Positions 1 to 64,000 of a stretch of DNA of 64,000 nucleotides are shown here, piece by piece. Position 1 is the stretch's first letter; every line of letters starts with the position of its first letter. The notes beneath the pieces were generated by a model that worked only from the letters and a program-made list of their open reading frames with translations, ran no database searches and had not been told where the DNA came from. A program made the position numbers and the translations under genes. The DNA lies in NCBI RefSeq assembly GCF_000143965.1, contig NC_014365.1:585501-649500 (forward strand). Reading direction: 5' to 3'. The DNA is from Desulfarculus baarsii DSM 2075 (GTDB lineage Bacteria; Desulfobacterota; Desulfarculia; Desulfarculales; Desulfarculaceae).

Positions 1-816
1 GTCCACGGCCAGGCCCCGGCAGTCGGCCGCATTGATGGTGGCCGCGCCCAGGCGCAGGCCCAGGGGCCAGGCCGGGCCCTGGGGCGTCTCCAGGCGGATG
101 CCTTCCAGGCGGGCCATGATCTCCTCGGCGGCCTGGCGGGGCTGGCCCTCGTCGTCGGACCACAAGACGGCCAGGGCGTTGCCCAGGCGGGCCAGGCAGA
201 TGCTGTCGGCGGCGGCCTCGCGCAGGCGGCCGGCCGTGACGGCCAAGGCGCGATCGGCCAGGCGGCGGCCGTGACGCTCTTGCAGGGCGGCCAGGGCGTC
301 GACCTCCAGCAACGCCAGGCAGACCCCGCCGGGGTGCTGGGCCCCCAGGGCCGGCCGGCCGCGGCTCAACGACGGCCGCAGGCGGCTGATGGCCCCGGCC
401 ATGGCTTCATCCAGCACCGGCTCGATGAACAGGCCGCTGGTGGGGTCCAGATCGCGGCTCTGGCGCAGTCGGGCCGCCTCCATGGCCGCCTCCACCAGCG
501 AGGCCAGAAACGGCCCCACCTCGCCGGTAAGCTGCTTGGCCGAGACCTCGTGCACGGCCAGCACCGCCAGGCAGCGGCCTTCATCGCGCAGGGGGATCAG
601 CAAACGCGCCCCGGCCTCGTCGTAAAGCGCCCGGCCGTGGTTGGCGGCCCTGGCCAGGGGGTCGTTGCGGCCGGGCTCGTCGATCGGCGGCGGCAGCAGG
701 TCCACCCGGCCGCTTTTCAGGGCCCGGCGAAAGGGCGGTTTGATGGTCTCCTCGTAGCGGACGAGGGCCTCATAGCTGAGTTGCTGGGCGTGGCCGGAGT
801 TGGCGGCGATGGGCAA
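1..816 (-). CDS. GGDEF-like protein with degenerate active site, C-terminal end outside window
   Basis: Open reading frame of 272 codons that reaches the left edge without a stop, so the C-terminus is missing. I place the start at a TTG at 816, preceded by a GGGGGAAAG Shine-Dalgarno; no better ATG is available. The first ~120 residues look like a small GAF-type sensor (strands such as 'ARLLIPLRDEGRCLAVLAVH'). Residues ~145-270 follow a GGDEF fold: 'DPTSGLFIE', then 'CLALLEVDALAALQERHGRR', then 'CLARLGNALAVLW'. The signature loop, normally R-x-G-G-D/E-E-F, reads RLGNAL, so diguanylate cyclase activity is unlikely; a receptor or structural role is inferred. It starts 19 bases after the selA stop, so it is probably co-transcribed. 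Confidence 0.75.
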   Translation of the reverse strand, partial: MPIAANSGHAQQLSYEALVRYEETIKPPFRRALKSGRVDLLPPPIDEPGRNDPLARAANHGRALYDEAGARLLIPLRDEGRCLAVLAVHEVSAKQLTGEVGPFLASLVEAAMEAARLRQSRDLDPTSGLFIEPVLDEAMAGAISRLRPSLSRGRPALGAQHPGGVCLALLEVDALAALQERHGRRLADRALAVTAGRLREAAADSICLARLGNALAVLWSDDEGQPRQAAEEIMARLEGIRLETPQGPAWPLGLRLGAATINAADCRGLAVD

Positions 817-835
817 GGGCTTTCCCCCGTGGTTG

Positions 836-2236
836 TCAGGCGGCCAGGGCCTTGCAGGCCGCGATGATTTCGGCCCAGTCGGCCGGCAGGATGGTGCGCA
901 TGTCCATGAGCAGGCGGCCGTCGTCGAGCCGGCAGATGATCGGCTTGCGCCAGGCGCGCAGGGCCGCCTCCAGGGCGGTGGCGCTGCGGCCCTCGATCGC
1001 CACTTCCAGCAGGCGGCTGTCCGGCGCGGCCAGGGGCAAGGCCCCGCCGCCGACCAGGCTCGTCCCGCGCAGGCCGCGCACGGCGAGCCGGGGCAGCTTC
1101 AAGGCCCGCAGCTTGCGCAAAAGCGCGGCGGCCCGGGTCGCCAGTTCGTCGTAAGGCGTCGAGAGCATGCGCAGGGTCGGTATCTGCTCGATGGCCTTTT
1201 GCGGATCGCGGTAAAGCTCCAGCGTGGCCTCCAGGGCGGCCAGGGTCAGCTTGTCGATGCGCAACGCCCGGTTGATCGGGTTTTGGCGCAGCAGGCCGAT
1301 CAGATCGGCCCGGCCCAGCAAAATGCCGGCCTGGGGCCCGCCAAGGAGCTTGTCGCCGCTGAAGGCGACCAGGTCGGCGCCCATGGCCAGGGCGTCCTGC
1401 ACGGTGGGCTCGCGGGGCAGGCCAAAGGCGGCCAGATCCACGAAACAGCCCGAACCCAGGTCGTCCATCACCGGCAGGCCCCGTTTGCGGCCCAGGGCGA
1501 CCAACTCGGGCAGGGCCACCTCCTGGTGAAAGCCCACCACCGCGAAATTGCTGGTGTGGACCTTGAGCAGCAGGGCGGTCTGGTCGCTGATGGCCCGTTC
1601 ATAGTCGTGGATGTGGGTCTTGTTGGTGGCCCCCACCTCGCGCAGGATGGCCCCGCTGCGGGCCATGACGTCGGGGATGCGAAACGACCCGCCGATCTCG
1701 ACCAACTGGCCCCGGCTGACAATGACCTCGCGGCCGGCGGCCAGGCTCTGCAAGGCCAAAAAAACCGCCGCGGCGTTGTTGTTGACCACTAGCGCCGCCT
1801 CGGCCCCGGTGATCTCGCGCAGCACGCCGGCCACGTGTTCGTAGCGGCTGCCCCGGCGGCCGCCTTCCAGGTTGTATTCCAGATTGCTGTAGGAGCCGTT
1901 GGTGGCCACGATGCGCGCGATGGCCTGTTCGGCCAGCACCGAGCGGCCAAGGTTGGTGTGGACGACCACGCCGGTGGCGTTGATCAGCCCGCGCAGGCTG
2001 GGCCGGGCCATCTGGCGGGCCAGATCGGCGGCGCGGGCGGCGACGGCCTGGGCCGAGAGTTCGGCCTCGGGCGGGGCCGCGCCGTGGATGATGTCGCGGC
2101 GCAGTTGGTCCACGCTCTGGCGCGCGGCCCGCAGCACCAGGGCGCGGGGCAGTTGGTCCAGGGCCTCGGCCAGGGCCGCCTGGGCCAGGACCTGGTCGAT
2201 CTTGGGCAGGCGGGAGAGCGCGTTTTGATCGGCCAT
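836..2236 (-). CDS. selA: L-seryl-tRNA(Sec) selenium transferase
   Basis: 466 residues, normal for bacterial SelA. This PLP enzyme converts Ser-tRNA(Sec) to Sec-tRNA(Sec) using selenophosphate in the cytoplasm. Visible family blocks are 'INATGVVVHTNLGRSVL' (~86-101), 'YNLEGGRRGSRYEH' (~121-134), 'VNNNAAAVFL' (~151-160), 'VGATNKTHIHDYE' (~201-213) and the PLP-lysine segment 'AFSGDKLLGGPQAGILLG', where the lysine falls at ~296, matching the known catalytic Lys295 of E. coli. The ATG at 2236 has a GAGGAG Shine-Dalgarno; a longer frame exists upstream but belongs to the Nudix gene's territory. The neighbours are a Nudix hydrolase 17 bases upstream and a GGDEF-like gene downstream. selB and selC are not in the window. 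Its presence implies selenoproteins elsewhere in the genome. Confidence 0.97.
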   Translation of the reverse strand: MADQNALSRLPKIDQVLAQAALAEALDQLPRALVLRAARQSVDQLRRDIIHGAAPPEAELSAQAVAARAADLARQMARPSLRGLINATGVVVHTNLGRSVLAEQAIARIVATNGSYSNLEYNLEGGRRGSRYEHVAGVLREITGAEAALVVNNNAAAVFLALQSLAAGREVIVSRGQLVEIGGSFRIPDVMARSGAILREVGATNKTHIHDYERAISDQTALLLKVHTSNFAVVGFHQEVALPELVALGRKRGLPVMDDLGSGCFVDLAAFGLPREPTVQDALAMGADLVAFSGDKLLGGPQAGILLGRADLIGLLRQNPINRALRIDKLTLAALEATLELYRDPQKAIEQIPTLRMLSTPYDELATRAAALLRKLRALKLPRLAVRGLRGTSLVGGGALPLAAPDSRLLEVAIEGRSATALEAALRAWRKPIICRLDDGRLLMDMRTILPADWAEIIAACKALAA

Positions 2237-2253
2237 GGCGGCTCCTCGCGGCC

Positions 2254-2817
2254 TCAGCGGCCCGCCTTGTCGGTCAGGCCCCGGTGCAACCAGAAAAAAG
2301 CCAGGGCCGAGACGACCAGGCTGTGGTCGATGCGGCCGTCGGCGACCATGGCCGGCAGTTCGGCCAGCGGCGCGGTGAAGACCTCGATCATCTCGCCCTC
2401 GTCCAGGCGCTGGTCTGCCTTGGGCGCGGCGTTTTTGGCCAAAAAGGTGTAGCAGGTGTTTTCGAACAGGGCCGGGTTGGGGTTGACCTTGCCCAGGTAG
2501 ACAAGCTCGTCGGCGTCGTAGCCGGTCTCCTCGCGCATCTCCCTGGCCGCGGCGTCGATGGGCCGCTCGCCGGGATCGATCATGCCGCCGGGGATCTCGA
2601 TGGCCCAGTCGTTGGACCCCACGCGAAACTGCCTGATCAGCACCACTTGGCCGTCGGCGGTCAGGGGCACCACGTTGACCCAATCGGGGCTGGCCAGCAC
2701 CACGAAATCACGCTCGAGGCCGTCGCCGCGCCGGCAATGGCTCATGCTGGCCTCCAGCACGTGGTGCCGGAAAATCGTCCGCCGCTCTTTTCGCTCCCAC
2801 CGGTCGGAATCGCTCAC
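2254..2817 (-). CDS. Nudix hydrolase, ADP-ribose pyrophosphatase type
   Basis: 187 residues. A complete Nudix box is visible: 'GGMIDPGERPIDAAAREMRE' followed by ETGY fits G-x5-E-x7-R-E-x2-E-E-x-G. The upstream pattern 'VNVVPLTADGQVVLIRQFR' and 'IEIPGG' are typical of the ADP-ribose pyrophosphatase (NudF/YffH-like) branch, which hydrolyses ADP-ribose or related nucleoside diphosphate sugars to AMP and a sugar phosphate. The box glutamates bind the Mg2+ ions. Cytoplasmic, no signal peptide. It lies 17 bases upstream of selA on the same strand, probably the first gene of that operon; a functional link to selenium is not evident. Exact substrate is inferred only. Confidence 0.9.
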   Translation of the reverse strand: MSDSDRWERKERRTIFRHHVLEASMSHCRRGDGLERDFVVLASPDWVNVVPLTADGQVVLIRQFRVGSNDWAIEIPGGMIDPGERPIDAAAREMREETGYDADELVYLGKVNPNPALFENTCYTFLAKNAAPKADQRLDEGEMIEVFTAPLAELPAMVADGRIDHSLVVSALAFFWLHRGLTDKAGR

Positions 2818-2932
2818 CGATCTTATCCTCTCGCTTGCTTATGAGCAACGCAGATGGTTAAATCTGGTTTATGATGATTTCAAAGGCCGCCCCAGCCGAA
2901 GCGACGCCGAAACCTTACCATGGATACGCCAC

Positions 2933-3394
2933 ATGAACGTCGAACTGATAAACCCATTTTTGTCCGCCACCGTCAACGTCATCAAAACCATGGCCTTCAC
3001 GGAAGTCAAGCCTGGCAAGCCGTTTCTGAAAAAAGACCACCACGCCACCGGTGACGTTTCGGCGGTCATTGGCATCACCGGCGAAAGTGAGGGCTCGCTT
3101 TCGGTTTCGTTCACCGAAGAGTGCATCATCAACATCGTCAGCAACATGTTCGGTGAAAAGATCACCGCCATCAACCGCGAGGTGGAAGACGCCGTGGGCG
3201 AGATCACCAATATGATCTCCGGCGACGCCCGGCGCGAGCTTTCGGAAAAAGGCGTGATGCTCAAGGCCGCCATCCCTTCGGTGATCACGGGCAAGCAACA
3301 CACCATCAAGCATATGACCAATAGCCCCGTGATCGCCATACCGTTCAGCACCGCCAGCGGCGACTTCACGGTGGAGGTCTGTTTCACCAACTAG
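2933..3394 (+). CDS. CheX-like chemotaxis phosphatase domain protein
   Basis: 153 residues. CheX proteins remove the phosphate from CheY-P. The segment 'INPFLSATVNVIKTMAFTEV' at the N-terminus and 'EVEDAVGEITNMISGDARREL' (broken here at E/N pairs) carry the E-x2-N catalytic signature (GEITNM) typical of CheC/CheX/FliY phosphatases; here only one such helix is visible, as in CheX. The ATG at 2933 is the first in-frame methionine; the frame is open much further upstream but without an in-frame ATG or ribosome site. It is a single-gene unit divergent from the Nudix-selA operon and convergent with yggT. Three chemoreceptors elsewhere in the window fit a chemotaxis role. Confidence 0.85.
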   Translation: MNVELINPFLSATVNVIKTMAFTEVKPGKPFLKKDHHATGDVSAVIGITGESEGSLSVSFTEECIINIVSNMFGEKITAINREVEDAVGEITNMISGDARRELSEKGVMLKAAIPSVITGKQHTIKHMTNSPVIAIPFSTASGDFTVEVCFTN

Positions 3395-3407
3395 CGATGC
3401 GGCGACC

Positions 3408-3692
3408 TCAGCGGGCCAGCAACTCCAGGAGGCTGCCCAGCAGCACCCGCTGCACCAGCAGGATGGCGAAGATCACGATCATGGGCGCGATGTCCAACCC
3501 ACCGAAATTGGTGGGCAAAAGACGCCTGATCCTGGCGTAGACCGGCTCGGTGGCCCGCGATAGAAAGCGCACGATCGGGTTGTAGGGATCGGGGCTGACC
3601 CAACTGACCAGCGCGGCGATGATGACGATCCACATGTACACATGTAGGACATAATTGACGAACTGGAGCAAATTTATTAGAAAGACTTCCAT
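3408..3692 (-). CDS. YggT family membrane protein
   Basis: 94 residues with two hydrophobic helices, about residues 5-28 and 68-90, separated by a short polar segment 'SPDPYNPIVRFLSRATEPV'. The NP-x2-R-F-L-x3-TEP pattern is the YggT family signature. YggT proteins are small inner-membrane proteins of uncertain role, often near cell division or osmotic functions (family knowledge). The gene stands alone on the minus strand, convergent with the CheX-like gene (13 bases apart) and divergent from the PilZ gene. ATG start at 3692; nothing unusual in length. Confidence 0.92.
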   Translation of the reverse strand: MEVFLINLLQFVNYVLHVYMWIVIIAALVSWVSPDPYNPIVRFLSRATEPVYARIRRLLPTNFGGLDIAPMIVIFAILLVQRVLLGSLLELLAR

Positions 3693-3802
3693 GCTTCGAG
3701 TCCTGGTCGATTCGTTAGGTTAACGAGGGGCGCGTTGGCCCTATAGTGGAGCTTGCTCGGAGCCCTGTCAAGACCGGGCAGGGCGGGACCGGTTGTCGCG
3801 CA

Positions 3803-4591
3803 ATGATTTTTACGCGCAAAAAAGCGCCGGCCAAGCCGCCGGCGGCCAAGCCCAAGCCCCGGCCCGAGCCCACCCAAGAAGAGCTTCTGGCCGAGGCGCT
3901 CAGGCCCGGCCGCCAGGTCTGCCTGGCCGTGGCGGCCGATCTGGTCAGTGACCGGATCGACGTGCGCCCCAGCATGGTCCACGACATCGTCAAGGGCGGG
4001 CTGCTGATCCTGGCCCAGACCAACCCGCCCCTGGCCAAGCGCGCCGAGGGCCAGACGGTGGAGATAACCTTCCTGATCCCCCACCCCGACCGCGGGGCCG
4101 AGTATCTGCGCCTGGGCTACAAAACCAAGATCCTGCGCGTCATTGACGGCTGGAAGGTCGACGAGCGCCTGACCGACAACATCATCGTCGCGCCCAAGCC
4201 CCACAGGCTCGAGCGCACCACCCTGCGCCTGCACTACCGCGTCGAGCCGACCTCCGAGGCGCCGCTGCGCCTGCTTCTGGCCCCCGACGGCCCCGAGTTG
4301 GTGCTGCTCGACATCTCGGTGGGCGGGGCGCGTTTCAATCACCACCGCAACCTGGCCCTGGAGCATGACCAGGTCATCGAACTGCTGATGGAGGCCGAAA
4401 ACCTGTCGCTGGGCCTGCGGGCCCGGGTGGTGCGCACCTCGCGCGATGGCGCGACATCCCCCCGCGCGCCCACGACCACGGCCGTGCAGTTTGTCGAAAC
4501 CACGCCCGAGGCCAAGACCTGTCTGGGCCGGCTGGTCAACGAAATCGCTCGCCGCCAGCGGGCCAGGGACGCCGGCCTGCTGGACGAATGA
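3803..4591 (+). CDS. PilZ domain protein with YcgR-like N-terminal domain
   Basis: 262 residues. After a basic, Lys/Pro-rich N-terminus (~1-25) comes a beta-rich domain like the N-terminal flagellar-brake domain (~40-130). The C-terminal PilZ domain (~140-240) shows 'RTTLRLHYR', standing for the R-x3-R motif, and 'DISVGGARF', the D/N-x-S-x2-G motif that binds cyclic-di-GMP. This suggests a cyclic-di-GMP receptor controlling motility or secretion. I start at the ATG at 3803; a GTG at 3746 is in frame but gives an unusual, poorly supported extension. It is monocistronic and divergent from yggT. GGDEF and EAL proteins at 30.6-33.6 kb could provide and remove the ligand. Confidence 0.82.
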   Translation: MIFTRKKAPAKPPAAKPKPRPEPTQEELLAEALRPGRQVCLAVAADLVSDRIDVRPSMVHDIVKGGLLILAQTNPPLAKRAEGQTVEITFLIPHPDRGAEYLRLGYKTKILRVIDGWKVDERLTDNIIVAPKPHRLERTTLRLHYRVEPTSEAPLRLLLAPDGPELVLLDISVGGARFNHHRNLALEHDQVIELLMEAENLSLGLRARVVRTSRDGATSPRAPTTTAVQFVETTPEAKTCLGRLVNEIARRQRARDAGLLDE

Positions 4592-4628
4592 TCGGTCAAC
4601 CCCGCGCGGAACTGGGTTTTTTAGACCG

Positions 4629-4657
4629 TTGAGTTTGATTTTGGCCCTTGCTATACT
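4629..4657 (+). promoter_or_regulatory. Sigma-70-like promoter for the TPR protein gene
   Basis: TTGAGT, 17 bases, then TATACT. Five of six positions match in each hexamer and spacing is ideal. It ends about 95 bases before the ATG of the secreted TPR protein and is the only such site in this intergenic region. Confidence 0.65.
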
Positions 4658-4751
4658 AAAGCGCGAATGTGATTTCCGATCATGCGGCCGCCGGCGCGAG
4701 GCTGAACCCCGGCGCTCTTGGCGGCGGTCGGCCAACAAATCGAGGTAGCCT

Positions 4752-5171
4752 ATGAAAAACAAACGCATGGCGTTGGCCATGGCGCTGGCTCTCGTCCTCG
4801 GGCTGACCCTGGCGGCCACGGCCCAACAGGGCTCCACGCCGGCCGGCGATCCCCAGGCCGCCGCCGAAAGCCTGCGCTTCGGCCAGGAATCCTTCCAGCG
4901 CGGCCTCTATGGCCAGGCCAAGGCCTACTTCAAGCAGGCCCTTCAGGCCGATCCCTCCTCCGAGACGGCCTGGTCCTTCTACGACCTCTGCGTGATCTAC
5001 GACGTGGCCGAGCAGGTCAAAAAGGCTGGCCGGGTCGTCAGCACCGACGCGGCCTCGCCGGCCCCGGCCGCCGCCGCCGCCGCGCCACCGGCTCCAGCTC
5101 CGGCTCCGGCCATGCCGGCCCCGCCCAAGGCTGGCGGCGGCATGGTCATCGGCCACGACGAAGGCTGCTGA
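4752..5171 (+). CDS. Secreted TPR-containing small protein
   Basis: 139 residues. A signal peptide is clear: 'MKNKRMALAMALALVLGLTL' then AATA/QQ, a good signal peptidase I site. Residues ~35-75 form one TPR-like helix pair ('SLRFGQESFQRGLYGQAKAY', continuing with FKQALQADP). The rest is an Ala/Pro-rich linker of AP repeats and a short tail ending HDEGC. The single C-terminal Cys is noteworthy but there is no lipobox. RBS is GAGGT. No specific function can be given; TPRs suggest protein-protein contacts in the periplasm. It lies 76 bases upstream of the rhodanese gene on the same strand and may share its transcript. Confidence 0.8.
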   Translation: MKNKRMALAMALALVLGLTLAATAQQGSTPAGDPQAAAESLRFGQESFQRGLYGQAKAYFKQALQADPSSETAWSFYDLCVIYDVAEQVKKAGRVVSTDAASPAPAAAAAAPPAPAPAPAMPAPPKAGGGMVIGHDEGC

Positions 5172-5247
5172 TGCAAGGTTTCGCCTGGCCCGCGCGTGGC
5201 CGGGCGTTGGTGAACAATCACACTACCGTGAATGGAAAGGTGGAAAA

Positions 5248-5868
5248 ATGAAAAAATTCGTCAGCATCATGATGGCCGTCATGTTCATGGCCAGCGTGGC
5301 CACGGTGGCCATGGCCGCCGACAATCCCCTGGTCGACAAAGAGAAGGCTTTCTGGAAAGAATTCACCTCGGTCATCCCCAAGGACAAGATCGTCAACGTT
5401 GACGCTCTCTACGCCGAGTGGCAGAAGGTTCTCGCCGGCCAGAGCGACGCCATCCTGCTCGACGTGCGCACCCATCCCGAGTTCGACGCCTTCCACATCG
5501 AGGGCACCAGCCACATCCACGCCGGCCACATGTACACCATTCCCAAGGCCGTGCCCGATCCCAACGCCAAGATCTTCGTGTTCTGCCGCACCGCCCACCG
5601 GGCCGCCTACGTCGCGGCGTTCCTCTACAAGTACGGCTACACCAACGTCTACTACGTCGGTCCGATCAAGGACGGCGACAAGAAGGTCAACGAGGGCGGC
5701 GTGGTCGGTTGGGCTCAGAAGGGCTATCCCTTTGTCAACGCCTTCGCCGGTCAGATCGTCATCCAGCAGTACATGCAGCCCACCTGGACCGAGCGCAACT
5801 GCGGCAAGTACATCCGCGAGTTCAGCGGCCAGCGCGGCGAAAACTGCAGCAAGAAGACCCTGCAGTAA
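5248..5868 (+). CDS. Periplasmic rhodanese-like sulfurtransferase
   Basis: 206 residues with a signal peptide (MKKF start, hydrophobic to ~20, cleavage after AMA). A rhodanese domain spans ~40-165: 'DAILLDVRTHPEFDAFHIEG' is the conserved DVR block and 'IFVFCRTAHRAAYVAAFLYK' holds the active-site Cys in a CRTAHRA loop. Rhodaneses carry sulfane sulfur on this cysteine; in sulfate reducers periplasmic versions are thought to handle polysulfide or thiosulfate, which is inference here. After the domain is a ~35-residue tail with two more cysteines (NCGKY, ENCSKK). RBS AAAGGTGG is strong. A perfect terminator follows 30 bases downstream. Confidence 0.9.
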   Translation: MKKFVSIMMAVMFMASVATVAMAADNPLVDKEKAFWKEFTSVIPKDKIVNVDALYAEWQKVLAGQSDAILLDVRTHPEFDAFHIEGTSHIHAGHMYTIPKAVPDPNAKIFVFCRTAHRAAYVAAFLYKYGYTNVYYVGPIKDGDKKVNEGGVVGWAQKGYPFVNAFAGQIVIQQYMQPTWTERNCGKYIREFSGQRGENCSKKTLQ

Positions 5869-5898
5869 GCTTTGTCCGCCGGTCTGACGACCAGCGCC

Positions 5899-5947
5899 GG
5901 GGGAGCGTGGCCGCTTGACGGGGCCGCGCTCCCCCGCTTCATTTTTT
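5899..5947 (+). terminator. Rho-independent terminator after the rhodanese gene
   Basis: GGGGGAGCG pairs with CGCTCCCCC around a short GC-rich inner stem and a TTGA-containing loop, followed by CTTCATTTTTT. It separates the secreted-protein pair from the glycerate kinase operon. Confidence 0.85.
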
Positions 5948-5960
5948 GCCGGAGGAGATC

Positions 5961-7307
5961 GTGAGCCAGGCCCGACGCTCGCGCCAGGACGCGTGCAAAA
6001 TCATCCAGGCCGCCTTGGAGGCCGCCGACCCGGCCCGCGCCGTGAGCCGGGCCCTGCGCCTGGCGGGCGACGAACTCTGGGTGGGCCCGCGCCGCTTCGA
6101 CCTGCGGGCCTTTCGGCGCATTGTCTGCGTGGGCGCGGGCAAGGCCGGCCAGCCCATGGCCCAGGCCCTGGAGGCCGTGCTGGGCCCGCGCCTGGCCGAG
6201 GGCGTGGTGGTGGTCAAGGACGGCCACGGCGGGCCGACCGCCCTCACGCGCATCCTCGAGGCCAGCCACCCCGTGCCCGACCAGCGCGGCGTGACCGCGG
6301 CCCAGGCCGTGGCCGAGCTGCTGGCCCGCAACGCCGCCGCCGACACGCTGGTCTTTTGCCTGCTCAGCGGCGGCGGCAGCGCCCTGTTGCCAGCCCCGGC
6401 CCCCGGCCTGAGCCTGGCCGACAAGCAGGAGATCACCCGGCTGCTGCTGGCCTCGGGGGCCGACATCGGCCAGATCAACGCCATCCGCAAGCACCTCAGC
6501 GCCCTCAAGGGCGGCAACCTGGCCCGCCTGGCCGGCGCGGCCACCGTGGTGAGCCTGATCATCAGCGACGTCGTCGGCGACCGTCTGGACGTCATCGCCA
6601 GCGGACCCACCGTGGCCGATGAATCCACCTGGGCCCACTGCCGCCAGGCGTTGCTGGCGCGCGGCGTGTGGGAACAAGCCCCGGCCGCCGTGCGCCAACG
6701 CATCGAAGATGGCCTGGCCGGCCGCATCGCCGATACGCCCAAGGCCGACGACCCGGCCCTGCGGCGGGCGTTCAACCTGATCGTGGCCAGCAACCGCCAG
6801 GCCATCGAGGCCGCCGCCCACACCGCCGCCAGCCTGGGCTACACGGCCTTGATCCTCTCGACCACCATCGAGGGCGAGACCAAGGACATCGCCCGCATGC
6901 ACGCGGCCATCGCCCGCGAGGCCCTGGAGCACGGCCGGCCCGTGGCCGCGCCCTTTTGCCTGCTCAGCGGCGGCGAGACCACCGTCAGCCTGGGCCGGGC
7001 CACGGGCCTGGGCGGCCGCAACCAGGAGTTCGCCCTGGCCGCCGCGCCGGACCTGGCCGGGCTGGAGGGCGTGCTGGCCTTTTCGTTGGGCACCGACGGC
7101 ACCGACGGCCCCACCGACGCCGCCGGGGCCTGGGCCGACGGCCAGACCATGGCCCGGGCCGAGGCGTTGGGCCTGGATCAGGCCAAGTTTTTGGCCAACC
7201 ACGACGCCTATCATTTTTTTCAGGAGCTGGATGATTTGATCATCACCGGGCCCACCCGCACCAACGTCATGGACGTGCGCGCGGTGTTGGGCCTGGCGCG
7301 GAGCTGA
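5961..7307 (+). CDS. Glycerate 2-kinase (MOFRL family)
   Basis: 448 residues, usual for the GckA/TtuD family, which phosphorylates D-glycerate with ATP to 2-phosphoglycerate. Motifs seen: 'VCVGAGKAGQPMAQALE' (~38-54), 'FCLLSGGGSALLPAP' (~133-147), 'GQINAIRKHLSALKGGNLA' (~170-188), and the C-terminal MOFRL block 'CLLSGGETTVSLG' with 'GGRNQEFAL' and 'SLGTDGTDGPTDAAGA' (~325-390). I chose GTG at 5961 because GGAGGAG sits just upstream; a TTG five codons earlier overlaps that ribosome site. It begins an operon with two ABC transporter ATPases (6-base gap to the next gene). Cytoplasmic, serine/glycerate or hydroxypyruvate metabolism. Confidence 0.93.
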   Translation: MSQARRSRQDACKIIQAALEAADPARAVSRALRLAGDELWVGPRRFDLRAFRRIVCVGAGKAGQPMAQALEAVLGPRLAEGVVVVKDGHGGPTALTRILEASHPVPDQRGVTAAQAVAELLARNAAADTLVFCLLSGGGSALLPAPAPGLSLADKQEITRLLLASGADIGQINAIRKHLSALKGGNLARLAGAATVVSLIISDVVGDRLDVIASGPTVADESTWAHCRQALLARGVWEQAPAAVRQRIEDGLAGRIADTPKADDPALRRAFNLIVASNRQAIEAAAHTAASLGYTALILSTTIEGETKDIARMHAAIAREALEHGRPVAAPFCLLSGGETTVSLGRATGLGGRNQEFALAAAPDLAGLEGVLAFSLGTDGTDGPTDAAGAWADGQTMARAEALGLDQAKFLANHDAYHFFQELDDLIITGPTRTNVMDVRAVLGLARS

Positions 7308-7313
7308 GCCGCC

Positions 7314-8315
7314 ATGAGCGAACCGTTGTTGGCCATCAAGGGCCTGTCCATCGCTTTTCCTATTCAGGGCCGCTGGCCGCGCGCGGTCGACGAACTGGAT
7401 CTGGAAGTCCGTCCGGGCCAGATCGTGGGCTTGGTGGGCGAAAGCGGCTGCGGCAAATCCATGACCGCCCTGGGCGTGATGGGCCTTGTCCCGCCGCCGG
7501 GGCGCATCGAGGCCGGCCAGGTGATTTTCGAGGGCCGCGCGATGGTCGGCGCGCCCGAGGAGCGCCTGCGCGCCTTTCGCGGGGCCCAGGCGGCGATGGT
7601 CTTCCAAGAGCCCATGACCAGCCTCAACCCGGTGTTCACCGTGGGCCGCCAGATCGCCGAGGGCGTGCGGGCCCACCGGCCCGTGAGCAAGGCCCAGGCC
7701 TGGGAGCTGGCCGTGTCGGCCCTGGCCCAGGTGGGCATCGCCGATCCGGCCCGGCGGGCCAAGAGCTATCCCCACCAGCTAAGCGGCGGCATGCGCCAGC
7801 GGGTGATGATCGCCATGGCCCTGGCCATGTCGCCGCGTCTGCTGCTGGCCGACGAGCCGACCACGGCCCTGGACGTGACGATCCAGGCCCAGATTCTGCG
7901 CCTGATGGATCAGTTGCGCCAACAAACCGGCGCGGCGGTGCTGTTGATCACCCACGATCTGGCCGTGGTGGCCCAGACCGCCGATCAGGTGGCGGTGATG
8001 TACATGGGTCGCCTGGTCGAGCAAGCGCCGGTGGCCGAGTTTTTCGCCAACCCCCTGCACCCCTACGCCAACGGTCTGCTCGCGTGCCGGCCCTCGCTGA
8101 GCGCGCCGCGCGGCCAAAGGCTGCCGACCATCGGCGGCGCGGCCCCGGCGCTGGACCGGCTGCCGGCGGGCTGTGTTTTCAGCAACCGCTGCCCCCGGCG
8201 TTTCGGGCCCTGCCAAGAGGCCGAGCCAGAGCTGTGGCAGGTGGCGCCGGATCACTGGGTGCGTTGTTATCTGCATCACGACCGGGCCAGGGCCCGGCGG
8301 CGGGAGGCGGCATGA
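7314..8315 (+). CDS. Oligopeptide/dipeptide-type ABC transporter ATPase (DppD/OppD-like)
   Basis: 333 residues. Walker A 'GESGCGKS' (~42-49), Q-loop '[13 protein letters not shown]' , signature '[14 protein letters not shown]' (~159-172) and Walker B '[13 protein letters not shown]' with H-loop '[10 protein letters not shown]'. The C-terminal oligopeptide-transporter extension is present, with Cys-containing '[15 protein letters not shown]' (~285-300), which in this family is linked to an Fe-S or structural site. It powers import together with a partner ATPase, the next gene, with which it overlaps by 4 bases (ATGA). No permease or solute-binding gene accompanies the pair here. The substrate is therefore unknown; peptides or nickel are typical of the family. 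Confidence 0.93.
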
Positions 8316-9280
8316 GCGCCGAGACGTTGCTGAGCCTGCGTGGCCTGAGCCGCAGCTTCCGGGTGGCCACGGGCTTTTTGGGCGCGGGCAAGCGCTCGCT
8401 TCTGGCGGTCGACGACGTTTGCCTGGATGTGGCCCAGGGCGAGGTGCTGGGCCTGGTGGGCGAAAGCGGCTGCGGCAAATCAACCCTGGGCCGTCTGGCC
8501 GTGGGCCTGCTGCGGCCCAGCGCCGGCGCGGCGCTGTTCGAGGGCCACGATCTGGCCAGCCTCAAGGGCGAGGGGCTGCGGCGCATGCGGCGGCGCTTGC
8601 AGATCATCTTCCAAGACCCGGTGACTTCGCTAAACCCCCGGCTGACAGTGGGTTCGGCCCTGGCCGAGCCGTTTATCATCCACGGGGTCTGCACGCGTCG
8701 CCAGGCCGCCGCCAAGGTGTCGTCATTGCTGGAGGAAGTGGGCCTGGGCCCCGAGCACGCCAGCCGCTATCCCCACCAGTTCAGCGGCGGACAGCGCCAG
8801 CGCATCGGCATCGCCCGGGCCCTGGCCCTGCGGCCCAGCCTGGTGCTGGCCGACGAGCCGGTCAGCGCCCTGGATGTCTCCATCCAGGCCCAGGTGCTCA
8901 ATCTGCTGATGGATCTGCGCCAGAAACTGGGCCTGACCTATGTTTTCGTGGCCCACGACCTGGCCGTGGTGCGCCACATGGCCGACCGGGTGGCGGTGAT
9001 GTACCTGGGCGGCGTGGTCGATGTCTTCGCGGCCCAAGACTTTGCCGACCCGGCCATGCACCCCTACACCGCCGCGCTCTTGGCCTCGGCCCCCCAGGCC
9101 GACCCGGCCCGCCGGCCGGCCGCGCCGCCGGTCTTGGGCGAGACGCCCAGCCCCCTGGACCCGCCGACCGGCTGCCGTTTTCACCCCCGCTGCCCCGAGG
9201 CCGCCGCCATCTGCCGGCAAAAGCGGCCGGCTCTGCGGCCCGTCACGCCGCGCCGGCTCTGCGCCTGCCACTTTCGCTAA
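8312..9280 (+). CDS. Oligopeptide/dipeptide-type ABC transporter ATPase (DppF/OppF-like)
   Basis: 322 residues, the partner of the preceding ATPase. Walker A '[11 protein letters not shown]' (~48-58), Q-loop 'IIFQDPVTSLNPRLTV', signature 'FSGGQRQRIGIARAL' (~150-164), Walker B 'LVLADEPVSALDVS', H-loop 'VAHDLAVVRH'. The C-terminal domain has the 'GCRFHPRCPEAAAIC' cysteine pattern. Start ATG at 8312 overlaps the previous stop (ATGA), indicating translational coupling. It converges on znuA with a 4-base overlap of the 3' ends. Partner permeases must be encoded elsewhere if the transporter is functional. Confidence 0.93.
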   Translation: MSAETLLSLRGLSRSFRVATGFLGAGKRSLLAVDDVCLDVAQGEVLGLVGESGCGKSTLGRLAVGLLRPSAGAALFEGHDLASLKGEGLRRMRRRLQIIFQDPVTSLNPRLTVGSALAEPFIIHGVCTRRQAAAKVSSLLEEVGLGPEHASRYPHQFSGGQRQRIGIARALALRPSLVLADEPVSALDVSIQAQVLNLLMDLRQKLGLTYVFVAHDLAVVRHMADRVAVMYLGGVVDVFAAQDFADPAMHPYTAALLASAPQADPARRPAAPPVLGETPSPLDPPTGCRFHPRCPEAAAICRQKRPALRPVTPRRLCACHFR

Positions 9281-10206
9281 CGGCCCTGGCCGGCCCCTTG
9301 CGGCTGGAGGGCCTGGGCGATCTGGGCGGCCATGGCGCGCAGGTTGGCCTCGTAATCGTGGGCCAGGGGGTCCAGGGGCAGCACCGCGCCGTCGATGGCC
9401 TCGGCCAGGGCCTTGGCGCTGGCGTCGGAAAACTGCGGCTGGACAAAGATCACCCGCACGCGCTGACGCTTGGCCAGGTCGATCAACTGGGCCAGGCGCT
9501 TGGGTCCGGGCGATTTGCCCTCGAACTCGATGGCCACCTGGCGCAGGCCGTGATCATCGAGCAGATAGCCAAAGGCCGGATGAAAGACAAACACCTGCCG
9601 GCCGCGTAGCGGGGCCAGGGCCCGCGCGATGGCTTGATCCAAATCGGCCAGGCGCTTTTGCAGGGCGGCCAGGTTGGCCTGATAGACGTCCCGGCCGGCC
9701 GGATCGGCGGCGCTGAAGGCCTGGGCCATGGCGGCGGCCATTTGGCTGGCCAGGCGCGGGCTCATCCAGACGTGCAGATCGGGTTCGGCGTCGTGGTCGT
9801 GATGATGATGCGTGGCGTCGTGGTCGTGGTCGTGATGATGGGCCTCGGCCGGGCCGAAATGGCGCGTGGGCAGGCCCTGGCGCAGGTCGATCACCCGCAG
9901 GCCGGGGTTGTTGGCCGCGACCTTGGGCGCGAGGACTCGCTCGAAGGGCAGGTCGATGATGAACAGCAGCTTGGCCTGACTCAGGCGGACCATCTGCCGG
10001 GCGGTGGGCTCGAAGGTGTGCGGCGATTGGCCGGGGCCGACCAGCGTCTCGACCTGAAGGCGATCGCCGCCGACCTGTTCGGCCAGATAGGCCAGCGGGG
10101 CCACGCCCACGGCTACGACGAGCTTGTCGGCGGCCGGGGCCGGCGCGGCGCGCAGGGCGGCCAGGATGGCGACCAGGGCCAGCAGGGCGATCTTTGTTTT
10201 TGGCAT
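9277..10206 (-). CDS. znuA: Zinc ABC transporter substrate-binding protein
   Basis: 309 residues. Signal peptide at the N-terminus, cleaved near AAPAPAADK. It belongs to the cluster A-I metal-binding proteins (ZnuA/AdcA/TroA). Metal ligands visible: His in 'GPGQSPHTFEP' (~61-71), a His/Asp-rich flexible loop 'HHHDHDHDATHHHHDHD' (~129-145) typical of zinc-specific members, 'LHVWMSPR', 'VFHPAFGYLL' and a final Asp near 'LDPLAHDY'. It captures Zn2+ in the periplasm for a ZnuBC importer, but znuB and znuC are not adjacent. ATG at 10206 with GGGGGAAA upstream; a longer open frame upstream lacks a signal peptide fit. The histidine loop makes zinc far more likely than manganese. Confidence 0.9.
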   Translation of the reverse strand: MPKTKIALLALVAILAALRAAPAPAADKLVVAVGVAPLAYLAEQVGGDRLQVETLVGPGQSPHTFEPTARQMVRLSQAKLLFIIDLPFERVLAPKVAANNPGLRVIDLRQGLPTRHFGPAEAHHHDHDHDATHHHHDHDAEPDLHVWMSPRLASQMAAAMAQAFSAADPAGRDVYQANLAALQKRLADLDQAIARALAPLRGRQVFVFHPAFGYLLDDHGLRQVAIEFEGKSPGPKRLAQLIDLAKRQRVRVIFVQPQFSDASAKALAEAIDGAVLPLDPLAHDYEANLRAMAAQIAQALQPQGAGQGR

Positions 10207-10270
10207 GTCGTTTCCCCCGAAATAAAAGTTAGGCATGGCCAAGAATATAGCACCCCGCGGCCGGCCGGGC

Positions 10271-10308
10271 AAAAGAAACCCCGCGGCCGGATAGCGCCGA
10301 CCGCGGGG
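10271..10308 (-). terminator. Terminator hairpin between the small Cys-rich gene and znuA
   Basis: On the minus strand CCCCGCGG pairs with CCGCGGGG across a 14-base loop, followed by TTTCTTTTG. It lies after the 82-residue Cys-rich protein gene and before znuA, so znuA may have its own promoter. Confidence 0.65.
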
Positions 10309-10355
10309 AGCCCGGCTGGGCTTTTCGGGGGGAGAGAAAGGAGAAAGCTCGGCCT

Positions 10356-10604
10356 TCAGGCGGCCGCGTCCTTTCCGGCCATGGCCGCGCCGATCTCGCA
10401 CCCGCGGCAGTGGGCGAGATTGAACTTGAAGGCCACGATGTCTTGGCTGTCGCCGGAAATGCTTTGGTAGCGGGATTGGTTGGCGAGATCGTAACGCTTG
10501 GCGCAACTGGCCGCGCTGATGCGCAGCTTGCCAGGCTGGTTGGGGCAGTCGATCAACTGCTGGCAATGGGATTGCAACCAGGCGTCGCTATTGGGCTTAA
10601 GCAT
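10356..10604 (-). CDS. Small cysteine-rich protein of unknown function
   Basis: 82 residues and five cysteines: C14, C20, C34, C66 and C69, the last two as C-R-G-C ('HCRGCE'). The pattern hints at an Fe-S or zinc site; no family recognised. There is no signal peptide or membrane segment. Start at ATG 10604 with GGAGG eight bases upstream; a GTG two codons earlier sits too close to that site. It is followed by a terminator and then znuA on the same strand. A role in metal response is only suggested by position. Confidence 0.7.
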   Translation of the reverse strand: MLKPNSDAWLQSHCQQLIDCPNQPGKLRISAASCAKRYDLANQSRYQSISGDSQDIVAFKFNLAHCRGCEIGAAMAGKDAAA

Positions 10605-10772
10605 GTCCACGGCCTCCGGCGCTGTTGAGGTTCCTTTGGCGTTTATTGCTGGTTTTGCAGCCTACACCAAAGTCGCTTTTTGGCCATGACGGGGCTATGA
10701 ACAATCGGTGACAAACAAGTCACGCGTGGCGAGGGCGGCGGGGATTATTCGGCCGGGTTGGCCAACGGCGGC

Positions 10773-10802
10773 GCGCGCCCTCGGGCCGGTCCGAGGGCGC
10801 GC
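10773..10802. repeat. GC-rich hairpin downstream of chemoreceptor gene
   Basis: GCGCGCCCTCGG and CCGAGGGCGCGC form a perfect 12-bp inverted repeat with a 6-base loop, 9 bases after the chemoreceptor stop. No T-run follows on either strand, so it may be a processing or Rho-linked 3' end rather than a classical terminator. Confidence 0.6.
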
Positions 10803-10810
10803 GCGGCTGG

Positions 10811-12073
10811 CTAGAACTCCTTGAAATCCACCTCGTCGTCAAAGGGGATGACGTCCTCGGGCTTGGGCGGGCGCTTGTTTTCGATCTGGCGCGGGGCCTG
10901 GCTGCCCAGGCGGCGATGTTCGGGCTGAACCGCCTTGGGCTGGGGCGCGGGCGCGGCTTTGGGCGGGGCGGGCATGGGCCGGGCCGCCGGCTGGGGAGCG
11001 GTCCGCGCGGTGGGCGCCTCGTCGGCCCTGCCGCCCAGGCGCTCGATGATCTCTTCGGCCAGATCGGCGATGTCGGCGCAGAGGCCGTGCATCTGGCCGG
11101 CGGCGGCGGCGGCCTCCTGGGCGTTGGCGGCGTTCTGCTGGGTGGCCTTGTCCATCTGGGCCACGGCCGTGTTGACCTGGTCGATGCCCTGGGCCTGCTC
11201 GCGGCTGGCCGAGGCGATCTCGGAGATCAACTCGGCCACCTTGCCCGAATTGCCGGCGACCTCCTCGAAGACCTTGCCGGCCGACGAGACGAGCTTGACG
11301 CCGTCGTCGATCTTGTGCACGGTGCCCTCGATGAGCGTGGCCGTGCTCTTGGCCGCCTCGGCGGCGCGCATGGCCAGGTTGCGCACCTCGTCGGCCACCA
11401 CGGCAAATCCCGCCCCGGCCTCGCCGGCCCGGGCGGCCTCCACGGCGGCGTTCAAGGCCAGCAGGTTGGTCTGGAATGCTATTTCATCGATGGTTTTGAT
11501 GATTTTGGACGTCTCGACGCTGGCGGCGCTGATGTCTTGCATGGAGGTGTTGAGGTTGACCATGGCCTGGCTGGCCCGGCCCACGGTCTGTTTGGTCTCG
11601 TTCATGAGGGTGTCGGCCTGGGCGGCGTGATCGGCGTTCTGGCGGATCATCGAGGCCATCTGCTCCAACGAGGCGGCCGACTGCTCCAGCGAAGCGGCCT
11701 GGCTCGACGAGCCGTCGGCCAGGTCGTCGGCCGCCCGCGCGACCACCCCGGCGGCGGCGGTGAGTTGCCCGCCGCCAACGCGCATCTTTTGCGAGGCGCT
11801 CATCATCGGCACGACGATGGAGCGGTGGGCCCACCAGAAGCACAAGAACATCACCAGGCCGCCGAAGCATAGTATGCCAAACGAAAACAGCCAGTTATCG
11901 ATGCCTATCTGCCCCCACAGGTACGAGTTGGCGTAGGTGAGCACCAGGCCGGGGCTCAGGCGGACCATCATCTTGTAGGCCAGCGTGCGGCCCAGCACGA
12001 AGTGCGCCCCCACCATCACCACCACGGTGATGACGACCAGGAAACCAAAAGCCATCAGGTATTCGGTGACCAA
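10811..12073 (-). CDS. Methyl-accepting chemotaxis protein, short, no periplasmic sensor
   Basis: 420 residues. Two membrane helices (~5-30 and ~58-83) separated by only ~27 residues, so there is no real extracellular domain. There is no clear HAMP. The signalling domain follows, with the hairpin tip '[20 protein letters not shown]' (~195-214) and '[20 protein letters not shown]'. The tail is a Pro/Ala-rich linker (~345-400) ending 'PFDDEVDFKEF', which resembles the tethered C-terminal peptides that recruit CheR/CheB. It may sense membrane or cytoplasmic signals. It is monocistronic, with a candidate promoter 86 bases upstream. Confidence 0.92.
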   Translation of the reverse strand: MVTEYLMAFGFLVVITVVVMVGAHFVLGRTLAYKMMVRLSPGLVLTYANSYLWGQIGIDNWLFSFGILCFGGLVMFLCFWWAHRSIVVPMMSASQKMRVGGGQLTAAAGVVARAADDLADGSSSQAASLEQSAASLEQMASMIRQNADHAAQADTLMNETKQTVGRASQAMVNLNTSMQDISAASVETSKIIKTIDEIAFQTNLLALNAAVEAARAGEAGAGFAVVADEVRNLAMRAAEAAKSTATLIEGTVHKIDDGVKLVSSAGKVFEEVAGNSGKVAELISEIASASREQAQGIDQVNTAVAQMDKATQQNAANAQEAAAAAGQMHGLCADIADLAEEIIERLGGRADEAPTARTAPQPAARPMPAPPKAAPAPQPKAVQPEHRRLGSQAPRQIENKRPPKPEDVIPFDDEVDFKEF

Positions 12074-12158
12074 ACGACCCCTCCCATGTTGATGAACCGC
12101 CCGCCGTGACCGGCGGCTCGGTCAAAAGATACGCGGCAAGCCAACTGCACGATGCCAC

Positions 12159-12188
12159 AGACTAAACCTGATTCAGGCCCGCTGTCAA
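12159..12188 (-). promoter_or_regulatory. Candidate promoter of the short chemoreceptor gene
   Basis: On the minus strand TTGACA is followed after 18 bases by TAGTCT. The -35 is perfect and the -10 weak. It ends about 85 bases upstream of the ATG at 12073. Confidence 0.45.
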
Positions 12189-12241
12189 ATACGCATATAA
12201 ATATATTCGTTGTGGCGATTTTTCGACGGCCAAGGCCGGGC

Positions 12242-12751
12242 TCAGCGGGCCAGCAGGGCGATGGTGGCCGAATTGACCGTGACCTTTTTGAGCACCAGGC
12301 GATAGACCCGACCGCTGGCCCGGATCAGCGTTTCCGCGCCGACCGCCAACTCGGCCCGGCCTTTTTCGCCGCCGGCGTTTTGCAGGCCGATGCGCGCCAT
12401 GGCCGGCTCCAGCGTGACATCCTCCAGCGTGGCCACCAGGGCCCCGCCCAGCAGGATCACCGCCTGGCCGCGGCGCAGCAGGCGGCTTTTGACCTCCTGG
12501 GCCGGGCCAGCTTCCGTGACGGCCAGCGATTGCGCCAGCAGGCGCTCCAGTTCGGTCAGGCGGTTTTGCAACTGGGTGTTGATGGCCGCCTGGCGGGCGG
12601 CTTGACGGTTGTAGTGGTCGGCGTCGGCCAGGGCCAGGTTCAGGCGCTCCTGGGCGGCCTCCCCGCCCAGCCAATAGCCCAGGCCGATCAGGACGGCCGC
12701 CGCGACCAGGGCCAGGGCCCAGGCCTGGGCTTTTCGGGCGTCGATGATCAT
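12242..12751 (-). CDS. Single-pass membrane protein with coiled coil, unknown function
   Basis: 169 residues. A membrane anchor lies at ~12-30 ('WALALVAAAVLIGLGYWLGG'). It is followed by a predicted coiled coil (~32-80: 'NRQAARQAAINTQLQNRLTE' and on) and a small beta-rich C-terminal domain (~95-169) with repeated V/L alternation. The topology is probably a cytoplasmic N-terminus with the rest in the periplasm. The general shape resembles adaptor proteins around secretion or pilus machinery, but I recognise no family. Strong RBS AGGAGG. It lies 28 bases downstream of the TIM-barrel gene on the same strand, so they are likely one operon. Confidence 0.72.
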   Translation of the reverse strand: MIIDARKAQAWALALVAAAVLIGLGYWLGGEAAQERLNLALADADHYNRQAARQAAINTQLQNRLTELERLLAQSLAVTEAGPAQEVKSRLLRRGQAVILLGGALVATLEDVTLEPAMARIGLQNAGGEKGRAELAVGAETLIRASGRVYRLVLKKVTVNSATIALLAR

Positions 12752-12779
12752 CGGCGTCCTCCTTTTTGGGCCGCGCGGC

Positions 12780-13955
12780 CTAGGCCTCGGGCCGGCCCCA
12801 CAGCCGTTCCAGGCCGCGCAGCGAGGCCCAGAAATGGGCTTCGGTGTGGGGCTCCAGGGTCAAGATCGGCTTCGTGCTCAGGCCGCGCAAGCCCTCGGCG
12901 ATGAAGGCCCAGTCGATGCGGCCGCTACCCGGCGGATAGTGGGAATCGTCGCTGCCGTCGTTGTCGTGCAGGTGCATCTCCCACAGATGGCTTTCCATGG
13001 CCCGCCACCACGCGGGCAGGCTGGTGCGCGAAAAGCTGTTGGCGTGGCCCACGTCCAGGCAAAAGCCCACCTCCACGCCGGAGCTTTCGCTCAGGGCGCG
13101 GCGGCAGGCCAGCAGGGGCGCGGGGTCTGGCTCCATGGTGTTTTCCAACACCAGGCGGCAGCCGCCGGCGGCCAGGGCCTGGGCGATGGGCGTCATGGCC
13201 GTGGCGTGGCGCGCGGCAAAGGCGGCCACGTCGCGGTGCATCATCGGCCAAAAGCCCAGGTGCCCCACCGCCTGGATCGCCCCCAACTCCAGGGCCGTCG
13301 TCACGGCCATTTCCAGGCGTCGCGCCGCCGCCGCCGCCATCAGCGGGTCGGCCGCCGCCGGATAGAGATCCATGAACGGCAGATGGGCCGTAATGCGCCG
13401 ACCGGCGATGATGGCCTTGGCCCGGGCCATCTCGGCGGGGCCGCAGCTATCCAGGGCGCTGGCGTCCAGGCCGATCTCCAGGTTGACCGGGGCCGAACGG
13501 GCCAGGGCTTCGTAGCGGCCCAGCAGATCGCCCAGGGGCATGTTGACCTGCACGTGGGCCAGCCAGCTCAGGCGCGGTCCCCGGCCCAGGGCCGCCATGG
13601 CGGCCTCGGCGGCCTGATCGGCCGGCGCGGGCAGGGTTTGATCGCAGCCGGTCGCCGGTCCCCAGGCCAGGCAAGGGCAGGGCGCAAGCTCCAGGCCGGC
13701 CGGAATCGCCGCGCCCAGGCAGATCACCGCCGCCGGCCGCAGCTCGTCGGGGCAGGCCTCCAGGGCCGGGCCCAGGTCCAGCCGCCGGCCCAGGCGCAGG
13801 TCGACGCCGTCGGACCCCTCCGGCCCCAGGATCAACGTGCGGGCGTGGCCCTCCAGGGCTTGGCGCAGGGCGCGGGCGGCGGTCAGTTCGGGGCCGGGGC
13901 CGGGCCGGCTCAGGCACAGCCAGATGATCGCCAAGTGGTCGTTGTTGGCCGGCAT
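12780..13955 (-). CDS. Xylose isomerase-like TIM-barrel protein with N-terminal extension
   Basis: 391 residues. Residues ~130-390 match the AP-endonuclease-2/sugar-phosphate isomerase TIM-barrel fold: 'NLEIGLDASALD', 'ITAHLPFMDLYP', 'CRLVLENTMEPDP', 'GFCLDVGHANSFS', 'WEMHLHDNDGSDDSHYPPGSG' split here at 20, and a final 'LTLEPHTEAHFW'. These supply the usual metal-binding Glu/Asp/His set. The first ~125 residues form an extra Ala/Leu-rich domain without a recognised motif. ATG at 13955 has GGGAGG upstream. The reaction cannot be named; the family covers isomerases, epimerases and endonuclease IV relatives. It precedes the membrane coiled-coil gene. Confidence 0.78.
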   Translation of the reverse strand: MPANNDHLAIIWLCLSRPGPGPELTAARALRQALEGHARTLILGPEGSDGVDLRLGRRLDLGPALEACPDELRPAAVICLGAAIPAGLELAPCPCLAWGPATGCDQTLPAPADQAAEAAMAALGRGPRLSWLAHVQVNMPLGDLLGRYEALARSAPVNLEIGLDASALDSCGPAEMARAKAIIAGRRITAHLPFMDLYPAAADPLMAAAAARRLEMAVTTALELGAIQAVGHLGFWPMMHRDVAAFAARHATAMTPIAQALAAGGCRLVLENTMEPDPAPLLACRRALSESSGVEVGFCLDVGHANSFSRTSLPAWWRAMESHLWEMHLHDNDGSDDSHYPPGSGRIDWAFIAEGLRGLSTKPILTLEPHTEAHFWASLRGLERLWGRPEA

Positions 13956-14077
13956 GAAAGCCTCCCATGGTTGAATTAATCTACTATCGCCCTCGGCCAA
14001 AGGCCAGCCCCAAGCGCCCCGCCCTGGACCGGCCGGGCCATAAATGGTAAATATGCCCCTAAAGACGGAGCGAAACA

Positions 14078-14581
14078 ATGCCGCGCATCGAAATCGAAGT
14101 CAGCGACAAGACCATGGCCCAGTGGCGCGAGTTCGCGGCCACCATGCAGGCCGACGAGCTTCGCCAATCCGGGTTGTTGGGCGAATGGCTGGTCCAGGGT
14201 TTTTTAACCAACGTTCACCTATACTTGGCCGAAGGAGGCCCCCAGCCGCCCGAAAGCCGCAAAAGCCGCAACGATCGCCAGGACGCCGAGGCCCGGCGCA
14301 AACTGCCCAAGGACAAAAAACGCGTCCTGCCCATGTTCAACGAAAACGACCGCTTGACCGTGGCCGAGATCGCCCGCGTCCTGGGTCTGAGCGAGGAAAA
14401 CGGCCGGGCCCTGGTCGACGGCTGGATCGCCGAGGGCTTTCTGACCAACGCCGGCCCCCGCGACGGCCAGACCGCCTACACCCTGGCCGAGGACTGGCAG
14501 GTGCGCAATCTGGCCGCCAACCGGCCCTCGCTCAACGCGCCGCGCTCGGTCTACAAGCCGGTGGCCCTCAACCGGGAGTAG
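14078..14581 (+). CDS. Hypothetical protein with winged-helix-like repeat
   Basis: 167 residues, cytoplasmic, highly charged. The N-terminal part (~8-55) and the C-terminal part (~85-140) each end in a similar helix: 'LLGEWLVQGFLTN' and 'ALVDGWIAEGFLTN'. The second is preceded by 'LTVAEIARVLGLSEENG', which reads like a helix-turn-helix, so DNA binding is possible. Between them is a basic linker 'SRKSRNDRQDAEARRKLPKD'. The middle and C-terminal repeat relation suggests an internal duplication. No family recognised. Followed after 4 bases by a zinc-ribbon mini-gene; the pair probably works together. Confidence 0.72.
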   Translation: MPRIEIEVSDKTMAQWREFAATMQADELRQSGLLGEWLVQGFLTNVHLYLAEGGPQPPESRKSRNDRQDAEARRKLPKDKKRVLPMFNENDRLTVAEIARVLGLSEENGRALVDGWIAEGFLTNAGPRDGQTAYTLAEDWQVRNLAANRPSLNAPRSVYKPVALNRE

Positions 14582-14585
14582 CCCC

Positions 14586-14762
14586 ATGGTCTACAGCCAA
14601 GTCGCCTATTGCCCCTGCGGCCAGGAGGTCTGGCTGGAATACATCCGCGCCCAGGGCGAAGGCGGCTGGCGCTGCCGCTTTTTCGACGAGCAAAATCAGG
14701 AAATCAGCGCCTGCCCGGCCTGCGGGCGGCCCCTGAACGAAGACGAGTTGGATTCGCGTTAG
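14586..14762 (+). CDS. 58-residue zinc-ribbon protein
   Basis: A 58-codon frame from ATG 14586 to TAG 14762. Four cysteines sit as C-P-C (residues 9-11) and C-P-A-C (~44-47), a rubredoxin-like/zinc-ribbon knuckle pair. Upstream, CGGGAG overlaps the end of the previous gene. Codon use matches the neighbours, with third positions G or C. It is coupled to the winged-helix-like gene and ends just before a perfect hairpin terminator. Likely a small nucleic-acid or protein-binding partner; function unknown. Confidence 0.7.
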   Translation: MVYSQVAYCPCGQEVWLEYIRAQGEGGWRCRFFDEQNQEISACPACGRPLNEDELDSR

Positions 14763-14804
14763 CGCCCGCGCCCGGCAATGTTCGCGCGCATGCGTCGTCG
14801 TGGC

Positions 14805-14867
14805 GATCGAGCGATGGCCGATGCGCCCGTGCCGCATCGGCCATCGCTCGATCAATATTTTGGCCTT
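14805..14867 (+). terminator. Perfect 21-bp inverted repeat, likely terminator
   Basis: Arms at 14805-14825 and 14833-14853 are perfect reverse complements of 21 bases with a 7-base loop (CCCGTGC), followed by AATATTTTGGCCTTTT. It closes the 14078-14762 pair and faces the convergent secreted-protein gene. The perfect long stem is stronger than most terminators in the window. Confidence 0.75.
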
Positions 14868-14905
14868 TTGACCAGGAATCCGGCGGACGGGGTCAGGCTC
14901 GCCCG

Positions 14906-15322
14906 CTACTTCATCTTTTTCCAGGTGATCAGCACGACCTTGGCCTCGGGCCCGTCTTCGAGGTAGACGCCGCGAATATCGGTGGGCGACTCGATGGCGG
15001 CCCGCGTCAAGCCCTTGTCGTGATCGACGACATAGATGGTTTTGTCATCCCAATCAATAACGCCGGAGATGTTTTCGGAGACGATCTTGCCGCCCGCATG
15101 ATGCAGCTTGCGGCCGCTGAACGCGCGCCCTTGCTGGCTGTCGATGAACACTTCGACTTTTTCGAGGCGTTTGACGAAGTTGCCCCGGGCCGAATGGATT
15201 TGCGTGACGTCCATCTGGGCTTGCCAGACGCCCACCAGGTTGGGGATGTCGTCTTCGGCCTGGGCCGCCCCCGCCAGTACGAACAATCCAATCATCAGCG
15301 CCAGTCCGAGGTATTTTTTCAT
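14906..15322 (-). CDS. Secreted hypothetical protein
   Basis: 138 residues. A clear signal peptide ('MKKYLGLALMIGLFVLAGAA', cleavage near AQA-ED). The mature part begins 'IPNLVGVWQAQM', a lipocalin-like opening (NxxGxW), then strands with 'VFIDSQQGRAFSGRKL' and 'IYVVDHDKGL', compatible with a small beta barrel. Such proteins bind hydrophobic ligands or act in the envelope, but no specific role is visible. RBS GGGAGGAC. Monocistronic. Confidence 0.8.
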   Translation of the reverse strand: MKKYLGLALMIGLFVLAGAAQAEDDIPNLVGVWQAQMDVTQIHSARGNFVKRLEKVEVFIDSQQGRAFSGRKLHHAGGKIVSENISGVIDWDDKTIYVVDHDKGLTRAAIESPTDIRGVYLEDGPEAKVVLITWKKMK

Positions 15323-15431
15323 GAGTCCTCCCGAAACGATTTGTGGCGTTTGCTCGCGGGGTTGTCACCGCGATCGGCAATTATAGCGACAAACCGCCGG
15401 GCAACTCAAGGGCGGCCGCCGCGTCCAACGA

Positions 15432-15468
15432 AACACCCCCGCCAGGCCTGCGGCCTAACGGGGGTGTT
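15432..15468 (-). terminator. Terminator of the SlyD-like gene
   Basis: AACACCCCCG and CGGGGGTGTT form a 10-bp stem with an internal GGCC/GGCC stem; on the minus strand it is followed by TCGTT. It lies 25 bases past the SlyD-like stop codon. Confidence 0.65.
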
Positions 15469-15493
15469 GACGTTATCGCGCGCTCGAAGGTGT

Positions 15494-15916
15494 TCAGGCT
15501 CCGATGGCCAGCAGCTCGATGTCAAAGACCAGCACCTTGCCGGCCAGGGGATGGTTGGCGTCGACGGTGGCGAAATCGGCGTCGACCTCGGTGACCCAGA
15601 ACGAGACCATCTGGTCTTGGATCTGGGCCTGAAGCTGCATGCCCACCTGGACGTTGGGCGGCATGCGCGCCAACTCCACGCGCTGGGTCAGCTCGGGGTT
15701 GTGCGGGCCGTAGCCGTCCTCGGGGGCGATGGTCACGGTCTTGCTCTGGCCCACGCTCATGCCGATGACGGCGTTGCTGACGCCGGGGATCAGCTCGGGC
15801 CCGCCGGCGGTGAAGGCCAGGGGCTCGCGGCCTTGCGAGCTATCGAAGATCTCGCCGCTTTCGTATTTTCCGGTGTAGTTGATCTGAACTTTGTCGCCGG
15901 CCATGACGGTGCTCAT
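15494..15916 (-). CDS. FKBP-type peptidyl-prolyl isomerase, SlyD-like
   Basis: 140 residues. The FKBP fold opens with 'VQINYTGKYESGEIFDSS' and 'PELIPGVSNAVIGMSVGQSK', interrupted by an insert-in-flap chaperone domain ('EDGYGPHNPELTQRVELARM' onwards), and closes with 'DANHPLAGKVLVFDIELL', the hallmark NHPLAGK segment of SlyD-type isomerases. It lacks the long His/Cys-rich metal-binding tail of E. coli SlyD. It assists folding of cytoplasmic proteins. ATG 15916 with AAGGAG. Monocistronic with its own terminator. Confidence 0.92.
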   Translation of the reverse strand: MSTVMAGDKVQINYTGKYESGEIFDSSQGREPLAFTAGGPELIPGVSNAVIGMSVGQSKTVTIAPEDGYGPHNPELTQRVELARMPPNVQVGMQLQAQIQDQMVSFWVTEVDADFATVDANHPLAGKVLVFDIELLAIGA

Positions 15917-16123
15917 GCCATTGCTCCTTGGCTCTCGGTTGGCAAATGGCTCCCGGCCATGGCCGCTGGCGCGGCGCGAAATCGGCGGAAGCGTCGGTTT
16001 GGCCAAACCTTAACACAGCGCCTGGCAAATGCAAAGCAAGCCCGGCCTTGACCGTGGACTTGGCGCGGCGATAGGCTTAAGCTGATAACTGGGCGATCGA
16101 CAACCCAACCCGGAGCGCTGGCG

Positions 16124-17107
16124 GTGATCTACAGACTTTCGGCCCTTTGCCTCCTGCTCGGCGCGCTGCTGTTGGCGGCCGGTTGCGCCGACGAGCCCGA
16201 CGGGGTTTTGCCGGGCTACGTCGAGGGGCGTTTCACCTACGTGTCCGCGCCGGCCGGCGGCAAGCTGCTGGCCCTGGAGGCCCGGCGCGGGGCCAAGGTC
16301 GAAAAAGGCCAGCCCCTGTTCCGGCTGGAGGCCGAACCCGAAGCCTCGGCCGTGCAAGAGGCCCGCTGGCGGGTGGACCAGGCCGCCGAAACCCTGGCCA
16401 ACCTGCAAAAAGGCGCGCGGCCCAGCGAGATCGCCGCCGTCGAGGCCCGCCTGCGCAAGGCCCGCGCCGCCTTGCAGCTCAGCCGCCTGCAATACGAACG
16501 CCGCCGGGCGCTCTACAGCCAAAAGGCCATCGCCAAAAGCGAATACGACAGCCACCGCGCCGCCTACCTGGCCGACTCCGCCGCGGTCAAGGACGTCGAG
16601 GCCCAACTGGCCACCGCCCGCCTGGGCGCCCGCGACGACGAGATCCGCGCCGCCGAGGCCGAACTGCGGGCCAGGCAAGAGGCCCTGGGCAAGGCCCTGT
16701 GGCTGCTGGATCAAAAATTCCAGAGCGCGCCGGTCGAGGCCCTGGTCTTCGACACCCTCTACACCGTGGGTGAATACGCCCCGGCCGGCTCGCCGGTGGT
16801 GGCGCTGTTGGCCCCGGGCGAGGTGCGCGCGCGCTTTTTCGCGCCCGAGGCCCTGGTCGGGGCGCTGCGCCTGGGCCAGCGGGTGGAGCTGGCCTGCGAC
16901 GGCTGCCCGGCCGGCCTGTGGGCGACGATAAGCTACATCAGCCCCCAGGCCGAATACACCCCGCCGGTGATCTACAGCGCCAATATGCGCCACAAGCTCT
17001 CGTTCATGATCGAGGCCACGCCGCCGCCCGAACGGGCCCAGGGCCTGCATCCCGGCCAGCCCCTGGACGTGACCTTGCCGGTCGGGCAGAGCCATGCCGC
17101 AAAGTGA
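16124..17107 (+). CDS. HlyD/RND-type periplasmic adaptor lipoprotein of an ABC exporter
   Basis: 327 residues with a lipoprotein signal ending in the lipobox LAAGC (Cys at ~21). Then comes a biotinyl-lipoyl half-motif ('VSAPAGGKLLALEARRGAKV'), a long alpha-helical hairpin (~75-205) rich in Ala/Arg/Glu, and a beta-barrel C-terminal part ('AEYTPPVIYSA', 'LHPGQPLDVTLPVG'). This is the YbhG/HlyD architecture. It links the ABC-2 exporter encoded by the next two genes to an outer-membrane channel not in the window. GTG start at 16124 with CGGAG upstream. Overlaps the next gene by 14 bases. Confidence 0.9.
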   Translation: MIYRLSALCLLLGALLLAAGCADEPDGVLPGYVEGRFTYVSAPAGGKLLALEARRGAKVEKGQPLFRLEAEPEASAVQEARWRVDQAAETLANLQKGARPSEIAAVEARLRKARAALQLSRLQYERRRALYSQKAIAKSEYDSHRAAYLADSAAVKDVEAQLATARLGARDDEIRAAEAELRARQEALGKALWLLDQKFQSAPVEALVFDTLYTVGEYAPAGSPVVALLAPGEVRARFFAPEALVGALRLGQRVELACDGCPAGLWATISYISPQAEYTPPVIYSANMRHKLSFMIEATPPPERAQGLHPGQPLDVTLPVGQSHAAK

Positions 17108-18014
17108 GCTGGTCATCGACGTGCGCGGGGTGACCAAGCGCTTCGGCGGCAAGACCGTGGTCGACGGCCTGGACATGCAGGTGCGCCGCGGCGAGATTTA
17201 CGGCTTTTTGGGGCCCAACGGCAGCGGCAAGACGACCTTTCTGCGCATGCTCTGCGGCCTGCTGCGGCCCGACGCCGGCCAAGGCGTCTGCCTGGGCCAC
17301 GACATCATCGGCCAAAGCCAGTTGATCAAGCCCCAAGTGGGCTACATGGCCCAGCGCTTCAGCCTCTACGAAGACCTGACCGTCGACGAAAACCTCAACT
17401 TCATCGCCGCCCTCTACGGCCTGGCCGAGCGTCGCCAGGCCGTGGGCCAGGTGCGGGCGCGCATGGGCCTGGAGCCCTTTCGCCGCCACCTGGCCGGGGC
17501 GCTCTCGGGCGGTTGGAAACAGCGCCTGGCCCTGGCCTGTTGCCTGGTGCACCGGCCCAAGCTGCTGCTTTTGGACGAACCCACCGCCGGCGTGGACCCC
17601 AAGGCCCGTCGCGATTTCTGGGATCAGGTGCATCTGCTCACCGCCGAGGGCGTCACCGCCCTGATCACCACCCACTACATGGACGAGGCCGAGCGCTGTC
17701 ATCGCTTGGCCTACATCGCCTACGGCCAGCTCCTGGCCAAGGGCGCGGCCGAGGAGGTCGTGGCCGCCGAGGGCCTGAACACCTGGTCGGCCAGCGGCGG
17801 CGACCCGCACGCCCTGCGCCGCGCCCTGGAAGGCGCGCCGGGCGTGGATCAGGTCGCGCCCTTTGGCAACACCATTCACGTCAGTGGCCGCGACCCCGTG
17901 GCCCTGAGCCGGGCCATCGAGCCGCTGCTGGGCGATTATCAGTGGCGGCAGGTGGAGACAAGCCTGGAGGAAGTGTTCATCAGCCTGATGCAGCGGGCGG
18001 GCAAAAAGCCATGA
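17094..18014 (+). CDS. ABC-2 exporter ATP-binding protein (YbhF-like)
   Basis: 306 residues. Walker A 'GPNGSGKTT' (~40-48), Q-loop 'GYMAQRFSLYEDLTV', signature 'LSGGWKQRLALACCLV' (~138-153), Walker B 'LLLLDEPTAGVD', H-loop 'ALITTHYMDEAERC'. A ~75-residue C-terminal domain follows. It energises export through the permease encoded next (4-base ATGA overlap). The GGWKQR signature with Trp is typical of the YbhF/drug-exporter group. Substrate unknown. Confidence 0.93.
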   Translation: MPQSELVIDVRGVTKRFGGKTVVDGLDMQVRRGEIYGFLGPNGSGKTTFLRMLCGLLRPDAGQGVCLGHDIIGQSQLIKPQVGYMAQRFSLYEDLTVDENLNFIAALYGLAERRQAVGQVRARMGLEPFRRHLAGALSGGWKQRLALACCLVHRPKLLLLDEPTAGVDPKARRDFWDQVHLLTAEGVTALITTHYMDEAERCHRLAYIAYGQLLAKGAAEEVVAAEGLNTWSASGGDPHALRRALEGAPGVDQVAPFGNTIHVSGRDPVALSRAIEPLLGDYQWRQVETSLEEVFISLMQRAGKKP

Positions 18015-19144
18015 GCAGGTTTTCGCCGCGCAGGTTGGGGGCGATTATCGCCAAGGAATTCGTGCAGATGCGTCGTGATCGCCTGACGTTTGCCATGATG
18101 GTGATGATCCCGATCATGCAACTGGTGCTCTTTGGCTACGCCATCAACTCCGACCCCAAGCATCTGCCCACGGCGGTGATCGTCGCCGACCACGGCCCCT
18201 TTGGCCGCACGCTCCTGGCCGCCCTCCAGCAAAGCGATTATTTCGATTTCGTGGCCCAATACGACAGCCAGGAGCAAGGCCGCCAAGCCCTGGCCCTGGG
18301 CCAGGTGCAGTTCGTGGTCAACATCCCGGTGGATTTTTCGCGCAAGCTCATGCGCGGGCAACGGCCGCGCCTGCTGCTGGAGGCCGACGCCACCGACCCC
18401 TCGGCGGTGGGCAACGCCCTGGGCGTGCTGGGCACGCTGGCCGCCAGCGCCCTGGACCGCGACCTCAAGGGCCCCCTGGCCAGGCTGCGGCAGAACGCCG
18501 GCCCGGTGGAGGTGGCGGTGCACCGGCTCTACAACCCCGAGGCCGAGACCCAATACAACATCGTGCCCGGCCTGATGGGCGTGGTGTTGTCGATGACGCT
18601 GGTGATCATCACCGGACTGGCCATGACCCGCGAACGCGAGCGCGGCACCATGGAAAACCTCCTGACCACGCCGGTGCGGCCGCTGGAGGTGATCCTGGGC
18701 AAGATCATCCCCTATATTTTGGTGGGCTACGTGCAGATGATTCTGATCATGGTGGCGGCCAAGCTCTTGTTCGACGTGCCGTTCCTGGGCAGCATCAGTT
18801 TTCTGCTGTGCGCCTCGCTGATCTTCATCGCCGCCAACCTGGCCGTGGGCATCACCTTTTCGACCGTGGCCCAGAATCAGCTTCAGGCCGTGGAGATGGC
18901 CTTTTTCTTCTTTTTGCCCTCGGTGCTCTTGTCGGGGTTCATGTTCCCCTTTCGGGGCATGCCCCAGTGGGCCCAATACGTCGGCGAGATTTTGCCCCTG
19001 ACTCACTATCTGCGCCTGGTGCGCGGCCTGCTGCTCAAGGGCAACAGCCCGATGCAGGCCATGGAGCACATCTGGCCCCTGGCCCTGTTCGTGACGGTGA
19101 TGGTCTTTGTCAGCGTCAAGCGCTATCGCCAGACCCTGGACTGA
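18011..19144 (+). CDS. ABC-2 type exporter permease (YbhS/YhhJ-like)
   Basis: 377 residues. N-terminal helix ~25-45, a large periplasmic domain (~50-175), then five helices at ~185-205, ~235-260, ~265-285, ~295-318 and ~350-370. The conserved ABC-2 block 'RERERGTMENLLTTPVRPLE' lies at ~210-229. It forms the membrane channel of the three-gene exporter, likely moving drugs or lipids. ATG overlaps the ATPase stop. The outer-membrane partner is absent here. Confidence 0.92.
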   Translation: MSRFSPRRLGAIIAKEFVQMRRDRLTFAMMVMIPIMQLVLFGYAINSDPKHLPTAVIVADHGPFGRTLLAALQQSDYFDFVAQYDSQEQGRQALALGQVQFVVNIPVDFSRKLMRGQRPRLLLEADATDPSAVGNALGVLGTLAASALDRDLKGPLARLRQNAGPVEVAVHRLYNPEAETQYNIVPGLMGVVLSMTLVIITGLAMTRERERGTMENLLTTPVRPLEVILGKIIPYILVGYVQMILIMVAAKLLFDVPFLGSISFLLCASLIFIAANLAVGITFSTVAQNQLQAVEMAFFFFLPSVLLSGFMFPFRGMPQWAQYVGEILPLTHYLRLVRGLLLKGNSPMQAMEHIWPLALFVTVMVFVSVKRYRQTLD

Positions 19145-19150
19145 AACGCC

Positions 19151-19975
19151 TCAGGCCCCCTTGAAATCGCCGGTCCGGCCTTCCAGATAGGCCCCGATGG
19201 CCTCGTTCATGTCGTCGTTGGGCAGAATCATCACCGACCGCGCGCAGTTGTAAGCCAGTGACTCCTCCATGGACACGTCCAGGTCGTATAGAAACACGTC
19301 CTTGGCCCCGCGCACGGCCAGGGGCGGGTTGGCGGCGATCTCCTGGGCCACGGCCAGCACGGCCTGGTCCAGGGCGGCCTTGTCGGGCAGAATCTGGTTG
19401 ATCAGGCCGATTTGCAGGGCCTTTTGGGCGTCGAAGCGGTGACCACGGAAGGCGATCTCGCGGGCCTGGGCCGTGCCCAGCAGGCGTTGCAGGCGTTGCA
19501 GGCCGCCCACGTCGGTGATAAACGAAAGCTTGGCCTCGGGCAGGGCGAAGAGGGCGTCGGCGCTGGCGTAGCGGAAATCGGCGCAGACGGCCAGCTCCAG
19601 GCCCGCGCCCAGGCAGTGACTGTGCACGGCCGCGATGGTGGGCATGGGCAGGCGCTCGAAGGCGGTGTGGATGTTCTGCACGCGGCGAATCTCGTGGTAG
19701 AGCTTGGTTTTCATGGCCGCGCTCTTGCCCTCGGGCGACATCACCGCCGCGAACAGCTCGTTTTCGGGGCTCAGGTCCAGGCCGGCGCAGAATGATTTGC
19801 CCTCGCCGCGCAGGATCAACACCCTGGCTTCATCATCGGCGGCGGCCAGCTCCACGGCGCGGCCCAGGCTGTGCCAAAAGGTCACGCTCATGGCGTTGCG
19901 TTTGTCGGGGCGGTTGAGGGTCAGGTAGCCGATGTGGCCCTGGCGGTGGTAGGTGACCATGGGCTTTTGTTCCAT
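19151..19975 (-). CDS. Enoyl-CoA hydratase/isomerase family protein, dienoyl-CoA isomerase-like
   Basis: 274 residues, crotonase fold. 'SFCAGLDLS' (~62-70) is the oxyanion-hole block and 'HSHCLGAGLELAVCADFRYA' the second. In 'LPEAKLSFITDVGGLQRLQR' the Glu and Asp are spaced eight apart, as the two catalytic residues of delta-3,5-delta-2,4-dienoyl-CoA isomerase (ECH1), rather than the P-G-A-G of simple hydratases. I therefore favour isomerase activity in unsaturated fatty-acid oxidation; hydratase function is the alternative. RBS AGGAG before the ATG at 19975. It sits alone between the ABC exporter (convergent) and a methyltransferase gene. Confidence 0.87.
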   Translation of the reverse strand: MEQKPMVTYHRQGHIGYLTLNRPDKRNAMSVTFWHSLGRAVELAAADDEARVLILRGEGKSFCAGLDLSPENELFAAVMSPEGKSAAMKTKLYHEIRRVQNIHTAFERLPMPTIAAVHSHCLGAGLELAVCADFRYASADALFALPEAKLSFITDVGGLQRLQRLLGTAQAREIAFRGHRFDAQKALQIGLINQILPDKAALDQAVLAVAQEIAANPPLAVRGAKDVFLYDLDVSMEESLAYNCARSVMILPNDDMNEAIGAYLEGRTGDFKGA

Positions 19976-20005
19976 TGACGCGCTCCTATTGATGGGTCGT
20001 TGCCT

Positions 20006-20045
20006 GGGCGCGTGCGCCCTCGTCGCCTCGCGGGCGCACGCGCCC
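20006..20045. repeat. Perfect 14-bp inverted repeat between crotonase and methyltransferase genes
   Basis: GGGCGCGTGCGCCC and GGGCGCACGCGCCC are exact reverse complements separated by 12 bases. No T-run follows on the minus strand, so it is a structured spacer or Rho-type 3' end of the methyltransferase gene rather than a proven terminator. Confidence 0.6.
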
Positions 20046-20095
20046 GCGAAACGCGCGTCATCCAATGTAGCATCGGGCCATGGTCTTTTTCGGGA

Positions 20096-20656
20096 TTATT
20101 TTTTGGCCAAAAGCGCCGTGCGGCTGAGGCGGGCCGGCGGTTCGCCGACCTGGCGCAGGCCGGCCTCCTCGGCGATGGCCAGGGTTTTTTCAAAGTCGCC
20201 CGCAGGCAGGTGGCCCTTGGGCTCCAGGATCAGAAAGGCCGCCCCCGGCCGCATGGCGCGGGCGATCTGGCCGATGAGCCCGTGGCGCTCGGGCACCTCG
20301 TGGATCATCCAGCAGGCCAGGGCGAAATCCACCGCGTCGTGCAGGTCGGCCAAGCCGGGGTCGTCCTTGGCGCACTGCCGGGGTTGGATGCGCTCATCCA
20401 GGCCACGCCGCCGGGCCCGGCGCATCAGGGCCGAAAGCATGCGGCTTTGCAGATCCACCGCGTGCACCACGCCGTTTTCGCCGACCATCCGGGCCATGGC
20501 CAGCGAGAAAAAGCCCATGCCGCAACCCACGTCCAGGCAGGTCGCGCCGGGGCGCAGGTGAGGCCCGACGATCAGGGCCGGATCGTGGATCAAACGCCGG
20601 ACGTGGTTGTCGATGAGATAACCCATCCACCAGGGGCAAACGTCGAACTGGGGCAT
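20096..20656 (-). CDS. Class I SAM-dependent methyltransferase
   Basis: 186 residues. SAM-binding motif I 'CLDVGCGMGFFSLAMARM' (~41-58), motif II 'HAVDLQSRM' with the acidic residue at the strand end, and 'DFALACWMIHEVPE' for motif IV. The opening 'MPQFDVCPWWMGYLIDN' is typical of a small family near UbiE-type enzymes, whose substrates are unknown. Cytoplasmic. RBS AAGGAGCC. It follows the quinone-reductase gene on the same strand after 26 bases, so it is probably co-transcribed with the NYN and quinone-reductase genes. Confidence 0.88.
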   Translation of the reverse strand: MPQFDVCPWWMGYLIDNHVRRLIHDPALIVGPHLRPGATCLDVGCGMGFFSLAMARMVGENGVVHAVDLQSRMLSALMRRARRRGLDERIQPRQCAKDDPGLADLHDAVDFALACWMIHEVPERHGLIGQIARAMRPGAAFLILEPKGHLPAGDFEKTLAIAEEAGLRQVGEPPARLSRTALLAKK

Positions 20657-20682
20657 GGCGCGGCTCCTTTTTTGGGGGCGTG

Positions 20683-21279
20683 CTAGTGGGCCGGGAAGGC
20701 CTGGGCCACCATGGCCCTGGCCTGGTCCAGCCACTGCTGGCGCTCCTGGGCCGTGCTGGTGACGACCACGCCGAACAAGCGCCGACGCACGTCGTTCACC
20801 CCGCACAGGCCCAAGATACATCGCGCCCAAAGCCCTTCCAGCGGATCGCCGAAGACCAGGCGCTCGCGCGTCGGCTCGGTGTCGCCGGTGTTGAGGATCA
20901 GCGCCGCCCTGGCCCGCAGCAGGCCCCGGGGCACGCCCTGGCCGTCGTCGCCCTCCAGGAATTCATAGGCCACGCCAGGCCGCACCACCCGGTCCACCCA
21001 GCCCTTGAGGATGGCCGGCGGCATGCCCCACCAGTTGGGGTGGACGACGATCAGGCCATCGGCTTGGGCCAGCAGGCGGCAGTGCTCGGCGACCAGTGGC
21101 GGCAGCGCGGCCCCTTTTTTGGCCTCGTCGGCCGGCAGGATGGGGTCGAAGCCCTCGGCGTGGAGATCGCGCAGGGTCACGTCATGGCCCAGGGTCCGGG
21201 CCGCGTCGGCGGCGGCCTGGGCCAGGGCGTGGTTGAAGCTGCCGGGCCGGGGGTGGGCCAGGATGATCAGGATGCGCAA
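20683..21279 (-). CDS. NAD(P)H quinone oxidoreductase / flavodoxin-like fold protein
   Basis: 198 residues of the NQO1/KefF family. 'ILIILAHPRPGSFNHALAQA' carries the FMN/FAD phosphate loop (HP-x-P-x-S-F-N), 'IVVHPNWWGMPPAILKGWVD' the flavin-contacting W-W-G-x-P block, and 'ALILNTGDTE' the later loop. It likely reduces quinones or other electrophiles with NAD(P)H by two-electron transfer. Start is TTG at 21279, five bases after the NYN gene stop; the preceding GGTGGAG provides the ribosome site. Confidence 0.88.
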   Translation of the reverse strand: MRILIILAHPRPGSFNHALAQAAADAARTLGHDVTLRDLHAEGFDPILPADEAKKGAALPPLVAEHCRLLAQADGLIVVHPNWWGMPPAILKGWVDRVVRPGVAYEFLEGDDGQGVPRGLLRARAALILNTGDTEPTRERLVFGDPLEGLWARCILGLCGVNDVRRRLFGVVVTSTAQERQQWLDQARAMVAQAFPAH

Positions 21280-21284
21280 GAAAC

Positions 21285-22601
21285 CTACTCCACCACCGTC
21301 GCGGCCTGGAACGGGGCCGGCGGCGTCTTGGGGCGGTATTGCCCGGCGGCCTGGGCCAGGCCGGCCAGTTCGTCGGCCAGGCTGTCGTCGCCCTGGATCA
21401 ACAGCGACAGGGCCGCGAAATCCAGCTCGCCATCGATGGCCTCGTGGATGGCGTCGAGCAGGCGGTGGGCGATCTGCTCCCACAACGAGCGGAAGTCTTC
21501 GTTTTTGTAGTGCAAAAAGCGTTTATTGGCCTCTTTGTCGATATAAAAGCCCCTGATGCGATAGATAAGTTGGCGGATGTTGAAGCAATCGGTGGTGGCG
21601 TGGCTGAGGTTCATCTGCAAAAAATGTTCGCTGAGCGACTTGTCGACGTCGTTTAGATAATCCAGGCCCTCGGGCTGGTTGACGAACAGTTCGATGACGT
21701 GGAGCAACCCCGGCTTGAGCAGGCCGGGCCGGGGCAGGGGCATGTCTTTTTCGTCCAGAATCTTGCGATAGAGGTCCACGTTGGCGCTGATGTCGGCCGG
21801 CTTGACCTGGGCCGGCGGGGCCTGGTCGATGAGCTTGACGTGGGTTTCCTGGCCGGCCTGGCTGGTGATGACGCAGTCGGCGCAGCGGCTGATGAATTCG
21901 TCAAAGGAGCGGCAGCCGTAGTCGGCCAGGTCGAAGTAGGGGTCCAGGTTGGTGAGCATGGGCCGCACGTGGGCCATGCGCACCGCTTCGCCGCCGTGGT
22001 GCTTTTGCAGCTCGAAGACGGCCTGGCGCAGCAGGCGCTTGGCTTCCTCGATATCGCCGGTGGCCTGGGGCGGCGGCGCGCTGGAGCCGCCCTCGGCCCC
22101 CAGGGCGGCGATGCTGGAGTAAAAGCGAAAATCGTTGCAGGCGTTGATCCAGAACTTGTTGGTCGTCTCCCGGACGCCGATGCCGATGATCTCCTTGCCC
22201 CGCTGGCGCACGCGCTGGGCCAGCGAGATGTAGTCGGAGTCGCCGCCGACGATGATGAAGACGCTGAGGTGTTCGTGGCGGTTGAGGTCGTCGAGGGCGT
22301 CGATGGCCAGGCGGATGTCGGCGCCGTTTTTCATGTTCATGCCGCGCGGGAAAAGCTGCACCAGGTCGAAGGTGAACTCGTGCAGGTCGTGGCTGTATTG
22401 CTGATACCAGGCCCAGTTGCCATAGGCCTTGTTGATGTTGACCGAGCCCTGGCTCTCGGCGAACTGCATGATCGCCCCGATGTCGACCACCGCCGGATGA
22501 CGCTGGCCGCGGAATTGATCCAGCCAATCCTCGCCGTAGCGCAGGTTGCACAGCGACGAATGGATGTTTTCAAAATCCCAGTAGACCGCGATGTTTTTCA
22601 T
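21285..22601 (-). CDS. NYN-domain RNase-like protein with LOTUS/OST-HTH domain
   Basis: 438 residues. The NYN (PIN-like) nuclease domain spans ~1-165: 'AVYWDFENIH' (first Asp and Asn), 'GADIRLAIDALDDL' (Asp), 'FIIVGGDSDYISLAQRVR' (Asp pair). A LOTUS/OST-HTH domain follows (~185-260: 'AKRLLRQAVFELQ', 'VRPMLTNLDPYFDLADYGCR'). A long C-terminal region (~270-438) is unrecognised. NYN/LabA proteins process RNA; with LOTUS they bind RNA structures. A role in RNA turnover is inferred. It heads a minus-strand cluster with the quinone reductase, 31 bases downstream of cysS. Confidence 0.88.
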   Translation of the reverse strand: MKNIAVYWDFENIHSSLCNLRYGEDWLDQFRGQRHPAVVDIGAIMQFAESQGSVNINKAYGNWAWYQQYSHDLHEFTFDLVQLFPRGMNMKNGADIRLAIDALDDLNRHEHLSVFIIVGGDSDYISLAQRVRQRGKEIIGIGVRETTNKFWINACNDFRFYSSIAALGAEGGSSAPPPQATGDIEEAKRLLRQAVFELQKHHGGEAVRMAHVRPMLTNLDPYFDLADYGCRSFDEFISRCADCVITSQAGQETHVKLIDQAPPAQVKPADISANVDLYRKILDEKDMPLPRPGLLKPGLLHVIELFVNQPEGLDYLNDVDKSLSEHFLQMNLSHATTDCFNIRQLIYRIRGFYIDKEANKRFLHYKNEDFRSLWEQIAHRLLDAIHEAIDGELDFAALSLLIQGDDSLADELAGLAQAAGQYRPKTPPAPFQAATVVE

Positions 22602-22632
22602 CGTGCTCCCATTCGGCCGGCGAACCGGCCGT

Positions 22633-24084
22633 CTAGCCCTCCATGCGCCAGGTGGTGCCCTGGGGCGAATCCTGCAGGGTCACGCCCATGGCCTTGAGTT
22701 GATCGCGGATGCGGTCGGCCTCGGCGAAGTTTTTGTCTTTGCGGGCCTGATTGCGCTGGGCTATCAGCGCCTCGATATCGGCCGCGCCCACGCCGCCCTG
22801 GGTAGCCGTTTGGCCGGCCGCGCCACGGAAAAACTCGGCCGGGTCGATGCGCAGCAGGCCCAGCCGGCCGCCCAACTCGCGCAGACGCCGCGCGCACAGC
22901 TCCAGCAGCGGGCCCTTGGCCGGGCCGTCGGGCTCCGCGGCCAGCTTGTTGCCAAGCCGGGCCAGGCCAAACAGCGCGCCGATGGCCCGGGCGGTGTTGA
23001 AGTCGTCGTCCATGCCCGCCTCGAACTCGTCGGCAAGGGCCTGGATCTCGGCGGCCAGGGCCTGACCGGCGGCGTCCAGAGGGCCGGCGGCGGCGCGTTC
23101 CTGGGCCGCTTGCAGGGCGGTGTAGAGCCGCTCCAAGCCCGCGCCGGCCTCCTTGATGGCCGCGTCGGAGAAATCCAGCGGCGAGCGATAGTGCTTGGAG
23201 AGCAAAAACAGGCGCAGGGCCTCGGGCCGGGTGATCTTGAGGATGTCCTTGATCGTGAAGAAGTTGCCCAGGCTCTTGGACATTTTCTCGTGGTTGACCC
23301 GCACGAAACCGTTGTGCAGCCAATAGTGGGCCAGGGGATGGCCGGTGCAGGCCTCGCCCTGGGCGATCTCGTTTTCGTGATGGGGGAAAACCAGATCCTC
23401 GCCGCCGCCGTGGATGTCGAAGGTCTGGCCCAGATATTTGCCGCTCATGGCCGTGCACTCGATGTGCCAGCCGGGCCGGCCCGGGCCAAGGGGGCTGTCC
23501 CAACTGGGCTCGCCGGGCTTGGAGGCCTTCCACAGCACGAAATCCATGGGGTTTTTCTTGCGCGGATCGACCTCGACCCTGGCCCCGGCCTGCATGTCCT
23601 CCAGGTTGCGCCGCGAGAGCTTGCCGTAGCCGTCGAAGCTTTCCACGGCGAAGAGCACGTCGCCGCCCTCGATCTGATAGGCGTGGCCCTTGGCCATGAG
23701 CGTCTGGATGGTGGCGATCATCTCGGCGATGTGCTCGGTGGCCCTGGGCTCGTGGCTGGGCGGCAGCACGTCCAGGGCGGCCATGTCCTGGCGGAACGAC
23801 TCGATGTATTTGTCGGCCAGCTCGCGCCAGCCCAGGCCGCTTTCGGCGGCGCGGCGGATGATCTTGTCGTCGATGTCGGTGAAGTTGCGCACGTAGTTGA
23901 CCCGCCAGCCCTTGGCCAGAAAATGGCGCACCATGGCGTCGAAGGCCACGTAGCAGCGGGCGTGGCCGATGTGCGGGTCGTCGTAGACCGTGACGCCGCA
24001 GACATAGACGCGCACCACCCCCGGCTCCAGGGGGATGAATTCTTCCTTGCGGCGGGACTGGGTGTTGTAGACGACTAAGGGCAT
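22633..24084 (-). CDS. cysS: Cysteinyl-tRNA synthetase
   Basis: 483 residues. Class I synthetase charging tRNA(Cys). Visible: zinc-ligand Cys29, HIGH motif 'PHIGHAR' (~37-43), 'GWHIECTAMSG' and 'HHENEIAQGEA' zinc ligands (~205-245), and KMSKS at ~267-271. The C-terminal helical domain ends 'DSPQGTTWRMEG'. The ATG at 24084 overlaps the ispDF stop by one base (TAATG), so the two are translationally coupled, an arrangement seen in many proteobacteria. Confidence 0.98.
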   Translation of the reverse strand: MPLVVYNTQSRRKEEFIPLEPGVVRVYVCGVTVYDDPHIGHARCYVAFDAMVRHFLAKGWRVNYVRNFTDIDDKIIRRAAESGLGWRELADKYIESFRQDMAALDVLPPSHEPRATEHIAEMIATIQTLMAKGHAYQIEGGDVLFAVESFDGYGKLSRRNLEDMQAGARVEVDPRKKNPMDFVLWKASKPGEPSWDSPLGPGRPGWHIECTAMSGKYLGQTFDIHGGGEDLVFPHHENEIAQGEACTGHPLAHYWLHNGFVRVNHEKMSKSLGNFFTIKDILKITRPEALRLFLLSKHYRSPLDFSDAAIKEAGAGLERLYTALQAAQERAAAGPLDAAGQALAAEIQALADEFEAGMDDDFNTARAIGALFGLARLGNKLAAEPDGPAKGPLLELCARRLRELGGRLGLLRIDPAEFFRGAAGQTATQGGVGAADIEALIAQRNQARKDKNFAEADRIRDQLKAMGVTLQDSPQGTTWRMEG

Positions 24085-25289
24085 TATCTTCTCCGGCTTG
24101 GGGCCGGTTCGGCGGCCCCTTCCAGGGGTGTGATCGTCACGACGGCCAGGGCCGACATGCCTTCGCCGCGGCCGATGGCGCCCATGGCCTCGGTGGTGGT
24201 GGCGGCCACGTTGACTTGGCCGGGCGACAGGCCGGCCACCCGGGCCAGGTTTTGGGCCATGGCCGGGGCGTGGGGGGCGATCTTGGGGCCTTGAGCCACC
24301 AGGGTCACGGCGATCTGGGCCGGCCGCCAGCCATGCTCGGCCAAAAGCGCCACCACCCGGCCCAGCAAGACCAGGCTGTCGGCGTCCTTGTGGGCCGGAT
24401 CATGGTCGGGGAACAACCGGCCGATGTCGCCCAGGCCGGCGGCGGCCAGCAGACCGTCCATGACGGCGTGGGTCAGCACGTCGGCGTCGGAGTGGCCCAA
24501 CAGGCCCAGTTCGTGCTCCAGGCGCACCCCGCCCAGCACCAGCGGCCGGCCGGGGGCCAGGCGGTGATAATCGAGCCCCTGGCCCACGCGGATGGCCGGT
24601 GGGCCCAACAGGGCCTGGGCCAGGGCCAAGTCCTCGGGCGTGGTGATCTTGATGTTGTCGGCCCGGCCCATGATCAGCCTAACCTCCCGGCCCAGGCGCT
24701 CGAACAGGCCGGCCTCGTCGGTGAAGCTCCAGCCGGCGGCGCGGGCCGCTTGCAGGGCCTGGGCCAGCAACTCGGCGCGAAAGCCCTGGGGCGTCTGGGC
24801 CCGCCACAGCGGCCGGCGGTCCTCGGTGGTCTGGACCAGCCGGCCGTCGGCCGAGCGTTTGATGGTGTCGACCACCGGCACGCCGGCGATGGCCGCGCCG
24901 TGGGCCCGCGCGCCTTCCAACACCGCCGCGAACAGCTCGGGCCGGGCCAGCGGCCGGGCCCCGTCGTGGATCAGCAGCCAGTGGGCTCCCAGGCCCAGGG
25001 CGGCTTCCAGCCCGGCGGCCACGCTGTCTTGCCGCTGGGCCCCGCCGGCCACCACGGCGCGCACTTTGTCCAGGCCAAACGGGGCCAAACAATGGCGGCG
25101 CGTGTGATCCTCCCAGCCCGCCGGGCAGACCACCACGATGGCGTCAACGCACGCGGCGGCCTGGGCCGCGGCCAGGGCCCACGACAGGATGGGCCGGCCG
25201 CCCAGGGCCAGAAATTGCTTCGGCGCGGGGCCGCCCATGCGTGTTCCGCCGCCGGCGGCGACCACGATGGCGACGACCTTTTCAGCCAA
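24084..25289 (-). CDS. ispDF: Bifunctional IspD/IspF (MEP pathway)
   Basis: 401 residues. N-terminal IspD (2-C-methyl-D-erythritol 4-phosphate cytidylyltransferase, ~1-230) with 'VVAAGGGTRMGGPAPKQFLA' and 'IHDGARPL'. C-terminal IspF (MECDP synthase, ~240-401) with 'GLDYHRLAPGRPLVLGGVRL', 'LGHSDADVLTHAVMDGLLAA' (Asp/His metal site) and 'GDIGRLFPDHDP'. It makes isoprenoid precursors in the cytoplasm, relevant to the polyprenyl synthase at 47.7 kb. I use TTG at 25289 with GGAGGAG seven bases upstream, since upstream codons lack a ribosome site. Confidence 0.97.
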   Translation of the reverse strand: MAEKVVAIVVAAGGGTRMGGPAPKQFLALGGRPILSWALAAAQAAACVDAIVVVCPAGWEDHTRRHCLAPFGLDKVRAVVAGGAQRQDSVAAGLEAALGLGAHWLLIHDGARPLARPELFAAVLEGARAHGAAIAGVPVVDTIKRSADGRLVQTTEDRRPLWRAQTPQGFRAELLAQALQAARAAGWSFTDEAGLFERLGREVRLIMGRADNIKITTPEDLALAQALLGPPAIRVGQGLDYHRLAPGRPLVLGGVRLEHELGLLGHSDADVLTHAVMDGLLAAAGLGDIGRLFPDHDPAHKDADSLVLLGRVVALLAEHGWRPAQIAVTLVAQGPKIAPHAPAMAQNLARVAGLSPGQVNVAATTTEAMGAIGRGEGMSALAVVTITPLEGAAEPAPSRRR

Positions 25290-25353
25290 AGCGTTTCTCC
25301 TCCGCAGTCTTTGAATATTATTACCACAACCGGCCAAAGGCAAGAGCGCCCGC

Positions 25354-25911
25354 TCAGGCCTCGACCTTCGGCGGCGGCCAACCGTCGTCCAGCGTGCAGG
25401 CCTGGCCCTGGTTCAGGCGCGCGGCCAGCTCGGCCAGCCAGGGCAGTTCTTCCACGGCCTGGCCGTGGTCCAGAAGACCCTGGGCGGCCTTGCGGGCCAG
25501 GCTGGCGGCGACGGCCGTGGCCCCGCGCTGGGCGTGGACGCAACTGCCCACCGCCTGCACCAGGGCCTTGAGGGCCTGGCGGCGCGGCCCGGAGGCTGTT
25601 TGCCAGGCCTGCTCCAGGGCCTCGTGGGCCTCGAAAAAAAGCCCGCGCCGCCACAGGGCCAGGCCCAGCTCCAGCGGCGGCAGATGGGCGGCGCCGGTCA
25701 ACTGGCCCTCGGCGCGGCGATACAACTCCAGCCGCTGGTCGATCCAGGCGGCGTGGCCGGGCGGCGGGTCGGCGGCCAACAGGCGGCGGCCGGCGCGTTC
25801 GGCCGCGCCGCGATCACCGGCCAGCAGGCCGTGGACGAAATCGTGGGCCAGGGTGTTGCGAATGTCACGGGCCAGGCGCGTGGCGTAGGGGTCGAATTCT
25901 TTTGACGCCAT
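25354..25911 (-). CDS. DUF309 family protein
   Basis: 185 residues, all helical. The signature 'LWRRGLFFEAHEALEQAWQT' (~87-106) with the F/W-x2-G-x-F-F-x2-H-E-x2-E pattern defines DUF309, a family of putative metal-binding helical bundles with unknown function. Residues before ~70 are an extra N-terminal region. ATG at 25911. It is the first gene upstream of ispDF, 64 bases away, and divergent from gap. Confidence 0.88.
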   Translation of the reverse strand: MASKEFDPYATRLARDIRNTLAHDFVHGLLAGDRGAAERAGRRLLAADPPPGHAAWIDQRLELYRRAEGQLTGAAHLPPLELGLALWRRGLFFEAHEALEQAWQTASGPRRQALKALVQAVGSCVHAQRGATAVAASLARKAAQGLLDHGQAVEELPWLAELAARLNQGQACTLDDGWPPPKVEA

Positions 25912-26140
25912 GGCAAATCCGGTTAGAGTGTATTATAAATGTAGCACACAAATCGGCCGTGGCGGCCGCGCCCGGGGGCAATGCAGCGGACGCCGACAAG
26001 ATACCACGCCCATGGCGTGGCCTGGCGTCCGGCGGCGCGGTCGAGCGCAATTTTCTTCGCCTCCGGCGGCGTGTTTTGGCCTTTTCGCAAAACCAGGGCG
26101 CATGCGTCGCCCCGCGGGCGGAAACTCTGGGAGGAAAAAG

Positions 26141-27148
26141 ATGATCCGTATCGGAATCAACGGGTTCGGGCGCATTGGCCGCCAGGTGTTCAAAGCGGTC
26201 AAGGAGCGCTATCCCGGCCAGGTGCTGGTGGCGGCGGTCAATGACCTGTGCGACGTGGAAACCAGCGCCCATCTGCTCAAATACGACTCCAGCTACGGCG
26301 TCTACGCCTCGTCGGTGGACTGCGCCCAGGGCAAGTTGATCGTCGACGGCGTCGAGACCGCCTATATCAGCAGCTCCGATCCCAGCAAGATCCCCTGGGG
26401 CGACCTGGGCGTGGACGTGGTCGTCGAGAGCACCGGCCTGTTCCGTAGCGGCGACAAGGCCGGCGCGCACATCAAGGGCGGGGCCAAGAAGGTCATCATC
26501 AGCGCCCCCGGCAAGGATGTCGACGCCACCTTCGTCATGGGCGTCAACCACACCTCCTTCGACCCGGCCAAGCACAACATCTTCTCCAACGCCTCCTGCA
26601 CCACCAACTGCCTGGCCCCGCCGGCCAAGGTCATTCACGAGAAATTCGGCATCGGCCACGGCCTGATGACCACCGTGCACTCCTACACCTCCGACCAGCG
26701 CATCCTTGACGCGCCCCACAAGGATCTGCGCCGCGCCCGCACCGCCGGGGCCAGCATCATCCCCACCACCACCGGCGCGGCCAAGGCCGTGGCCCTGGTG
26801 CTGCCCGATCTCAAGGGCCGCTTCGACGGCATCTCGCTGCGGGTGCCCACGCCCTCGGTCAGCCTGGTCGACCTGACCATGACCCTGGAAAAACCCGCCG
26901 ACACCGAAGCCTTGCGCCAGGCCCTCGTCGAGGCCGCCCAGGGCGAGTTGAAGGGCATCATGGCCTGCGAGGCCAAGCCGTTGGTCTCCATCGACTTCAA
27001 GGGCAACCCCCATTCGTCCATCGTCGACCTGGAATACACCAGCGTCCAGCCCGGCGGCCTGGCCAAGCTGATGGCCTGGTACGACAACGAGTGGGGCTAT
27101 TCCTGCCGCACGGCCGATCTGGCCGCCTACGTGGGCGCGCGGCTGTAA
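26141..27148 (+). CDS. gap: Glyceraldehyde-3-phosphate dehydrogenase
   Basis: 335 residues. NAD-binding 'INGFGRIGRQVFKAV' (~5-19), catalytic 'SNASCTTNCLAPPAK' with Cys at ~152, His in 'TVHSYTSDQ', and 'WYDNEWGYSCR' near the C-terminus. It interconverts glyceraldehyde 3-phosphate and 1,3-bisphosphoglycerate in glycolysis and gluconeogenesis. The ATG at 26141 is preceded by GGGAGGAAAAAG; the longer frame upstream is spacer without a ribosome site. The ~230-base leader contains a TATTATAAAT element but no matching -35. A strong terminator follows. Confidence 0.97.
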   Translation: MIRIGINGFGRIGRQVFKAVKERYPGQVLVAAVNDLCDVETSAHLLKYDSSYGVYASSVDCAQGKLIVDGVETAYISSSDPSKIPWGDLGVDVVVESTGLFRSGDKAGAHIKGGAKKVIISAPGKDVDATFVMGVNHTSFDPAKHNIFSNASCTTNCLAPPAKVIHEKFGIGHGLMTTVHSYTSDQRILDAPHKDLRRARTAGASIIPTTTGAAKAVALVLPDLKGRFDGISLRVPTPSVSLVDLTMTLEKPADTEALRQALVEAAQGELKGIMACEAKPLVSIDFKGNPHSSIVDLEYTSVQPGGLAKLMAWYDNEWGYSCRTADLAAYVGARL

Positions 27149-27173
27149 AAAAACGTCAGCCGGCAAACGGCGC

Positions 27174-27211
27174 GGGCCCCGGGGTGACAAACCCCGGGGC
27201 CCGAATTTTTT
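27174..27211 (+). terminator. Terminator of gap
   Basis: GGGCCCCGGGG and CCCCGGGGCCC pair perfectly over 11 bases around a 7-base loop, followed by GAATTTTTT. It also separates gap from the convergent chemoreceptor gene. Confidence 0.9.
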
Positions 27212-27226
27212 CGCCCCTGGCGACGG

Positions 27227-29389
27227 CTAGAACTCCTCGAAGCCCTCCAGGGTCACGTCCTCGAAGAAATCGTCGCCACCGGCCTTTTTGGCCGGCGCGG
27301 CCTTGGCCGGCCCATCGCCAGCCTTGGCCGCCGGTTTGCTCGCCGGCTTGGGGTTGGCCGGCGTCGCGGCCGCCTTGGCCGCCGGTCTGGGCCGGGTCGC
27401 CTGGGCCATGGGCCGTTGTTGGGCCGGCTTGTCGCGCCGGGTCGCCTGGGCGCTTGCCCCGCCCTCGACCTTGAACTGGGACATCTGGTCGGACATCTCT
27501 TGGGCGGCGGCGGCCATTTCCTCGGACGAGCTGGCCGCCTCCTCGACCAGGGCGGCGTTCTGCTGGACGGCCTCGTCCATCTGGCTGACGGCGCGGTTGA
27601 TCTCCTCGACGCCCTGAGCCTGCTCCTGGCTGGCGGCGGTGATCTCGGCCACGGTGTCGGCCACGTCCTGGACGTTGGCGATGATGTCGGTGAGCAGGTT
27701 GCCGCTGGCCTCCACTGATTCGTTACCCTGGCGCACCTTGTTGACCGAGTCGGTGATCAGGGTCTGGACCTCCTTGGCCGCCTGGGCGCTGCGGCCGGCC
27801 AGGTTGCGCACCTCGCCGGCCACCACGGCGAAGCCACGGCCGGCCTCGCCGGCCCGGGCCGCCTCCACCGCGGCGTTCAAGGCCAGCAGGTTGGTCTGGA
27901 AGGCGATCTCGTTGACGACGGTGATGATCTCGGCGATCTTGCCGCTGGATTCGCTGACTGCGGCCATGGCCTCGATGGTCTGGTTGACGGCCTCGCCGCC
28001 CTGCTGGGCCAACTCGGAGGTGCGCTTGGCCAACTCATTGGCCTGGCGGGCGTTTTCGGCGTTTTGCCGCACGCTGGAGGTCATTTCTTCCAGGGCGCTG
28101 GCCGTCTCCTCGATGGCGCTGGCCTGCTCCTGGGTGCGCTGGCTGAGATCCTGGTTGCCGGAGCTGATGTCGTTGGCGGCGTTGCTGACGGTGGCCGCCG
28201 ACTCCATGACCTGACGCACGGTTTTTGAGAGGTTCTGGGCCATCTGCTGCACATCACGCAGCATGCCCCCCAACTCGTCGCCCCGGGACAGATGCTTTTC
28301 GTCGATCTTGAAGGTGAAGTCGCCCCGGGCCGCCGTGCCCACGGCCAGGGCCGCCGCCTTGACCGGCGCGGTGATCATCCGCGCGATGATCATGGCGATC
28401 AGCGCGCCCAGAACCACGGCCACCAACAGGCCCACCACCATCACCCACGAGGCCAGCGAAAGATTGCGCGCCGCCTCCTCGGCCACCTCGTTGGTGTGGG
28501 CGATGCCGGAGTTGGCCATCTCGCGCACGCTGGACAGAAACTCGGTCGAGTACTTGCGGCGCTCCTTGGTCACCTGCTCGTTGGCCGTCCAGACCTTGAA
28601 CAGGTTTTCCATGTGGCCTTTGTAGTCCTGGGCCGCCTGGAGCGAATCGTTGACTTGGTCGATATTTAGCTGCTTGGTGCTCTGGGCCTTGACTTTGTTC
28701 AGGTTGGCGCCAATCAGCTCGAAGTTGCCCAGGGCCTGGCCCACCAGCTCCAGCTTGCGATAGGCCTGGGCCTTGAGGTTGGCGATGCGCACCACCGTGC
28801 CCATGTCGATGGCCTTGTCCACCAGCTCCAGCTTGTTCAGGCGCTCTTGCAACTCGGCCGGCGACGCGCCGGCGGCGATCTGCTTGCGCAGGGCGTCGAT
28901 CTGATAATCGCGCAGGGCCGTGATCGCCGTGACCAACTCCACCGCGTGAACGTCCATCTCGGCGCGGTCGTCGGCGATGACGGCGTTGTTCTTGACCGAT
29001 TGCTGCATCAGGTTTTCGTAGCCCTGCAACGCGCGCTGGGATTTTTCCACCGCCGGGGCGAGGGCCGCCAACTCGGGGTGCTCCTGGGCCAGCTTGGCCG
29101 CCTCGGCCAGATACTTGCGCGCCTCGGTCAGGTCTTTTTGGCCCTGGTCCAGATACGGCTTTTCCAAGGTATAATTGTAGCCACGGTTTTCCAGCAGTGC
29201 CGAAAGGGCGTGGCGCTCGATGTTGTTGGACAGGGCCACCTCCGGCACGTAGGCCTCGGCCAAACTGGTGGATTCGGCGCTGACGCCGCTCATGTTGAAA
29301 ATGGCCAGGCCGCCCAGCGCCACCGATATGAGGATCAACAGACCGAAACCAATGCCGATTTTAGTTCCAAGTTTAAAATTATTCATCAT
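27227..29389 (-). CDS. Methyl-accepting chemotaxis protein with four-helix-bundle sensor
   Basis: 720 residues. Membrane helix ~10-32, a long all-helical periplasmic domain (~35-310), a second helix ~325-350, HAMP (~350-400), then the signalling domain whose tip reads '[20 protein letters not shown]' followed by [15 protein letters not shown]. The C-terminal ~90 residues are an Ala/Lys/Pro linker ending '[13 protein letters not shown]', a tethered peptide similar to that of the chemoreceptor at 10.8 kb. The start is ATG ATG at 29389; AAGGCGG lies upstream. Ligand unknown. Monocistronic with a good promoter. Confidence 0.93.
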
Positions 29390-29440
29390 CGCCGCCTTGT
29401 TACGTGAACGTGTGGACCATGGCCAATTGCGTTGCATATC

Positions 29441-29469
29441 ATTATGCTGGCCGTCCGCGGCGAAGTCCA
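29441..29469 (-). promoter_or_regulatory. Promoter of the four-helix-bundle chemoreceptor gene
   Basis: Minus strand TGGACT, 17 bases, CATAAT: four of six and five of six matches to the sigma-70 hexamers with ideal spacing, 52 bases upstream of the ATG. Confidence 0.55.
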
Positions 29470-29511
29470 CAGTTTCGAGAACATATCAATGATTTGGCTG
29501 GGTGATAGACC

Positions 29512-30456
29512 ATGAACGAGCTTCGTTTTCCCGCGCCGGAGGCCTACGAGCGGGCGGCCATGCGCCTGCGCTCGTGGATGAAGGCCTGCGTGCTCTGCCC
29601 CAGGCGCTGCGGCGTCAATCGCCTGGCCGGTCAGCGGGGCTTTTGCCGGGCCGGGCGGCTGGCGGCGGTCAACACCTATCAGCTCCACCCCGGCGAGGAG
29701 CCGCCCATCAGCGGCCAACATGGCTCGGGCACGGTGTTTTTCGCCGGCTGCACCCTGGCCTGCCGCTTTTGCCAAAATTACGCCATCAGCCAGGAGGGTT
29801 GGGGCGATGAGCTCGAAGCGCCCCAACTGGCCCGCATCTTTCTGGAACTGCAAGAGGCCGGGGCCCACAACATAAACCTGGTCACGCCCACGCCCCACGC
29901 GGCGGCCATCCTGGAGGCCCTGGCTCTGGCCCGCCGCGCCGGGCTGCGCTTGCCCATCGTCTACAACACCTCGGGCTACGAACGGCCGGCCGTGCTCCGC
30001 CAGTTGGCCGGGCTGATCGAGATATACCTGCCCGATTACAAATACGCCGACGAAAGCGCCGCCCGCCGCCTTTCCAACGCGCCCGGCTACGCCAAATATT
30101 GCAGCATGGCCCTGACCGAGATGTTCGACCAGGTGGGCAACCTGGATTACGACGACGACGGCGTGGCCACCCAAGGCATTCTGGTGCGGCACCTGGTTTT
30201 GCCCGAGAACCTGGCCGGCACGGCCTGGGTGATGCGCGAACTGACGCGCATCTGCGGCCGGCGGGTGGCCGTGAGCCTGATGAGCCAATATTTCCCGGCC
30301 TACAAGGCCGCCCAGACCAAGGGCGTCGGCCGGCCGATCAGCGCTGTCGAGTACGCCGCCGCCCGCCAGGCCCTGGACGAGGCCGGCGTGGGCCTGGCCT
30401 TCGTACAGAGCCTCAGCTCGGCCACCGACGAGCTGACGCCCCGCTTCCGGCGTTGA
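29512..30456 (+). CDS. Radical SAM protein, PflX-like
   Basis: 314 residues. N-terminal cysteine region 'CVLCPRRCGVNRLAGQRGFC' (~25-44) typical of PflX/pyruvate formate-lyase activase relatives, then the radical SAM cluster motif C-x3-C-x2-C in 'GCTLACRFCQNYAISQ' (~82-97). Later blocks 'NLVTPTPHAAAI' and 'PDYKYADESAARRLS' fit the family. It should bind [4Fe-4S] and S-adenosylmethionine and form a 5'-deoxyadenosyl radical; the target protein is unknown and no glycyl-radical enzyme is adjacent. ATG at 29512. A hairpin with T-run follows. Confidence 0.88.
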   Translation: MNELRFPAPEAYERAAMRLRSWMKACVLCPRRCGVNRLAGQRGFCRAGRLAAVNTYQLHPGEEPPISGQHGSGTVFFAGCTLACRFCQNYAISQEGWGDELEAPQLARIFLELQEAGAHNINLVTPTPHAAAILEALALARRAGLRLPIVYNTSGYERPAVLRQLAGLIEIYLPDYKYADESAARRLSNAPGYAKYCSMALTEMFDQVGNLDYDDDGVATQGILVRHLVLPENLAGTAWVMRELTRICGRRVAVSLMSQYFPAYKAAQTKGVGRPISAVEYAAARQALDEAGVGLAFVQSLSSATDELTPRFRR

Positions 30457-30482
30457 CAAAAAGGCGCGCGCGGCGTCATGAA

Positions 30483-30513
30483 AGCCAACGCGGCCGCGTT
30501 AAACGGCTTTTTC
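30483..30513 (+). terminator. Terminator after the radical SAM gene
   Basis: AGCC...GGCT encloses the palindrome AACGCGGCCGCGTT and is followed by TTTTT. It is positioned 27 bases after the stop of the radical SAM gene. Confidence 0.55.
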
Positions 30514-30571
30514 GCTGATTCACGTCGCCATCAGCCCCTCGATCGACATTTCCCGCGCCCCCCAGCCGGCA

Positions 30572-32683
30572 TCATTGCCGGCGCGACGCGCCGAGCCAGG
30601 GCGGGCCGCTGGCGGCCTCCTCGCGGGCCAGGTAGTCCTCCAGGCGCGGCGGCTCCAGGGGCCGGCTGAACAAAAAGCCCTGCAACTGATGGCATCCCAT
30701 GCCCGCCAGCATCTCCAGGTGGCGCTTGTTTTCCACGCCCTCGGCCACCACCACCAGGCCCATGCTGCGGCCCATGGCCACCATGGCCTCGACGATGGAC
30801 GAAACCCGCGAGTGTGGCGTCATCTCCTTGATGAAGTATTGATCGACCTTGAGGATATCGATGGGCAGACGGTGCAGGTGGTATAGCGACGAGTAACCAC
30901 GGCCGAAATCGTCCATGGCCAGGCGCGCGCCCAAGGCGGCCAGTTCGGCCAGGCGGCCCAGGGCCAGCTCCAGGCTGGGCATGACCGCGTTTTCGGTGAT
31001 CTCCAACTCCAGTTGCTCGGGCGGCAGGCCCGATTCCTCCAGGGCCTCGGCCACGGCCCGCGTCAGGTCCGGGTCGAGGAGCTGGCGCGGCGAGAGGTTG
31101 ACGGCCACGCTGAGTTGCCGGCCCTGCTCGCGCCAGCGCTGGGCCTGTTGGCAGGCCTGGCGCAGCACCCAGCGGCCCAGGGGGATGATCAGGCCCGTTT
31201 CCTCGGCCACGGGGATGAACTCGCCCGGCGAGATCAGCCCCACGCCGGGCCGCCGCCAACGCACCAGGGCCTCCACGCCCACCGTGCGCAGGGAGGCCAG
31301 GTCGATCTTGGGTTGATAGCAGACCAGGAACTCTTCTTTTTGCAGGGCCGTGCGCAAGCGGTTTTCCAACTCCAGGCGATGGCGGACCTTTTGGTTCAGG
31401 GCCGGTTCGAAGAAGCAATAGCCCTCGCGGCAGCCCTCCTTGGCCCGATACATGGCCAACTCGGCGTTGGCGATGAGTTTTTCGGGGGTTTGGCCATCGT
31501 TGGGGAACAGGGCGATGCCCACGCTGGCCCGGATATGGAGCTTCTTGCCGCCCAGGCGGAAGGGCCGGGCCAGTTCGTCGAGCATCTGCTGGGCCACCTG
31601 GCCGGCCTCGTCCTCGCCGGCGGTTTCGGGCAGTAAAAAGAGGAAGTCGTCGCCGCCCAGGCGGGCCATGGTGTCCTCGCGGCGGACCTTGGCCAGGAGG
31701 CGGCGGGCCACGGCCACCAGGAGCTTGTCGCCGGCGGCATGGCCCAGGCTGTCGTTGACGTGCTTGAAGTTATCCAGATCCATGAACAAAACGGCCACGC
31801 CGTCGCGTTGGCGTTTGGCGTGGGCCAGGGCCATCTCCAGGCGATCCTGGAACAAGAGGCGGTTGGGCAGGCCGGTGAGCGGATCGTGGTAGACCTGGTG
31901 GGCGATCTGCTCCTCGGTGCGCTTGATGCTGGTGATGTCGTGCATGTCGCCGACATAGTTGCGCACCTGGCCGCCGGGGCCCTTGATGGCCTGTAAGTGC
32001 AGGAGCTGCGGGTAGGCTTGGCCGTTTTTGCGCAGGCTGGCCACCTCGCCGCGCCAACGGCCCGTGGCGGCCAGTTCGCGCCATATCTGGCCGTGCCCGC
32101 CGTGATGATCGTCGTGGGGGTAGAGGAACTCGGGCGTGCGGCCGATGACTTCGACGGCGTCGAAGCCGGTAAGTTCGCTGAAGCCCCGGTTGACCATGAT
32201 GATGTGGCCGTCGCGGTCGGTGACCATGATGCCCTCGCTGGCGCACTCCAGCACCTGGTCCAGAAGCTCGGCCCGTTCGCGGTGGGCCTGTTGGCCGGTC
32301 TGGTCGACGATGACCCCGGCCAGGCCCCTGGCGCGGCAATCGTCTTTGGTGACGGCCACCAGCAGAAGGCGGCGGCGGCCCTGGCTGTCGGCCCATTGGA
32401 CGGCCCAGGGCTCGGGGCCCAGAGCGGCGGCCAGACAGCCGCCCAGGTCCACGGCCGGCTCCAGGCCCAGGGCGGCGCGGCGCTGGGCCAGAAAACGCTC
32501 GATGTCCTCGGGGCCGGGGCAGCCGGTCGGCCAGGCGGCCTGGTCGTGCTCCACGCGCCAGCGTGGCGTGCCGGCCGCCCGCCGGAAAAAGGCCGTGGCC
32601 GGGCCGGGCTCGGCCATCGGCGCGCGCCGCTGGCGGTATTCGGGCGATTGTTTGGGGCGAGGCTTGTTCACTTGATCGATCAT
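30572..32683 (-). CDS. PAS-GGDEF-EAL cyclic-di-GMP signalling protein
   Basis: 703 residues, soluble. Order: N-terminal region (~1-135), PAS (~140-255, 'MVTDRDGHIIMVNRGFSELT'), GGDEF (~265-430) and EAL (~440-690). The GGDEF site reads RLGGDDF, with Asp for the catalytic Glu; the I-site region is not RxxD-clear. The EAL site is intact: EALVRW, 'NLSPRQLLD', ITEN, 'MDDFGRGYSSLYHL', KVDQYF and 'VVAEGVEN'. Phosphodiesterase activity, hydrolysing c-di-GMP to pGpG, is therefore likely, with the GGDEF domain regulatory or weakly active. Begins 8 bases downstream of a diguanylate cyclase gene, so the two opposing enzymes are probably co-transcribed. Confidence 0.93.
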   Translation of the reverse strand: MIDQVNKPRPKQSPEYRQRRAPMAEPGPATAFFRRAAGTPRWRVEHDQAAWPTGCPGPEDIERFLAQRRAALGLEPAVDLGGCLAAALGPEPWAVQWADSQGRRRLLLVAVTKDDCRARGLAGVIVDQTGQQAHRERAELLDQVLECASEGIMVTDRDGHIIMVNRGFSELTGFDAVEVIGRTPEFLYPHDDHHGGHGQIWRELAATGRWRGEVASLRKNGQAYPQLLHLQAIKGPGGQVRNYVGDMHDITSIKRTEEQIAHQVYHDPLTGLPNRLLFQDRLEMALAHAKRQRDGVAVLFMDLDNFKHVNDSLGHAAGDKLLVAVARRLLAKVRREDTMARLGGDDFLFLLPETAGEDEAGQVAQQMLDELARPFRLGGKKLHIRASVGIALFPNDGQTPEKLIANAELAMYRAKEGCREGYCFFEPALNQKVRHRLELENRLRTALQKEEFLVCYQPKIDLASLRTVGVEALVRWRRPGVGLISPGEFIPVAEETGLIIPLGRWVLRQACQQAQRWREQGRQLSVAVNLSPRQLLDPDLTRAVAEALEESGLPPEQLELEITENAVMPSLELALGRLAELAALGARLAMDDFGRGYSSLYHLHRLPIDILKVDQYFIKEMTPHSRVSSIVEAMVAMGRSMGLVVVAEGVENKRHLEMLAGMGCHQLQGFLFSRPLEPPRLEDYLAREEAASGPPWLGASRRQ

Positions 32684-32691
32684 TCCCGCGT

Positions 32692-33630
32692 CTACAATGA
32701 AACGGCGCGTAGGCCGTCCTGGTCGTTGAGCGCCAGGCGGTCGCCGCCCAGTTCCTTGGCCTTGTAGACCGCCTGGTCGGCGGCGGCCAGCCAGCCTTCG
32801 GCGATCTGACCGGGGTTGTGGGCATGGTCGGGCGTCAGAGGAGCCAGGCCCATGCTCAGCGACGTTTCGCCCGTCCATTCGGCAAGATAGCGGGAGCGCA
32901 CGCGCCGGGCGGCCTCCACGGCCGCGGCGGGCTCGGCCTGGCGAAAGATGACGACGAACTCGTCGCCGCCGTAGCGGCAGGCGATGTCCCGCTCTTGACG
33001 GACGGAGGCCTGGATGGTCGCGCCCAGGCTGGCCAGGAGGCGGTCGCCGGTCTGATGACCGTAGGTGTCGTTGACGAGCTTGAAGTTGTCGACGTCGATG
33101 ACCATCAGGCAGGCCCGCTCGCCGCTGGCGCTGGCCTCCTCGACGACCTCGCGCAGCTTGCGGTCGAAGTAGCGGCGGTTGTAGAGCGAGGTCAAGGCGT
33201 CGCGGATGGACAGCTCCCACAGGCGGCTGCGTTCGCGGACGTTTTCCTTGAGGTGATCGCGTAGCGAGCTTTCGCGGCCGGCCACCGAGCGCACCATGAA
33301 GTTGATGTTGCGCTGCAGCTCCAGCAACTCGTGCTCTTCGTCGGACTCGTTGGGCAGCTCCAGCAGCTCGGGCCGCGAGCCCTCGCGCAGGGCCCGGCAG
33401 ACGCGGTTGATCCGGGCCAGGTCGTCAAGGACCACCAGGCGGCCGATCAGCCCCGCCGCCGGCCACCACAGGGTGATCGAAACGGCCAGATACACGCCCA
33501 GGTAAGCGCCGAACTCCTGCTTGGTGCCGGGCTCCAGCAGCAGAATGGCCGTCACCGGGCCGATGACCACCAAAGCCAGCAGGCCGGCCAGCCTGGCCCG
33601 CACGCTCAGCTTGATCCAAAACCACTTCAT
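32692..33630 (-). CDS. Membrane diguanylate cyclase (GGDEF)
   Basis: 312 residues. Two membrane helices (~12-32 and ~38-62), a HAMP-like linker and coiled coil (~65-130), then a GGDEF domain (~140-300) with 'DALTSLYNRRYFDRKL', 'DVDNFKLVNDTYGHQTGD' and an intact YGGDEF loop. It should make c-di-GMP from two GTP at the inner membrane face. There is no periplasmic domain. It heads the operon with the PAS-GGDEF-EAL gene, giving a synthesis/breakdown pair. Confidence 0.93.
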   Translation of the reverse strand: MKWFWIKLSVRARLAGLLALVVIGPVTAILLLEPGTKQEFGAYLGVYLAVSITLWWPAAGLIGRLVVLDDLARINRVCRALREGSRPELLELPNESDEEHELLELQRNINFMVRSVAGRESSLRDHLKENVRERSRLWELSIRDALTSLYNRRYFDRKLREVVEEASASGERACLMVIDVDNFKLVNDTYGHQTGDRLLASLGATIQASVRQERDIACRYGGDEFVVIFRQAEPAAAVEAARRVRSRYLAEWTGETSLSMGLAPLTPDHAHNPGQIAEGWLAAADQAVYKAKELGGDRLALNDQDGLRAVSL

Positions 33631-33701
33631 TTCCGCGCCTCAGCCTAGCGTCTGGAGATAATGCCTTGTTCGTTGGTCCAACGCGTCGTGGGGCTGGCGA
33701 C

Positions 33702-33732
33702 GGCCGCCCGCCGGGGTGTGGGGCGGGCGGCC
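33702..33732. repeat. Hairpin after the DUF4198 gene
   Basis: GGCCGCCCGCC and GGCGGGCGGCC pair perfectly (11 bp) around a GGGGTGTGG loop, 22 bases past the DUF4198 stop. No T-run, so a candidate 3' end of the feo operon rather than a classical terminator. Confidence 0.5.
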
Positions 33733-33754
33733 GCGCGGGTGGTTTGGCGGATGC

Positions 33755-34561
33755 TTATTTCATGTCCACGGCTTTGACCCAGATCACCGCGTCCTGGGAG
33801 TTTTCCTTGCCCTCGAACTTGTCGTCGGGGCCCACGCCCAGGGCGGCGAAGCCCCACCAGCCGGCCTTGGGGATGCCGAAGGTGAAGACGCCGTTTTCAT
33901 CGGCCTTGATGGTCATGGTGACAAAGGCGTCCTGGGGCGCGGTGGCCAGGGCCTCTTTCTGGAACTCGTTTTTGCCGGGCACGGGCGGATGGTTGAGGTA
34001 TTCAACCTCGACCTCGGCGAAGGGCACGGGCTTGCCCTGTCCCTTGACCACGCCGCGGAAGACGTTGCCGGTCCACAGGGCGTAGGGCTTGTCCAGGGGC
34101 ACGATCTCGGCGGGCAGGCCCAGTTCGGCGTCCCAGTCGGTGGGCAGGCCACCGGCGTTGACGACGACCTTGGTGATCTGCTGGATGTAGGCGCCTTCGC
34201 TGGGCTCCAGGTAAGGGGCGGGGTTGACGACGAAGATCCAGTCGCCCATGCCGCGCATGTTATAGGTGGTCTCGAAGGCCTTGCCGGAGTTGGTCAGGCT
34301 GGTCCACTCGATGGGCTTGAGGGTGGCCAGCAGGTCGGTCTTTTTGCCTTTATGAACGGCGAAGAACTCCTTGGGCTGGCCCATGTCCATGGTGTGGCCG
34401 GCCTCGAAGGGGTGGGTGAAGACCAGCTTGAGGGGGATTTCGCCGCCTTTTTCCAGGGCCGCCTCGGGGGTGTAGATCATCTGGAAGTGGGCCAGGGCCG
34501 GCAGGCCGCTGCACAACACGGCCATCAGGGCCAGGGCCGTCAGGCCAAGCAATTTTTTCAC
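33755..34561 (-). CDS. DUF4198 periplasmic metal-uptake-associated protein
   Basis: 268 residues. Signal peptide, cleaved after LPALA, leaving an N-terminal His (HFQMIYTPE), characteristic of DUF4198/NikK-type proteins, where the mature amino-terminal His can bind metal. Two immunoglobulin-like beta domains follow (~30-160, ~165-265: 'NVFRGVVKGQGKPVPFAEVE', 'NGVFTFGIPKAGWWGFAALG'). Family members accompany Ni/Co or iron importers. GTG at 34561 with GGAGGAC upstream. It is the last gene of the feoA-feoB operon, so ferrous iron delivery to FeoB is the likely role (inference). Confidence 0.85.
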   Translation of the reverse strand: MKKLLGLTALALMAVLCSGLPALAHFQMIYTPEAALEKGGEIPLKLVFTHPFEAGHTMDMGQPKEFFAVHKGKKTDLLATLKPIEWTSLTNSGKAFETTYNMRGMGDWIFVVNPAPYLEPSEGAYIQQITKVVVNAGGLPTDWDAELGLPAEIVPLDKPYALWTGNVFRGVVKGQGKPVPFAEVEVEYLNHPPVPGKNEFQKEALATAPQDAFVTMTIKADENGVFTFGIPKAGWWGFAALGVGPDDKFEGKENSQDAVIWVKAVDMK

Positions 34562-34634
34562 GACTGTCCTCCGTTTTTTGGTGTGCGACCGCGCGCCGGC
34601 CGGGCCGGCCCGCCTTGGGGGTCGAGCCAAGCAT

Positions 34635-34660
34635 GCCCGCCGACCGCGCGGCCGGCGGGC
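34635..34660. repeat. Intercistronic hairpin in feo operon
   Basis: GCCCGCCG and CGGCGGGC flank a 10-base loop between the 105-residue protein gene and the DUF4198 gene. Without a T-run, it may set differential stability of the downstream message. Confidence 0.45.
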
Positions 34661-34670
34661 GTGGTTTTGC

Positions 34671-34988
34671 CTATTCGACGATGTCCTTGCCGTTGATGAC
34701 GATGGAGTGGCCCTCGCCGGCGTCGAAGACGACGGTGTAGTCGCCATCGGGCTTTTTGAAGGTGAACTCGTTGCTGTCGTTGATGGCCCCGGTGATCAGT
34801 TCCTTGCCGCTGGCGTCCTTGACGCGCATGGTCACGCCGGCGGCCGAGGAGCCGTCGCTGAAGCCGCCCTCGCAGGTCACGGTGCCGTCACCGTTCTGGT
34901 AGCAGGTGCACAGGGGCGTGTGGGCCAGGGCCACGCTGGCCAGGCTGACGATCGCCGCCACGACGAAAAGGGTCAAAGCGCGTTTCAT
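34671..34988 (-). CDS. Small secreted Cys-containing protein of the feo operon
   Basis: 105 residues. Signal peptide ends at VALA; the mature protein starts 'HTPLCTCYQNGDGTVTCEGG', again with an amino-terminal His, followed by C-T-C and a third Cys. The remainder is a small beta-sandwich (carboxypeptidase-regulatory-like: 'VTMRVKDASGKELITGAIND', 'GDYTVVFDAGEGHSIVI'). The exposed His and Cys cluster could bind a metal. The ATG overlaps the feoB stop (ATGA), so translation is coupled to FeoB. NikL-like proteins in nickel systems are a possible parallel. Function unproven. Confidence 0.8.
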   Translation of the reverse strand: MKRALTLFVVAAIVSLASVALAHTPLCTCYQNGDGTVTCEGGFSDGSSAAGVTMRVKDASGKELITGAINDSNEFTFKKPDGDYTVVFDAGEGHSIVINGKDIVE

Positions 34989-37456
34989 TGAACAACCTCC
35001 TTGGTGCGTTTGGTTTCGGGCAAAAGCCCCATTATCAGCGCGAACACGCAGGCCAGGCCAAAATAGGCCCACATGGCCTGCCAGCCGCTGAGGCCCAGCG
35101 CGCCGCCGCCGGTGTAGATCAGGCTGGCGGCGAGGATGCCCAGCAGGCTGGGATAGGCGAAGGAGAACAACATCCAGCTGTAGCGCCTGGTGGCCACGCG
35201 CACCATGATGGTGGTGGCCAGGCAAGGCGGGAACAGGGCCATGAAGATCATCAGGGCGGTGGCGTTGAGGGGGGTGATGGGCTTGTCGGTGCCGGAGCCC
35301 AGCATGGCCGAGCCATCGTACTTGCCGTCGTTGCCGATGCCGTAGAGGGCCTTGAAGGTGGCGGTGGCGCTTTCGCGGGCGGCGAAAGAACTGAGCATGG
35401 CCACGTTGACCCGCCAGTCAAAGCCGGCCCATTGGGAGACGGGCTCCAGGAACTTGCCCATGCGGCCCAGGATGCTGCTGTTGATGCGCGCCTGTTGCAT
35501 CTGCCGCCAGAGGCCGTCGCGCTGCTGGCGCAGCTTGTTGAAGGCCTTGTAGGTCTTGGCGCGGCGATCCTTGACGGCCTCGAAAAAGACCGGATTCATG
35601 GCCTGATAGCGCTCGTCGACGGCCTTGGAGGAGACGGCGTCGCCGGCGGCGGCGGCCTTGTCGGCGCGATAGGCCTCGCGGAAGGAGAACAGGCTCATCA
35701 ACTCGGCCTCGCCAGGCAGGGCCGCGGCCAGGGGCGTGCCGGCGATGGCCTTGGCGAAGGCGGCCTTGGCCGCCACGCCCTGGGCCTCGAACTCGGCCTG
35801 AATCTGGGCCGGGGCGCCGGGGAACTGCAACAGGGCCCAGATGACCACGGCCACGGCGGCGACGATGGTCAAGACCTTGCGGATGTAGGTCCAGATGCGC
35901 TCGAAGGCCCGGGTCAGGACGCTGCGCAGGGTGGGCAGGTGATAGGTGGGCAGCTCCATGATGAAGGGCGCGGTCTCGCGGCCCTTGAGCACGGTCATGG
36001 TCAGGATGCGGGCGATGGGCAGGGCCATCACCAGGGTGATGGTCGAGATGAAAAACATGGCCCCGGCCTTGTGCTCGGGAAAAAACGCCTCCACGAGCAT
36101 GATGTAAAAGGCCGTCTTGGCCAGGCAGTTCATTAGGGGCACGGTGAGGATGGTGGCCAGGCGGGCCCGCTCGTCGGGCACGGCCTGGCAGGCCATGACG
36201 CCGGGCACGGCGCAGCCGCCGACGTAGATGCCGCCCAGGATGAAGGGCAGGGTGGAGTTGCCGTGCAGGCCGAAGCGCCGGAAGATGCGGTCGAGCATGA
36301 AGGCCATGCGCGGCATGTAGCCCACATCCTCGAGGATGGCGATGAGCGAAAACAAAATGAAAAACTGCGGCAAATAAACCAACAGCGCGCTGACGCTGGT
36401 CATGAACCAACTGGCCAGCGAACTGATCAGGGGCTCTTCCATGAAGCCGGCCACCGGCAAAAAGCTCTCCAGCCAGCCTTGGCCCCGGCTCAGCCACGGC
36501 GTGACCATGGCCGCCAACTGGCCGCCCTGGTTGACGGCCAGCTCGAAGAGCAAATAAAACACCCCGCACATGATCAACGGCCCGGCCACGCGGTGGCAGA
36601 GCAGGCGGTCGGCCATGTCGGTGAAGCTGCGGCCACGCTGATTTTTGTGGTGGATCACCGCCCGGCCGATCTCCTCGGCGGTCTCATGTCGGCGGAAGGC
36701 GATGTGCCGGAAGGTGGGCAGGCCGTGCTCCTGCTGAAAGCGTTGGCGTTCGGCCTCCAGGCTTTTCTGCAACTCGGGCCAGTCCTGGGCGGCGTGTTTG
36801 GCGGCCAGTTCCTGGGCCTTTTCGTCGCCCTCGAGCAGCTTGAGGGCCAACCAGCGGACCGGGCAGCGGCCGGCCAGGCCGGGTTGGGCGGCCAGCAACT
36901 CTTGCAGGCGCTCCAGGGCCGGCTCCAGGGGGCCGTAGTCGATGCGAAAGTTCGACACCGCGCCCTGGGCCTCGGCGATGGCCTGACGCAACTCCACGCG
37001 GCCCACGCCGCGCTTGCCGTCGCTGACCAGCACCCGCACGCCCAGGCGCCTGGCCAGTTCGTCCTGATCGATCTCTTGGCCGTGCTTGCGGGCCACGTCG
37101 ATCATGTTCAGGTCCAACAGCAGCGGCCGCTCCATCTCCAGCAACTGGAACGTCAGGTAGAGGTTGCGCCGCAGGTTGGCCGCGTCGACCACGTTGACCA
37201 CCAGGGTGGGCTGGTCGTGGAGGATAAAGTCGCGGGTGACTCGCTCCTCCATGGAGTAAGAGGTGATGCTGTAGGTGCCGGGCAGGTCGACCAGTTCGAT
37301 CTTGCGACCGCCCTCGCTGAAGTAACCCACCTTTTTTTCCACCGTCACGCCAGGGTAGTTGGCCACGAACTGACGCGCGCCGGTGAGCATGTTAAAGATG
37401 GTGGATTTGCCGGAGTTGGGCTGGCCGGCCAAGGCGGCCAGGATCTGATCGCTCAT
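34985..37456 (-). CDS. feoB: Ferrous iron transporter FeoB
   Basis: 823 residues. N-terminal G domain: G1 'GQPNSGKSTIFN' (~11-22), G3 'DLPGTYS', G4 NMID. Then the guanine-dissociation-inhibitor helices and a polytopic C-terminal membrane part with the two Gate motifs, for example 'LPFILGGIYVGGCAVPGVMA' with a conserved Cys. Residues ~560-650 hold an extra soluble insert (AA-rich, 'GEAELMSLFSFREAY'), longer than in E. coli. It imports Fe2+ across the inner membrane. Its start overlaps the feoA stop (4 bases). Confidence 0.97.
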   Translation of the reverse strand: MSDQILAALAGQPNSGKSTIFNMLTGARQFVANYPGVTVEKKVGYFSEGGRKIELVDLPGTYSITSYSMEERVTRDFILHDQPTLVVNVVDAANLRRNLYLTFQLLEMERPLLLDLNMIDVARKHGQEIDQDELARRLGVRVLVSDGKRGVGRVELRQAIAEAQGAVSNFRIDYGPLEPALERLQELLAAQPGLAGRCPVRWLALKLLEGDEKAQELAAKHAAQDWPELQKSLEAERQRFQQEHGLPTFRHIAFRRHETAEEIGRAVIHHKNQRGRSFTDMADRLLCHRVAGPLIMCGVFYLLFELAVNQGGQLAAMVTPWLSRGQGWLESFLPVAGFMEEPLISSLASWFMTSVSALLVYLPQFFILFSLIAILEDVGYMPRMAFMLDRIFRRFGLHGNSTLPFILGGIYVGGCAVPGVMACQAVPDERARLATILTVPLMNCLAKTAFYIMLVEAFFPEHKAGAMFFISTITLVMALPIARILTMTVLKGRETAPFIMELPTYHLPTLRSVLTRAFERIWTYIRKVLTIVAAVAVVIWALLQFPGAPAQIQAEFEAQGVAAKAAFAKAIAGTPLAAALPGEAELMSLFSFREAYRADKAAAAGDAVSSKAVDERYQAMNPVFFEAVKDRRAKTYKAFNKLRQQRDGLWRQMQQARINSSILGRMGKFLEPVSQWAGFDWRVNVAMLSSFAARESATATFKALYGIGNDGKYDGSAMLGSGTDKPITPLNATALMIFMALFPPCLATTIMVRVATRRYSWMLFSFAYPSLLGILAASLIYTGGGALGLSGWQAMWAYFGLACVFALIMGLLPETKRTKEVVQ

Positions 37457-37677
37457 AGCCGCTCCACCTCGACGAATCTGGCCTCGTTGTGCCGCAAGCT
37501 GATGAAATAGCCCAGCATCTGCACTTCGAGGGGATCGCGCAGCGGCGCGTTGCGGATCACCTTCAACTCGACCCCCGGATGAAAGCCCAGGTCCATCAAC
37601 CGCTGGCCCAGATCGCCCACGGCGGTCAGCCCCAGCACCTTCCCGGCCATGCCGGGCTGCAAGAAGTCCAAGGTCAT
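37453..37677 (-). CDS. feoA: FeoA domain protein
   Basis: 74 residues with the SH3-like FeoA fold: 'DLGQRLMDLGFHPGVELKVI' is the diagnostic segment and 'DPLEVQMLGYFISLRHNEA' the second half. It is a cytoplasmic accessory of FeoB. First gene of the minus-strand operon feoA-feoB-105aa-DUF4198; its ATG overlap with feoB indicates coupling. The strong promoter upstream has a palindrome just beyond the -35. Confidence 0.95.
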   Translation of the reverse strand: MTLDFLQPGMAGKVLGLTAVGDLGQRLMDLGFHPGVELKVIRNAPLRDPLEVQMLGYFISLRHNEARFVEVERL

Positions 37678-37754
37678 TTGGTCATCCCCAGGTGGCGCGT
37701 TCTTGTTTGAAAAGAGGTCGGAGGGCGGCCGACGGTTGGCCGCCGCTGGGCCGA

Positions 37755-37783
37755 AGTATAGCGGCGGCCATGTTGGAGGTCAA
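37755..37783 (-). promoter_or_regulatory. Promoter of the feo operon
   Basis: Minus strand TTGACC, 17 bases, TATACT: five of six in both hexamers with ideal spacing, ~78 bases before the feoA start. Followed upstream by the palindrome at 37791-37806. Confidence 0.75.
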
Positions 37784-37790
37784 ACAATTT

Positions 37791-37806
37791 ATTAGAGCGC
37801 TCTAAT
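37791..37806. promoter_or_regulatory. Perfect 16-bp palindrome, candidate metal-regulator operator
   Basis: ATTAGAGCGCTCTAAT is fully self-complementary and lies 7 bases upstream of the feo -35, in the shared region between feoA and the divergent P-type ATPase operon. It does not match the classic Fur box closely; a DtxR-like or other dimeric regulator is possible. Coordinated control of both operons is inferred from position only. Confidence 0.6.
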
Positions 37807-37845
37807 CTGAAAAGCCGCGACGAAACTTCGGTCAACATGGCGAAA

Positions 37846-37873
37846 TTGCGTGAATATCTATAATCTATATTAT
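37846..37873 (+). promoter_or_regulatory. Candidate promoter of the P-type ATPase operon
   Basis: TTGCGT, 16 bases, TATTAT, in an AT-rich stretch that is unusual in this GC-rich window. It would give a leader of ~150 bases before the ATG at 38027. Weaker than the feo promoter. Confidence 0.4.
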
Positions 37874-38026
37874 TAATCATGCCTTATTTTGCTGATTTTT
37901 TGTTTTACGCATCAAATAATCTTCGGTAATATTCAAGGCCAGCGCGGCCCGCCAGCGCGCCGAACCGAACATCACTTTCGCCGCCGGTGGCCAGGCCGCT
38001 CGGCGTTGCCCGTGGATATCGAGGCC

Positions 38027-40288
38027 ATGGCTCCAATCCAAATCAAGCACAGCCTGCCCGGCCGCCTGCGCCTGCACGCGCGGGCCTTGCGCCGCCGCCC
38101 CCAAGCCTGCCGGCTGGCGGTGGAGTTTTTGCAAAGCATCGACGGCGTGTTATGGGTCCGCTGCAATCCGGCCATTGGCGGCCTGGTGCTGGCCTTTCGG
38201 CCGGCCGAGCTGACGCCCGAGCGCATCATCCAGGCCCTGGGCGGCCTCTGGGGCCTGAACGCCCCGGCCCGTTGCCGGCCCGCGAAGCCGCCGGCCGGTC
38301 AAGCCCCGGCCTGCCCGGCTTGCCAGAGCGACTCCGCCGACCTGGAGCAGGCCGACATCTCCACGCCACGTCGCAGATTTTTGAGCATCGGCGCGGTGTT
38401 GGCTGTCACGGCCCTGCGTTCGCGCCTGCTGGGCGCGGTCGTGGCCCAGGGCCTGTTCAGCCCGCTGGGCCTGATCGCCGCGGCCTTTGCCCTGCCCCTG
38501 GCCGCCAAGGGCCTGCGCGAGCTGCTCAAAGGCCGACCCGGCCTGGACAGCCTGCTGGGCGGGGCCTGCCTGGCCGCGGCGCTCTCGGGCCAGGCCATGG
38601 CCGCGCTGGAGATTCTGTTCATCGACAGCGGGGCCGAATGGCTGCGGGCCTGGGTCACCCAGCGTTCGCGGCGGGCCATCGCCGAGATTCTGGAGATCAC
38701 CAGTCATCACACCTTCATGATCGTCGACGGCGTGGAGGTGGAGGTGGCGGTGGAGGCCGTGCAACCCGGCGACGTGGTGGTGGTCCACGGCGGCGAGAAA
38801 ATTCCCGTCGACGGCGTGGTCGTCGAGGGTCACGCCCTGCTGGACGAATCTTCCATCAACGGCCGGGCCGAACTGGCCGACCGTAGCGCCGGCGATCAAG
38901 TCTTCGCCGGGACCATGGCGCGCCAGGGCGTGGTCAAGATTCGCGCCCAGCGCGTGGGCGATCAAACCTATCTGGCGCGCATCCTGGCCCTGGTGGAGAG
39001 CTCGCTGCAAAACCGCGCCCCCGTCGAGCAGGTCGCCGACCGCCTGGGCCGGGCCACCATGCGCCTGGGCCTGACCGCCACGGCGCTGACGCTTTTGCTC
39101 ACCGGCAGTTTCTGGCGGGCCTTTTCGGTGCTTCTGGTCATGGCCTGCCCCTGCGCCACGGTGCTGGCCGCCTCCAGCGCCCTGAGCATGGCCATCAACA
39201 ACGCCGCCCGCCGCCGCGTGTTGATCAAGGGCGGCCGCTACCTGGAAGAACTGAGCCAGACCCGGGTCATCTGCTTCGACAAGACCGGCACCCTCACCGA
39301 CACTCAGCCGATTCTGCGCGAGATATTCAGCTATTGCGAGCTGGACGACGACCAGATCGTCGAGCTGGCCCACGCCGCCGAGTTGCACCAGCACCATCCC
39401 ATCGCCGGGGCCATCCAGCGCGAGGCCGCCCGCCGTGGCCTGCGCCGCCGCGAACACGCCGTGTGCCAATATCACCTGGGCCGGGGCGTCGAGGCCAAGG
39501 TGGCCGGCCAGGATATCCTGGTGGGCAACCACAAGCTCATGGAGCAATGCGGCGTGGACGTGGAGCCGGCTCGGCGGGACGCCCTGCACATGACCGATCG
39601 CGGTCGCACGGTGCTTTATCTGGCCCGCGACGGCCATCTGGCCGCCCTGCTGGCCATCAGCAACCGCACCAGGCCCGAGGCCCCGGCCATGCTGGCCGGC
39701 CTGCGGCGGCTGGGCTTCGAGCGCATCGCCATGATCACCGGCGACGAACTGTGCACCGCACGCGGCCTGGCCGACGAACTGGGCATGGACGTGTGCTGCT
39801 ACAGCGTCATGCCCGAGGAAAAGGCCGAACTGGTGCGGGCCGAACGCCAGCGCGGCGGCAAGGTGGTCATGGTCGGCGACGGCATCAACGACGCCCTGGC
39901 CCTGGCCGAGGCCGACGTGGGCCTGGCCATGGGCGCGGGCGGCTCGGAGCTGGCCATCGAGGCCGCCGACATCGCCATGGTCGACGACAACCTGGCCAGC
40001 GTGGTCTTTGTCTGCGCCCTCAGCCGTCAGACCATGCGCGTCATCGGCCAGAACTTCTGGATCGCCACCGGCTCCAACATCGGCGGGTTGATCCTGGGCG
40101 CGCTGGGCCTGCTTTCGCCGGTGGCCGCCGGGATGTTGCACATGGCCCACACCGCCGGCGTCCTGGCCAACTCGGCCCGGCTGCTGCGCTTTGCCCCACC
40201 AGCCCTGGCGACGCCGGAGCAGCCGGGGCCGGAGCCGGTCGTCGCCCCCAGCGCGGCCCCGGCCACCGATAACGAACTGGCGGCCTGA
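38027..40288 (+). CDS. P1B-type metal ATPase with Cys-less HMA domain and altered TGE motif
   Basis: 753 residues. N-terminal HMA-like domain (~3-75) with H-S-L-P-G-R-L-R-L instead of the CxxC metal site; a C-P-A-C knuckle follows at ~96-99. The membrane part has CPC (C374, C376) in 'LLVMACPCATVLAAS'. The phosphorylation site DKTGT (D418), N-domain HHP, TGD and GDGIND are present. The actuator loop, normally TGES, reads NGRA at ~278-281, and the GDGxNDxPAL block reads GDGINDALAL. Loss of the TGE glutamate should block dephosphorylation, so normal transport is doubtful. First gene of the seven- to eight-gene cluster to 45147. Start by first ATG matching the HMA domain; its ribosome site is weak. 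Confidence 0.88.
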   Translation: MAPIQIKHSLPGRLRLHARALRRRPQACRLAVEFLQSIDGVLWVRCNPAIGGLVLAFRPAELTPERIIQALGGLWGLNAPARCRPAKPPAGQAPACPACQSDSADLEQADISTPRRRFLSIGAVLAVTALRSRLLGAVVAQGLFSPLGLIAAAFALPLAAKGLRELLKGRPGLDSLLGGACLAAALSGQAMAALEILFIDSGAEWLRAWVTQRSRRAIAEILEITSHHTFMIVDGVEVEVAVEAVQPGDVVVVHGGEKIPVDGVVVEGHALLDESSINGRAELADRSAGDQVFAGTMARQGVVKIRAQRVGDQTYLARILALVESSLQNRAPVEQVADRLGRATMRLGLTATALTLLLTGSFWRAFSVLLVMACPCATVLAASSALSMAINNAARRRVLIKGGRYLEELSQTRVICFDKTGTLTDTQPILREIFSYCELDDDQIVELAHAAELHQHHPIAGAIQREAARRGLRRREHAVCQYHLGRGVEAKVAGQDILVGNHKLMEQCGVDVEPARRDALHMTDRGRTVLYLARDGHLAALLAISNRTRPEAPAMLAGLRRLGFERIAMITGDELCTARGLADELGMDVCCYSVMPEEKAELVRAERQRGGKVVMVGDGINDALALAEADVGLAMGAGGSELAIEAADIAMVDDNLASVVFVCALSRQTMRVIGQNFWIATGSNIGGLILGALGLLSPVAAGMLHMAHTAGVLANSARLLRFAPPALATPEQPGPEPVVAPSAAPATDNELAA

Positions 40289-40323
40289 ATCAAAGGCAAT
40301 CAGCCCTTGGCTGGAGACGACCA

Positions 40324-40683
40324 ATGACCTCGCTGATCGACGAACTGCTCTATCTGCGCCGCTACCTGATCGTGGCCCATCACCTGCCCGGCCGCATCCG
40401 CATCCGTCTTTCGCCGGCGGTGCTTTCCGAGCCCAGGGCCAAGACCCTGGCCGCCAGCCAGGGCCTGCGCGGGGCCTTGGGCGCCCTGCGCGGCGTGCGT
40501 TCGGTGCGGGCCAACGCCAAGGCCCTCTCCACCACCATCGAATACGAGACCGCCGTTGTCTCGGCCAGCCAACTGCACGAGTTGTTCACCAGCCGCGACC
40601 CGGCCAGGGTCCGCGCGCTGATGGAAGGCATATTGCAAAACGTGGGATTATCCTCAACCGCAACGGAAGGAGTCGCGCCATGA
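40324..40683 (+). CDS. Small HMA-like domain protein without metal cysteines
   Basis: 119 residues. 'YLIVAHHLPGRIRIRLSPAV' matches the HMA-like region of the two ATPases in this cluster (H-x-L-P-G-R-x-R), followed by 'GALRGVRSVRANAKALSTTI', a ferredoxin-like beta-alpha-beta pattern. No CxxC, so it is not a classical metallochaperone. In ferrosome clusters FezC also carries a heavy-metal-associated domain. RBS GGAG. Its stop overlaps the next ATG (ATGA). A soluble partner for one ATPase is the simplest idea. Confidence 0.8.
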   Translation: MTSLIDELLYLRRYLIVAHHLPGRIRIRLSPAVLSEPRAKTLAASQGLRGALGALRGVRSVRANAKALSTTIEYETAVVSASQLHELFTSRDPARVRALMEGILQNVGLSSTATEGVAP

Positions 40684-41315
40684 GCGAGACGAGCCAACAG
40701 GTTCAGATGGAGCCGCCCCGGCCGCCGGCCGGCCAGGAATGCGCCGACGAGGCGTGCGGCGGCGAGCAGGGCGGCCAGAAAAACGCCGCCGGCCCGGCCG
40801 GGCCCATGCCCGGGTATCCGGCCATGGGCGGCTACCCGGGGCCTCATCCCGGCTGGTGGGCCCCGCCCTATGGCTATTATCCCGGCCCCTACGGCCCGCC
40901 CATGGGCCAGGGTTACGCGCCGGCCATGCCGGCCATGGGTTACCAAGGCCCGGCCCAGGCCCCGCCGCCGCCCCAGGCCGAGGCCCAGCACGGCAAATCC
41001 GGCGGCCATGGCGGCTCGGAAGGCTGCTCGTGCCACGAGCAGGCCGGGGCCGGGGCCATGGAGCAAAACCAGATGGGCAAGATGTTCGGCCTGATGGGCG
41101 ACATCGTCAGCGGCAAGGTCAACGCCTCCACCGTGACCAGCCTTTTGGGCGGCTGCTCGGATCAATTCTGGAAAGGGGCCCTGGTCGGCGCGGGCCTGGC
41201 CTTTTTGCTGACCAACCCCACCGTGCGTCAGGGCCTGACCGGCCTGTGGGGCGGCCTGTTCGGCGGGGCCAAGGCCGAGGATGAGCCTTGCGCGGCCCCG
41301 GCCGGGGAGGAGTAA
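40680..41315 (+). CDS. Low-complexity Pro/Gly/Tyr-rich protein with hydrophobic module
   Basis: 211 residues. Residues ~1-40 are acidic and hold two cysteines (EC, AC). Residues ~42-105 are a Pro/Gly/Tyr/Met-rich disordered stretch ('GYPGPHPGWWAPPYGYYPGP'). A His/Gly/Cys patch (~108-125, GCSCHEQ) follows, then an amphipathic helix and a hydrophobic module 'WKGALVGAGLAFLLTNPTVR' (~173-192) with a GLWGGLFGG tail. The module recurs in the 91-residue protein of the same operon. This looks like a membrane-associated scaffold or assembly protein; no family assigned. Confidence 0.75.
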   Translation: MSETSQQVQMEPPRPPAGQECADEACGGEQGGQKNAAGPAGPMPGYPAMGGYPGPHPGWWAPPYGYYPGPYGPPMGQGYAPAMPAMGYQGPAQAPPPPQAEAQHGKSGGHGGSEGCSCHEQAGAGAMEQNQMGKMFGLMGDIVSGKVNASTVTSLLGGCSDQFWKGALVGAGLAFLLTNPTVRQGLTGLWGGLFGGAKAEDEPCAAPAGEE

Positions 41316-41318
41316 ACC

Positions 41319-41759
41319 ATGAGCGCGCATGTCAAGCACCTGGCCTCGGCCAGCGGCGCGGCGGCCAGCAGCGCGGGTTATCGCGGGCTGTGGGCCCTGG
41401 GCGGCCTGGGCATGGTCATCGGCGCGGCCGTGGCCGTGGCCAAGAACATCCGCCTGGTCAAGGAAGGCAAGATGCAAAGCGACCAGGCCGTGGGCGAGAC
41501 GCTCAAGGAGTCGTTGGGCACGGGCCTGACCACGGCGGCGGCCGGGGCGGCGGCCGGCGTGCTGGGCCTTTCGGGCGCGCTGGGCCTGGTGGGCGTGGCC
41601 GCCCTGGGCGTGGGCGTCAAATACCTGTGGGATTCGGCCCTGACCCCGCCGGCCGCCGCGCCGGCCAAGCCGGCGGCCAAAGCGTCGGCCAAGGCCGAAA
41701 CCAAACCCAAGGCCAAGGCCAAAGCCGTCAAGGCCCCGGCCACCGCGCGGGAGGAATAA
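41319..41759 (+). CDS. Glycine-zipper membrane protein with Ala/Lys tail
   Basis: 146 residues. Two hydrophobic Gly/Ala-rich segments: ~23-42 ('LWALGGLGMVIGAAVAVAKN') and ~72-105 ('LTTAAAGAAAGVLGLSGALG' continuing LVGVAALGVGVKYLW), dense in GxxxG packing motifs. A 38-residue tail of Ala, Lys and Pro follows, histone-H1-like and strongly basic. Such glycine zippers are typical of proteins that pack in curved membranes, including magnetosome and ferrosome proteins. RBS GGGGAGGAG. Its job is inferred from cluster context. Confidence 0.75.
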   Translation: MSAHVKHLASASGAAASSAGYRGLWALGGLGMVIGAAVAVAKNIRLVKEGKMQSDQAVGETLKESLGTGLTTAAAGAAAGVLGLSGALGLVGVAALGVGVKYLWDSALTPPAAAPAKPAAKASAKAETKPKAKAKAVKAPATAREE

Positions 41760-41763
41760 AGCC

Positions 41764-42039
41764 ATGCACGATCAGCGCAATCACCTGGCCCAAACGCAGA
41801 CCCAGGCCCCGCCGGCCGACGGCGGTTGGCTATCCTTCAACGACCCTTGCTATCTGCGGGGGCTGTTGATCGGCGCCGGCGTGGCCCTGGTGTTGGGCAA
41901 CCCCGCCGTGCAAAAGGCCGTGGTGCGCGGGGCCATGAAGCTCTGGGCCGGGCTGCAATACAGCATCGAAGAGGTCAAGGAGCAGATCGAGGACGTCAAG
42001 GCCGAGATGGCCGTGGCCAAGCAGGGCGAACAGGAATAA
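41764..42039 (+). CDS. Small membrane protein with the NPxV hydrophobic module
   Basis: 91 residues. 'CYLRGLLIGAGVALVLGNPA' (~29-48) then VQKAVVRG parallels the module in the 211-residue protein (W-K-G-A-L-V-G-A-G-x-A-x-L-L-T-N-P-T-V). One hydrophobic helix, then a charged amphipathic helix 'SIEEVKEQIEDVKAEMAVAK' (~67-86). YtxH-like in shape. The gene is 4 bases after the previous stop, RBS GGAGG. Candidate organelle-membrane protein. Confidence 0.75.
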   Translation: MHDQRNHLAQTQTQAPPADGGWLSFNDPCYLRGLLIGAGVALVLGNPAVQKAVVRGAMKLWAGLQYSIEEVKEQIEDVKAEMAVAKQGEQE

Positions 42040-42045
42040 CCGGCC

Positions 42046-42076
42046 GGGCGGCCCGCCTCCAGCGGGTGGGCCGCCC
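42046..42076. repeat. Hairpin inside the P-type ATPase operon
   Basis: GGGCGGCCC and GGGCCGCCC are exact inverted repeats separated by 13 bases, between the 91-residue and 65-residue protein genes. No T-run. Possibly an RNA-stability or partial-termination element. Confidence 0.5.
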
Positions 42077-42100
42077 GCGCGCCTTGGGAAGAATCGTCAC

Positions 42101-42298
42101 ATGGGCCGACAGAACAACGCATTGGCGCGCAAGCGCTCCCTGGCCAAACTGGGCATGAGCCTCTCGCTGGGCGCATTGGTGGTCACCGCCTTCGCCGGCG
42201 GCAAACGGGCCAAAAACTGGCATATCCTGGCCGGCGGGGCCCTGGTGGGTTTCAGCGCCTGGCACCACGCCCTCTACGGCAAGCCGGGCCGGAGCTAG
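42101..42298 (+). CDS. 65-residue two-helix membrane protein
   Basis: 65 residues. After a basic N-terminus (MGRQNNALARKRS) come two hydrophobic stretches, ~17-33 ('GMSLSLGALVVTAFAGG') and ~41-56 ('HILAGGALVGFSAWHH'), joined by KRAKN. The ending 'HHALYGKPGRS' contains a His pair. Gly-rich helices resemble its operon mates. It ends 3 bases before the second ATPase. No family recognised. Confidence 0.68.
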   Translation: MGRQNNALARKRSLAKLGMSLSLGALVVTAFAGGKRAKNWHILAGGALVGFSAWHHALYGKPGRS

Positions 42299-42301
42299 TC
42301 C

Positions 42302-44428
42302 GTGCCCAGCGCCAAGAACCTCGGCCGTGGGCCCAGCGTGGTCCACGAAGCCAACGGCCGCATCCGCTTGCGCGGCCGCCTGTTCGCCGATCCGGCCCTG
42401 GATCACGCCTACGTGGAGGCCATGATCATGGCCCTGCCCGGCGTGATCGAGGCCCGGCTCAACGCCGGGGCGGCCTGCCTGGTGGCGCGCCACGACGGCC
42501 GGCCCGGCGTGCGCGAGGCCATCCTGGCGGCGCTGGGCGATCTGCCCGATGAGGCCTTTCTGCCCGGTCGCCGGCGCAAGCGCGAGGGCTTGGACAAGGC
42601 GGCGGCCCTGGGCCTTTTGGCCCTTGGCGCCAAACGTCTGCCCCGGCCCCTGGGCGGGTTGCTTTCGTGGCTGGCCGCCGCGCCGGTGATCGCCGGCGGG
42701 CTGGAGACGTTGATCAACCGGGGGCTCAAGGTCGAGGTGCTCGACGCCGCGGCCGTAAGCGCCCTGTTGCTGCGCGGCGACTACCGCGCCGCCGGGGCCA
42801 TCGTGGCCCTTTTGGCCCTGGGCCGCCACCTGGAGCAGACCAGCGAGGAAAAATCCAGCGCCCTGCTCAAGAGCCTGCTGGCCGTGGGCGACGAAGACGT
42901 CTCGGTCGAGCGCGACGGGGCCGAAATCCGCCAGCCCGCCGCCAAGCTGGCCATCGGCGACATCGTCGTCTGCGGCCCCGGCGATAAGATCGTCGTCGAC
43001 GGCCAGGTGACGTGGGGCCAGGCCGAGCTCAACCAAAGCTCCATCACCGGCGAGGCCCGGCCCGTGGCCGTGGAGGTCGGCGACCGGGTGATCAGCGGCG
43101 CGACGGTGCAGGATGGCAAGATCAAGATCCGCGCCCAACAAGTGGGCCGCCACACGGCCATGGCCCGGGTCGGCAGCTTCATCGAGACGGCCGTGCGTCA
43201 TCAGTCCGAGCCCGAAAAACGTTCGGCCCGCCTGGCCGACCGCCTCACGCCCGTCAGCCTGGGCCTGGCTGGCGGCCTGCTGCTGCTCACCGGCGACACG
43301 CGCCGCGCCGTATCGGTGCTGACGGTGGATTTCGGCTGCGCGCTCAAGCTGGCCGCGCCGCTGGCGGTCAAAACGGCCATGTACAACGCCGGCCGCCGGG
43401 GCGTGCTGATCAAGGGCGCGCGGGCCCTGGAGGCCCTTTCGCGGGTGGATGCGGTGGTTTTTGACAAAACAGGCACCATCACCCACGGCGATCTGGAGGT
43501 CACCGACGTCGTGCCCCTGGACGGCATGAGCGCCGAGGAGCTTCTGGCCCTGGCCGCCGGGGCCGAGGAGCACTACAGCCATCCGGTGGGCCGGGCCGTG
43601 GTGCGGGCGGCCCGGCGGCGGGGCTTGCCCCAGCCGGCTCTGAGCCAGGTCGACTTCATCGTGGCCCACGGCGTGAGCGCCTACGTGGCCGATCAGCGGG
43701 TGCTGGTGGGCAGCCTGCATTTTCTGGCCGAAGACGAGGGCGTGGACTGCTCGACCGCCGAGGGCCTTTGCGCCAGCCTGCGCGACCAGGGCAAGTCCAT
43801 CCTCTACGTGGGCCACGAAAACCACCTGGAAGGCGTCATCGCCTTGCGCGACCGCCTGCGGCCCGAGGCCGGGGCCGTCTTGGCCGGGCTGCGGGCGGCG
43901 GGCGTCGAGGAACTGGTGGTGCTCACCGGCGATCACCGCCAGACCGCCCAGGCCCTGGCCCGCGACCTGCCCCAGCTCGACGCCGTGCGCTGGGAACTGC
44001 GCCCCGAGGACAAAGCGGCCATCGTGGCCGAGTTGCAGGCCAGGGGCCGCGTGGTGGCCTTTGTCGGCGACGGCGTCAACGACGCGCCGGCCCTGGTCAC
44101 CGCCGACGTGGGCGTATGCATGCCCGCCGGGGCCGAGTTGGCCCGCGACGCGGCCCAGGTGGTCCTGCTGCAAGACGACCTCTGGGGCCTGCTGAGCGCC
44201 CGCCAACTGGCCGCCCGCTTCCAGGCCACGGTTGGTCAGAGCTTTTTCGCGGCCATCGGCCTAAACTGCGCCATCATGCTGGCCGCGGCCGCCGGCCGGC
44301 TTTCGCCCCTGGGCGCGGCGCTTTTGCACAACCTCAGCACCATCGGCATCCTGGGCCACGCCGCCGCCGCCAACCTGCGGCCGGCCGAGACCGGGCCTCG
44401 GGCGCTGCCGCAGGAGCGAGTCTCTTGA
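42302..44428 (+). CDS. P1B-type metal ATPase with GCA in place of CPx, ferrosome FezB-like candidate
   Basis: 708 residues. N-terminal Cys-less HMA-like region (~12-80: 'HEANGRIRLRGRLFADPALD'). TGE (249-251) in 'SSITGEARPV', DKTGT (D388), SHPV in the N-domain, TGD and GDGVNDAPAL are all canonical, so it should be catalytically competent. The metal-site helix lacks CPC; it reads 'VLTVDFGCALKLAAPLA' with a single Cys347. ATPases of the P1B-6 group in ferrosome operons are also non-CPx; assignment to that group is inferred, not shown. GTG at 42302 with GGAGCTAG. Candidate pump loading metal into an intracellular compartment. Confidence 0.85.
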   Translation: MPSAKNLGRGPSVVHEANGRIRLRGRLFADPALDHAYVEAMIMALPGVIEARLNAGAACLVARHDGRPGVREAILAALGDLPDEAFLPGRRRKREGLDKAAALGLLALGAKRLPRPLGGLLSWLAAAPVIAGGLETLINRGLKVEVLDAAAVSALLLRGDYRAAGAIVALLALGRHLEQTSEEKSSALLKSLLAVGDEDVSVERDGAEIRQPAAKLAIGDIVVCGPGDKIVVDGQVTWGQAELNQSSITGEARPVAVEVGDRVISGATVQDGKIKIRAQQVGRHTAMARVGSFIETAVRHQSEPEKRSARLADRLTPVSLGLAGGLLLLTGDTRRAVSVLTVDFGCALKLAAPLAVKTAMYNAGRRGVLIKGARALEALSRVDAVVFDKTGTITHGDLEVTDVVPLDGMSAEELLALAAGAEEHYSHPVGRAVVRAARRRGLPQPALSQVDFIVAHGVSAYVADQRVLVGSLHFLAEDEGVDCSTAEGLCASLRDQGKSILYVGHENHLEGVIALRDRLRPEAGAVLAGLRAAGVEELVVLTGDHRQTAQALARDLPQLDAVRWELRPEDKAAIVAELQARGRVVAFVGDGVNDAPALVTADVGVCMPAGAELARDAAQVVLLQDDLWGLLSARQLAARFQATVGQSFFAAIGLNCAIMLAAAAGRLSPLGAALLHNLSTIGILGHAAAANLRPAETGPRALPQERVS

Positions 44429-45147
44429 GCTATCTTTCCCTGGACCGGGCCCCGGTCTCCACGCCGCTCAAGCTGGTGGGGGCCACCGATCGCGGCCTGG
44501 CCGAACGCCTGGCCCGCCTGGGCCTGGAGCCCGGCGCGCGGCTGACCCGCCTGCCCGACGAGGTGCGCCTGCAACCGGCCCGCGTGGCCGGCCCGCGCGG
44601 CGAGGCCGTGCTCAGCGCCAACATGGCCGGCTCGCTGCTGGTGCACCTGGACGACGGCCGCAAGCTGCCGCTTCTGGACCTGGCCCCCGGCGAGGAGGGC
44701 CACGTGGAGGGGCTCACCGTCGGCGGCCGCCTGGCCAGGGCCTTCGAGGTGCTGGGCCTGATGGAAAACGATCGCCTGCGCCTGCTGCGCCGCCTGCCGC
44801 CCATGGAGTACGTCGTGCTGTTGGAGGGCCGCCGCCGGGCGCGTCTGTCCGAGGGCATGGCCGCCAAGGTCTGGGGCCAGGTGGCCGGGCGCAAGCAGCA
44901 ACTGGCCACGGCCCAGTCGGGTCATCCCTTCACGGTGCTGGAGTTTTTGGGCGGGCCCAACTTCGCCGCGGCCATGGCCGCCCTGGGCCTGGCGGTGGGC
45001 TCATCTCTGGAGCTGGAGACCGTGGAGCCGGCCCAGAGCGTGGGCCAGAAAGCCGCCGCCGCCGTGGCCCTGGCCACCGCCGGGGGGCTGCGCCTCTATC
45101 TCGACCAAAAATCGGCCCGGGCCGTTCTGGTCCAACCAGCGGGATAA
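44425..45147 (+). CDS. Multi-FeoA-domain protein
   Basis: 240 residues, cytoplasmic. I see two full FeoA-like SH3 units: ~13-75 ('GLAERLARLGLEPGARLTRL' with 'GEAVLSANMAGSLLVHL') and ~80-155 ('LARAFEVLGLMENDRLRLLR' with 'RARLSEGMAAKVWGQVAG'), plus a third partial one at ~172-225 ('AAAMAALGLAVGSSLELETV'). The L-x-x-L-G-hydrophobic-x-x-G/N signature recurs each time. The TTG start overlaps the ATPase stop (TTGA) and CAGGAG lies upstream. FeoA units normally touch FeoB; a multi-unit form could link the ATPase cluster to FeoB or act as an iron-dependent scaffold. Confidence 0.8.
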   Translation: MSYLSLDRAPVSTPLKLVGATDRGLAERLARLGLEPGARLTRLPDEVRLQPARVAGPRGEAVLSANMAGSLLVHLDDGRKLPLLDLAPGEEGHVEGLTVGGRLARAFEVLGLMENDRLRLLRRLPPMEYVVLLEGRRRARLSEGMAAKVWGQVAGRKQQLATAQSGHPFTVLEFLGGPNFAAAMAALGLAVGSSLELETVEPAQSVGQKAAAAVALATAGGLRLYLDQKSARAVLVQPAG

Positions 45148-45544
45148 CGCGGATTTTCTTTTTCACGACGGGGTGGTTGCTCCGCCCCGGTTGTGACATT
45201 ATTGTGACTAATTTTGGAGCAAAGCCAGTTTGCGCACTCCATTGAGCCGAAATCACTGCCGAAAAATCGGGAATATCCTTTCACGCAAAGTGCATACAAT
45301 CACGCGCTGTCGATTGTGCCCGTGACGAAGCGGGCATAAACTCAGTTGACGCGCGGCGGGCGCGCGGGCCGACAACGGGGGCTAAACCCCGGCTTGGCGC
45401 GCCTTGTCGCGGCCGGACCAACCGGGCGGCGGGCTTCATGGCCATGCAGCAAAGTTGTGTTGCACGGTTGGCATGAGCGCGGCCACGCCGGCCCGGCAAC
45501 TCGCGCCCGCCCCGCATGGGGCGCGGCGATCACCGGGAGGAAGC
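45148..45544 (+). other. Intergenic region with structured leader of chemoreceptor gene
   Basis: 397 bases without a gene. Holds a TTGTGAC direct repeat (45191-45197, 45202-45208) and a series of hairpins: ACAATC/GATTGT (45296-45317), GCCCG/CGGGC (45318-45335), and GACAA/TTGTC (45371-45408) enclosing CGGGG/CCCCG. This looks like a structured 5' leader. I tested it against the c-di-GMP (GEMM) consensus and found no good match. Confidence 0.5.
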
Positions 45545-47542
45545 ATGAGCGTTCTGGCGAGGATGGGTGGCGGCGTCGGCGGTCGGATGATCGTCATGGG
45601 CGTGTCGTTGGTGGTGACGTGCGCGTTGATCACCCTTGGCGTGGTGCTGTGGCAGGGCGCGCTGCTGCAAGAGCAGGTCGCCGAGGAGACCGACAAGTTG
45701 GTGGCCGAGCAGGTGGCCAAGCAGGTGCAGAGCGCCTATTTCGTCTGCCAGGCCCAGCAGGCCTCGGCCCTGCGCGAGATCAAGCTGGGCCTGCGCATGG
45801 CCAGCCACGTCGCCGCCCAGCATGGCCAACCCAACCTTTTGACCGATCAGCCCCAGCCCTGGCGGGCCGTCGATCAATTCAGCAAGCATGCCAGCGATAT
45901 TTCCTTGCCGACTCTGGCCCTGGGCCAGGCGGCCATCGCCGTCGAGCGCGACCCGGCCCGACCTTCGGCCATCGTCGACGGCGTCAGCCAGGTGACCGGG
46001 GCCGATTGCACGATCTTTCAGTGGGCGCCCCAGGTCGATGGCATGCTGCGGGTGGCCACCACCGTTCTGGGCAAGGACAAGCGCCGCGCCGTGGGCACCT
46101 ACATCCCCAGGATCAGCGACGGCCAGCCCAACCCTGTTTTGGCCCAGGTGCTGGCCGGCAAAAGTTATTTTGGCCGGGCCTTCGTGGTCGACGCCTGGTG
46201 CGTCACGGCCTACGCGCCCCTGCGCGGGCCCGACGGCGCGGTGCTGGGCATGATCTACGTGGGCCTGAAAGAGTCGGAGATCCTGGCCCCGGCGCGTCGG
46301 GTGCTGCTGGGCATGCAGGTGGGCAAGGACGGCTACGCCTGGGCCTTGGGCGGCACGGGCGATCAGCGGGGCAACTACATCATCAGCAAGGGCGGCCAGA
46401 ACGACGGCCAGAACATCCTGGGCGCCACCGACGCCTCGGGCCGCCAGTTCGTCAAGCAGACCCTGGACATGGCCGTGACCGCCAAGCCCGGCCAGGTCAA
46501 CATCATGCGCTATCCGTGGCAAAACCCTGGCGAAAGCGCGCCGCGCACCAAGATTTCCGCCTTCACCTATTTTCCGCAATGGGACTGGGTGCTGGGCGTG
46601 GGGGCCTATGAAGAGGAATTTCAAGACGCTTGCAAGCGCGTGGAGGCGTCGTTTGCCGGCATGACCAGGAACGTGGCCCTGGGCGCGGGCCTGGCGGTGC
46701 TGTTGGCCACGGCCGTGGGTTGGCTGGTGGCCCGCCGCCTCTCCGGACCGCTGGCCAACCTCAGCCAGGAGCTTTCGCTGCACGCCGGCGGCGTGGCCCA
46801 GGCCTCGACCCAGATCGCCTCGGCCAGCCAGAACCTCAGCCAGGCCGTCGCGCAGCAGGCGGCGGGGCTGGAGCAAAGCGCGGCCTCGCTGGAGGAGGTG
46901 GCCGCCCTGGCCCAGGGCAGCCTGCGCCACGCCGACGAGGCCGAAGCGGTGACCCGGGACGCCGGCCACATTGTCGGGCGGGCCGGCCAGACCATGGACC
47001 AGCTCAAGACGGCCATGCTCAAGATCAACCAGGCCAGCGACCAGATGTCGGGCATCATTCGCACCATCGACGAGATCGCCTTCCAGACCAACCTGCTCTC
47101 GCTCAACGCCGCCGTCGAGGCCGCCCGCGCCGGCGAGGCCGGGGCCGGCTTCGCCGTGGTGGCCCAGGAGGTGCGGGCCTTGGCCCTGCGCGCCGCCGAG
47201 GCGGCCAAGGGCACCCAGGGGCTCATCGAGGATAACGTCGGTCGGGTGCGCGGCGGCCAAGAGCTGGTCGACCAGGCCGATCAGGCCTTTGCCGATCTGG
47301 CCCAGGCCGCCGGCCGCACCGAGGCGCTCATGGAGCAGCTTACCGCCGACTTCAAAAGCCAGGCCTCGGGCCTGGAGCAGATCAGCCAGGCCATGACCGA
47401 GATGGACCAGGCCACCCAACAGGCCATGGCCACCGCCGAGGAGTCGGCCGCCGCCGCCGAGGAGCTGGCGGCCCAGGCCGATTCCATGGATGGCATGTCG
47501 GGCCAGTTGCTGCGCGTGGTGCGCGGGGCCGACGCCGGCTAA
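45545..47542 (+). CDS. Methyl-accepting chemotaxis protein with Cache-type periplasmic sensor
   Basis: 665 residues. Membrane helices ~14-37 and ~375-397 bracket a large periplasmic domain (~40-370) that reads like a Cache (sCache/Cache3-Cache2) sensor: '[16 protein letters not shown]', '[20 protein letters not shown]', '[20 protein letters not shown]' and '[20 protein letters not shown]'. HAMP at ~395-440, then the signalling tip '[20 protein letters not shown]' with [15 protein letters not shown]. Unlike the other two chemoreceptors it has no C-terminal F-x-x-F tether. RBS GGGAGGAAGC. Ligand likely a small organic acid or similar (inference). Confidence 0.93.
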
Positions 47543-47697
47543 CGTTAGCCGAGCCAATGCGCGCCGGTCGCCCCGCCGCGGGCGGCCGGCTTTTTTTCGC
47601 GCCGCGGGCCGTTCGCCGAACTCGTTGACAAGGCGCGCCGATTCGGTTAAGGGATTGCAACGTTGTTCATCTGGCCAAGGCGGTGCGTTTGCAGGCG

Positions 47698-48744
47698 ATG
47701 GACCCTATCAGTTTGACGCTTTCCCTGGACGGCCCGCCCGAGGCCGGCCAGGTCGAGCCCGTGGGCGGCGCGCTGGATGGCGGGCAGGTCAAGGCCAGGG
47801 TGCTGGAGTTGGCCGCGCCGGCCGACGAAGCCCTGGGCCAGACGCTCTCATGCCACGTGCCGTTCATCAAGGAAGTCAGCGATTACATAATCTTCAGCGG
47901 CGGCAAGCGCTTGCGGCCGGTGCTGTTCATGCTGGCGGCCCAGGCCGTGGGCGGCGCGGGGGATTTTCGCCGCGCGGCCATCTTTGAATACCTCCACGCG
48001 GCCACCCTGCTGCACGACGACGTCATCGACGAGGCCGGTCTGCGGCGCGGCCGGCCGGCGGCGCGCAAGCTCTACGGCAACGAGGCCGTGATCCTGGTCG
48101 GCGACTTCTTGTTCTCCAAAAGCTATTCGCTGGCCGCCGAGGAGCCCGACCACCGCTTCATCCAGGCCCTGACCGACTGCACCACCCACATGGCCGAGGG
48201 CCAGGTGCTGGAGCTGTTGCGCACCGACGACCTGGAGCTTTCGCGCCAAAAATATCTGGAGGTGATCGTGGCCAAGACGGCTGTGCTGTTGGCGGCGGCC
48301 TGTCAGATGGGGGCCATCCACGCCGGCGCGTCGCCCGAGGTGGAAAACGCGCTCTATCGCTACGGCCTGAGCCTGGGCGTGGCCTTCCAACTGGTGGACG
48401 ACGCCCTGGATTATGTCGGCCAGGAGCACGAGTTTGGCAAGCCCGTGGGCCACGACTTGGCCGAGGGCAAGATCACCCTGCCCCTGATCCACGTCCGCGA
48501 CGCCGCCGACGCCCAGGCCCGCCAGCGCCTGCTGGGCCTGGCCCGCGCCAGCCGCGCCGACCGCCAGGCCCTGGCCCAGGCCAAGGAACTGATCGTCCAG
48601 GGCGGCGGCGTGGCGCACACCTTTGCCCAGGCCCGGCGCTACGCCCGCCACGCCCAGCAAGCCCTGGAAGAGCTGCCCGCCGCCAACGACGCCTGGCAAA
48701 CGCTCTTCGCCCTGCCTCACTACGTGGTCAACCGCCGCAACTGA
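47698..48744 (+). CDS. Trans-polyprenyl diphosphate synthase
   Basis: 348 residues. First Asp-rich motif '[18 protein letters not shown]' (~101-118), second 'QLVDDALDY' (~236-244), and 'GGKRLRPVL' (~66-74), all typical of octaprenyl/heptaprenyl synthases. It extends farnesyl or geranylgeranyl diphosphate with isopentenyl diphosphate to make the quinone side chain. The first ~40 residues form an N-terminal extension. ATG at 47698 chosen over GTG at 47683, which has no spaced ribosome site. Isolated gene upstream of the AT-rich island. Confidence 0.93.
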   Translation: MDPISLTLSLDGPPEAGQVEPVGGALDGGQVKARVLELAAPADEALGQTLSCHVPFIKEVSDYIIFSGGKRLRPVLFMLAAQAVGGAGDFRRAAIFEYLHAATLLHDDVIDEAGLRRGRPAARKLYGNEAVILVGDFLFSKSYSLAAEEPDHRFIQALTDCTTHMAEGQVLELLRTDDLELSRQKYLEVIVAKTAVLLAAACQMGAIHAGASPEVENALYRYGLSLGVAFQLVDDALDYVGQEHEFGKPVGHDLAEGKITLPLIHVRDAADAQARQRLLGLARASRADRQALAQAKELIVQGGGVAHTFAQARRYARHAQQALEELPAANDAWQTLFALPHYVVNRRN

Positions 48745-48769
48745 AGGCGAGCCGCCGGCCACGGTTTTT

Positions 48770-50530
48770 GGCTTGGCAAAGATAGTCGTAGAATGATTAT
48801 TTGGAAGACATACGTCTTAGCAATCCAAGTTGTTTTCTTGTCATCCAAACACAATTGCCAGGAAAATATCCTTTATCTTTATCTATTCTTGCGAAAACCA
48901 TATTTGATTCAGCAGGCTCACCAACGTCGCGATAAAAGCACATGAAATCACTTGACCATGATTCAAATAAAGAGACGCCATGGTCATAGGATTTTGAATT
49001 ACTATTCAATACACAATGCTTAATATAGCTCCATGCCTTATAACATTTTCCCTTCACCAAAGAATTGCCAGTAGTCGCACGTTTTTTTACATTTATCCTG
49101 TTTTTGGACACTCTTCTTTTTGCGGCGGCGAAAGATATATTTTGTTTTTCGGCAACATATTTTGCAGCAGATTTTGCACTTTTAAACTTCTTTCCGTCAA
49201 GGGTAACGGTTTTTGTATTAGAGCCACCACTTACCCCGCCACGAGAAATATTATACCCATATGGGATGCGTGTGTTTAACATATTGATCCAAAATTTCTC
49301 CTTCTCTTCAAGGTCATGCTTTGTGGTCCCGTGGTCAATAATCGCGATAGAAAATGCACTTGCGCCGGAATTTCTTATTGCGGCGTGCAAAGAATGCTTA
49401 TTTTTTATGTTGCCTAAATTCGCTTGTGAAATATGATCTTCCCAACGTCTTTCAATCGTTTGCGTCGTAAGACCGACATATTGTTTTTGTGAAGACGAAT
49501 GCACTATGAGATAGATTATCCCGTTAGTATAGCCAGGGTTAGGTATGTATCTGAAGGCGTCATCTGGGCTCAGACCGGATTTGATGAGTCGGCGAATTGT
49601 CGTGCTACTAGCAGGCGGATCATACTCGCGTATGGCAGCTGCCAGATTTGAAAACTTTTGACCATACACAATTATCTCTTCGGTTGATCTTGTACCGACC
49701 AACTTGCCCTTATCGAATATATGACTATCGTCAAGTCCTGCCTGTCTTCTTTTAAGGGCTCTCCAATAGTTCACAGATAGTTTGGCGCACTTTTCTTTAA
49801 AAGACCCTGCAAATTTTAGTTTTTTTGCACAATGTGGGCATGATGAACCTCGCAAATGGTTGCTTTGTGTTTGCCAGAATTCACCATGTGTTGGACACAC
49901 TATTTTACCCTTTTTTGTGTTGTCGAGCGGAAAGAACTCATCATATCGATATTTAGCCCCGTGTACTAACTTCGCACGTTCCTCGAATCTCTGAATCATT
50001 TCGCTGTTGCTTTTAATTTTACTGCCTCTACACGTTCGGTCAAAAAACTTTGAAGCAATGCATTCTGGACAACCAGTATGTCCTAATATATGATTCCTAG
50101 GATTTTGAAAGAAAAATCTATTATGTGTTTTGCAGAAGATTTTAATTTTTTTATGAGTTAAGGGCATTGGCGGGACAAACGAATAATCATAGTGTTGATC
50201 AAAATACTGTGCAGCCCTTTCTTTAAATACAACCAATGTGATCTTTTGCGATTCATGATAGCACTGCCTGCAACCAACTCCTTTAGCGTGGTGGTTAGGC
50301 GTTATGCTGAATTTTCCATGCTCGGGGCAAATTACAATAACTTTCGTAGAACAGTTTACATATACCACTTCCGAGTAATCATATTTATTGCCGTGGGCTT
50401 TTTTGAAGTCAAAGATGATTTCATCTAGCGTCTTTTTGCGTGGCATTACACCCCCGCTGGCAAAAACAACTCTGCTAAATTGAGTAATGCTACCTGGACA
50501 AAATATCGATAATCTGGCCAACGCCAACGG
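48770..50530. mobile_element. AT-rich island with nuclease gene
   Basis: A sharp fall in G+C between about 48.77 and 50.53 kb, inside a window otherwise about 66% G+C. It contains only the composite nuclease gene. I see no integrase, terminal inverted repeats or tRNA at the borders. Likely a homing endonuclease-type or phage-derived insertion; borders are visual estimates. Confidence 0.65.
48797..50446 (-). CDS. Composite nuclease: zinc-ribbon repeats, GIY-YIG and HNH-like domain
   Basis: 549 residues. Three zinc-ribbon repeats (~35-75, ~105-140, ~185-225) each with a C-P/K-x-H-x-x-F ... N-H ... G-x-x-C-x-x-C pattern, for example 'CPEHGKFSITPNHHAKGVGC'. A GIY-YIG endonuclease domain follows (~310-400: 'GIIYLIVHSSSQKQYVGLTT', with R/E later), then NUMOD-like DNA-binding repeats ('VTLDGKKFKSAKSAAKYVAE') and a C-terminal phage HNH-like unit (~475-549). 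The coding DNA is AT-rich, unlike all neighbours, pointing to recent transfer, probably phage or homing element. ATG at 50446 with GGGGGTG upstream. Confidence 0.88.
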   Translation of the reverse strand: MPRKKTLDEIIFDFKKAHGNKYDYSEVVYVNCSTKVIVICPEHGKFSITPNHHAKGVGCRQCYHESQKITLVVFKERAAQYFDQHYDYSFVPPMPLTHKKIKIFCKTHNRFFFQNPRNHILGHTGCPECIASKFFDRTCRGSKIKSNSEMIQRFEERAKLVHGAKYRYDEFFPLDNTKKGKIVCPTHGEFWQTQSNHLRGSSCPHCAKKLKFAGSFKEKCAKLSVNYWRALKRRQAGLDDSHIFDKGKLVGTRSTEEIIVYGQKFSNLAAAIREYDPPASSTTIRRLIKSGLSPDDAFRYIPNPGYTNGIIYLIVHSSSQKQYVGLTTQTIERRWEDHISQANLGNIKNKHSLHAAIRNSGASAFSIAIIDHGTTKHDLEEKEKFWINMLNTRIPYGYNISRGGVSGGSNTKTVTLDGKKFKSAKSAAKYVAEKQNISFAAAKRRVSKNRINVKKRATTGNSLVKGKCYKAWSYIKHCVLNSNSKSYDHGVSLFESWSSDFMCFYRDVGEPAESNMVFARIDKDKGYFPGNCVWMTRKQLGLLRRMSSK

Positions 50531-50569
50531 CTAATCAGATCAGCATGTATATGCCAATCGCATGCTTTT

Positions 50570-50609
50570 CCCCGGCCCCCTCAGGCTTGGCGACGGGCCA
50601 GCAGAGCCG
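50570..50609 (-). pseudogene. Duplicated 3' end of the dehydratase activator gene
   Basis: 40 bases matching 52061-52100 at 37 positions. On the minus strand both read ALLARRQA and a stop, the C-terminus of the BadF/HgdC-type activator. The copy here has no gene attached, so it is a fragment left by duplication or rearrangement. Confidence 0.75.
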
Positions 50610-50610
50610 A

Positions 50611-50676
50611 CTCCGGCCCATAACCGCCCGCCGCGCGTCGCTTTCCCGGCGGCTCGTGACCGCGCGCCCGGCCGCC
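50611..50676. repeat. 66-bp repeat, copy 1
   Basis: Matches 51971-52036 at 61 of 66 positions. Starts CTCCGGCCCATAACCGCCCG and ends CGCGCCCGGCCGCC. It directly follows the duplicated activator 3' end, whereas in copy 2 it precedes the real one, so the order is permuted. Confidence 0.8.
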
Positions 50677-50744
50677 CGCCGGAATGCGCGCGCCAAAAGC
50701 CAGGGGCCGCAAGCCGGATCAATCACATCAACATGAATACGACC

Positions 50745-51527
50745 CTATTGGGCCATGGCCTCCATGGCCCGGCCGGGATCCCGCTCCACCTGGGCCAAGA
50801 TCTCGGCCACCTTGGCCTGGGGCAACCAATGCACCTCGCCGCTGCCCACGTCATAGATGGCCCCCACCACCTTGACCTTGCCGCCATGAACCAGATCGCG
50901 CGAGGCCGGGCTCCGCATGAACAGGTCGTGGATGCCCTGCCACACGTTTTCCTCGATGGCCGCCGGCAACACCGCCAAGCCCTTTTGATCGGGGTGAGCG
51001 CTCATGGCCCTTTGGACCGCCGGGACGATGGGCGCCACCAAGGGCGGGATGTTGCGCTCCAGGGCGTGGCCGTGACCCTGCAACTGGTTGGCCACGGCCA
51101 TGACCGCGCCGCATTGGGTATGGCCCAGCACCACCAGCAGCGGCGTTTTCACATGAGCCAGGCCGTATTCGATGGAACCGGCCTCATCGGTTTGCACCAC
51201 GTTGCCGGCCACTCGGATGACGAAAATGTCCATCACTCCGACATCGAACAATATCTCCACCGGCACCCGCGAATCCGAGCAGGTGATCACCGTGGCATAG
51301 GCGTGGTCGCCCTGGTTCTCGGCGGCCGCCTGGCGCAGCCGCGCCGCGTCGCGGTGGGATCCCGTGGCCTGGCCCGCCACGAAGCGGGCGTTGCCCTGGC
51401 TGAGCATCTCGATCACCTGGTCTGGCGAAGGGTTGGCGACGCTCTCGCCGCCCGAGGCCCAGGCCAGGGCCGCGACGGCCAACACCAGCATCAAGGCCAG
51501 ACTCCACTTCATCATCATTTTTTTCAT
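50745..51527 (-). CDS. Periplasmic beta-class carbonic anhydrase
   Basis: 260 residues. Signal peptide (MKKMMMKW then hydrophobic, cleavage near AWASG). Zinc ligands of the beta class are present: C83 in 'CSDSRVPVEILFD' (with the D85-R87 dyad) and H136/C139 in 'VLGHTQCGAV'. It interconverts CO2 and bicarbonate. Export is less common but known. RBS CAAGGAG. It sits between the AT-rich island and the dehydratase cluster, flanked by duplicated sequence on both sides, suggesting that this segment was inserted. It has a TATAAT-containing promoter region (51676-51691). Confidence 0.92.
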   Translation of the reverse strand: MKKMMMKWSLALMLVLAVAALAWASGGESVANPSPDQVIEMLSQGNARFVAGQATGSHRDAARLRQAAAENQGDHAYATVITCSDSRVPVEILFDVGVMDIFVIRVAGNVVQTDEAGSIEYGLAHVKTPLLVVLGHTQCGAVMAVANQLQGHGHALERNIPPLVAPIVPAVQRAMSAHPDQKGLAVLPAAIEENVWQGIHDLFMRSPASRDLVHGGKVKVVGAIYDVGSGEVHWLPQAKVAEILAQVERDPGRAMEAMAQ

Positions 51528-52070
51528 GGCGATTCGCTCCTTGGCGGGCGATTGATGGGTAATGGCCGCGCCTGGAGACACGCCGCCCCGAGCCATGCGC
51601 TCGCCTTGACCGCGTCCGGTCCTTGCTGGCGGGGCGCGCCATTGACTATTCCAGGCCAAGCTTGTTTGATTATAATTATAGGCGCAAAACACTTCTGAAA
51701 TAATAGTCTTGAGGCCATTGCACGAGGCAGGAGCCCCAGGCAATGGCCTCATCGTGTGTAACGCCTAGATGTAGCTGCTAAAGACGTTGTTCGCATATCG
51801 CCTCATCCAAGGAGCGGCGTGCGCACAACCTCCGCCGGAATGCCCGAACCACGGTGTTGGTCGAGAGCTGGCAATGTCAAGAGCGCGCAGTCATGGGCTT
51901 TACCTGGCACGGACGGTTTCTGGATCGGCGCGGAATGTTTCAAGGATGGCAAGCTACTGAAAGCGATGACTCCGGCCCATAACCGCCCGCCGCGCGTCAC
52001 TGCCACGGCGGATCGTGACCGCGCGCCCGGCCGCCAGCCTCGGCGCGCCTTGGACTTTACCCCGGCCCCT
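51528..52070. other. 543-base gap with repeat copy 2 and hairpin
   Basis: No convincing gene. Contains tandem TATAATTATAAT-like elements upstream of the carbonic anhydrase gene, an 11-bp inverted repeat (GAGGCCATTGC 51711-51721 with GCAATGGCCTC 51740-51750), a stretch 51830-51968 that could encode a short remnant ('GTDGFWIGAECFKDGKLLKA', plus strand) without a recognised family, and repeat copy 2. Confidence 0.6.
51971..52036. repeat. 66-bp repeat, copy 2
   Basis: Matches 50611-50676 at 61 of 66 positions. On the minus strand an inner GCGCGGTCAC ... GTGACGCGC pairing could form a hairpin downstream of the activator gene, so the repeat may be its natural 3' untranslated region. Confidence 0.8.
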
Positions 52071-52850
52071 TCAGGCTTGGCGGCGGGCCAGCAGGGCCGC
52101 GCCAAGGGCCCCGACGATCTGCGGCTCGTCGTGGATCAGAAGCTTCGCGCCCAGGCGCTCCTCCAGCAGGGCGGCCACGCCCTTGTTCTTGGCCACGCCG
52201 CCGCTCATGGTCGTCACGCCGGGCTCGCCCAAGCTCTTGACCATGTTCCAGACGCGGTTGACAATGGCCTTGTGGATGCCCTTGATGATCTGCTCGCGGG
52301 GGTGGTTCTGGGCCACCAGGCTGATCACCTCGCTCTCGGCGAAGACCGTGCAGACGCTGCTGATCTTGACCGGCTCGCCCTGGGCCGACAGCGACAGCGG
52401 GCCCATCTGGTCCAGGCCCACCTGGAGCTTGGCGGCCATGACCTCCAGAAAACGGCCCGTGCCGGCGGCGCATTTGTCGTTCATGACAAAATCGCTGACC
52501 TTGCCGCCCGGCCCCAGGCGGATGACCTTGGAATCCTGGCCGCCGATGTCGATGACCGTCTGGGCCTGGGGGAACAGATGGGCCGAGCCCACGCCGTGGC
52601 AGGTGATCTCGGTGACTTTTTTTTGCGCGCCGGGCACGGACACCCGGCCGTAGCCCGTGCCGACGGTGCGCGCGATGTCCTCCGGGGTCAGCCCGGCCTT
52701 TTGCGCGGCCTGGGCCATGGCCCGCTGGGCCGCGTCGGTGGAGTTGGCCCCGGTCTCGACCACGGCGTAGGCCACGATGTTTTCGGCTTCATCGACGATC
52801 ACCGCGTCGGTGCTCAGCGACCCCACGTCCACTCCGGCGAAATAAGTCAT
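52071..52850 (-). CDS. 2-hydroxyacyl-CoA dehydratase/benzoyl-CoA reductase activator ATPase
   Basis: 259 residues of the BadF/BadG/BcrA/HgdC family. 'AGVDVGSLSTDAVIVDE' and 'VIDIGGQDSKVI' are the two ATP phosphate loops of the ASKHA fold. 'VMNDKCAAGTGRFLE' and 'SSVCTVFAESEVISL' hold the two Cys that bridge a [4Fe-4S] cluster between two subunits. It hydrolyses ATP to inject one low-potential electron into the partner enzyme. It begins 2 bases after the partner subunit stop. Only one activator gene is present, as in 2-hydroxyacyl-CoA dehydratases. Its 3' end is duplicated at 50570. Confidence 0.92.
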   Translation of the reverse strand: MTYFAGVDVGSLSTDAVIVDEAENIVAYAVVETGANSTDAAQRAMAQAAQKAGLTPEDIARTVGTGYGRVSVPGAQKKVTEITCHGVGSAHLFPQAQTVIDIGGQDSKVIRLGPGGKVSDFVMNDKCAAGTGRFLEVMAAKLQVGLDQMGPLSLSAQGEPVKISSVCTVFAESEVISLVAQNHPREQIIKGIHKAIVNRVWNMVKSLGEPGVTTMSGGVAKNKGVAALLEERLGAKLLIHDEPQIVGALGAALLARRQA

Positions 52851-52852
52851 GA

Positions 52853-54187
52853 TCAAGCCGCCTCCCTGCCCGGCGCGTCCTCGAGCGATTCGAAGAAGGC
52901 CTCCAGGCGGGTGCGCACCTGCTCCTCGCTCCAGACGCGCTCGTCGGCGATGTCGGCCTCGATGACCACCGAGGGGATGTTGGACTGGGCCAGCAGCAGG
53001 CGCTTGAGGTCGTATTGGCCCACGGAGTAGGGCTTGCACGAACGGGCGCTGTGGATGACCAGGCCGTCGACGTGATAGTCGGCGATGGCCCGCTGCATGG
53101 TTTTGAGGCGGTGGTTGAGGTTGTTGTTGAGGATGATGCCGGAGTAGGTCTTGGCGATGCCGGTGAAGGGGTCGCTCACGTCCATCAGGCCCTGGCTGGC
53201 GCTCCACGAGCTGGTGTAGGTGGCCACGACGAAGTTCATGTCGCGCTCGGCAAAGACGTTGGACAGGGCGTTCAACTTGTGCCAGACGGCGATGTTGTCC
53301 CACATCAGGCGCTTGCGTTCGTTTTTCAGCGCGCCCACGCCATCGCGCACGCGCTGTTGCAACTCGGCCAGCAGGGCCTCGTAGTAGTTTTTGGCCACGG
53401 GCAGGCCGCGCAGGCTGACCACGGGCAGCATCTGGGTGAAGGCGTCGAAGATGGTCATGGGCGAAGGCTTGGTCTTCATGGTGTCTAGCACCTCGCCCCA
53501 GAGCATGGAGGTGTCGCGCGATAGGCCCACGATGCGCACGAACTCGTTGTAATCAAAGCGCCGCCTGGTGTAGCGCTCCAAGTCCTCGACGATCTCTTGC
53601 AGTTGCTCGACCATGTAGTCGATGTCGGGCTGGACGATGTCGGTGAAGTTGAAGGGCGTGTCGAGCTGGATCAGGGGGATGTCCAGGTAGTGGGCGATGG
53701 CCTTGTACCAATAGCCCACGGTCTGGCAGATGTTGGTGGTGCAGAAGAGCAGATCGGGCTTGGGCAGATGGCCCACGGGCGTTTTGCCGCTGAACAGGTG
53801 GCCCAGGTCGATGCGGGCGTAGGAGCAGAGCTCGGGCGCGTAGCCATGCTCCTCGGCCACCTGGCACAGGGCCGCGCCGCGTTTGGCCGCCCCGCACAGG
53901 GCCGAATGGTTTTCGGGGTAGATGGTGTAGAAGCCAAAGGCCCGCAGCAGCTCCACCGGCGCGCCGGAGGTGACCCAGGCGATGGGCATGGCCCCCTTGG
54001 CGAAGCGCGAAAGAAAATAGTGCCGGGCGATGATGCGCTGCAACATCGCGCTGGAGCCCAGGCGTGGCCCCAGATGGGGGTTGGGCTGGCCCTGGCCCTT
54101 TTTCTTGGCCGCCCCGGCCAGCTTCATGGCCAGGCCCGCGCCCACGTCCTTCATGAACTGATATTCGATCTTTTTGATCAGCGACAT
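52853..54187 (-). CDS. 2-hydroxyacyl-CoA dehydratase/benzoyl-CoA reductase-type subunit (larger)
   Basis: 444 residues of the HgdA/HgdB/BcrB/BcrC family. Candidate cluster cysteines: 'NHSALCGAAKRGAALC' (~92-107), 'LLFCTTNICQTVGYWYKAIA' (~148-167), and 'VIHSARSCKPYSVGQYDLKR' near ~385-405. It forms the [4Fe-4S]-bearing dehydratase/reductase core with the next gene product. Length fits BzdO/BcrB as well as dehydratase subunits. Spaced 24 bases after the smaller-subunit gene. Substrate cannot be decided from sequence alone. Confidence 0.88.
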   Translation of the reverse strand: MSLIKKIEYQFMKDVGAGLAMKLAGAAKKKGQGQPNPHLGPRLGSSAMLQRIIARHYFLSRFAKGAMPIAWVTSGAPVELLRAFGFYTIYPENHSALCGAAKRGAALCQVAEEHGYAPELCSYARIDLGHLFSGKTPVGHLPKPDLLFCTTNICQTVGYWYKAIAHYLDIPLIQLDTPFNFTDIVQPDIDYMVEQLQEIVEDLERYTRRRFDYNEFVRIVGLSRDTSMLWGEVLDTMKTKPSPMTIFDAFTQMLPVVSLRGLPVAKNYYEALLAELQQRVRDGVGALKNERKRLMWDNIAVWHKLNALSNVFAERDMNFVVATYTSSWSASQGLMDVSDPFTGIAKTYSGIILNNNLNHRLKTMQRAIADYHVDGLVIHSARSCKPYSVGQYDLKRLLLAQSNIPSVVIEADIADERVWSEEQVRTRLEAFFESLEDAPGREAA

Positions 54188-54211
54188 GCTACAAAAACCT
54201 CCAGCCGGCCC

Positions 54212-55300
54212 CTAGCCCAGCATTTCGACGAAGGCCTCGACGCGGGTGGCCAACTGGCCCGAGAGCCCCTGGTTGAGTTCGGTTTCCATGAAAAGCGTCG
54301 GCACGCCTTGACTTTTCAGGGCTTCGATCAGTTGCGGCGCGTCGAAAAGCTCGGTTTCGCAGAACTTGACCAGGTTGAAGATTACGCCACGGCTGGCGCT
54401 GCGGTCGAGGATCACACGCAGAAACTCCAGGCGCTGGCCGAGGGGCGAGTTTTTGGTGCTGCACGGCGGCAGGCCGAAGTAGGCCTTGGCGAGCTGGCGC
54501 AGGGGGTCGGGGTCGTGGGCGGGCGGGGCCAGCATGCGCCGGCTGCAGGCCAGCAGGTCGTCGTGGCCCACGCGCACGCCCAGCTCATCCAGGGCGCTCA
54601 AAAGGGCCACGGGATTGGGCAGCACGCCGCTGAGCACCACGGCCGGGCCGTCGGGGCCAGGGCCGGAGCGCTCGGCCATGAAATCTTCCAGCGCCGGGAT
54701 GAAATCATCGGGGTGGAGGTATTCGCCCAGGCGGATCAACTCGTAAAATTCGACGGCCGAACATCGCAGGTTGTTCTGGGCGCGCAGCATGTAAAGCTGG
54801 CGCAATAGTTCGGCGACCTTGGCCCCCTGGCGCACGGCGCTCCAGAGCTTGGCCTCGTCCAACGGGCCGAACTGGGGCGCCAGGCGTTGGGCCAGGCCAT
54901 TGATCTGGCCGTAATAGTATTCGTGGGACGAAGGCCGGTAGGGGGCCTTGGGGTGGTAGAAAAAGTAGCAGGGCCGGTCGAGGCCGATATAATCGTTGAC
55001 CACCGTGGCCAGATTCTGGATGCTGTCGCAGGTGTGCGGAAAGAGAAAGGCCTCCATCTGGTCGGCCCGGCCCTGGAGGATCAGCTCCAGGCCGCCCTGC
55101 ACCACCGAGCAGATGTAAGGCTGCAAGTGAGCCCCGGCCGAGGAAACCTCCAGCGGCGGATCCCAGATCTCCACGGGCAGGATGTCCAGGGCCCAGAGGA
55201 TTTCCTTGGGGTATTGGGCCGGCAGGACGCCCACCGGGCGGCGGCCCTTGGCCGCTTGCTCTTGGATGTATCGCCGGCGCGGCAAAATCGAGGCGGTCAT
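54212..55300 (-). CDS. 2-hydroxyacyl-CoA dehydratase/benzoyl-CoA reductase-type subunit (smaller)
   Basis: 362 residues, same family. 'RRPVGVLPAQYPKEILWALD' (~20-39) is the typical opening with a substrate-contact loop, 'LFPHTCDSIQNLATV' (~86-100) and 'NLVKFCETELFDAPQLIEAL' (~305-324) hold the cluster cysteines. Together with the larger subunit it should bind one or two [4Fe-4S] clusters. ATG at 55300 with GGAAGG upstream. It heads the operon smaller subunit - larger subunit - activator. Confidence 0.88.
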   Translation of the reverse strand: MTASILPRRRYIQEQAAKGRRPVGVLPAQYPKEILWALDILPVEIWDPPLEVSSAGAHLQPYICSVVQGGLELILQGRADQMEAFLFPHTCDSIQNLATVVNDYIGLDRPCYFFYHPKAPYRPSSHEYYYGQINGLAQRLAPQFGPLDEAKLWSAVRQGAKVAELLRQLYMLRAQNNLRCSAVEFYELIRLGEYLHPDDFIPALEDFMAERSGPGPDGPAVVLSGVLPNPVALLSALDELGVRVGHDDLLACSRRMLAPPAHDPDPLRQLAKAYFGLPPCSTKNSPLGQRLEFLRVILDRSASRGVIFNLVKFCETELFDAPQLIEALKSQGVPTLFMETELNQGLSGQLATRVEAFVEMLG

Positions 55301-55414
55301 GCGCACCTTCCGCAGTTTAAATTTTTGCCATTGACCATGGTAGTTTAGGTGGCCAAACATGGCCTGTCAAGGACGTTCCCGACCGCTGGGCCGGTAAACG
55401 ATGGGAGATCGGCA

Positions 55415-56407
55415 GTGACGAACAAACGGTGTTTTCGAGGCGTTGGCGGCCGCTTGCGCGCGGTGGCGCTGGTCGTGGTCCTGGCCTTGGCGCTGGCCGG
55501 CGGAGCGGCCTGGGCCGGCGACGAACTGGCCTCGTGGCAAGGCCCGGCGCGCCAGGTTTTGCTCGACTACATCACCGCCGTGACCACGCCCGGCGGGCCC
55601 GATTTCATCCCGCCCGTCGAGCGCAAGGCCGCCTTTGACGTCGACGGCACGCTCATCGCCGAAAAGCCGGTTTTTCTGCCCCTGGAGCTTTCGTTCCAGC
55701 GCCTGGGCCAGGTCTGCCCCAAGGGCGGCCCCGCGCCAGAGGGCATGACCGATCTCTGCGCGGCCCACGCCCGGGGTGACCGCCTGGCTCTGGAGCGCCA
55801 ATACATCGCCCAGGCCCTGACCAAGCCCTTTGTCGGCATGAGCTTCGACGACTACCAGGCCATGGCCCGACGGCTGATGGACCAGGGCGTCAACCCGGCC
55901 AACGGCAAGCCCTATCGCCGGCTGATCTATCCGCCGATGCTAGAGCTGATCGAGTTGTTGCACGAAAAAGGCTTCGTGGTCTATCTGTGTTCGGGCTCGC
56001 CCAATTTCTTTTTGCGGGCCATCAGCGCCGACTACCTGGGCGTGGACCCGGACCGCTGCATCGGCACGACCTATCAGGCCGTGGTCCACGAAAGGGGCGG
56101 CCGCATCGCCTTCAGCCGCGGCGCAAAGGTCGAGTCCCTCAACCTGGAGCTGCAAAAGGCCGTCAACCTCCTGCAACGCCTGGGCGGGCCGCCGGTGCTG
56201 GCCTTTGGCAACTCCGACGGCGACAGCCAGATGCTGCGCTACGCCCTGTCGGGCCGCCGGCGGGGCCTGGCCCTGCTGCTGGTCCACGACGACCCCCGCG
56301 AGTTCGCCTATGGCCATGACGGCTTGGTCGAGGCGCTGAGCGCCGAGGGCGTGGTGGCGGTGAGCATGCGCCAGAGCTTCCGCCAGGTGGAGACGACCGA
56401 CCGCTGA
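55415..56407 (+). CDS. Secreted HAD-superfamily phosphatase
   Basis: 330 residues. Signal peptide (~1-35, cleavage near AWAGD). HAD motifs: I 'AFDVDGTLI' (~73-81) with the nucleophile Asp, II 'VYLCSGSPNFF', III/IV 'GNSDGDSQML' with a lysine just before it in the loop region. A large cap sits between motif I and II. It likely hydrolyses phosphate esters in the periplasm (phosphoserine phosphatase-like fold). GTG at 55415 after GGGAGA; an earlier frame opening lacks a signal peptide. Divergent from the dehydratase operon. Confidence 0.87.
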   Translation: MTNKRCFRGVGGRLRAVALVVVLALALAGGAAWAGDELASWQGPARQVLLDYITAVTTPGGPDFIPPVERKAAFDVDGTLIAEKPVFLPLELSFQRLGQVCPKGGPAPEGMTDLCAAHARGDRLALERQYIAQALTKPFVGMSFDDYQAMARRLMDQGVNPANGKPYRRLIYPPMLELIELLHEKGFVVYLCSGSPNFFLRAISADYLGVDPDRCIGTTYQAVVHERGGRIAFSRGAKVESLNLELQKAVNLLQRLGGPPVLAFGNSDGDSQMLRYALSGRRRGLALLLVHDDPREFAYGHDGLVEALSAEGVVAVSMRQSFRQVETTDR

Positions 56408-56420
56408 AGGGCTTGGCCCG

Positions 56421-57020
56421 CTATTTGCCGCGCCAGAGGTTTTTGCTCTGGTCGGCCAGATCGCGGCCCTCGCCGGGGTAGCTGCGGCGCTGCTGGGGCG
56501 GCGTGGGCGCTGGCGGCGCGGGCCAGCGGCCGGGTTGGGGCAGGGGGCCTTCCAGGGCCGCGGCGGCCGGGGCCCGGCCGACCAGGGTCGGCGCGCGGCG
56601 CGGGTCCACGCCCGGCTTGGGCCAACAGAACTCGATGGCCACGCCGTTGGGGTCGAAGGAATAGACCGACTCGATGAAGCCCAGATCCATCACCTCCGAG
56701 ACCCAGAAGCCGGCGGCCTCCAGGCGGTCCTTGAGCAGCCAGAGGTCGTCGCGTTCATTGAGGCCGATGGCCAGGTGATCGAAGGCGAAGGGCCCCTCCA
56801 CGGGCAGGCCGTGGTCCTTTTCGGGCAGCGGCCGCACTTGGGGCCAGTGGAAAAATCCGATCATGTCGGTTGGCGATATCTCGAAGAAATAAATCTGGAA
56901 ACCCGGATCGGCGATGCCGACCACCAGAGGCATCTCCAGCAGGTCGCGCCAGAAAAAAATCGTTTTGTCGATGTCGGCCGTGGCCATGGCCAGGTGGTTT
57001 ACGCCGTTGTAGCGGCCCAT
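56421..57020 (-). CDS. VOC (glyoxalase/bleomycin-resistance fold) protein with proline-rich tail
   Basis: 199 residues. Residues ~1-135 are a VOC domain with paired beta-alpha-beta3 units: 'VNHLAMATADIDKTIFFWRD' (His ligand), 'FAFDHLAIGLNERDDLWLLK' (His) and 'SFDPNGVAIEFCWP' (Glu), which set a divalent-metal site. Residues ~140-199 are a Pro/Arg-rich disordered tail. Glyoxalase or dioxygenase-like activity is possible; the substrate is unknown. RBS AAAAGGAG. It converges with the HAD phosphatase gene and is divergent from the dsr operon. Confidence 0.85.
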   Translation of the reverse strand: MGRYNGVNHLAMATADIDKTIFFWRDLLEMPLVVGIADPGFQIYFFEISPTDMIGFFHWPQVRPLPEKDHGLPVEGPFAFDHLAIGLNERDDLWLLKDRLEAAGFWVSEVMDLGFIESVYSFDPNGVAIEFCWPKPGVDPRRAPTLVGRAPAAAALEGPLPQPGRWPAPPAPTPPQQRRSYPGEGRDLADQSKNLWRGK

Positions 57021-57372
57021 CGTCGCTCCTTTTTGGTCGATTCGTCGATTGCGCGGGCTCGACGGCCCGTTAATCACATTTTACTACACGGCCGCCCATG
57101 GCGGCATGGGCCATGGTTTGCACTTGACAGGGCTTGGAAAAAATGGTCTATGCCCTTAGCGCCGGTTGTGGCTGGATGGCGCGGGGAGGCCCTCCGCGCC
57201 GCGGGCTTGACGAAGGCACGCGATCTGTGATATCTAGACATTTCGGCGCATTAACTCTATTCTTCGCAAGCATCGCATCTGGCGCGGACGTGGTTGGTTC
57301 GGTATTTCACAAGGAATTCGGCCGCTTCCGGCCGGGGCGTTGTTTGTTGGGCGCGGGAAGGCCGATACGGGC
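57021..57372 (+). other. Divergent region VOC gene / dsr operon
   Basis: 352 bases without a gene. Two candidate rightward promoters are present (57124-57129 TTGACA with a poor TCTATG after 17 bases; 57207-57236 with TTGACG, 18 bases, TATCTA). The rest shows no obvious operator; the leader to 57373 would be ~130 bases from the second promoter. Confidence 0.6.
57207..57236 (+). promoter_or_regulatory. Candidate dsr-operon promoter
   Basis: TTGACG, 18 bases, TATCTA. It is the better-placed of two sites in front of the RsbRD-dsrMKJOP unit; the upstream TTGACA at 57124 has a weaker -10. Confidence 0.45.
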
Positions 57373-57912
57373 ATGACTCTCAAGGAGCTTCTGGCCAAGA
57401 AAAAAAAGGCCATCGTCGCGGGGTGGATGGACAGCGTCATCGAGACCTACCCCGAGGAGACGGCCCAGTTTTTGCGCAAAAAGAGCGACCGCATGCTCAA
57501 CCCGGTGGGCGCGGCCATCGAGACCGAAACCGAGCGCCTCTTCGATTTGATCCTCGAAGGCATCGATCCCGAAAAGGCGACGAAATTTTTGGATAACATC
57601 ATTCGCATCCGGGCCATCCAGGATTTCCGTCCAGCCCAGGCCCTGGCCTTTGTCTTCGCGCTCAAGCACGTGGTGCGCCAGGTGTTGGGGAGCGATCTGG
57701 CCAAGGGCGGCCATGCCGACGAGCTATGGGATCTGGACAAGGAAATCGACCGGTTGGCCTTGATATCCTTCGAAATCTACATGGCGGTGCGCGAGCAAAT
57801 CTATCAGTTGAAGGCCAAGGAGGTTCACTCCAACGCCTTCATGCTGCTACGACGCTCGGGCCTGCTGGTGGAGCAGGAGGGGGCCAGTGCGGATGAAGGC
57901 GAAAGTGATTGA
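57373..57912 (+). CDS. RsbRD N-terminal domain-like protein of the dsr locus
   Basis: 179 residues, all helical, cytoplasmic. 'IVAGWMDSVIETYPEETAQF' (~14-33) and 'LFDLILEGIDPEKATKFLDN' (~56-75) match the RsbRD N-terminal-type helical sensor fold, which resembles a globin without heme. Genes of this type stand directly in front of dsrMKJOP in many sulfate reducers. There is no obvious output domain. It is 24 bases upstream of dsrM, so co-transcribed. Signal input is unknown; redox or sulfur state is plausible but unproven. Confidence 0.85.
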   Translation: MTLKELLAKKKKAIVAGWMDSVIETYPEETAQFLRKKSDRMLNPVGAAIETETERLFDLILEGIDPEKATKFLDNIIRIRAIQDFRPAQALAFVFALKHVVRQVLGSDLAKGGHADELWDLDKEIDRLALISFEIYMAVREQIYQLKAKEVHSNAFMLLRRSGLLVEQEGASADEGESD

Positions 57913-57936
57913 AAACAAGAAACGAGGTAACAGTTT

Positions 57937-59004
57937 ATGAACGTCATCATCTCTTTACTAGCGGTCATCGTCCTTGGCGTGATCGCATATGTGGGAGTTG
58001 AAGGAGCCGGCCTCCGCGTGCTTTTCGGCGTGATCATCCCATACGCCGCGGTGCTGACCTTCTTCGTCGGCATGGTCTACCGCGTCATAGACTGGGCCAA
58101 ATCGCCGGTTCCCTTCCGCATCCCCACCACCGCCGGCCAGGAGAAATCCATGCCCTGGATCAAGCCCCAGCCCATCGAGAACCCCTCGACGCGGGGCGGG
58201 GCCATCGTGCGCATGATCCTGGAAGTGGCGCTTTTCCGCAGCCTGTTCCGCAACATGAAGCTGGACTTCCGCCAGGGGCCCAAGGTGCGCTACAGCTCGG
58301 AGAAATTCCTCTGGCTGTTCGCCATCCTGTTCCACTACAGCTTCCTGGTGACCTTGCTGCGCCACCTGCGCTTCTTCACCGACCCCATCCCGGCCTGGGT
58401 GGTGGGCCTGGAGAGCATCGACAGCATGTTCAAGGTCGAGGTGATGACGCCGGTGATCGAGATCGGCCTGCCGGCGCTGTTGCTTTCGGGCCTGGTGCTG
58501 GGCGGCATGGCCACGCTGCTTCTGGTGCGCCGCCTGTGGATCCCCCAGGTGCGCTACATCTCGCTGCCGGCCGACTACTTCCCGCTGTGGCTGATCATCG
58601 GCATCGCCATCACCGGCATCCTGATGCGCTACGTCATCCGCGTGGACGTGGTGGGCATCAAGGAGCTGACCATGGGCCTGGCCACCCTCAGCCCGGCCCT
58701 GCCCGATGGCGTCAGCGGCTGGTTCTTCGTGCACCTGTTCCTGGTCAGCGTGTTGTTCGCCTACTTCCCCTTCAGCAAACTCACGCACATGGCTGGCGTC
58801 TTCCTCAGCCCCACCAGGAACCTGGTCAACAACAGCCGCGCCGTGCGCCACGTCAACCCGTGGATGACCGAGCCCGTCAAGTATCACACCTATGCGGCTT
58901 ACGAGGACGACTTCCGCGAGCTGATGGTCGAGGCGGGCCTCCCCGTCGATAAAGAACTCGAGCCCGAGGACGAGTCGGCCGACGACAAGGGGGAGAAGGA
59001 ATAG
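57937..59004 (+). CDS. dsrM: DsrM, membrane cytochrome b of the Dsr complex
   Basis: 355 residues. NarI-like membrane subunit with about six helices: ~2-24, ~25-50, ~118-138, ~165-190, ~208-232 and ~254-276. His residues in 'FHYSFLVTLLRHLRFF' and 'FSKLTHMAGVF' are probable heme b ligands. It exchanges electrons with menaquinone and passes them to DsrK. First gene of the operon dsrMKJOP, RBS GAGG, 2 bases before dsrK. The complex links the quinone pool to DsrC trisulfide reduction in sulfate respiration. Confidence 0.95.
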   Translation: MNVIISLLAVIVLGVIAYVGVEGAGLRVLFGVIIPYAAVLTFFVGMVYRVIDWAKSPVPFRIPTTAGQEKSMPWIKPQPIENPSTRGGAIVRMILEVALFRSLFRNMKLDFRQGPKVRYSSEKFLWLFAILFHYSFLVTLLRHLRFFTDPIPAWVVGLESIDSMFKVEVMTPVIEIGLPALLLSGLVLGGMATLLLVRRLWIPQVRYISLPADYFPLWLIIGIAITGILMRYVIRVDVVGIKELTMGLATLSPALPDGVSGWFFVHLFLVSVLFAYFPFSKLTHMAGVFLSPTRNLVNNSRAVRHVNPWMTEPVKYHTYAAYEDDFRELMVEAGLPVDKELEPEDESADDKGEKE

Positions 59005-59006
59005 CC

Positions 59007-60632
59007 ATGGCAACCAAACTTAGCGCAGACGTGCTGGGCAACATCGATCACAAGCCGCCCAAGCAGGGGTGGATGGACACCAAGCCCGAGTTCCTGCCCG
59101 GCACCTACCTTTATCCGGTCAACCCCGAGTCCTTGAAGGCCATCGGCGCGCCGGGCGCCCGCGAGTGGAACCCCACCGAATCCGACTGGAAGCTGCCCGC
59201 CGACTGGCAAGGCACGATCAAGGCCGGCATCAAGGACCGCCTCAATCGTTTCCGCAGCTTCAAGCTGTTCATGGACATCTGTGTGCGCTGTGGCGCCTGC
59301 GCCGACAAGTGCCACTTCTTCATCGGCACCGGCGACCCCAAGAACATGCCCGTGCTGCGGGCCGAGCTGCTGCGCTCGGTCTATCGCCAGGACTTCACGG
59401 CCCTGGGCAAGGTCTTCAAGAAGATGGCCGGCGGCCGCCCGCTGACCGAAGAGGTGATCAAGGAGTGGTTCTACTACTTCTTCCAGTGCACCGAGTGTCG
59501 TCGTTGCAGCCTGTTCTGCCCCTACGGCATCGACACCGCCGAGATCACCATCATCGCCCGCGAGCTATTGAACCTCATCGGCTGCCAGATCGACTGGATC
59601 GGCACGCCGGTGGCCAACTGCAACCGCACCGGCAACCACTTGGGCCTGCAACCCCACACCTATAAAGAAAACGTCGAGTATCTCCTGGACGACATCGAGG
59701 AGTACGCCGGCGTGCGCATCGAGCCCAGCTTCAACCGCAAGGGCGCCGAGATCCTCTTCGTCACGCCTTCGGGCGACGTCTTCGCCGAGCCGGGCATCTT
59801 CACCTTCATGGGCTACCTGATGCTCTTCGAGCACATCGGCCTGGACTACACCTGGAGCACCTACGCCTCCGAGGGCGGCAACTTCGGCTTCTTCACCAGC
59901 CACGAGACCATGCGCAAGCTCAACCGCAAGATGTACGCCGAGGCCGAGCGCCTGGGCGTCAAGTGGATCCTGGGCGGCGAGTGTGGCCACATGTGGCGCG
60001 TGGTCAACCAATACATGGACACCCTGAACGGCCCGGCCACCTTCCTCGAAAAACCCAAGAGCCCCATCACCGGCACGGTTTTCGATAACGCGGCCTCGAC
60101 CAAGATGGTCCACATCACCGAGTTCACCGCCGACCTGATCAAAAACAACAAGCTCAAGCTCGACCCCAGCCGCAACGACCACCTCAAGGTGACCTTCCAC
60201 GATTCGTGCAACGTCGCCCGCGGCATGGGCATGTTCGAGGAGCCCCGCTACGTCTTGCAGAACGTCTGCAACAACTTCTACGAGATGCCGCCCCAGACCA
60301 CCCGCGAGCAGACCTTCTGCTGCGGCAGCGGTTCGGGCCTCAACGCCGGCGAATACCTCGAAATGCGCCTGCGCGGCGGCCTGCCCCGGGCCAACGCGGT
60401 CAAGGCGGTCCACGAGGAGCACGGCGTCAACATGCTCTCGTGCGTCTGCGCCATCGACCGCGCGGTCTTCCCGGCGCTGATGGACTTCTGGGTGCCCGGC
60501 GTGGCCGTGGCCGGCGTCAGCGAGCTGGTGGCCAACGCCTTGGTCATGGACGGCGAAAACGAACGCGAATACAACCTCCGCGGCGAGGAAATCCCCACCG
60601 CCGGGGACGACGACGCCGGAGAGGAGGAGTAA
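59007..60632 (+). CDS. dsrK: DsrK, HdrD-like catalytic subunit of the Dsr complex
   Basis: 541 residues. Two [4Fe-4S] ferredoxin sites: 'CVRCGACADKCHF' (C92, C95, C98, C102) and 'CTECRRCSLFCPYG' (C161, C164, C167, C171). CCG-type domain with 'TFCCGSGSGL' and 'HDSCNVARGMG', as in heterodisulfide reductase HdrD, provides the special cluster that reduces the DsrC trisulfide. Cytoplasmic side of the membrane, bound to DsrM. RBS in the dsrM-dsrK junction (GGAGAAGGAATAGCC). All expected cysteines are present. Confidence 0.97.
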   Translation: MATKLSADVLGNIDHKPPKQGWMDTKPEFLPGTYLYPVNPESLKAIGAPGAREWNPTESDWKLPADWQGTIKAGIKDRLNRFRSFKLFMDICVRCGACADKCHFFIGTGDPKNMPVLRAELLRSVYRQDFTALGKVFKKMAGGRPLTEEVIKEWFYYFFQCTECRRCSLFCPYGIDTAEITIIARELLNLIGCQIDWIGTPVANCNRTGNHLGLQPHTYKENVEYLLDDIEEYAGVRIEPSFNRKGAEILFVTPSGDVFAEPGIFTFMGYLMLFEHIGLDYTWSTYASEGGNFGFFTSHETMRKLNRKMYAEAERLGVKWILGGECGHMWRVVNQYMDTLNGPATFLEKPKSPITGTVFDNAASTKMVHITEFTADLIKNNKLKLDPSRNDHLKVTFHDSCNVARGMGMFEEPRYVLQNVCNNFYEMPPQTTREQTFCCGSGSGLNAGEYLEMRLRGGLPRANAVKAVHEEHGVNMLSCVCAIDRAVFPALMDFWVPGVAVAGVSELVANALVMDGENEREYNLRGEEIPTAGDDDAGEEE

Positions 60633-60635
60633 GCC

Positions 60636-61058
60636 ATGCTCTACGATTCCAAGCCGATCATCACCGGGATCGTCGTCTTCCTGGTGATCTTCACCTACCC
60701 GCTGTGGTCCAACGTGGGCAGCGCCTCCCAGCCGCCCAAGCCCGACGCCAAACCGGCCGTGGCCATGGCCGCCAAGCTCAATCTGCCCGCCACCTGCGTG
60801 GTCGACAAAGAGTACATGCGCACCTCGCACATGGTGCTGCTGGATCAGTGGCGCGAGCACGTGGTGCGCGGCGAGGACCGCCTCTTCACCACCGAAAACG
60901 CCGACGGCCAGGTGGTGGCCCAATACAAGATGAGCCTGACCAGCAACTGCATGAAGTGTCACAGCAACAAGAAGGAATTCTGCGATAGCTGCCACAACTA
61001 TCTGGCCGTGACCCCTTATTGCTGGGACTGCCACCTTGAGCCCAAGGAGGTGAAGTGA
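60636..61058 (+). CDS. dsrJ: DsrJ, triheme cytochrome c
   Basis: 140 residues. Uncleaved signal anchor (~8-28) and three CxxCH heme-binding sites: CMKCH (105-109), CDSCH (116-120), CWDCH (129-133). Cys54 in 'PATCVVDKEYMRTSHMV' matches the position of the conserved Cys that gives one heme the unusual His/Cys ligation in DsrJ proteins. Periplasmic electron carrier of the complex. The stop overlaps the dsrO ATG by one base. Confidence 0.95.
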   Translation: MLYDSKPIITGIVVFLVIFTYPLWSNVGSASQPPKPDAKPAVAMAAKLNLPATCVVDKEYMRTSHMVLLDQWREHVVRGEDRLFTTENADGQVVAQYKMSLTSNCMKCHSNKKEFCDSCHNYLAVTPYCWDCHLEPKEVK

Positions 61059-61897
61059 TGTCCTGGGATAGAAGGAAATTCCTCAAGGCCGCTGGCGTGG
61101 GCGCGCTGGCGGGGATGGGCTGGCAGCTTCTGCGGCCCGGCGCGCTGGACGCCGCCGAGCTGATCGGCAAATACTCGCCCAATCCCTCGCAACTGGCCGT
61201 CAAGCCCGGCGGCAACTGGGGCATGGCCATCGACCTGACCAAACTCGACGACGCCGCCCGCCAGGCCGCCGCCGAGGCCTGCAACATCGAGCACAACGTG
61301 CCCCACTACGTCGACGCCGAGGGCAAGGCCAGCAAGCAGGACATCAAGTGGATCTGGGAGGCCGAGTTCGACCAGGCCTTCGTCGAGACCGAAAACCCCT
61401 ACGCGCCCAGCGCCGTGCTGCACAACAAGGTGCTGGTGCTGTGCAACCACTGCCAGAACCCGCCCTGCGTGCGCGTCTGCCCGACCCAGGCCACCTTCAA
61501 GCGCGAAGACGGCATCGTCATGATGGACATGCACCGCTGCATCGGTTGCCGTTTCTGCATGGCCGCCTGCCCTTACGGCTCGCGTTCGTTCAACTTCAAA
61601 GACCCCCGCGCCGCCTACTTCAACGAAAAAGACCCCAAGACCGGCCAACCCCGGCTCCAGGAAGTCACTTCCGAATACCCCACCCGCACCAAGGGCGTGG
61701 TCGAGAAGTGCACCTTCTGCGCCGAGCGCCTGGCCGTGGGGCTCCAGCCGGCCTGCGTGGCCGCCGCTCCCGGCGTGATGTTCTTTGGCGACATGAGCGA
61801 CGCCGGCTCGCCGGTGCGCGCCCAGTTGAACAAGCGCTTCAGCATTAGGCGTAAACCCAACCTGGGCACCGAGCCCCAGGTCTTTTATCTGATTTAG
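61058..61897 (+). CDS. dsrO: DsrO, periplasmic iron-sulfur subunit
   Basis: 279 residues. Twin-arginine signal 'MSWDRRKFLKAAGVGALAGM'. Ferredoxin-like clusters in 'LCNHCQNPPCVRVCPTQATF', 'HRCIGCRFCMAACPYG' and 'KCTFCAERLAVG', the pattern of HmcB/DsrO-type proteins that hold several [4Fe-4S] clusters. It sits on the periplasmic side and connects DsrJ to DsrP. ATG at 61058 preceded by AAGGAGGTG. Confidence 0.95.
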   Translation: MSWDRRKFLKAAGVGALAGMGWQLLRPGALDAAELIGKYSPNPSQLAVKPGGNWGMAIDLTKLDDAARQAAAEACNIEHNVPHYVDAEGKASKQDIKWIWEAEFDQAFVETENPYAPSAVLHNKVLVLCNHCQNPPCVRVCPTQATFKREDGIVMMDMHRCIGCRFCMAACPYGSRSFNFKDPRAAYFNEKDPKTGQPRLQEVTSEYPTRTKGVVEKCTFCAERLAVGLQPACVAAAPGVMFFGDMSDAGSPVRAQLNKRFSIRRKPNLGTEPQVFYLI

Positions 61898-61905
61898 GGG
61901 ATGTC

Positions 61906-63063
61906 ATGCTTGATCTGGCACTGAAAGGAAGCAAGCGCTACTGGGGATGGCTGGTGCTTCTGCTGGTCATCATCGGCGCCGGCTTCGGAGCGTACGTGGT
62001 CCAGGCCATCGAGGGCCTGACGATCACCGGCATGAGCCGCGACGTGTCGTGGGGCTTCTATATCGCCCAGCTCACCTTCCTGGTCGGCGTGGCCGCCTCG
62101 GCGGTGATGCTGGTGCTGCCCTACTACCTGCACCACTACAAAACCTTTGGCCGCATCACCATCTTGGGCGAGTTTTTGGCCATCGGCGCGGTGACGATGT
62201 GCCTGCTCTTCGTCATCGTCGACCTGGGCAAGCCCGAGCGGCTGATGAACGTCATCCTGCACCCCACGCCCAACTCGGTGCTGTTCTGGGACATGGTGGT
62301 GCTAAACGTCTACCTGTTCCTCAACCTGATCATCGGCTGGTGCACCCTGGAGTGCGAGCGCAAGGACGTGCCGCCGCCCGCCTGGGTCAAGCCGCTGATA
62401 TACCTGTCGATTCCCTGGGCCGTCTCCATCCACACCGTCACGGCCTTCCTCTATGCCGGCCTGCCCGGCCGCGGCTTCTGGCTGACGGCGATCATGGCCC
62501 CGCGCTTTCTGGTTTCGGCCTTTGCCGCCGGCCCGGCCGTGCTGATCCTGCTCTCCATGCTGGTGCGCAAGATCTCCAAGTTCGACCCCGGCAAGGAGGC
62601 CATCCAGACCCTGTCCAAGATCGTGACTTACTGCATCATCCTGCACCTGTTCTTCTTCGGGCTGGAGTGCTTCACGGTCTTCTACAGCAACATGCCCAGC
62701 CACATGAGCCACATTATCTATCTCTACTTCGGCTACCACGGCTTCAACACCATGGTGCCCTTCATGTGGACGGCCCTGCTCTGCGGCCTGACCGCCATCG
62801 GCATGCTCATCGTGCCCAAATGGCGGCAGAATGAAAAGCTCCTGGCCATCGCCTGCGTGCTGGTGTTCATCTGCACCTACATCGACAAGGGCATGGGCAT
62901 GATGGCCGGCGGTTTCGTGCCCAACCCCCTGCACGAGATCACCGAATACCTGCCCACCGGCCTGGAGCTGACCATCAGCGCCGGCGTCTACGCCCTGGGC
63001 ATCCTCATCGTCACCGTGCTCTACAAGGTGGCCCTGACCATCAAGGAAGAACGGGGCGAATAG
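61906..63063 (+). CDS. dsrP: DsrP, NrfD-like membrane subunit
   Basis: 385 residues with about ten transmembrane helices (NrfD/PsrC family): first 'YWGWLVLLLVIIGAGFGAYV', last at ~352-374. It contains conserved polar residues in helices that handle menaquinone and probably protons. It completes the DsrMKJOP complex, with DsrO as its periplasmic partner. RBS AGGGGATG; ATG at 61906. Followed by a strong terminator 26 bases after the stop. Confidence 0.95.
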   Translation: MLDLALKGSKRYWGWLVLLLVIIGAGFGAYVVQAIEGLTITGMSRDVSWGFYIAQLTFLVGVAASAVMLVLPYYLHHYKTFGRITILGEFLAIGAVTMCLLFVIVDLGKPERLMNVILHPTPNSVLFWDMVVLNVYLFLNLIIGWCTLECERKDVPPPAWVKPLIYLSIPWAVSIHTVTAFLYAGLPGRGFWLTAIMAPRFLVSAFAAGPAVLILLSMLVRKISKFDPGKEAIQTLSKIVTYCIILHLFFFGLECFTVFYSNMPSHMSHIIYLYFGYHGFNTMVPFMWTALLCGLTAIGMLIVPKWRQNEKLLAIACVLVFICTYIDKGMGMMAGGFVPNPLHEITEYLPTGLELTISAGVYALGILIVTVLYKVALTIKEERGE

Positions 63064-63089
63064 CGCCCTTTCCCACGCGCATAAGCGAC

Positions 63090-63126
63090 CGGGCCCTCTC
63101 CGACCAGCGGGGAGGGCCCGTTTTAT
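63090..63126 (+). terminator. Terminator of the dsr operon
   Basis: CGGGCCCTC and GAGGGCCCG form a 9-bp perfect core (longer with TCC/GGG) with a 13-base loop, followed by TTTTATT. It ends dsrMKJOP and faces the convergent PPC gene. Confidence 0.9.
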
Positions 63127-63144
63127 TGGCCGAACGACAGGCCT

Positions 63145-63579
63145 TCAGGGCTTGCCCCACAGGTTGAGGCCGGTCTCGGGATCGGGCACGCGTTGCAGGG
63201 GGATCTCGGTGAAAAACTTCTGGATGATATACTCGCAGGCAAAGACCTTGCAGCCCTCGGCCAAATGCCCGCCCAAAACGTGGCCCTCGGCGTTGGCCAG
63301 GCCCAGGTGGGCGTGGACCATGGGCGCGCCCTCGTAGAGCGACGCGTTGCCCAAGAGCGAAACGATCTCGCGGTGGTCGTTGCCGGTCAGGAACTCGTAC
63401 TCGTGGGCTTGCTGGTCGTAGTAACCCACGCGCCACTGGCTCAGCGCGCCGATGGCGCTGATCTGGGCGTGATAGATGGTGTGCTCGCGGCAGATGTTGG
63501 TCAGCTCGGCCAACAAGTCGCAACCGTGGGGCAGCCGGCCCATGTAGACCGGGCCGACCCGCATTCGCAGCATGGTCAT
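63145..63579 (-). CDS. PPC/DUF296 domain protein
   Basis: 144 residues. The PPC fold signature is visible: 'DLLAELTNICREHTIYHAQI' and 'VHAHLGLANAEGHVLGGHLA' with three conserved His (H-A-H, G-G-H) that bind zinc in archaeal and bacterial homologues. Often trimeric; function unknown, sometimes DNA-associated. RBS AGAGGAC. It follows the phosphoglycerate mutase gene on the same strand. Confidence 0.87.
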   Translation of the reverse strand: MTMLRMRVGPVYMGRLPHGCDLLAELTNICREHTIYHAQISAIGALSQWRVGYYDQQAHEYEFLTGNDHREIVSLLGNASLYEGAPMVHAHLGLANAEGHVLGGHLAEGCKVFACEYIIQKFFTEIPLQRVPDPETGLNLWGKP

Positions 63580-63671
63580 GGCGTCCTCTCCGCGAAAGGC
63601 CAAAAAAGCGTCTGGCGGCGGCCGGAATTGGCGGCCACCAGGCCCAATGTAGCAGAAACGGCGCGGCGCGG

Positions 63672-64000
63672 CTAGGGCAAGGCCTGGGCGCGGTCCTGAT
63701 CCAGGTAGGCCCGATCGAGGACGCTCAGGTCGGCGGCCAGGCGGTAGACCAGGGGGTTGCCGGTGGGTATCTCCAGGTTGACGATATCGGCGTCGCTCAC
63801 ATGGTCGAGGTGCTTGACCAGGGCGCGCAGGCTGTTGCCGTGGGCGGCGACGACGACGTCCTGGCCCATGCGCAGGCGCGGCTCGATGGCCCGGGTCCAA
63901 TAAGGCAGCACGCGGCCCAGGGTGTCCTTGAGCGATTCGCCGCCGGGCAGCAGGGCCGTCTCCACGCCGCGATAGCGACGATCGAAGCGCGGATGACGCG
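63672..64000 (-). CDS. gpmA: 2,3-bisphosphoglycerate-dependent phosphoglycerate mutase, C-terminal part
   Basis: The C-terminal ~109 codons; the N-terminus lies beyond the right edge. 'GGESLKDTLGRVLPYWTRAI', 'VVVAAHGNSLRALVKHLD' (catalytic second His in AAHGNSLR) and 'NLEIPTGNPLVYRL' are diagnostic of GpmA. It interconverts 3- and 2-phosphoglycerate. The His needed for phosphorylation (RHG) is in the missing part. Unlike most residues, no anomaly is visible. Confidence 0.93.
   Translation of the reverse strand, partial: RHPRFDRRYRGVETALLPGGESLKDTLGRVLPYWTRAIEPRLRMGQDVVVAAHGNSLRALVKHLDHVSDADIVNLEIPTGNPLVYRLAADLSVLDRAYLDQDRAQALP

Follow-up and report, generated by a model that had tools for sequence, protein, structure and literature searches.

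A probable ferrosome operon of enlarged, MamC-containing layout beside feoAB in Desulfarculus baarsii

Do the eight genes that diverge from feoAB in Desulfarculus baarsii encode a ferrosome, and if so, with which parts? The window analysed here is a stretch of 64,000 nucleotides from a genome that we take to be a single contig of 3.66 Mb. As the initial annotation had proposed, eight genes follow one another in it between positions 38027 and 45147, all open, on the same (forward) strand and tightly packed. On the reverse strand, feoA (74 aa; 37453–37677) and feoB (823 aa; 34985–37456) do diverge from them, across an intergenic region at 37678–38026. We consider it likely that these genes make up a ferrosome operon of the fez type, in an enlarged layout that contains a MamC-like gene; the operon would then very probably build ferrosomes, the membrane-bound iron-storage granules first recognised in 2022. 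Direct support for this reading comes from sequence homology and motifs, from the families in which the proteins fall and from a gene order that is conserved; from these we infer the metal, the formation of vesicles and every functional step.

The two P1B-type ATPases expected from the initial annotation were both confirmed by the Pfam and NCBIfam profiles that we used to assign domains to the proteins of the window, but only one of them is a fez pump of the P1B-6 type. In ATP2 (708 aa; 42302–44428, forward strand), TM4 (VDFGCALKLAAP) reads VDFGCALKL where its relatives have VD[YF]SCA, and TM6 (LHNLSTIGIL) carries the HN motif, the conservation of which is a feature of P1B6 ATPases (PMC9374683). 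In our tree, ATP2 falls into a clade with 100% SH-aLRT support together with the FezB of D. magneticus and the cluster ATPases of Shewanella, Vibrio and Firmicutes, separate from CopA and ZntA of Escherichia coli and from the other two ATPases of its own genome. The TM4 pattern [VI]D[YF]-x-C is present in all 38 members of this clade, and an asparagine occupies the HN position of TM6 in nearly all of the members printed. With its SCA-type TM4, the HN of TM6 and a clade in common with FezB, ATP2 has what defines a FezB; it groups with neither CopA nor ZntA, and we rejected an ordinary copper or zinc exporter (P1B-1 or P1B-2). ATP1 (753 aa; 38027–40288, forward strand), which carries an N-terminal HMA_2 domain, belongs instead to the sister clade of FezB, with CPC in TM4 (MACPCATVL) and LHMAHTAGVLANS as TM6. 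The sequences give no certain reading of metal specificity; P1B6-like pumps such as CtpC are able to move zinc (PMC9374683), and iron is here the probable substrate.

Between the two pumps lie the HMA protein and four other small proteins. The latter had been described as glycine-rich or of low complexity; they are indeed small, but this description is too coarse, as they are of four distinct kinds: a Gly/Pro-rich protein with a C-terminal transmembrane segment, a MamC-like protein, a DUF5132-like protein and a two-helix protein with conserved histidines. The first of these, GlyP (211 aa; 40680–41315), has Cys/His motifs and ends in a Gly-rich hydrophobic segment that is also found in the DUF5132-like protein D5132 (91 aa; 41764–42039; match below the cut-off), which consists of one hydrophobic segment and a charged helix. 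Neither a FezA of the DUF6110 type nor a DUF1490 protein was found among the proteins of the window, and D5132 is a candidate for a scaffold that substitutes for FezA. DUF5132-like proteins also stand in the place of FezA in Shewanella-type operons.

FezC had been thought of simply as an HMA protein. This holds for its HMA_2 part but overlooks the second one: the FezC of D. magneticus, the locus of which was also analysed here, combines HMA_2 with a DUF4405-like mini-cytochrome, and FezC-type proteins bind heme b (PMC10979944). In D. baarsii, the counterpart of this second part is S65, a two-helix protein of 65 residues (42101–42298) that matches the C-terminus of FezC (hhalign 95.9%, E = 6e-9) and in which His41 and His55 are invariant among the sequences compared; S65 is predicted to be a DUF4405-like heme cytochrome of the FezC type. 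The HMA protein (119 aa; 40324–40683) is devoid of cysteines, as had been claimed, and its HMA_2 match is weak (20.9 bits for a cut-off of 30). It resembles the N-terminal half of FezC set apart as a gene of its own, with a weak hhalign match to the N-terminus of the D. magneticus protein. The two parts of FezC thus look like separate genes in this cluster, the HMA protein and S65.

The protein encoded at 41319–41759 (146 aa), a MamC homologue that had been overlooked among the supposed low-complexity proteins, has two hydrophobic segments and a loop between them. Magnetic bacteria use MamC to shape their magnetite crystals. The protein matches the NCBIfam MamC profile with E = 1.1e-12 and 48.1 bits, short of the equivalog cut-off of 100 bits, whereas MamC proper scores 133 bits. 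In the reciprocal search the score was 62 bits, whereas shuffled sequences did not exceed 7.5, and a specificity control also spoke for the homology. Profile, relatives and alignment agree that the homology spans the two-TM/loop region; in the loop, Asp66 and Glu70 of MamC are each matched by a Glu. Judged on sequence, this is clearly a MamC homologue. Among the 103 FezB-type loci sampled in our survey, 49 contain a MamC-like gene, always alongside a DUF5132-like partner. In a tree, true MamC falls among sequences from Desulfobacterota; this tree contains one long-branched sequence and its support is weak, and we do not rely on it.

The arrangement of these genes is conserved. Two genomes of the same family hold homologues of all eight genes in identical order, and a third has six of the eight in order on a contig that ends inside the cluster. 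Whole or nearly whole, the order recurs in about 20 loci from several families of Desulfobacterota and from one Deferribacterales bacterium, and all eight components are present again in Desulfovibrionaceae and other families. Since the order is kept both within the family and in loci of other families, the cluster is far beyond chance. A shorter order, HMA–GlyP–MamC–DUF5132–FezB, is common to Shewanella, Ferrimonas, Photobacterium, Kluyvera and Pragia. The synteny with fez clusters, the absence of which would have spoken against the initial annotation, is therefore present, with matching neighbourhoods of the fez kind.

The cluster ends with FeoAx3 (240 aa; 44425–45147), the TTG start of which overlaps the stop of ATP2 and in which the profiles recognise three FeoA domains, in line with the multi-FeoA protein described initially. 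A feoB gene lies within 9 kb of the cluster in 25 of the 103 sampled loci, and feoAB adjoins the cluster in the related loci L034, L036 and L053, with a gene for a DtxR–FeoA fusion ahead of feoAB in L034. A DUF4198 gene is located downstream of feoB, and another stands beside the cluster in L011. In Clostridioides difficile, Fur is the iron-responsive regulator of the ferrosome genes. Sites resembling Fur boxes occur upstream of the cluster in several relatives; none in the window is convincing (the best 19-mer has seven mismatches; shuffle P = 0.16). The divergent intergenic region contains a perfect palindrome, TTAGAGCGCTCTAA (37792–37805), a possible operator. It does not mark a regulon, as the genome holds a single exact copy and copies with two mismatches fall below the control count.

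How might these parts work together? FeoB would bring Fe(II) into the cytosol, and ATP2 would pump it across the membrane of a vesicle derived from the cytoplasmic membrane. S65, as a b-type cytochrome, would dimerise and pass electrons across this membrane, adjusting the balance between Fe(II) and Fe(III), while GlyP and D5132, each with a single Gly-rich transmembrane segment, could bring the pumps together and give the membrane its shape, a part also presumed for PacL and FezA. The acidic loop of the MamC-like protein would face the lumen and control how the mineral nucleates or how large the granules become. For the HMA protein, with its lack of cysteines, an adaptor or a weak metal relay is a possible role, and ATP1 may release the metal or export an excess of it, or another metal. 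Finally, FeoAx3 could dock on FeoB, on the pumps or on both, coupling import with storage.

Some results speak against the ferrosome reading: the missing DUF6110-type FezA, the lack of a convincing Fur box in the window, a palindrome that is no genome-wide site and the weak match of the HMA protein to FezC. We may wonder whether an organelle is required at all. The cluster could encode a membrane 'effluxosome', in which small GxxxG-rich proteins assemble the two P-type pumps in the cytoplasmic membrane to rid the cell of other metals or of Fe(II) in excess. This is how PacL proteins bring P1B6-like ATPases together, through a glycine transmembrane motif (PMC9374683, PMC13043812), and the Gly-rich segments of GlyP and D5132, together with two pumps within one operon, would fit. 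Yet simple efflux leaves no role for a FezC-like cytochrome or a MamC-like protein, ATP2 groups with FezB proteins and neither DUF1490 nor DUF6110 is represented, all of which makes this explanation rather unlikely.

It is less likely still that a compartment of the ferrosome plan has changed its specificity to store or detoxify another divalent metal (Mn, Co, Ni or Zn). The DFGCALKL of ATP2 in place of the DYSCALKL of its relatives, the CPC of ATP1 and the two DUF4198 genes could be read in this sense, but the divergent feoAB, the FeoA-triplet protein and the association with feoAB in relatives point to iron. As for a reduced or transferred magnetosome set, past or cryptic, of which the MamC-like gene would be the mark, the profile match (E = 1.1e-12) is in its favour, but at 48 bits for an equivalog cut-off of 100. 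The neighbours are FezB- and FezC-like rather than Mam proteins, and many bacteria that are not known to be magnetotactic carry this gene as a regular part of their FezB-type clusters; such a remnant is largely refuted by the gene content, and we regard it as highly improbable. A search for the magnetosome actin with the MreB_Mbl family returned several actin-like matches in both this genome and that of D. magneticus, among which MamK was not separated.

Under the ferrosome reading, the conserved eight-gene layout amounts to a defined parts list, which includes a two-gene FezC, a protein through which iron import may be linked with storage, and a MamC homologue that connects ferrosomes with magnetosomes. 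A bolder reading, less likely than not, is that MamC and the MamC-like proteins of FezB clusters form one family with the same job, that of a mineral-controlling loop in the lumen, that the mineral-shaping kit of magnetosomes was therefore partly borrowed from a far more widespread iron-storage organelle, or the reverse, and that Desulfobacterota added a second pump as well as a FeoA triplet, the latter as the physical coupling of FeoB import to storage.

The closest comparison is with locus L165, which we take to be the fezABC ferrosome locus of Desulfovibrio (Solidesulfovibrio) magneticus RS-1 described by Grant et al. (2022). The two have in common a FezB of the same clade, homologous mini-cytochromes and an HMA_2 module. 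However, D. magneticus has three genes, among them a DUF6110/PacL-like FezA and a fused HMA_2–cytochrome FezC, and its locus adjoins no MamC-like protein, GlyP, second ATPase or FeoA triplet, all four of which are present here; the cluster is thus larger, by a second ATPase and a FeoA triplet, as first proposed. The FezB operons of Shewanella, Vibrio, Ferrimonas and Photobacterium (L076, L079, L084 and L086) share the order HMA_2, Gly-rich TM, MamC-like, DUF5132/YtxH-like and FezB, but lack the second ATPase and the FeoA triplet; where D. baarsii has its stand-alone 65-residue cytochrome, they have another HMA_2 gene, which is divergent. They are presumably of the 'six-gene fez operon' type, and Grant et al. 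are said to have linked a Shewanella-type operon with observed ferrosomes in 2022. The PacL/CtpC effluxosomes of Mycobacterium likewise combine a P1B6-like ATPase with small glycine-motif transmembrane scaffolds, whereas DUF1490 and its metal-binding motif are missing here and the cytochrome and the MamC-like protein are extra. With MamC (Mms13), the 41319 protein shares the two hydrophobic segments and the loop with its acidic pair, but it reaches about half of the required score, and its gene has a FezB-type cluster around it rather than mam genes. Compared with FeoA/FeoB transport, with which it shares three FeoA domains in its last gene and the divergent feoAB at its side, the cluster has made a separate FeoA-triplet protein a fixed part of a P1B-6 system. 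The MamC-containing eight-gene cluster would thus be an enlarged form of the ferrosome clusters, and its layout may already be tabulated in the founding ferrosome literature.

On the single contig of 3,655,731 bases that constitutes the host genome, eight + strand genes lie between 38027 and 45147 and either overlap or stand no more than about 60 bases apart, confirming the tightly spaced set divergent from feoA–feoB described in the initial annotation. By blastp, all eight proteins find matches in the same order at two homologous loci (L011 and L013) from same-family genomes, and six of the eight do so in a third (L012), where the contig ends within the cluster. A profile of the 65-aa protein (42101–42298), run against 395 genomes in the phylum, gave 14 matches; among the loci read at these matches, the majority carry a full, partial or contig-truncated cluster outside the window's family, and L042 was rejected as a chance match of the profile. 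The FeoA-triplet (44425–45147) profile was positive in 38 of 199 genomes of family f45, and the seven loci read there (L168–L174) all contain ATP1, the HMA gene, a DUF5132-like gene, ATP2 and the FeoA triplet, the MamC-like gene being displaced in two (L170 and L172). The same layout occurs in Solidesulfovibrio alcoholivorans and a Deferribacterales bacterium, and the FeoA triplet is a stable component of the Desulfobacterota clusters. Some genomes have a second FezB-type pump or a second cluster, with one of the pair partly divergent (L045, 487–16594; L171, 3481–14399; genome G614).

Among 69 P-type ATPases placed in a tree (SH-aLRT support values), ATP2 (42302–44428) falls in a 38-member clade (support 100) with the FezB of genome G568, which we take to be D. 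magneticus RS-1, DUF6110-adjacent Firmicutes pumps and Shewanella/Vibrio pumps. CopA, ZntA and the host's other two ATPases lie outside, which bears out the proposed FezB relationship of ATP2. The clade splits into the D. magneticus/Firmicutes pumps (five rows) and a 33-row group (support 99) that includes the window's pump together with those of the Proteobacteria type. Across the FezB clade the TM4 motif is VD[YF]SCA or a close variant (VDFGCA in ATP2), and in nearly all members inspected an N occupies the HN position of TM6, HN being a conserved TM6 feature of P1B6 pumps (PMC9374683). ATP1 (38027–40288) belongs to a second clade (18 rows, support 100%) with MACPCATVL-type TM4 and LHIxHT-type TM6 motifs; a single group (support 99) unites ATP1 with FezB and two further pumps. 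ATP1 is a metal transporter, here called 'FezB-sister'; a role in release or export is a guess.

The only FezB-type gene of G568 lies in a three-gene locus (L165), together with genes for an 86-aa protein weakly resembling DUF6110 (E = 0.049) and a 146-aa protein combining HMA_2 (E = 4e-10) with a two-helix tail. The latter is consistent with D. magneticus FezC, which is homologous to DUF4405 and binds heme b (PMC10979944). Because the window's 65-aa protein aligns to this tail (hhalign, 95.9%, E = 6e-9), with two histidines invariant in all nine aligned sequences, the window's FezC is split over two genes, one for this cytochrome-like protein and, on weak sequence support, one for the HMA-like protein (40324–40683). 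In other deltaproteobacteria, FezC-like HMA_2 plus two-helix proteins are encoded immediately 5′ of FezB-type pumps (L078, 8479–8961; L080, 8512–8964); these represent the fused form, whereas the window has the split form. At L011, a gene for a 295-aa DUF4405 protein (2749–3636, +) lies close to both the cluster and a TonB-dependent receptor gene; the protein could be a second cytochrome of iron handling.

The 41319–41759 protein matches the NCBIfam MamC model at 48 bits (E = 1.1e-12), under the equivalog cut-off of 100 bits, and its relatives in other clusters, including those of Shewanella and Photobacterium, match at 1e-5 to 1e-14. In the reverse search, the window-family profile scored 61.6 bits against a cut-off-passing MamC (L209), with 1000 shuffles reaching at most 7.5. 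Among 385 genomes sampled from the class to which Roseospira marina belongs, the MamC model hit only one, at the FezB-type locus of R. marina itself, so the match is specific. MamC has two TM helices and a lumenal loop in which Asp66 and Glu70 influence magnetite size (PMC6206293); in our own alignment, which provides the residue-number mapping, the window protein has Glu at both positions. A MamC-like gene occurs in 49 of 103 sampled FezB-type loci, every one of these 49 also having a GlyP/DUF5132-like gene. The MamC family tree did not resolve the direction of transfer, and no MamC–ferrosome connection was found in the literature searched, the key ferrosome papers being outside its coverage. 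Besides two strong MreB copies, the host genome encodes a third MreB-like protein (G000:C1:2427654–2428607; 196 bits).

As for the iron context, 25 of the 103 FezB-type loci have feoB no more than 9 kb away, and at L034 a DtxR–FeoA fusion gene precedes feoAB adjoining the cluster. Several relatives have Fur-box-like 19-mers 5′ of the first gene (four to six mismatches, shuffle P ≤ 0.01); none was found upstream of the first gene in the window. The feoA–ATP1 intergenic region holds a perfect 14-base palindrome, TTAGAGCGCTCTAA (37792–37805), with no further exact copy genome-wide. A DUF4198 periplasmic-type protein is encoded downstream of feoB (33755–34747, −) and another adjoins ATP1 at L011 (14568–15464, −); both are possibly part of the same metal pathway as the cluster. 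The window further encodes a 576-aa GIY-YIG nuclease-like protein (48797–50527, −) with weak treble-clef zinc-finger matches.

GlyP (40680–41315) and D5132 (41764–42039) have a glycine-rich TM segment in common. According to PMC9374683, DUF6110 proteins are related to PacL and act as partners to P1B6 pumps; neither DUF6110 nor DUF1490 has a match among the window proteins, and we therefore go only so far as to infer a scaffold role for GlyP and D5132.

Assignment of the cluster to the ferrosome kind is supported, the pump and the cytochrome arguing for it and FezA not. It is inferred that the organism forms granules and that their metal is iron. The Shewanella-type operon is likewise devoid of DUF6110, has the same core as the window's cluster and, in a 2022 abstract by Grant and colleagues, is reported to make ferrosomes in S. 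putrefaciens; the missing FezA therefore does not exclude the window's cluster from this kind.
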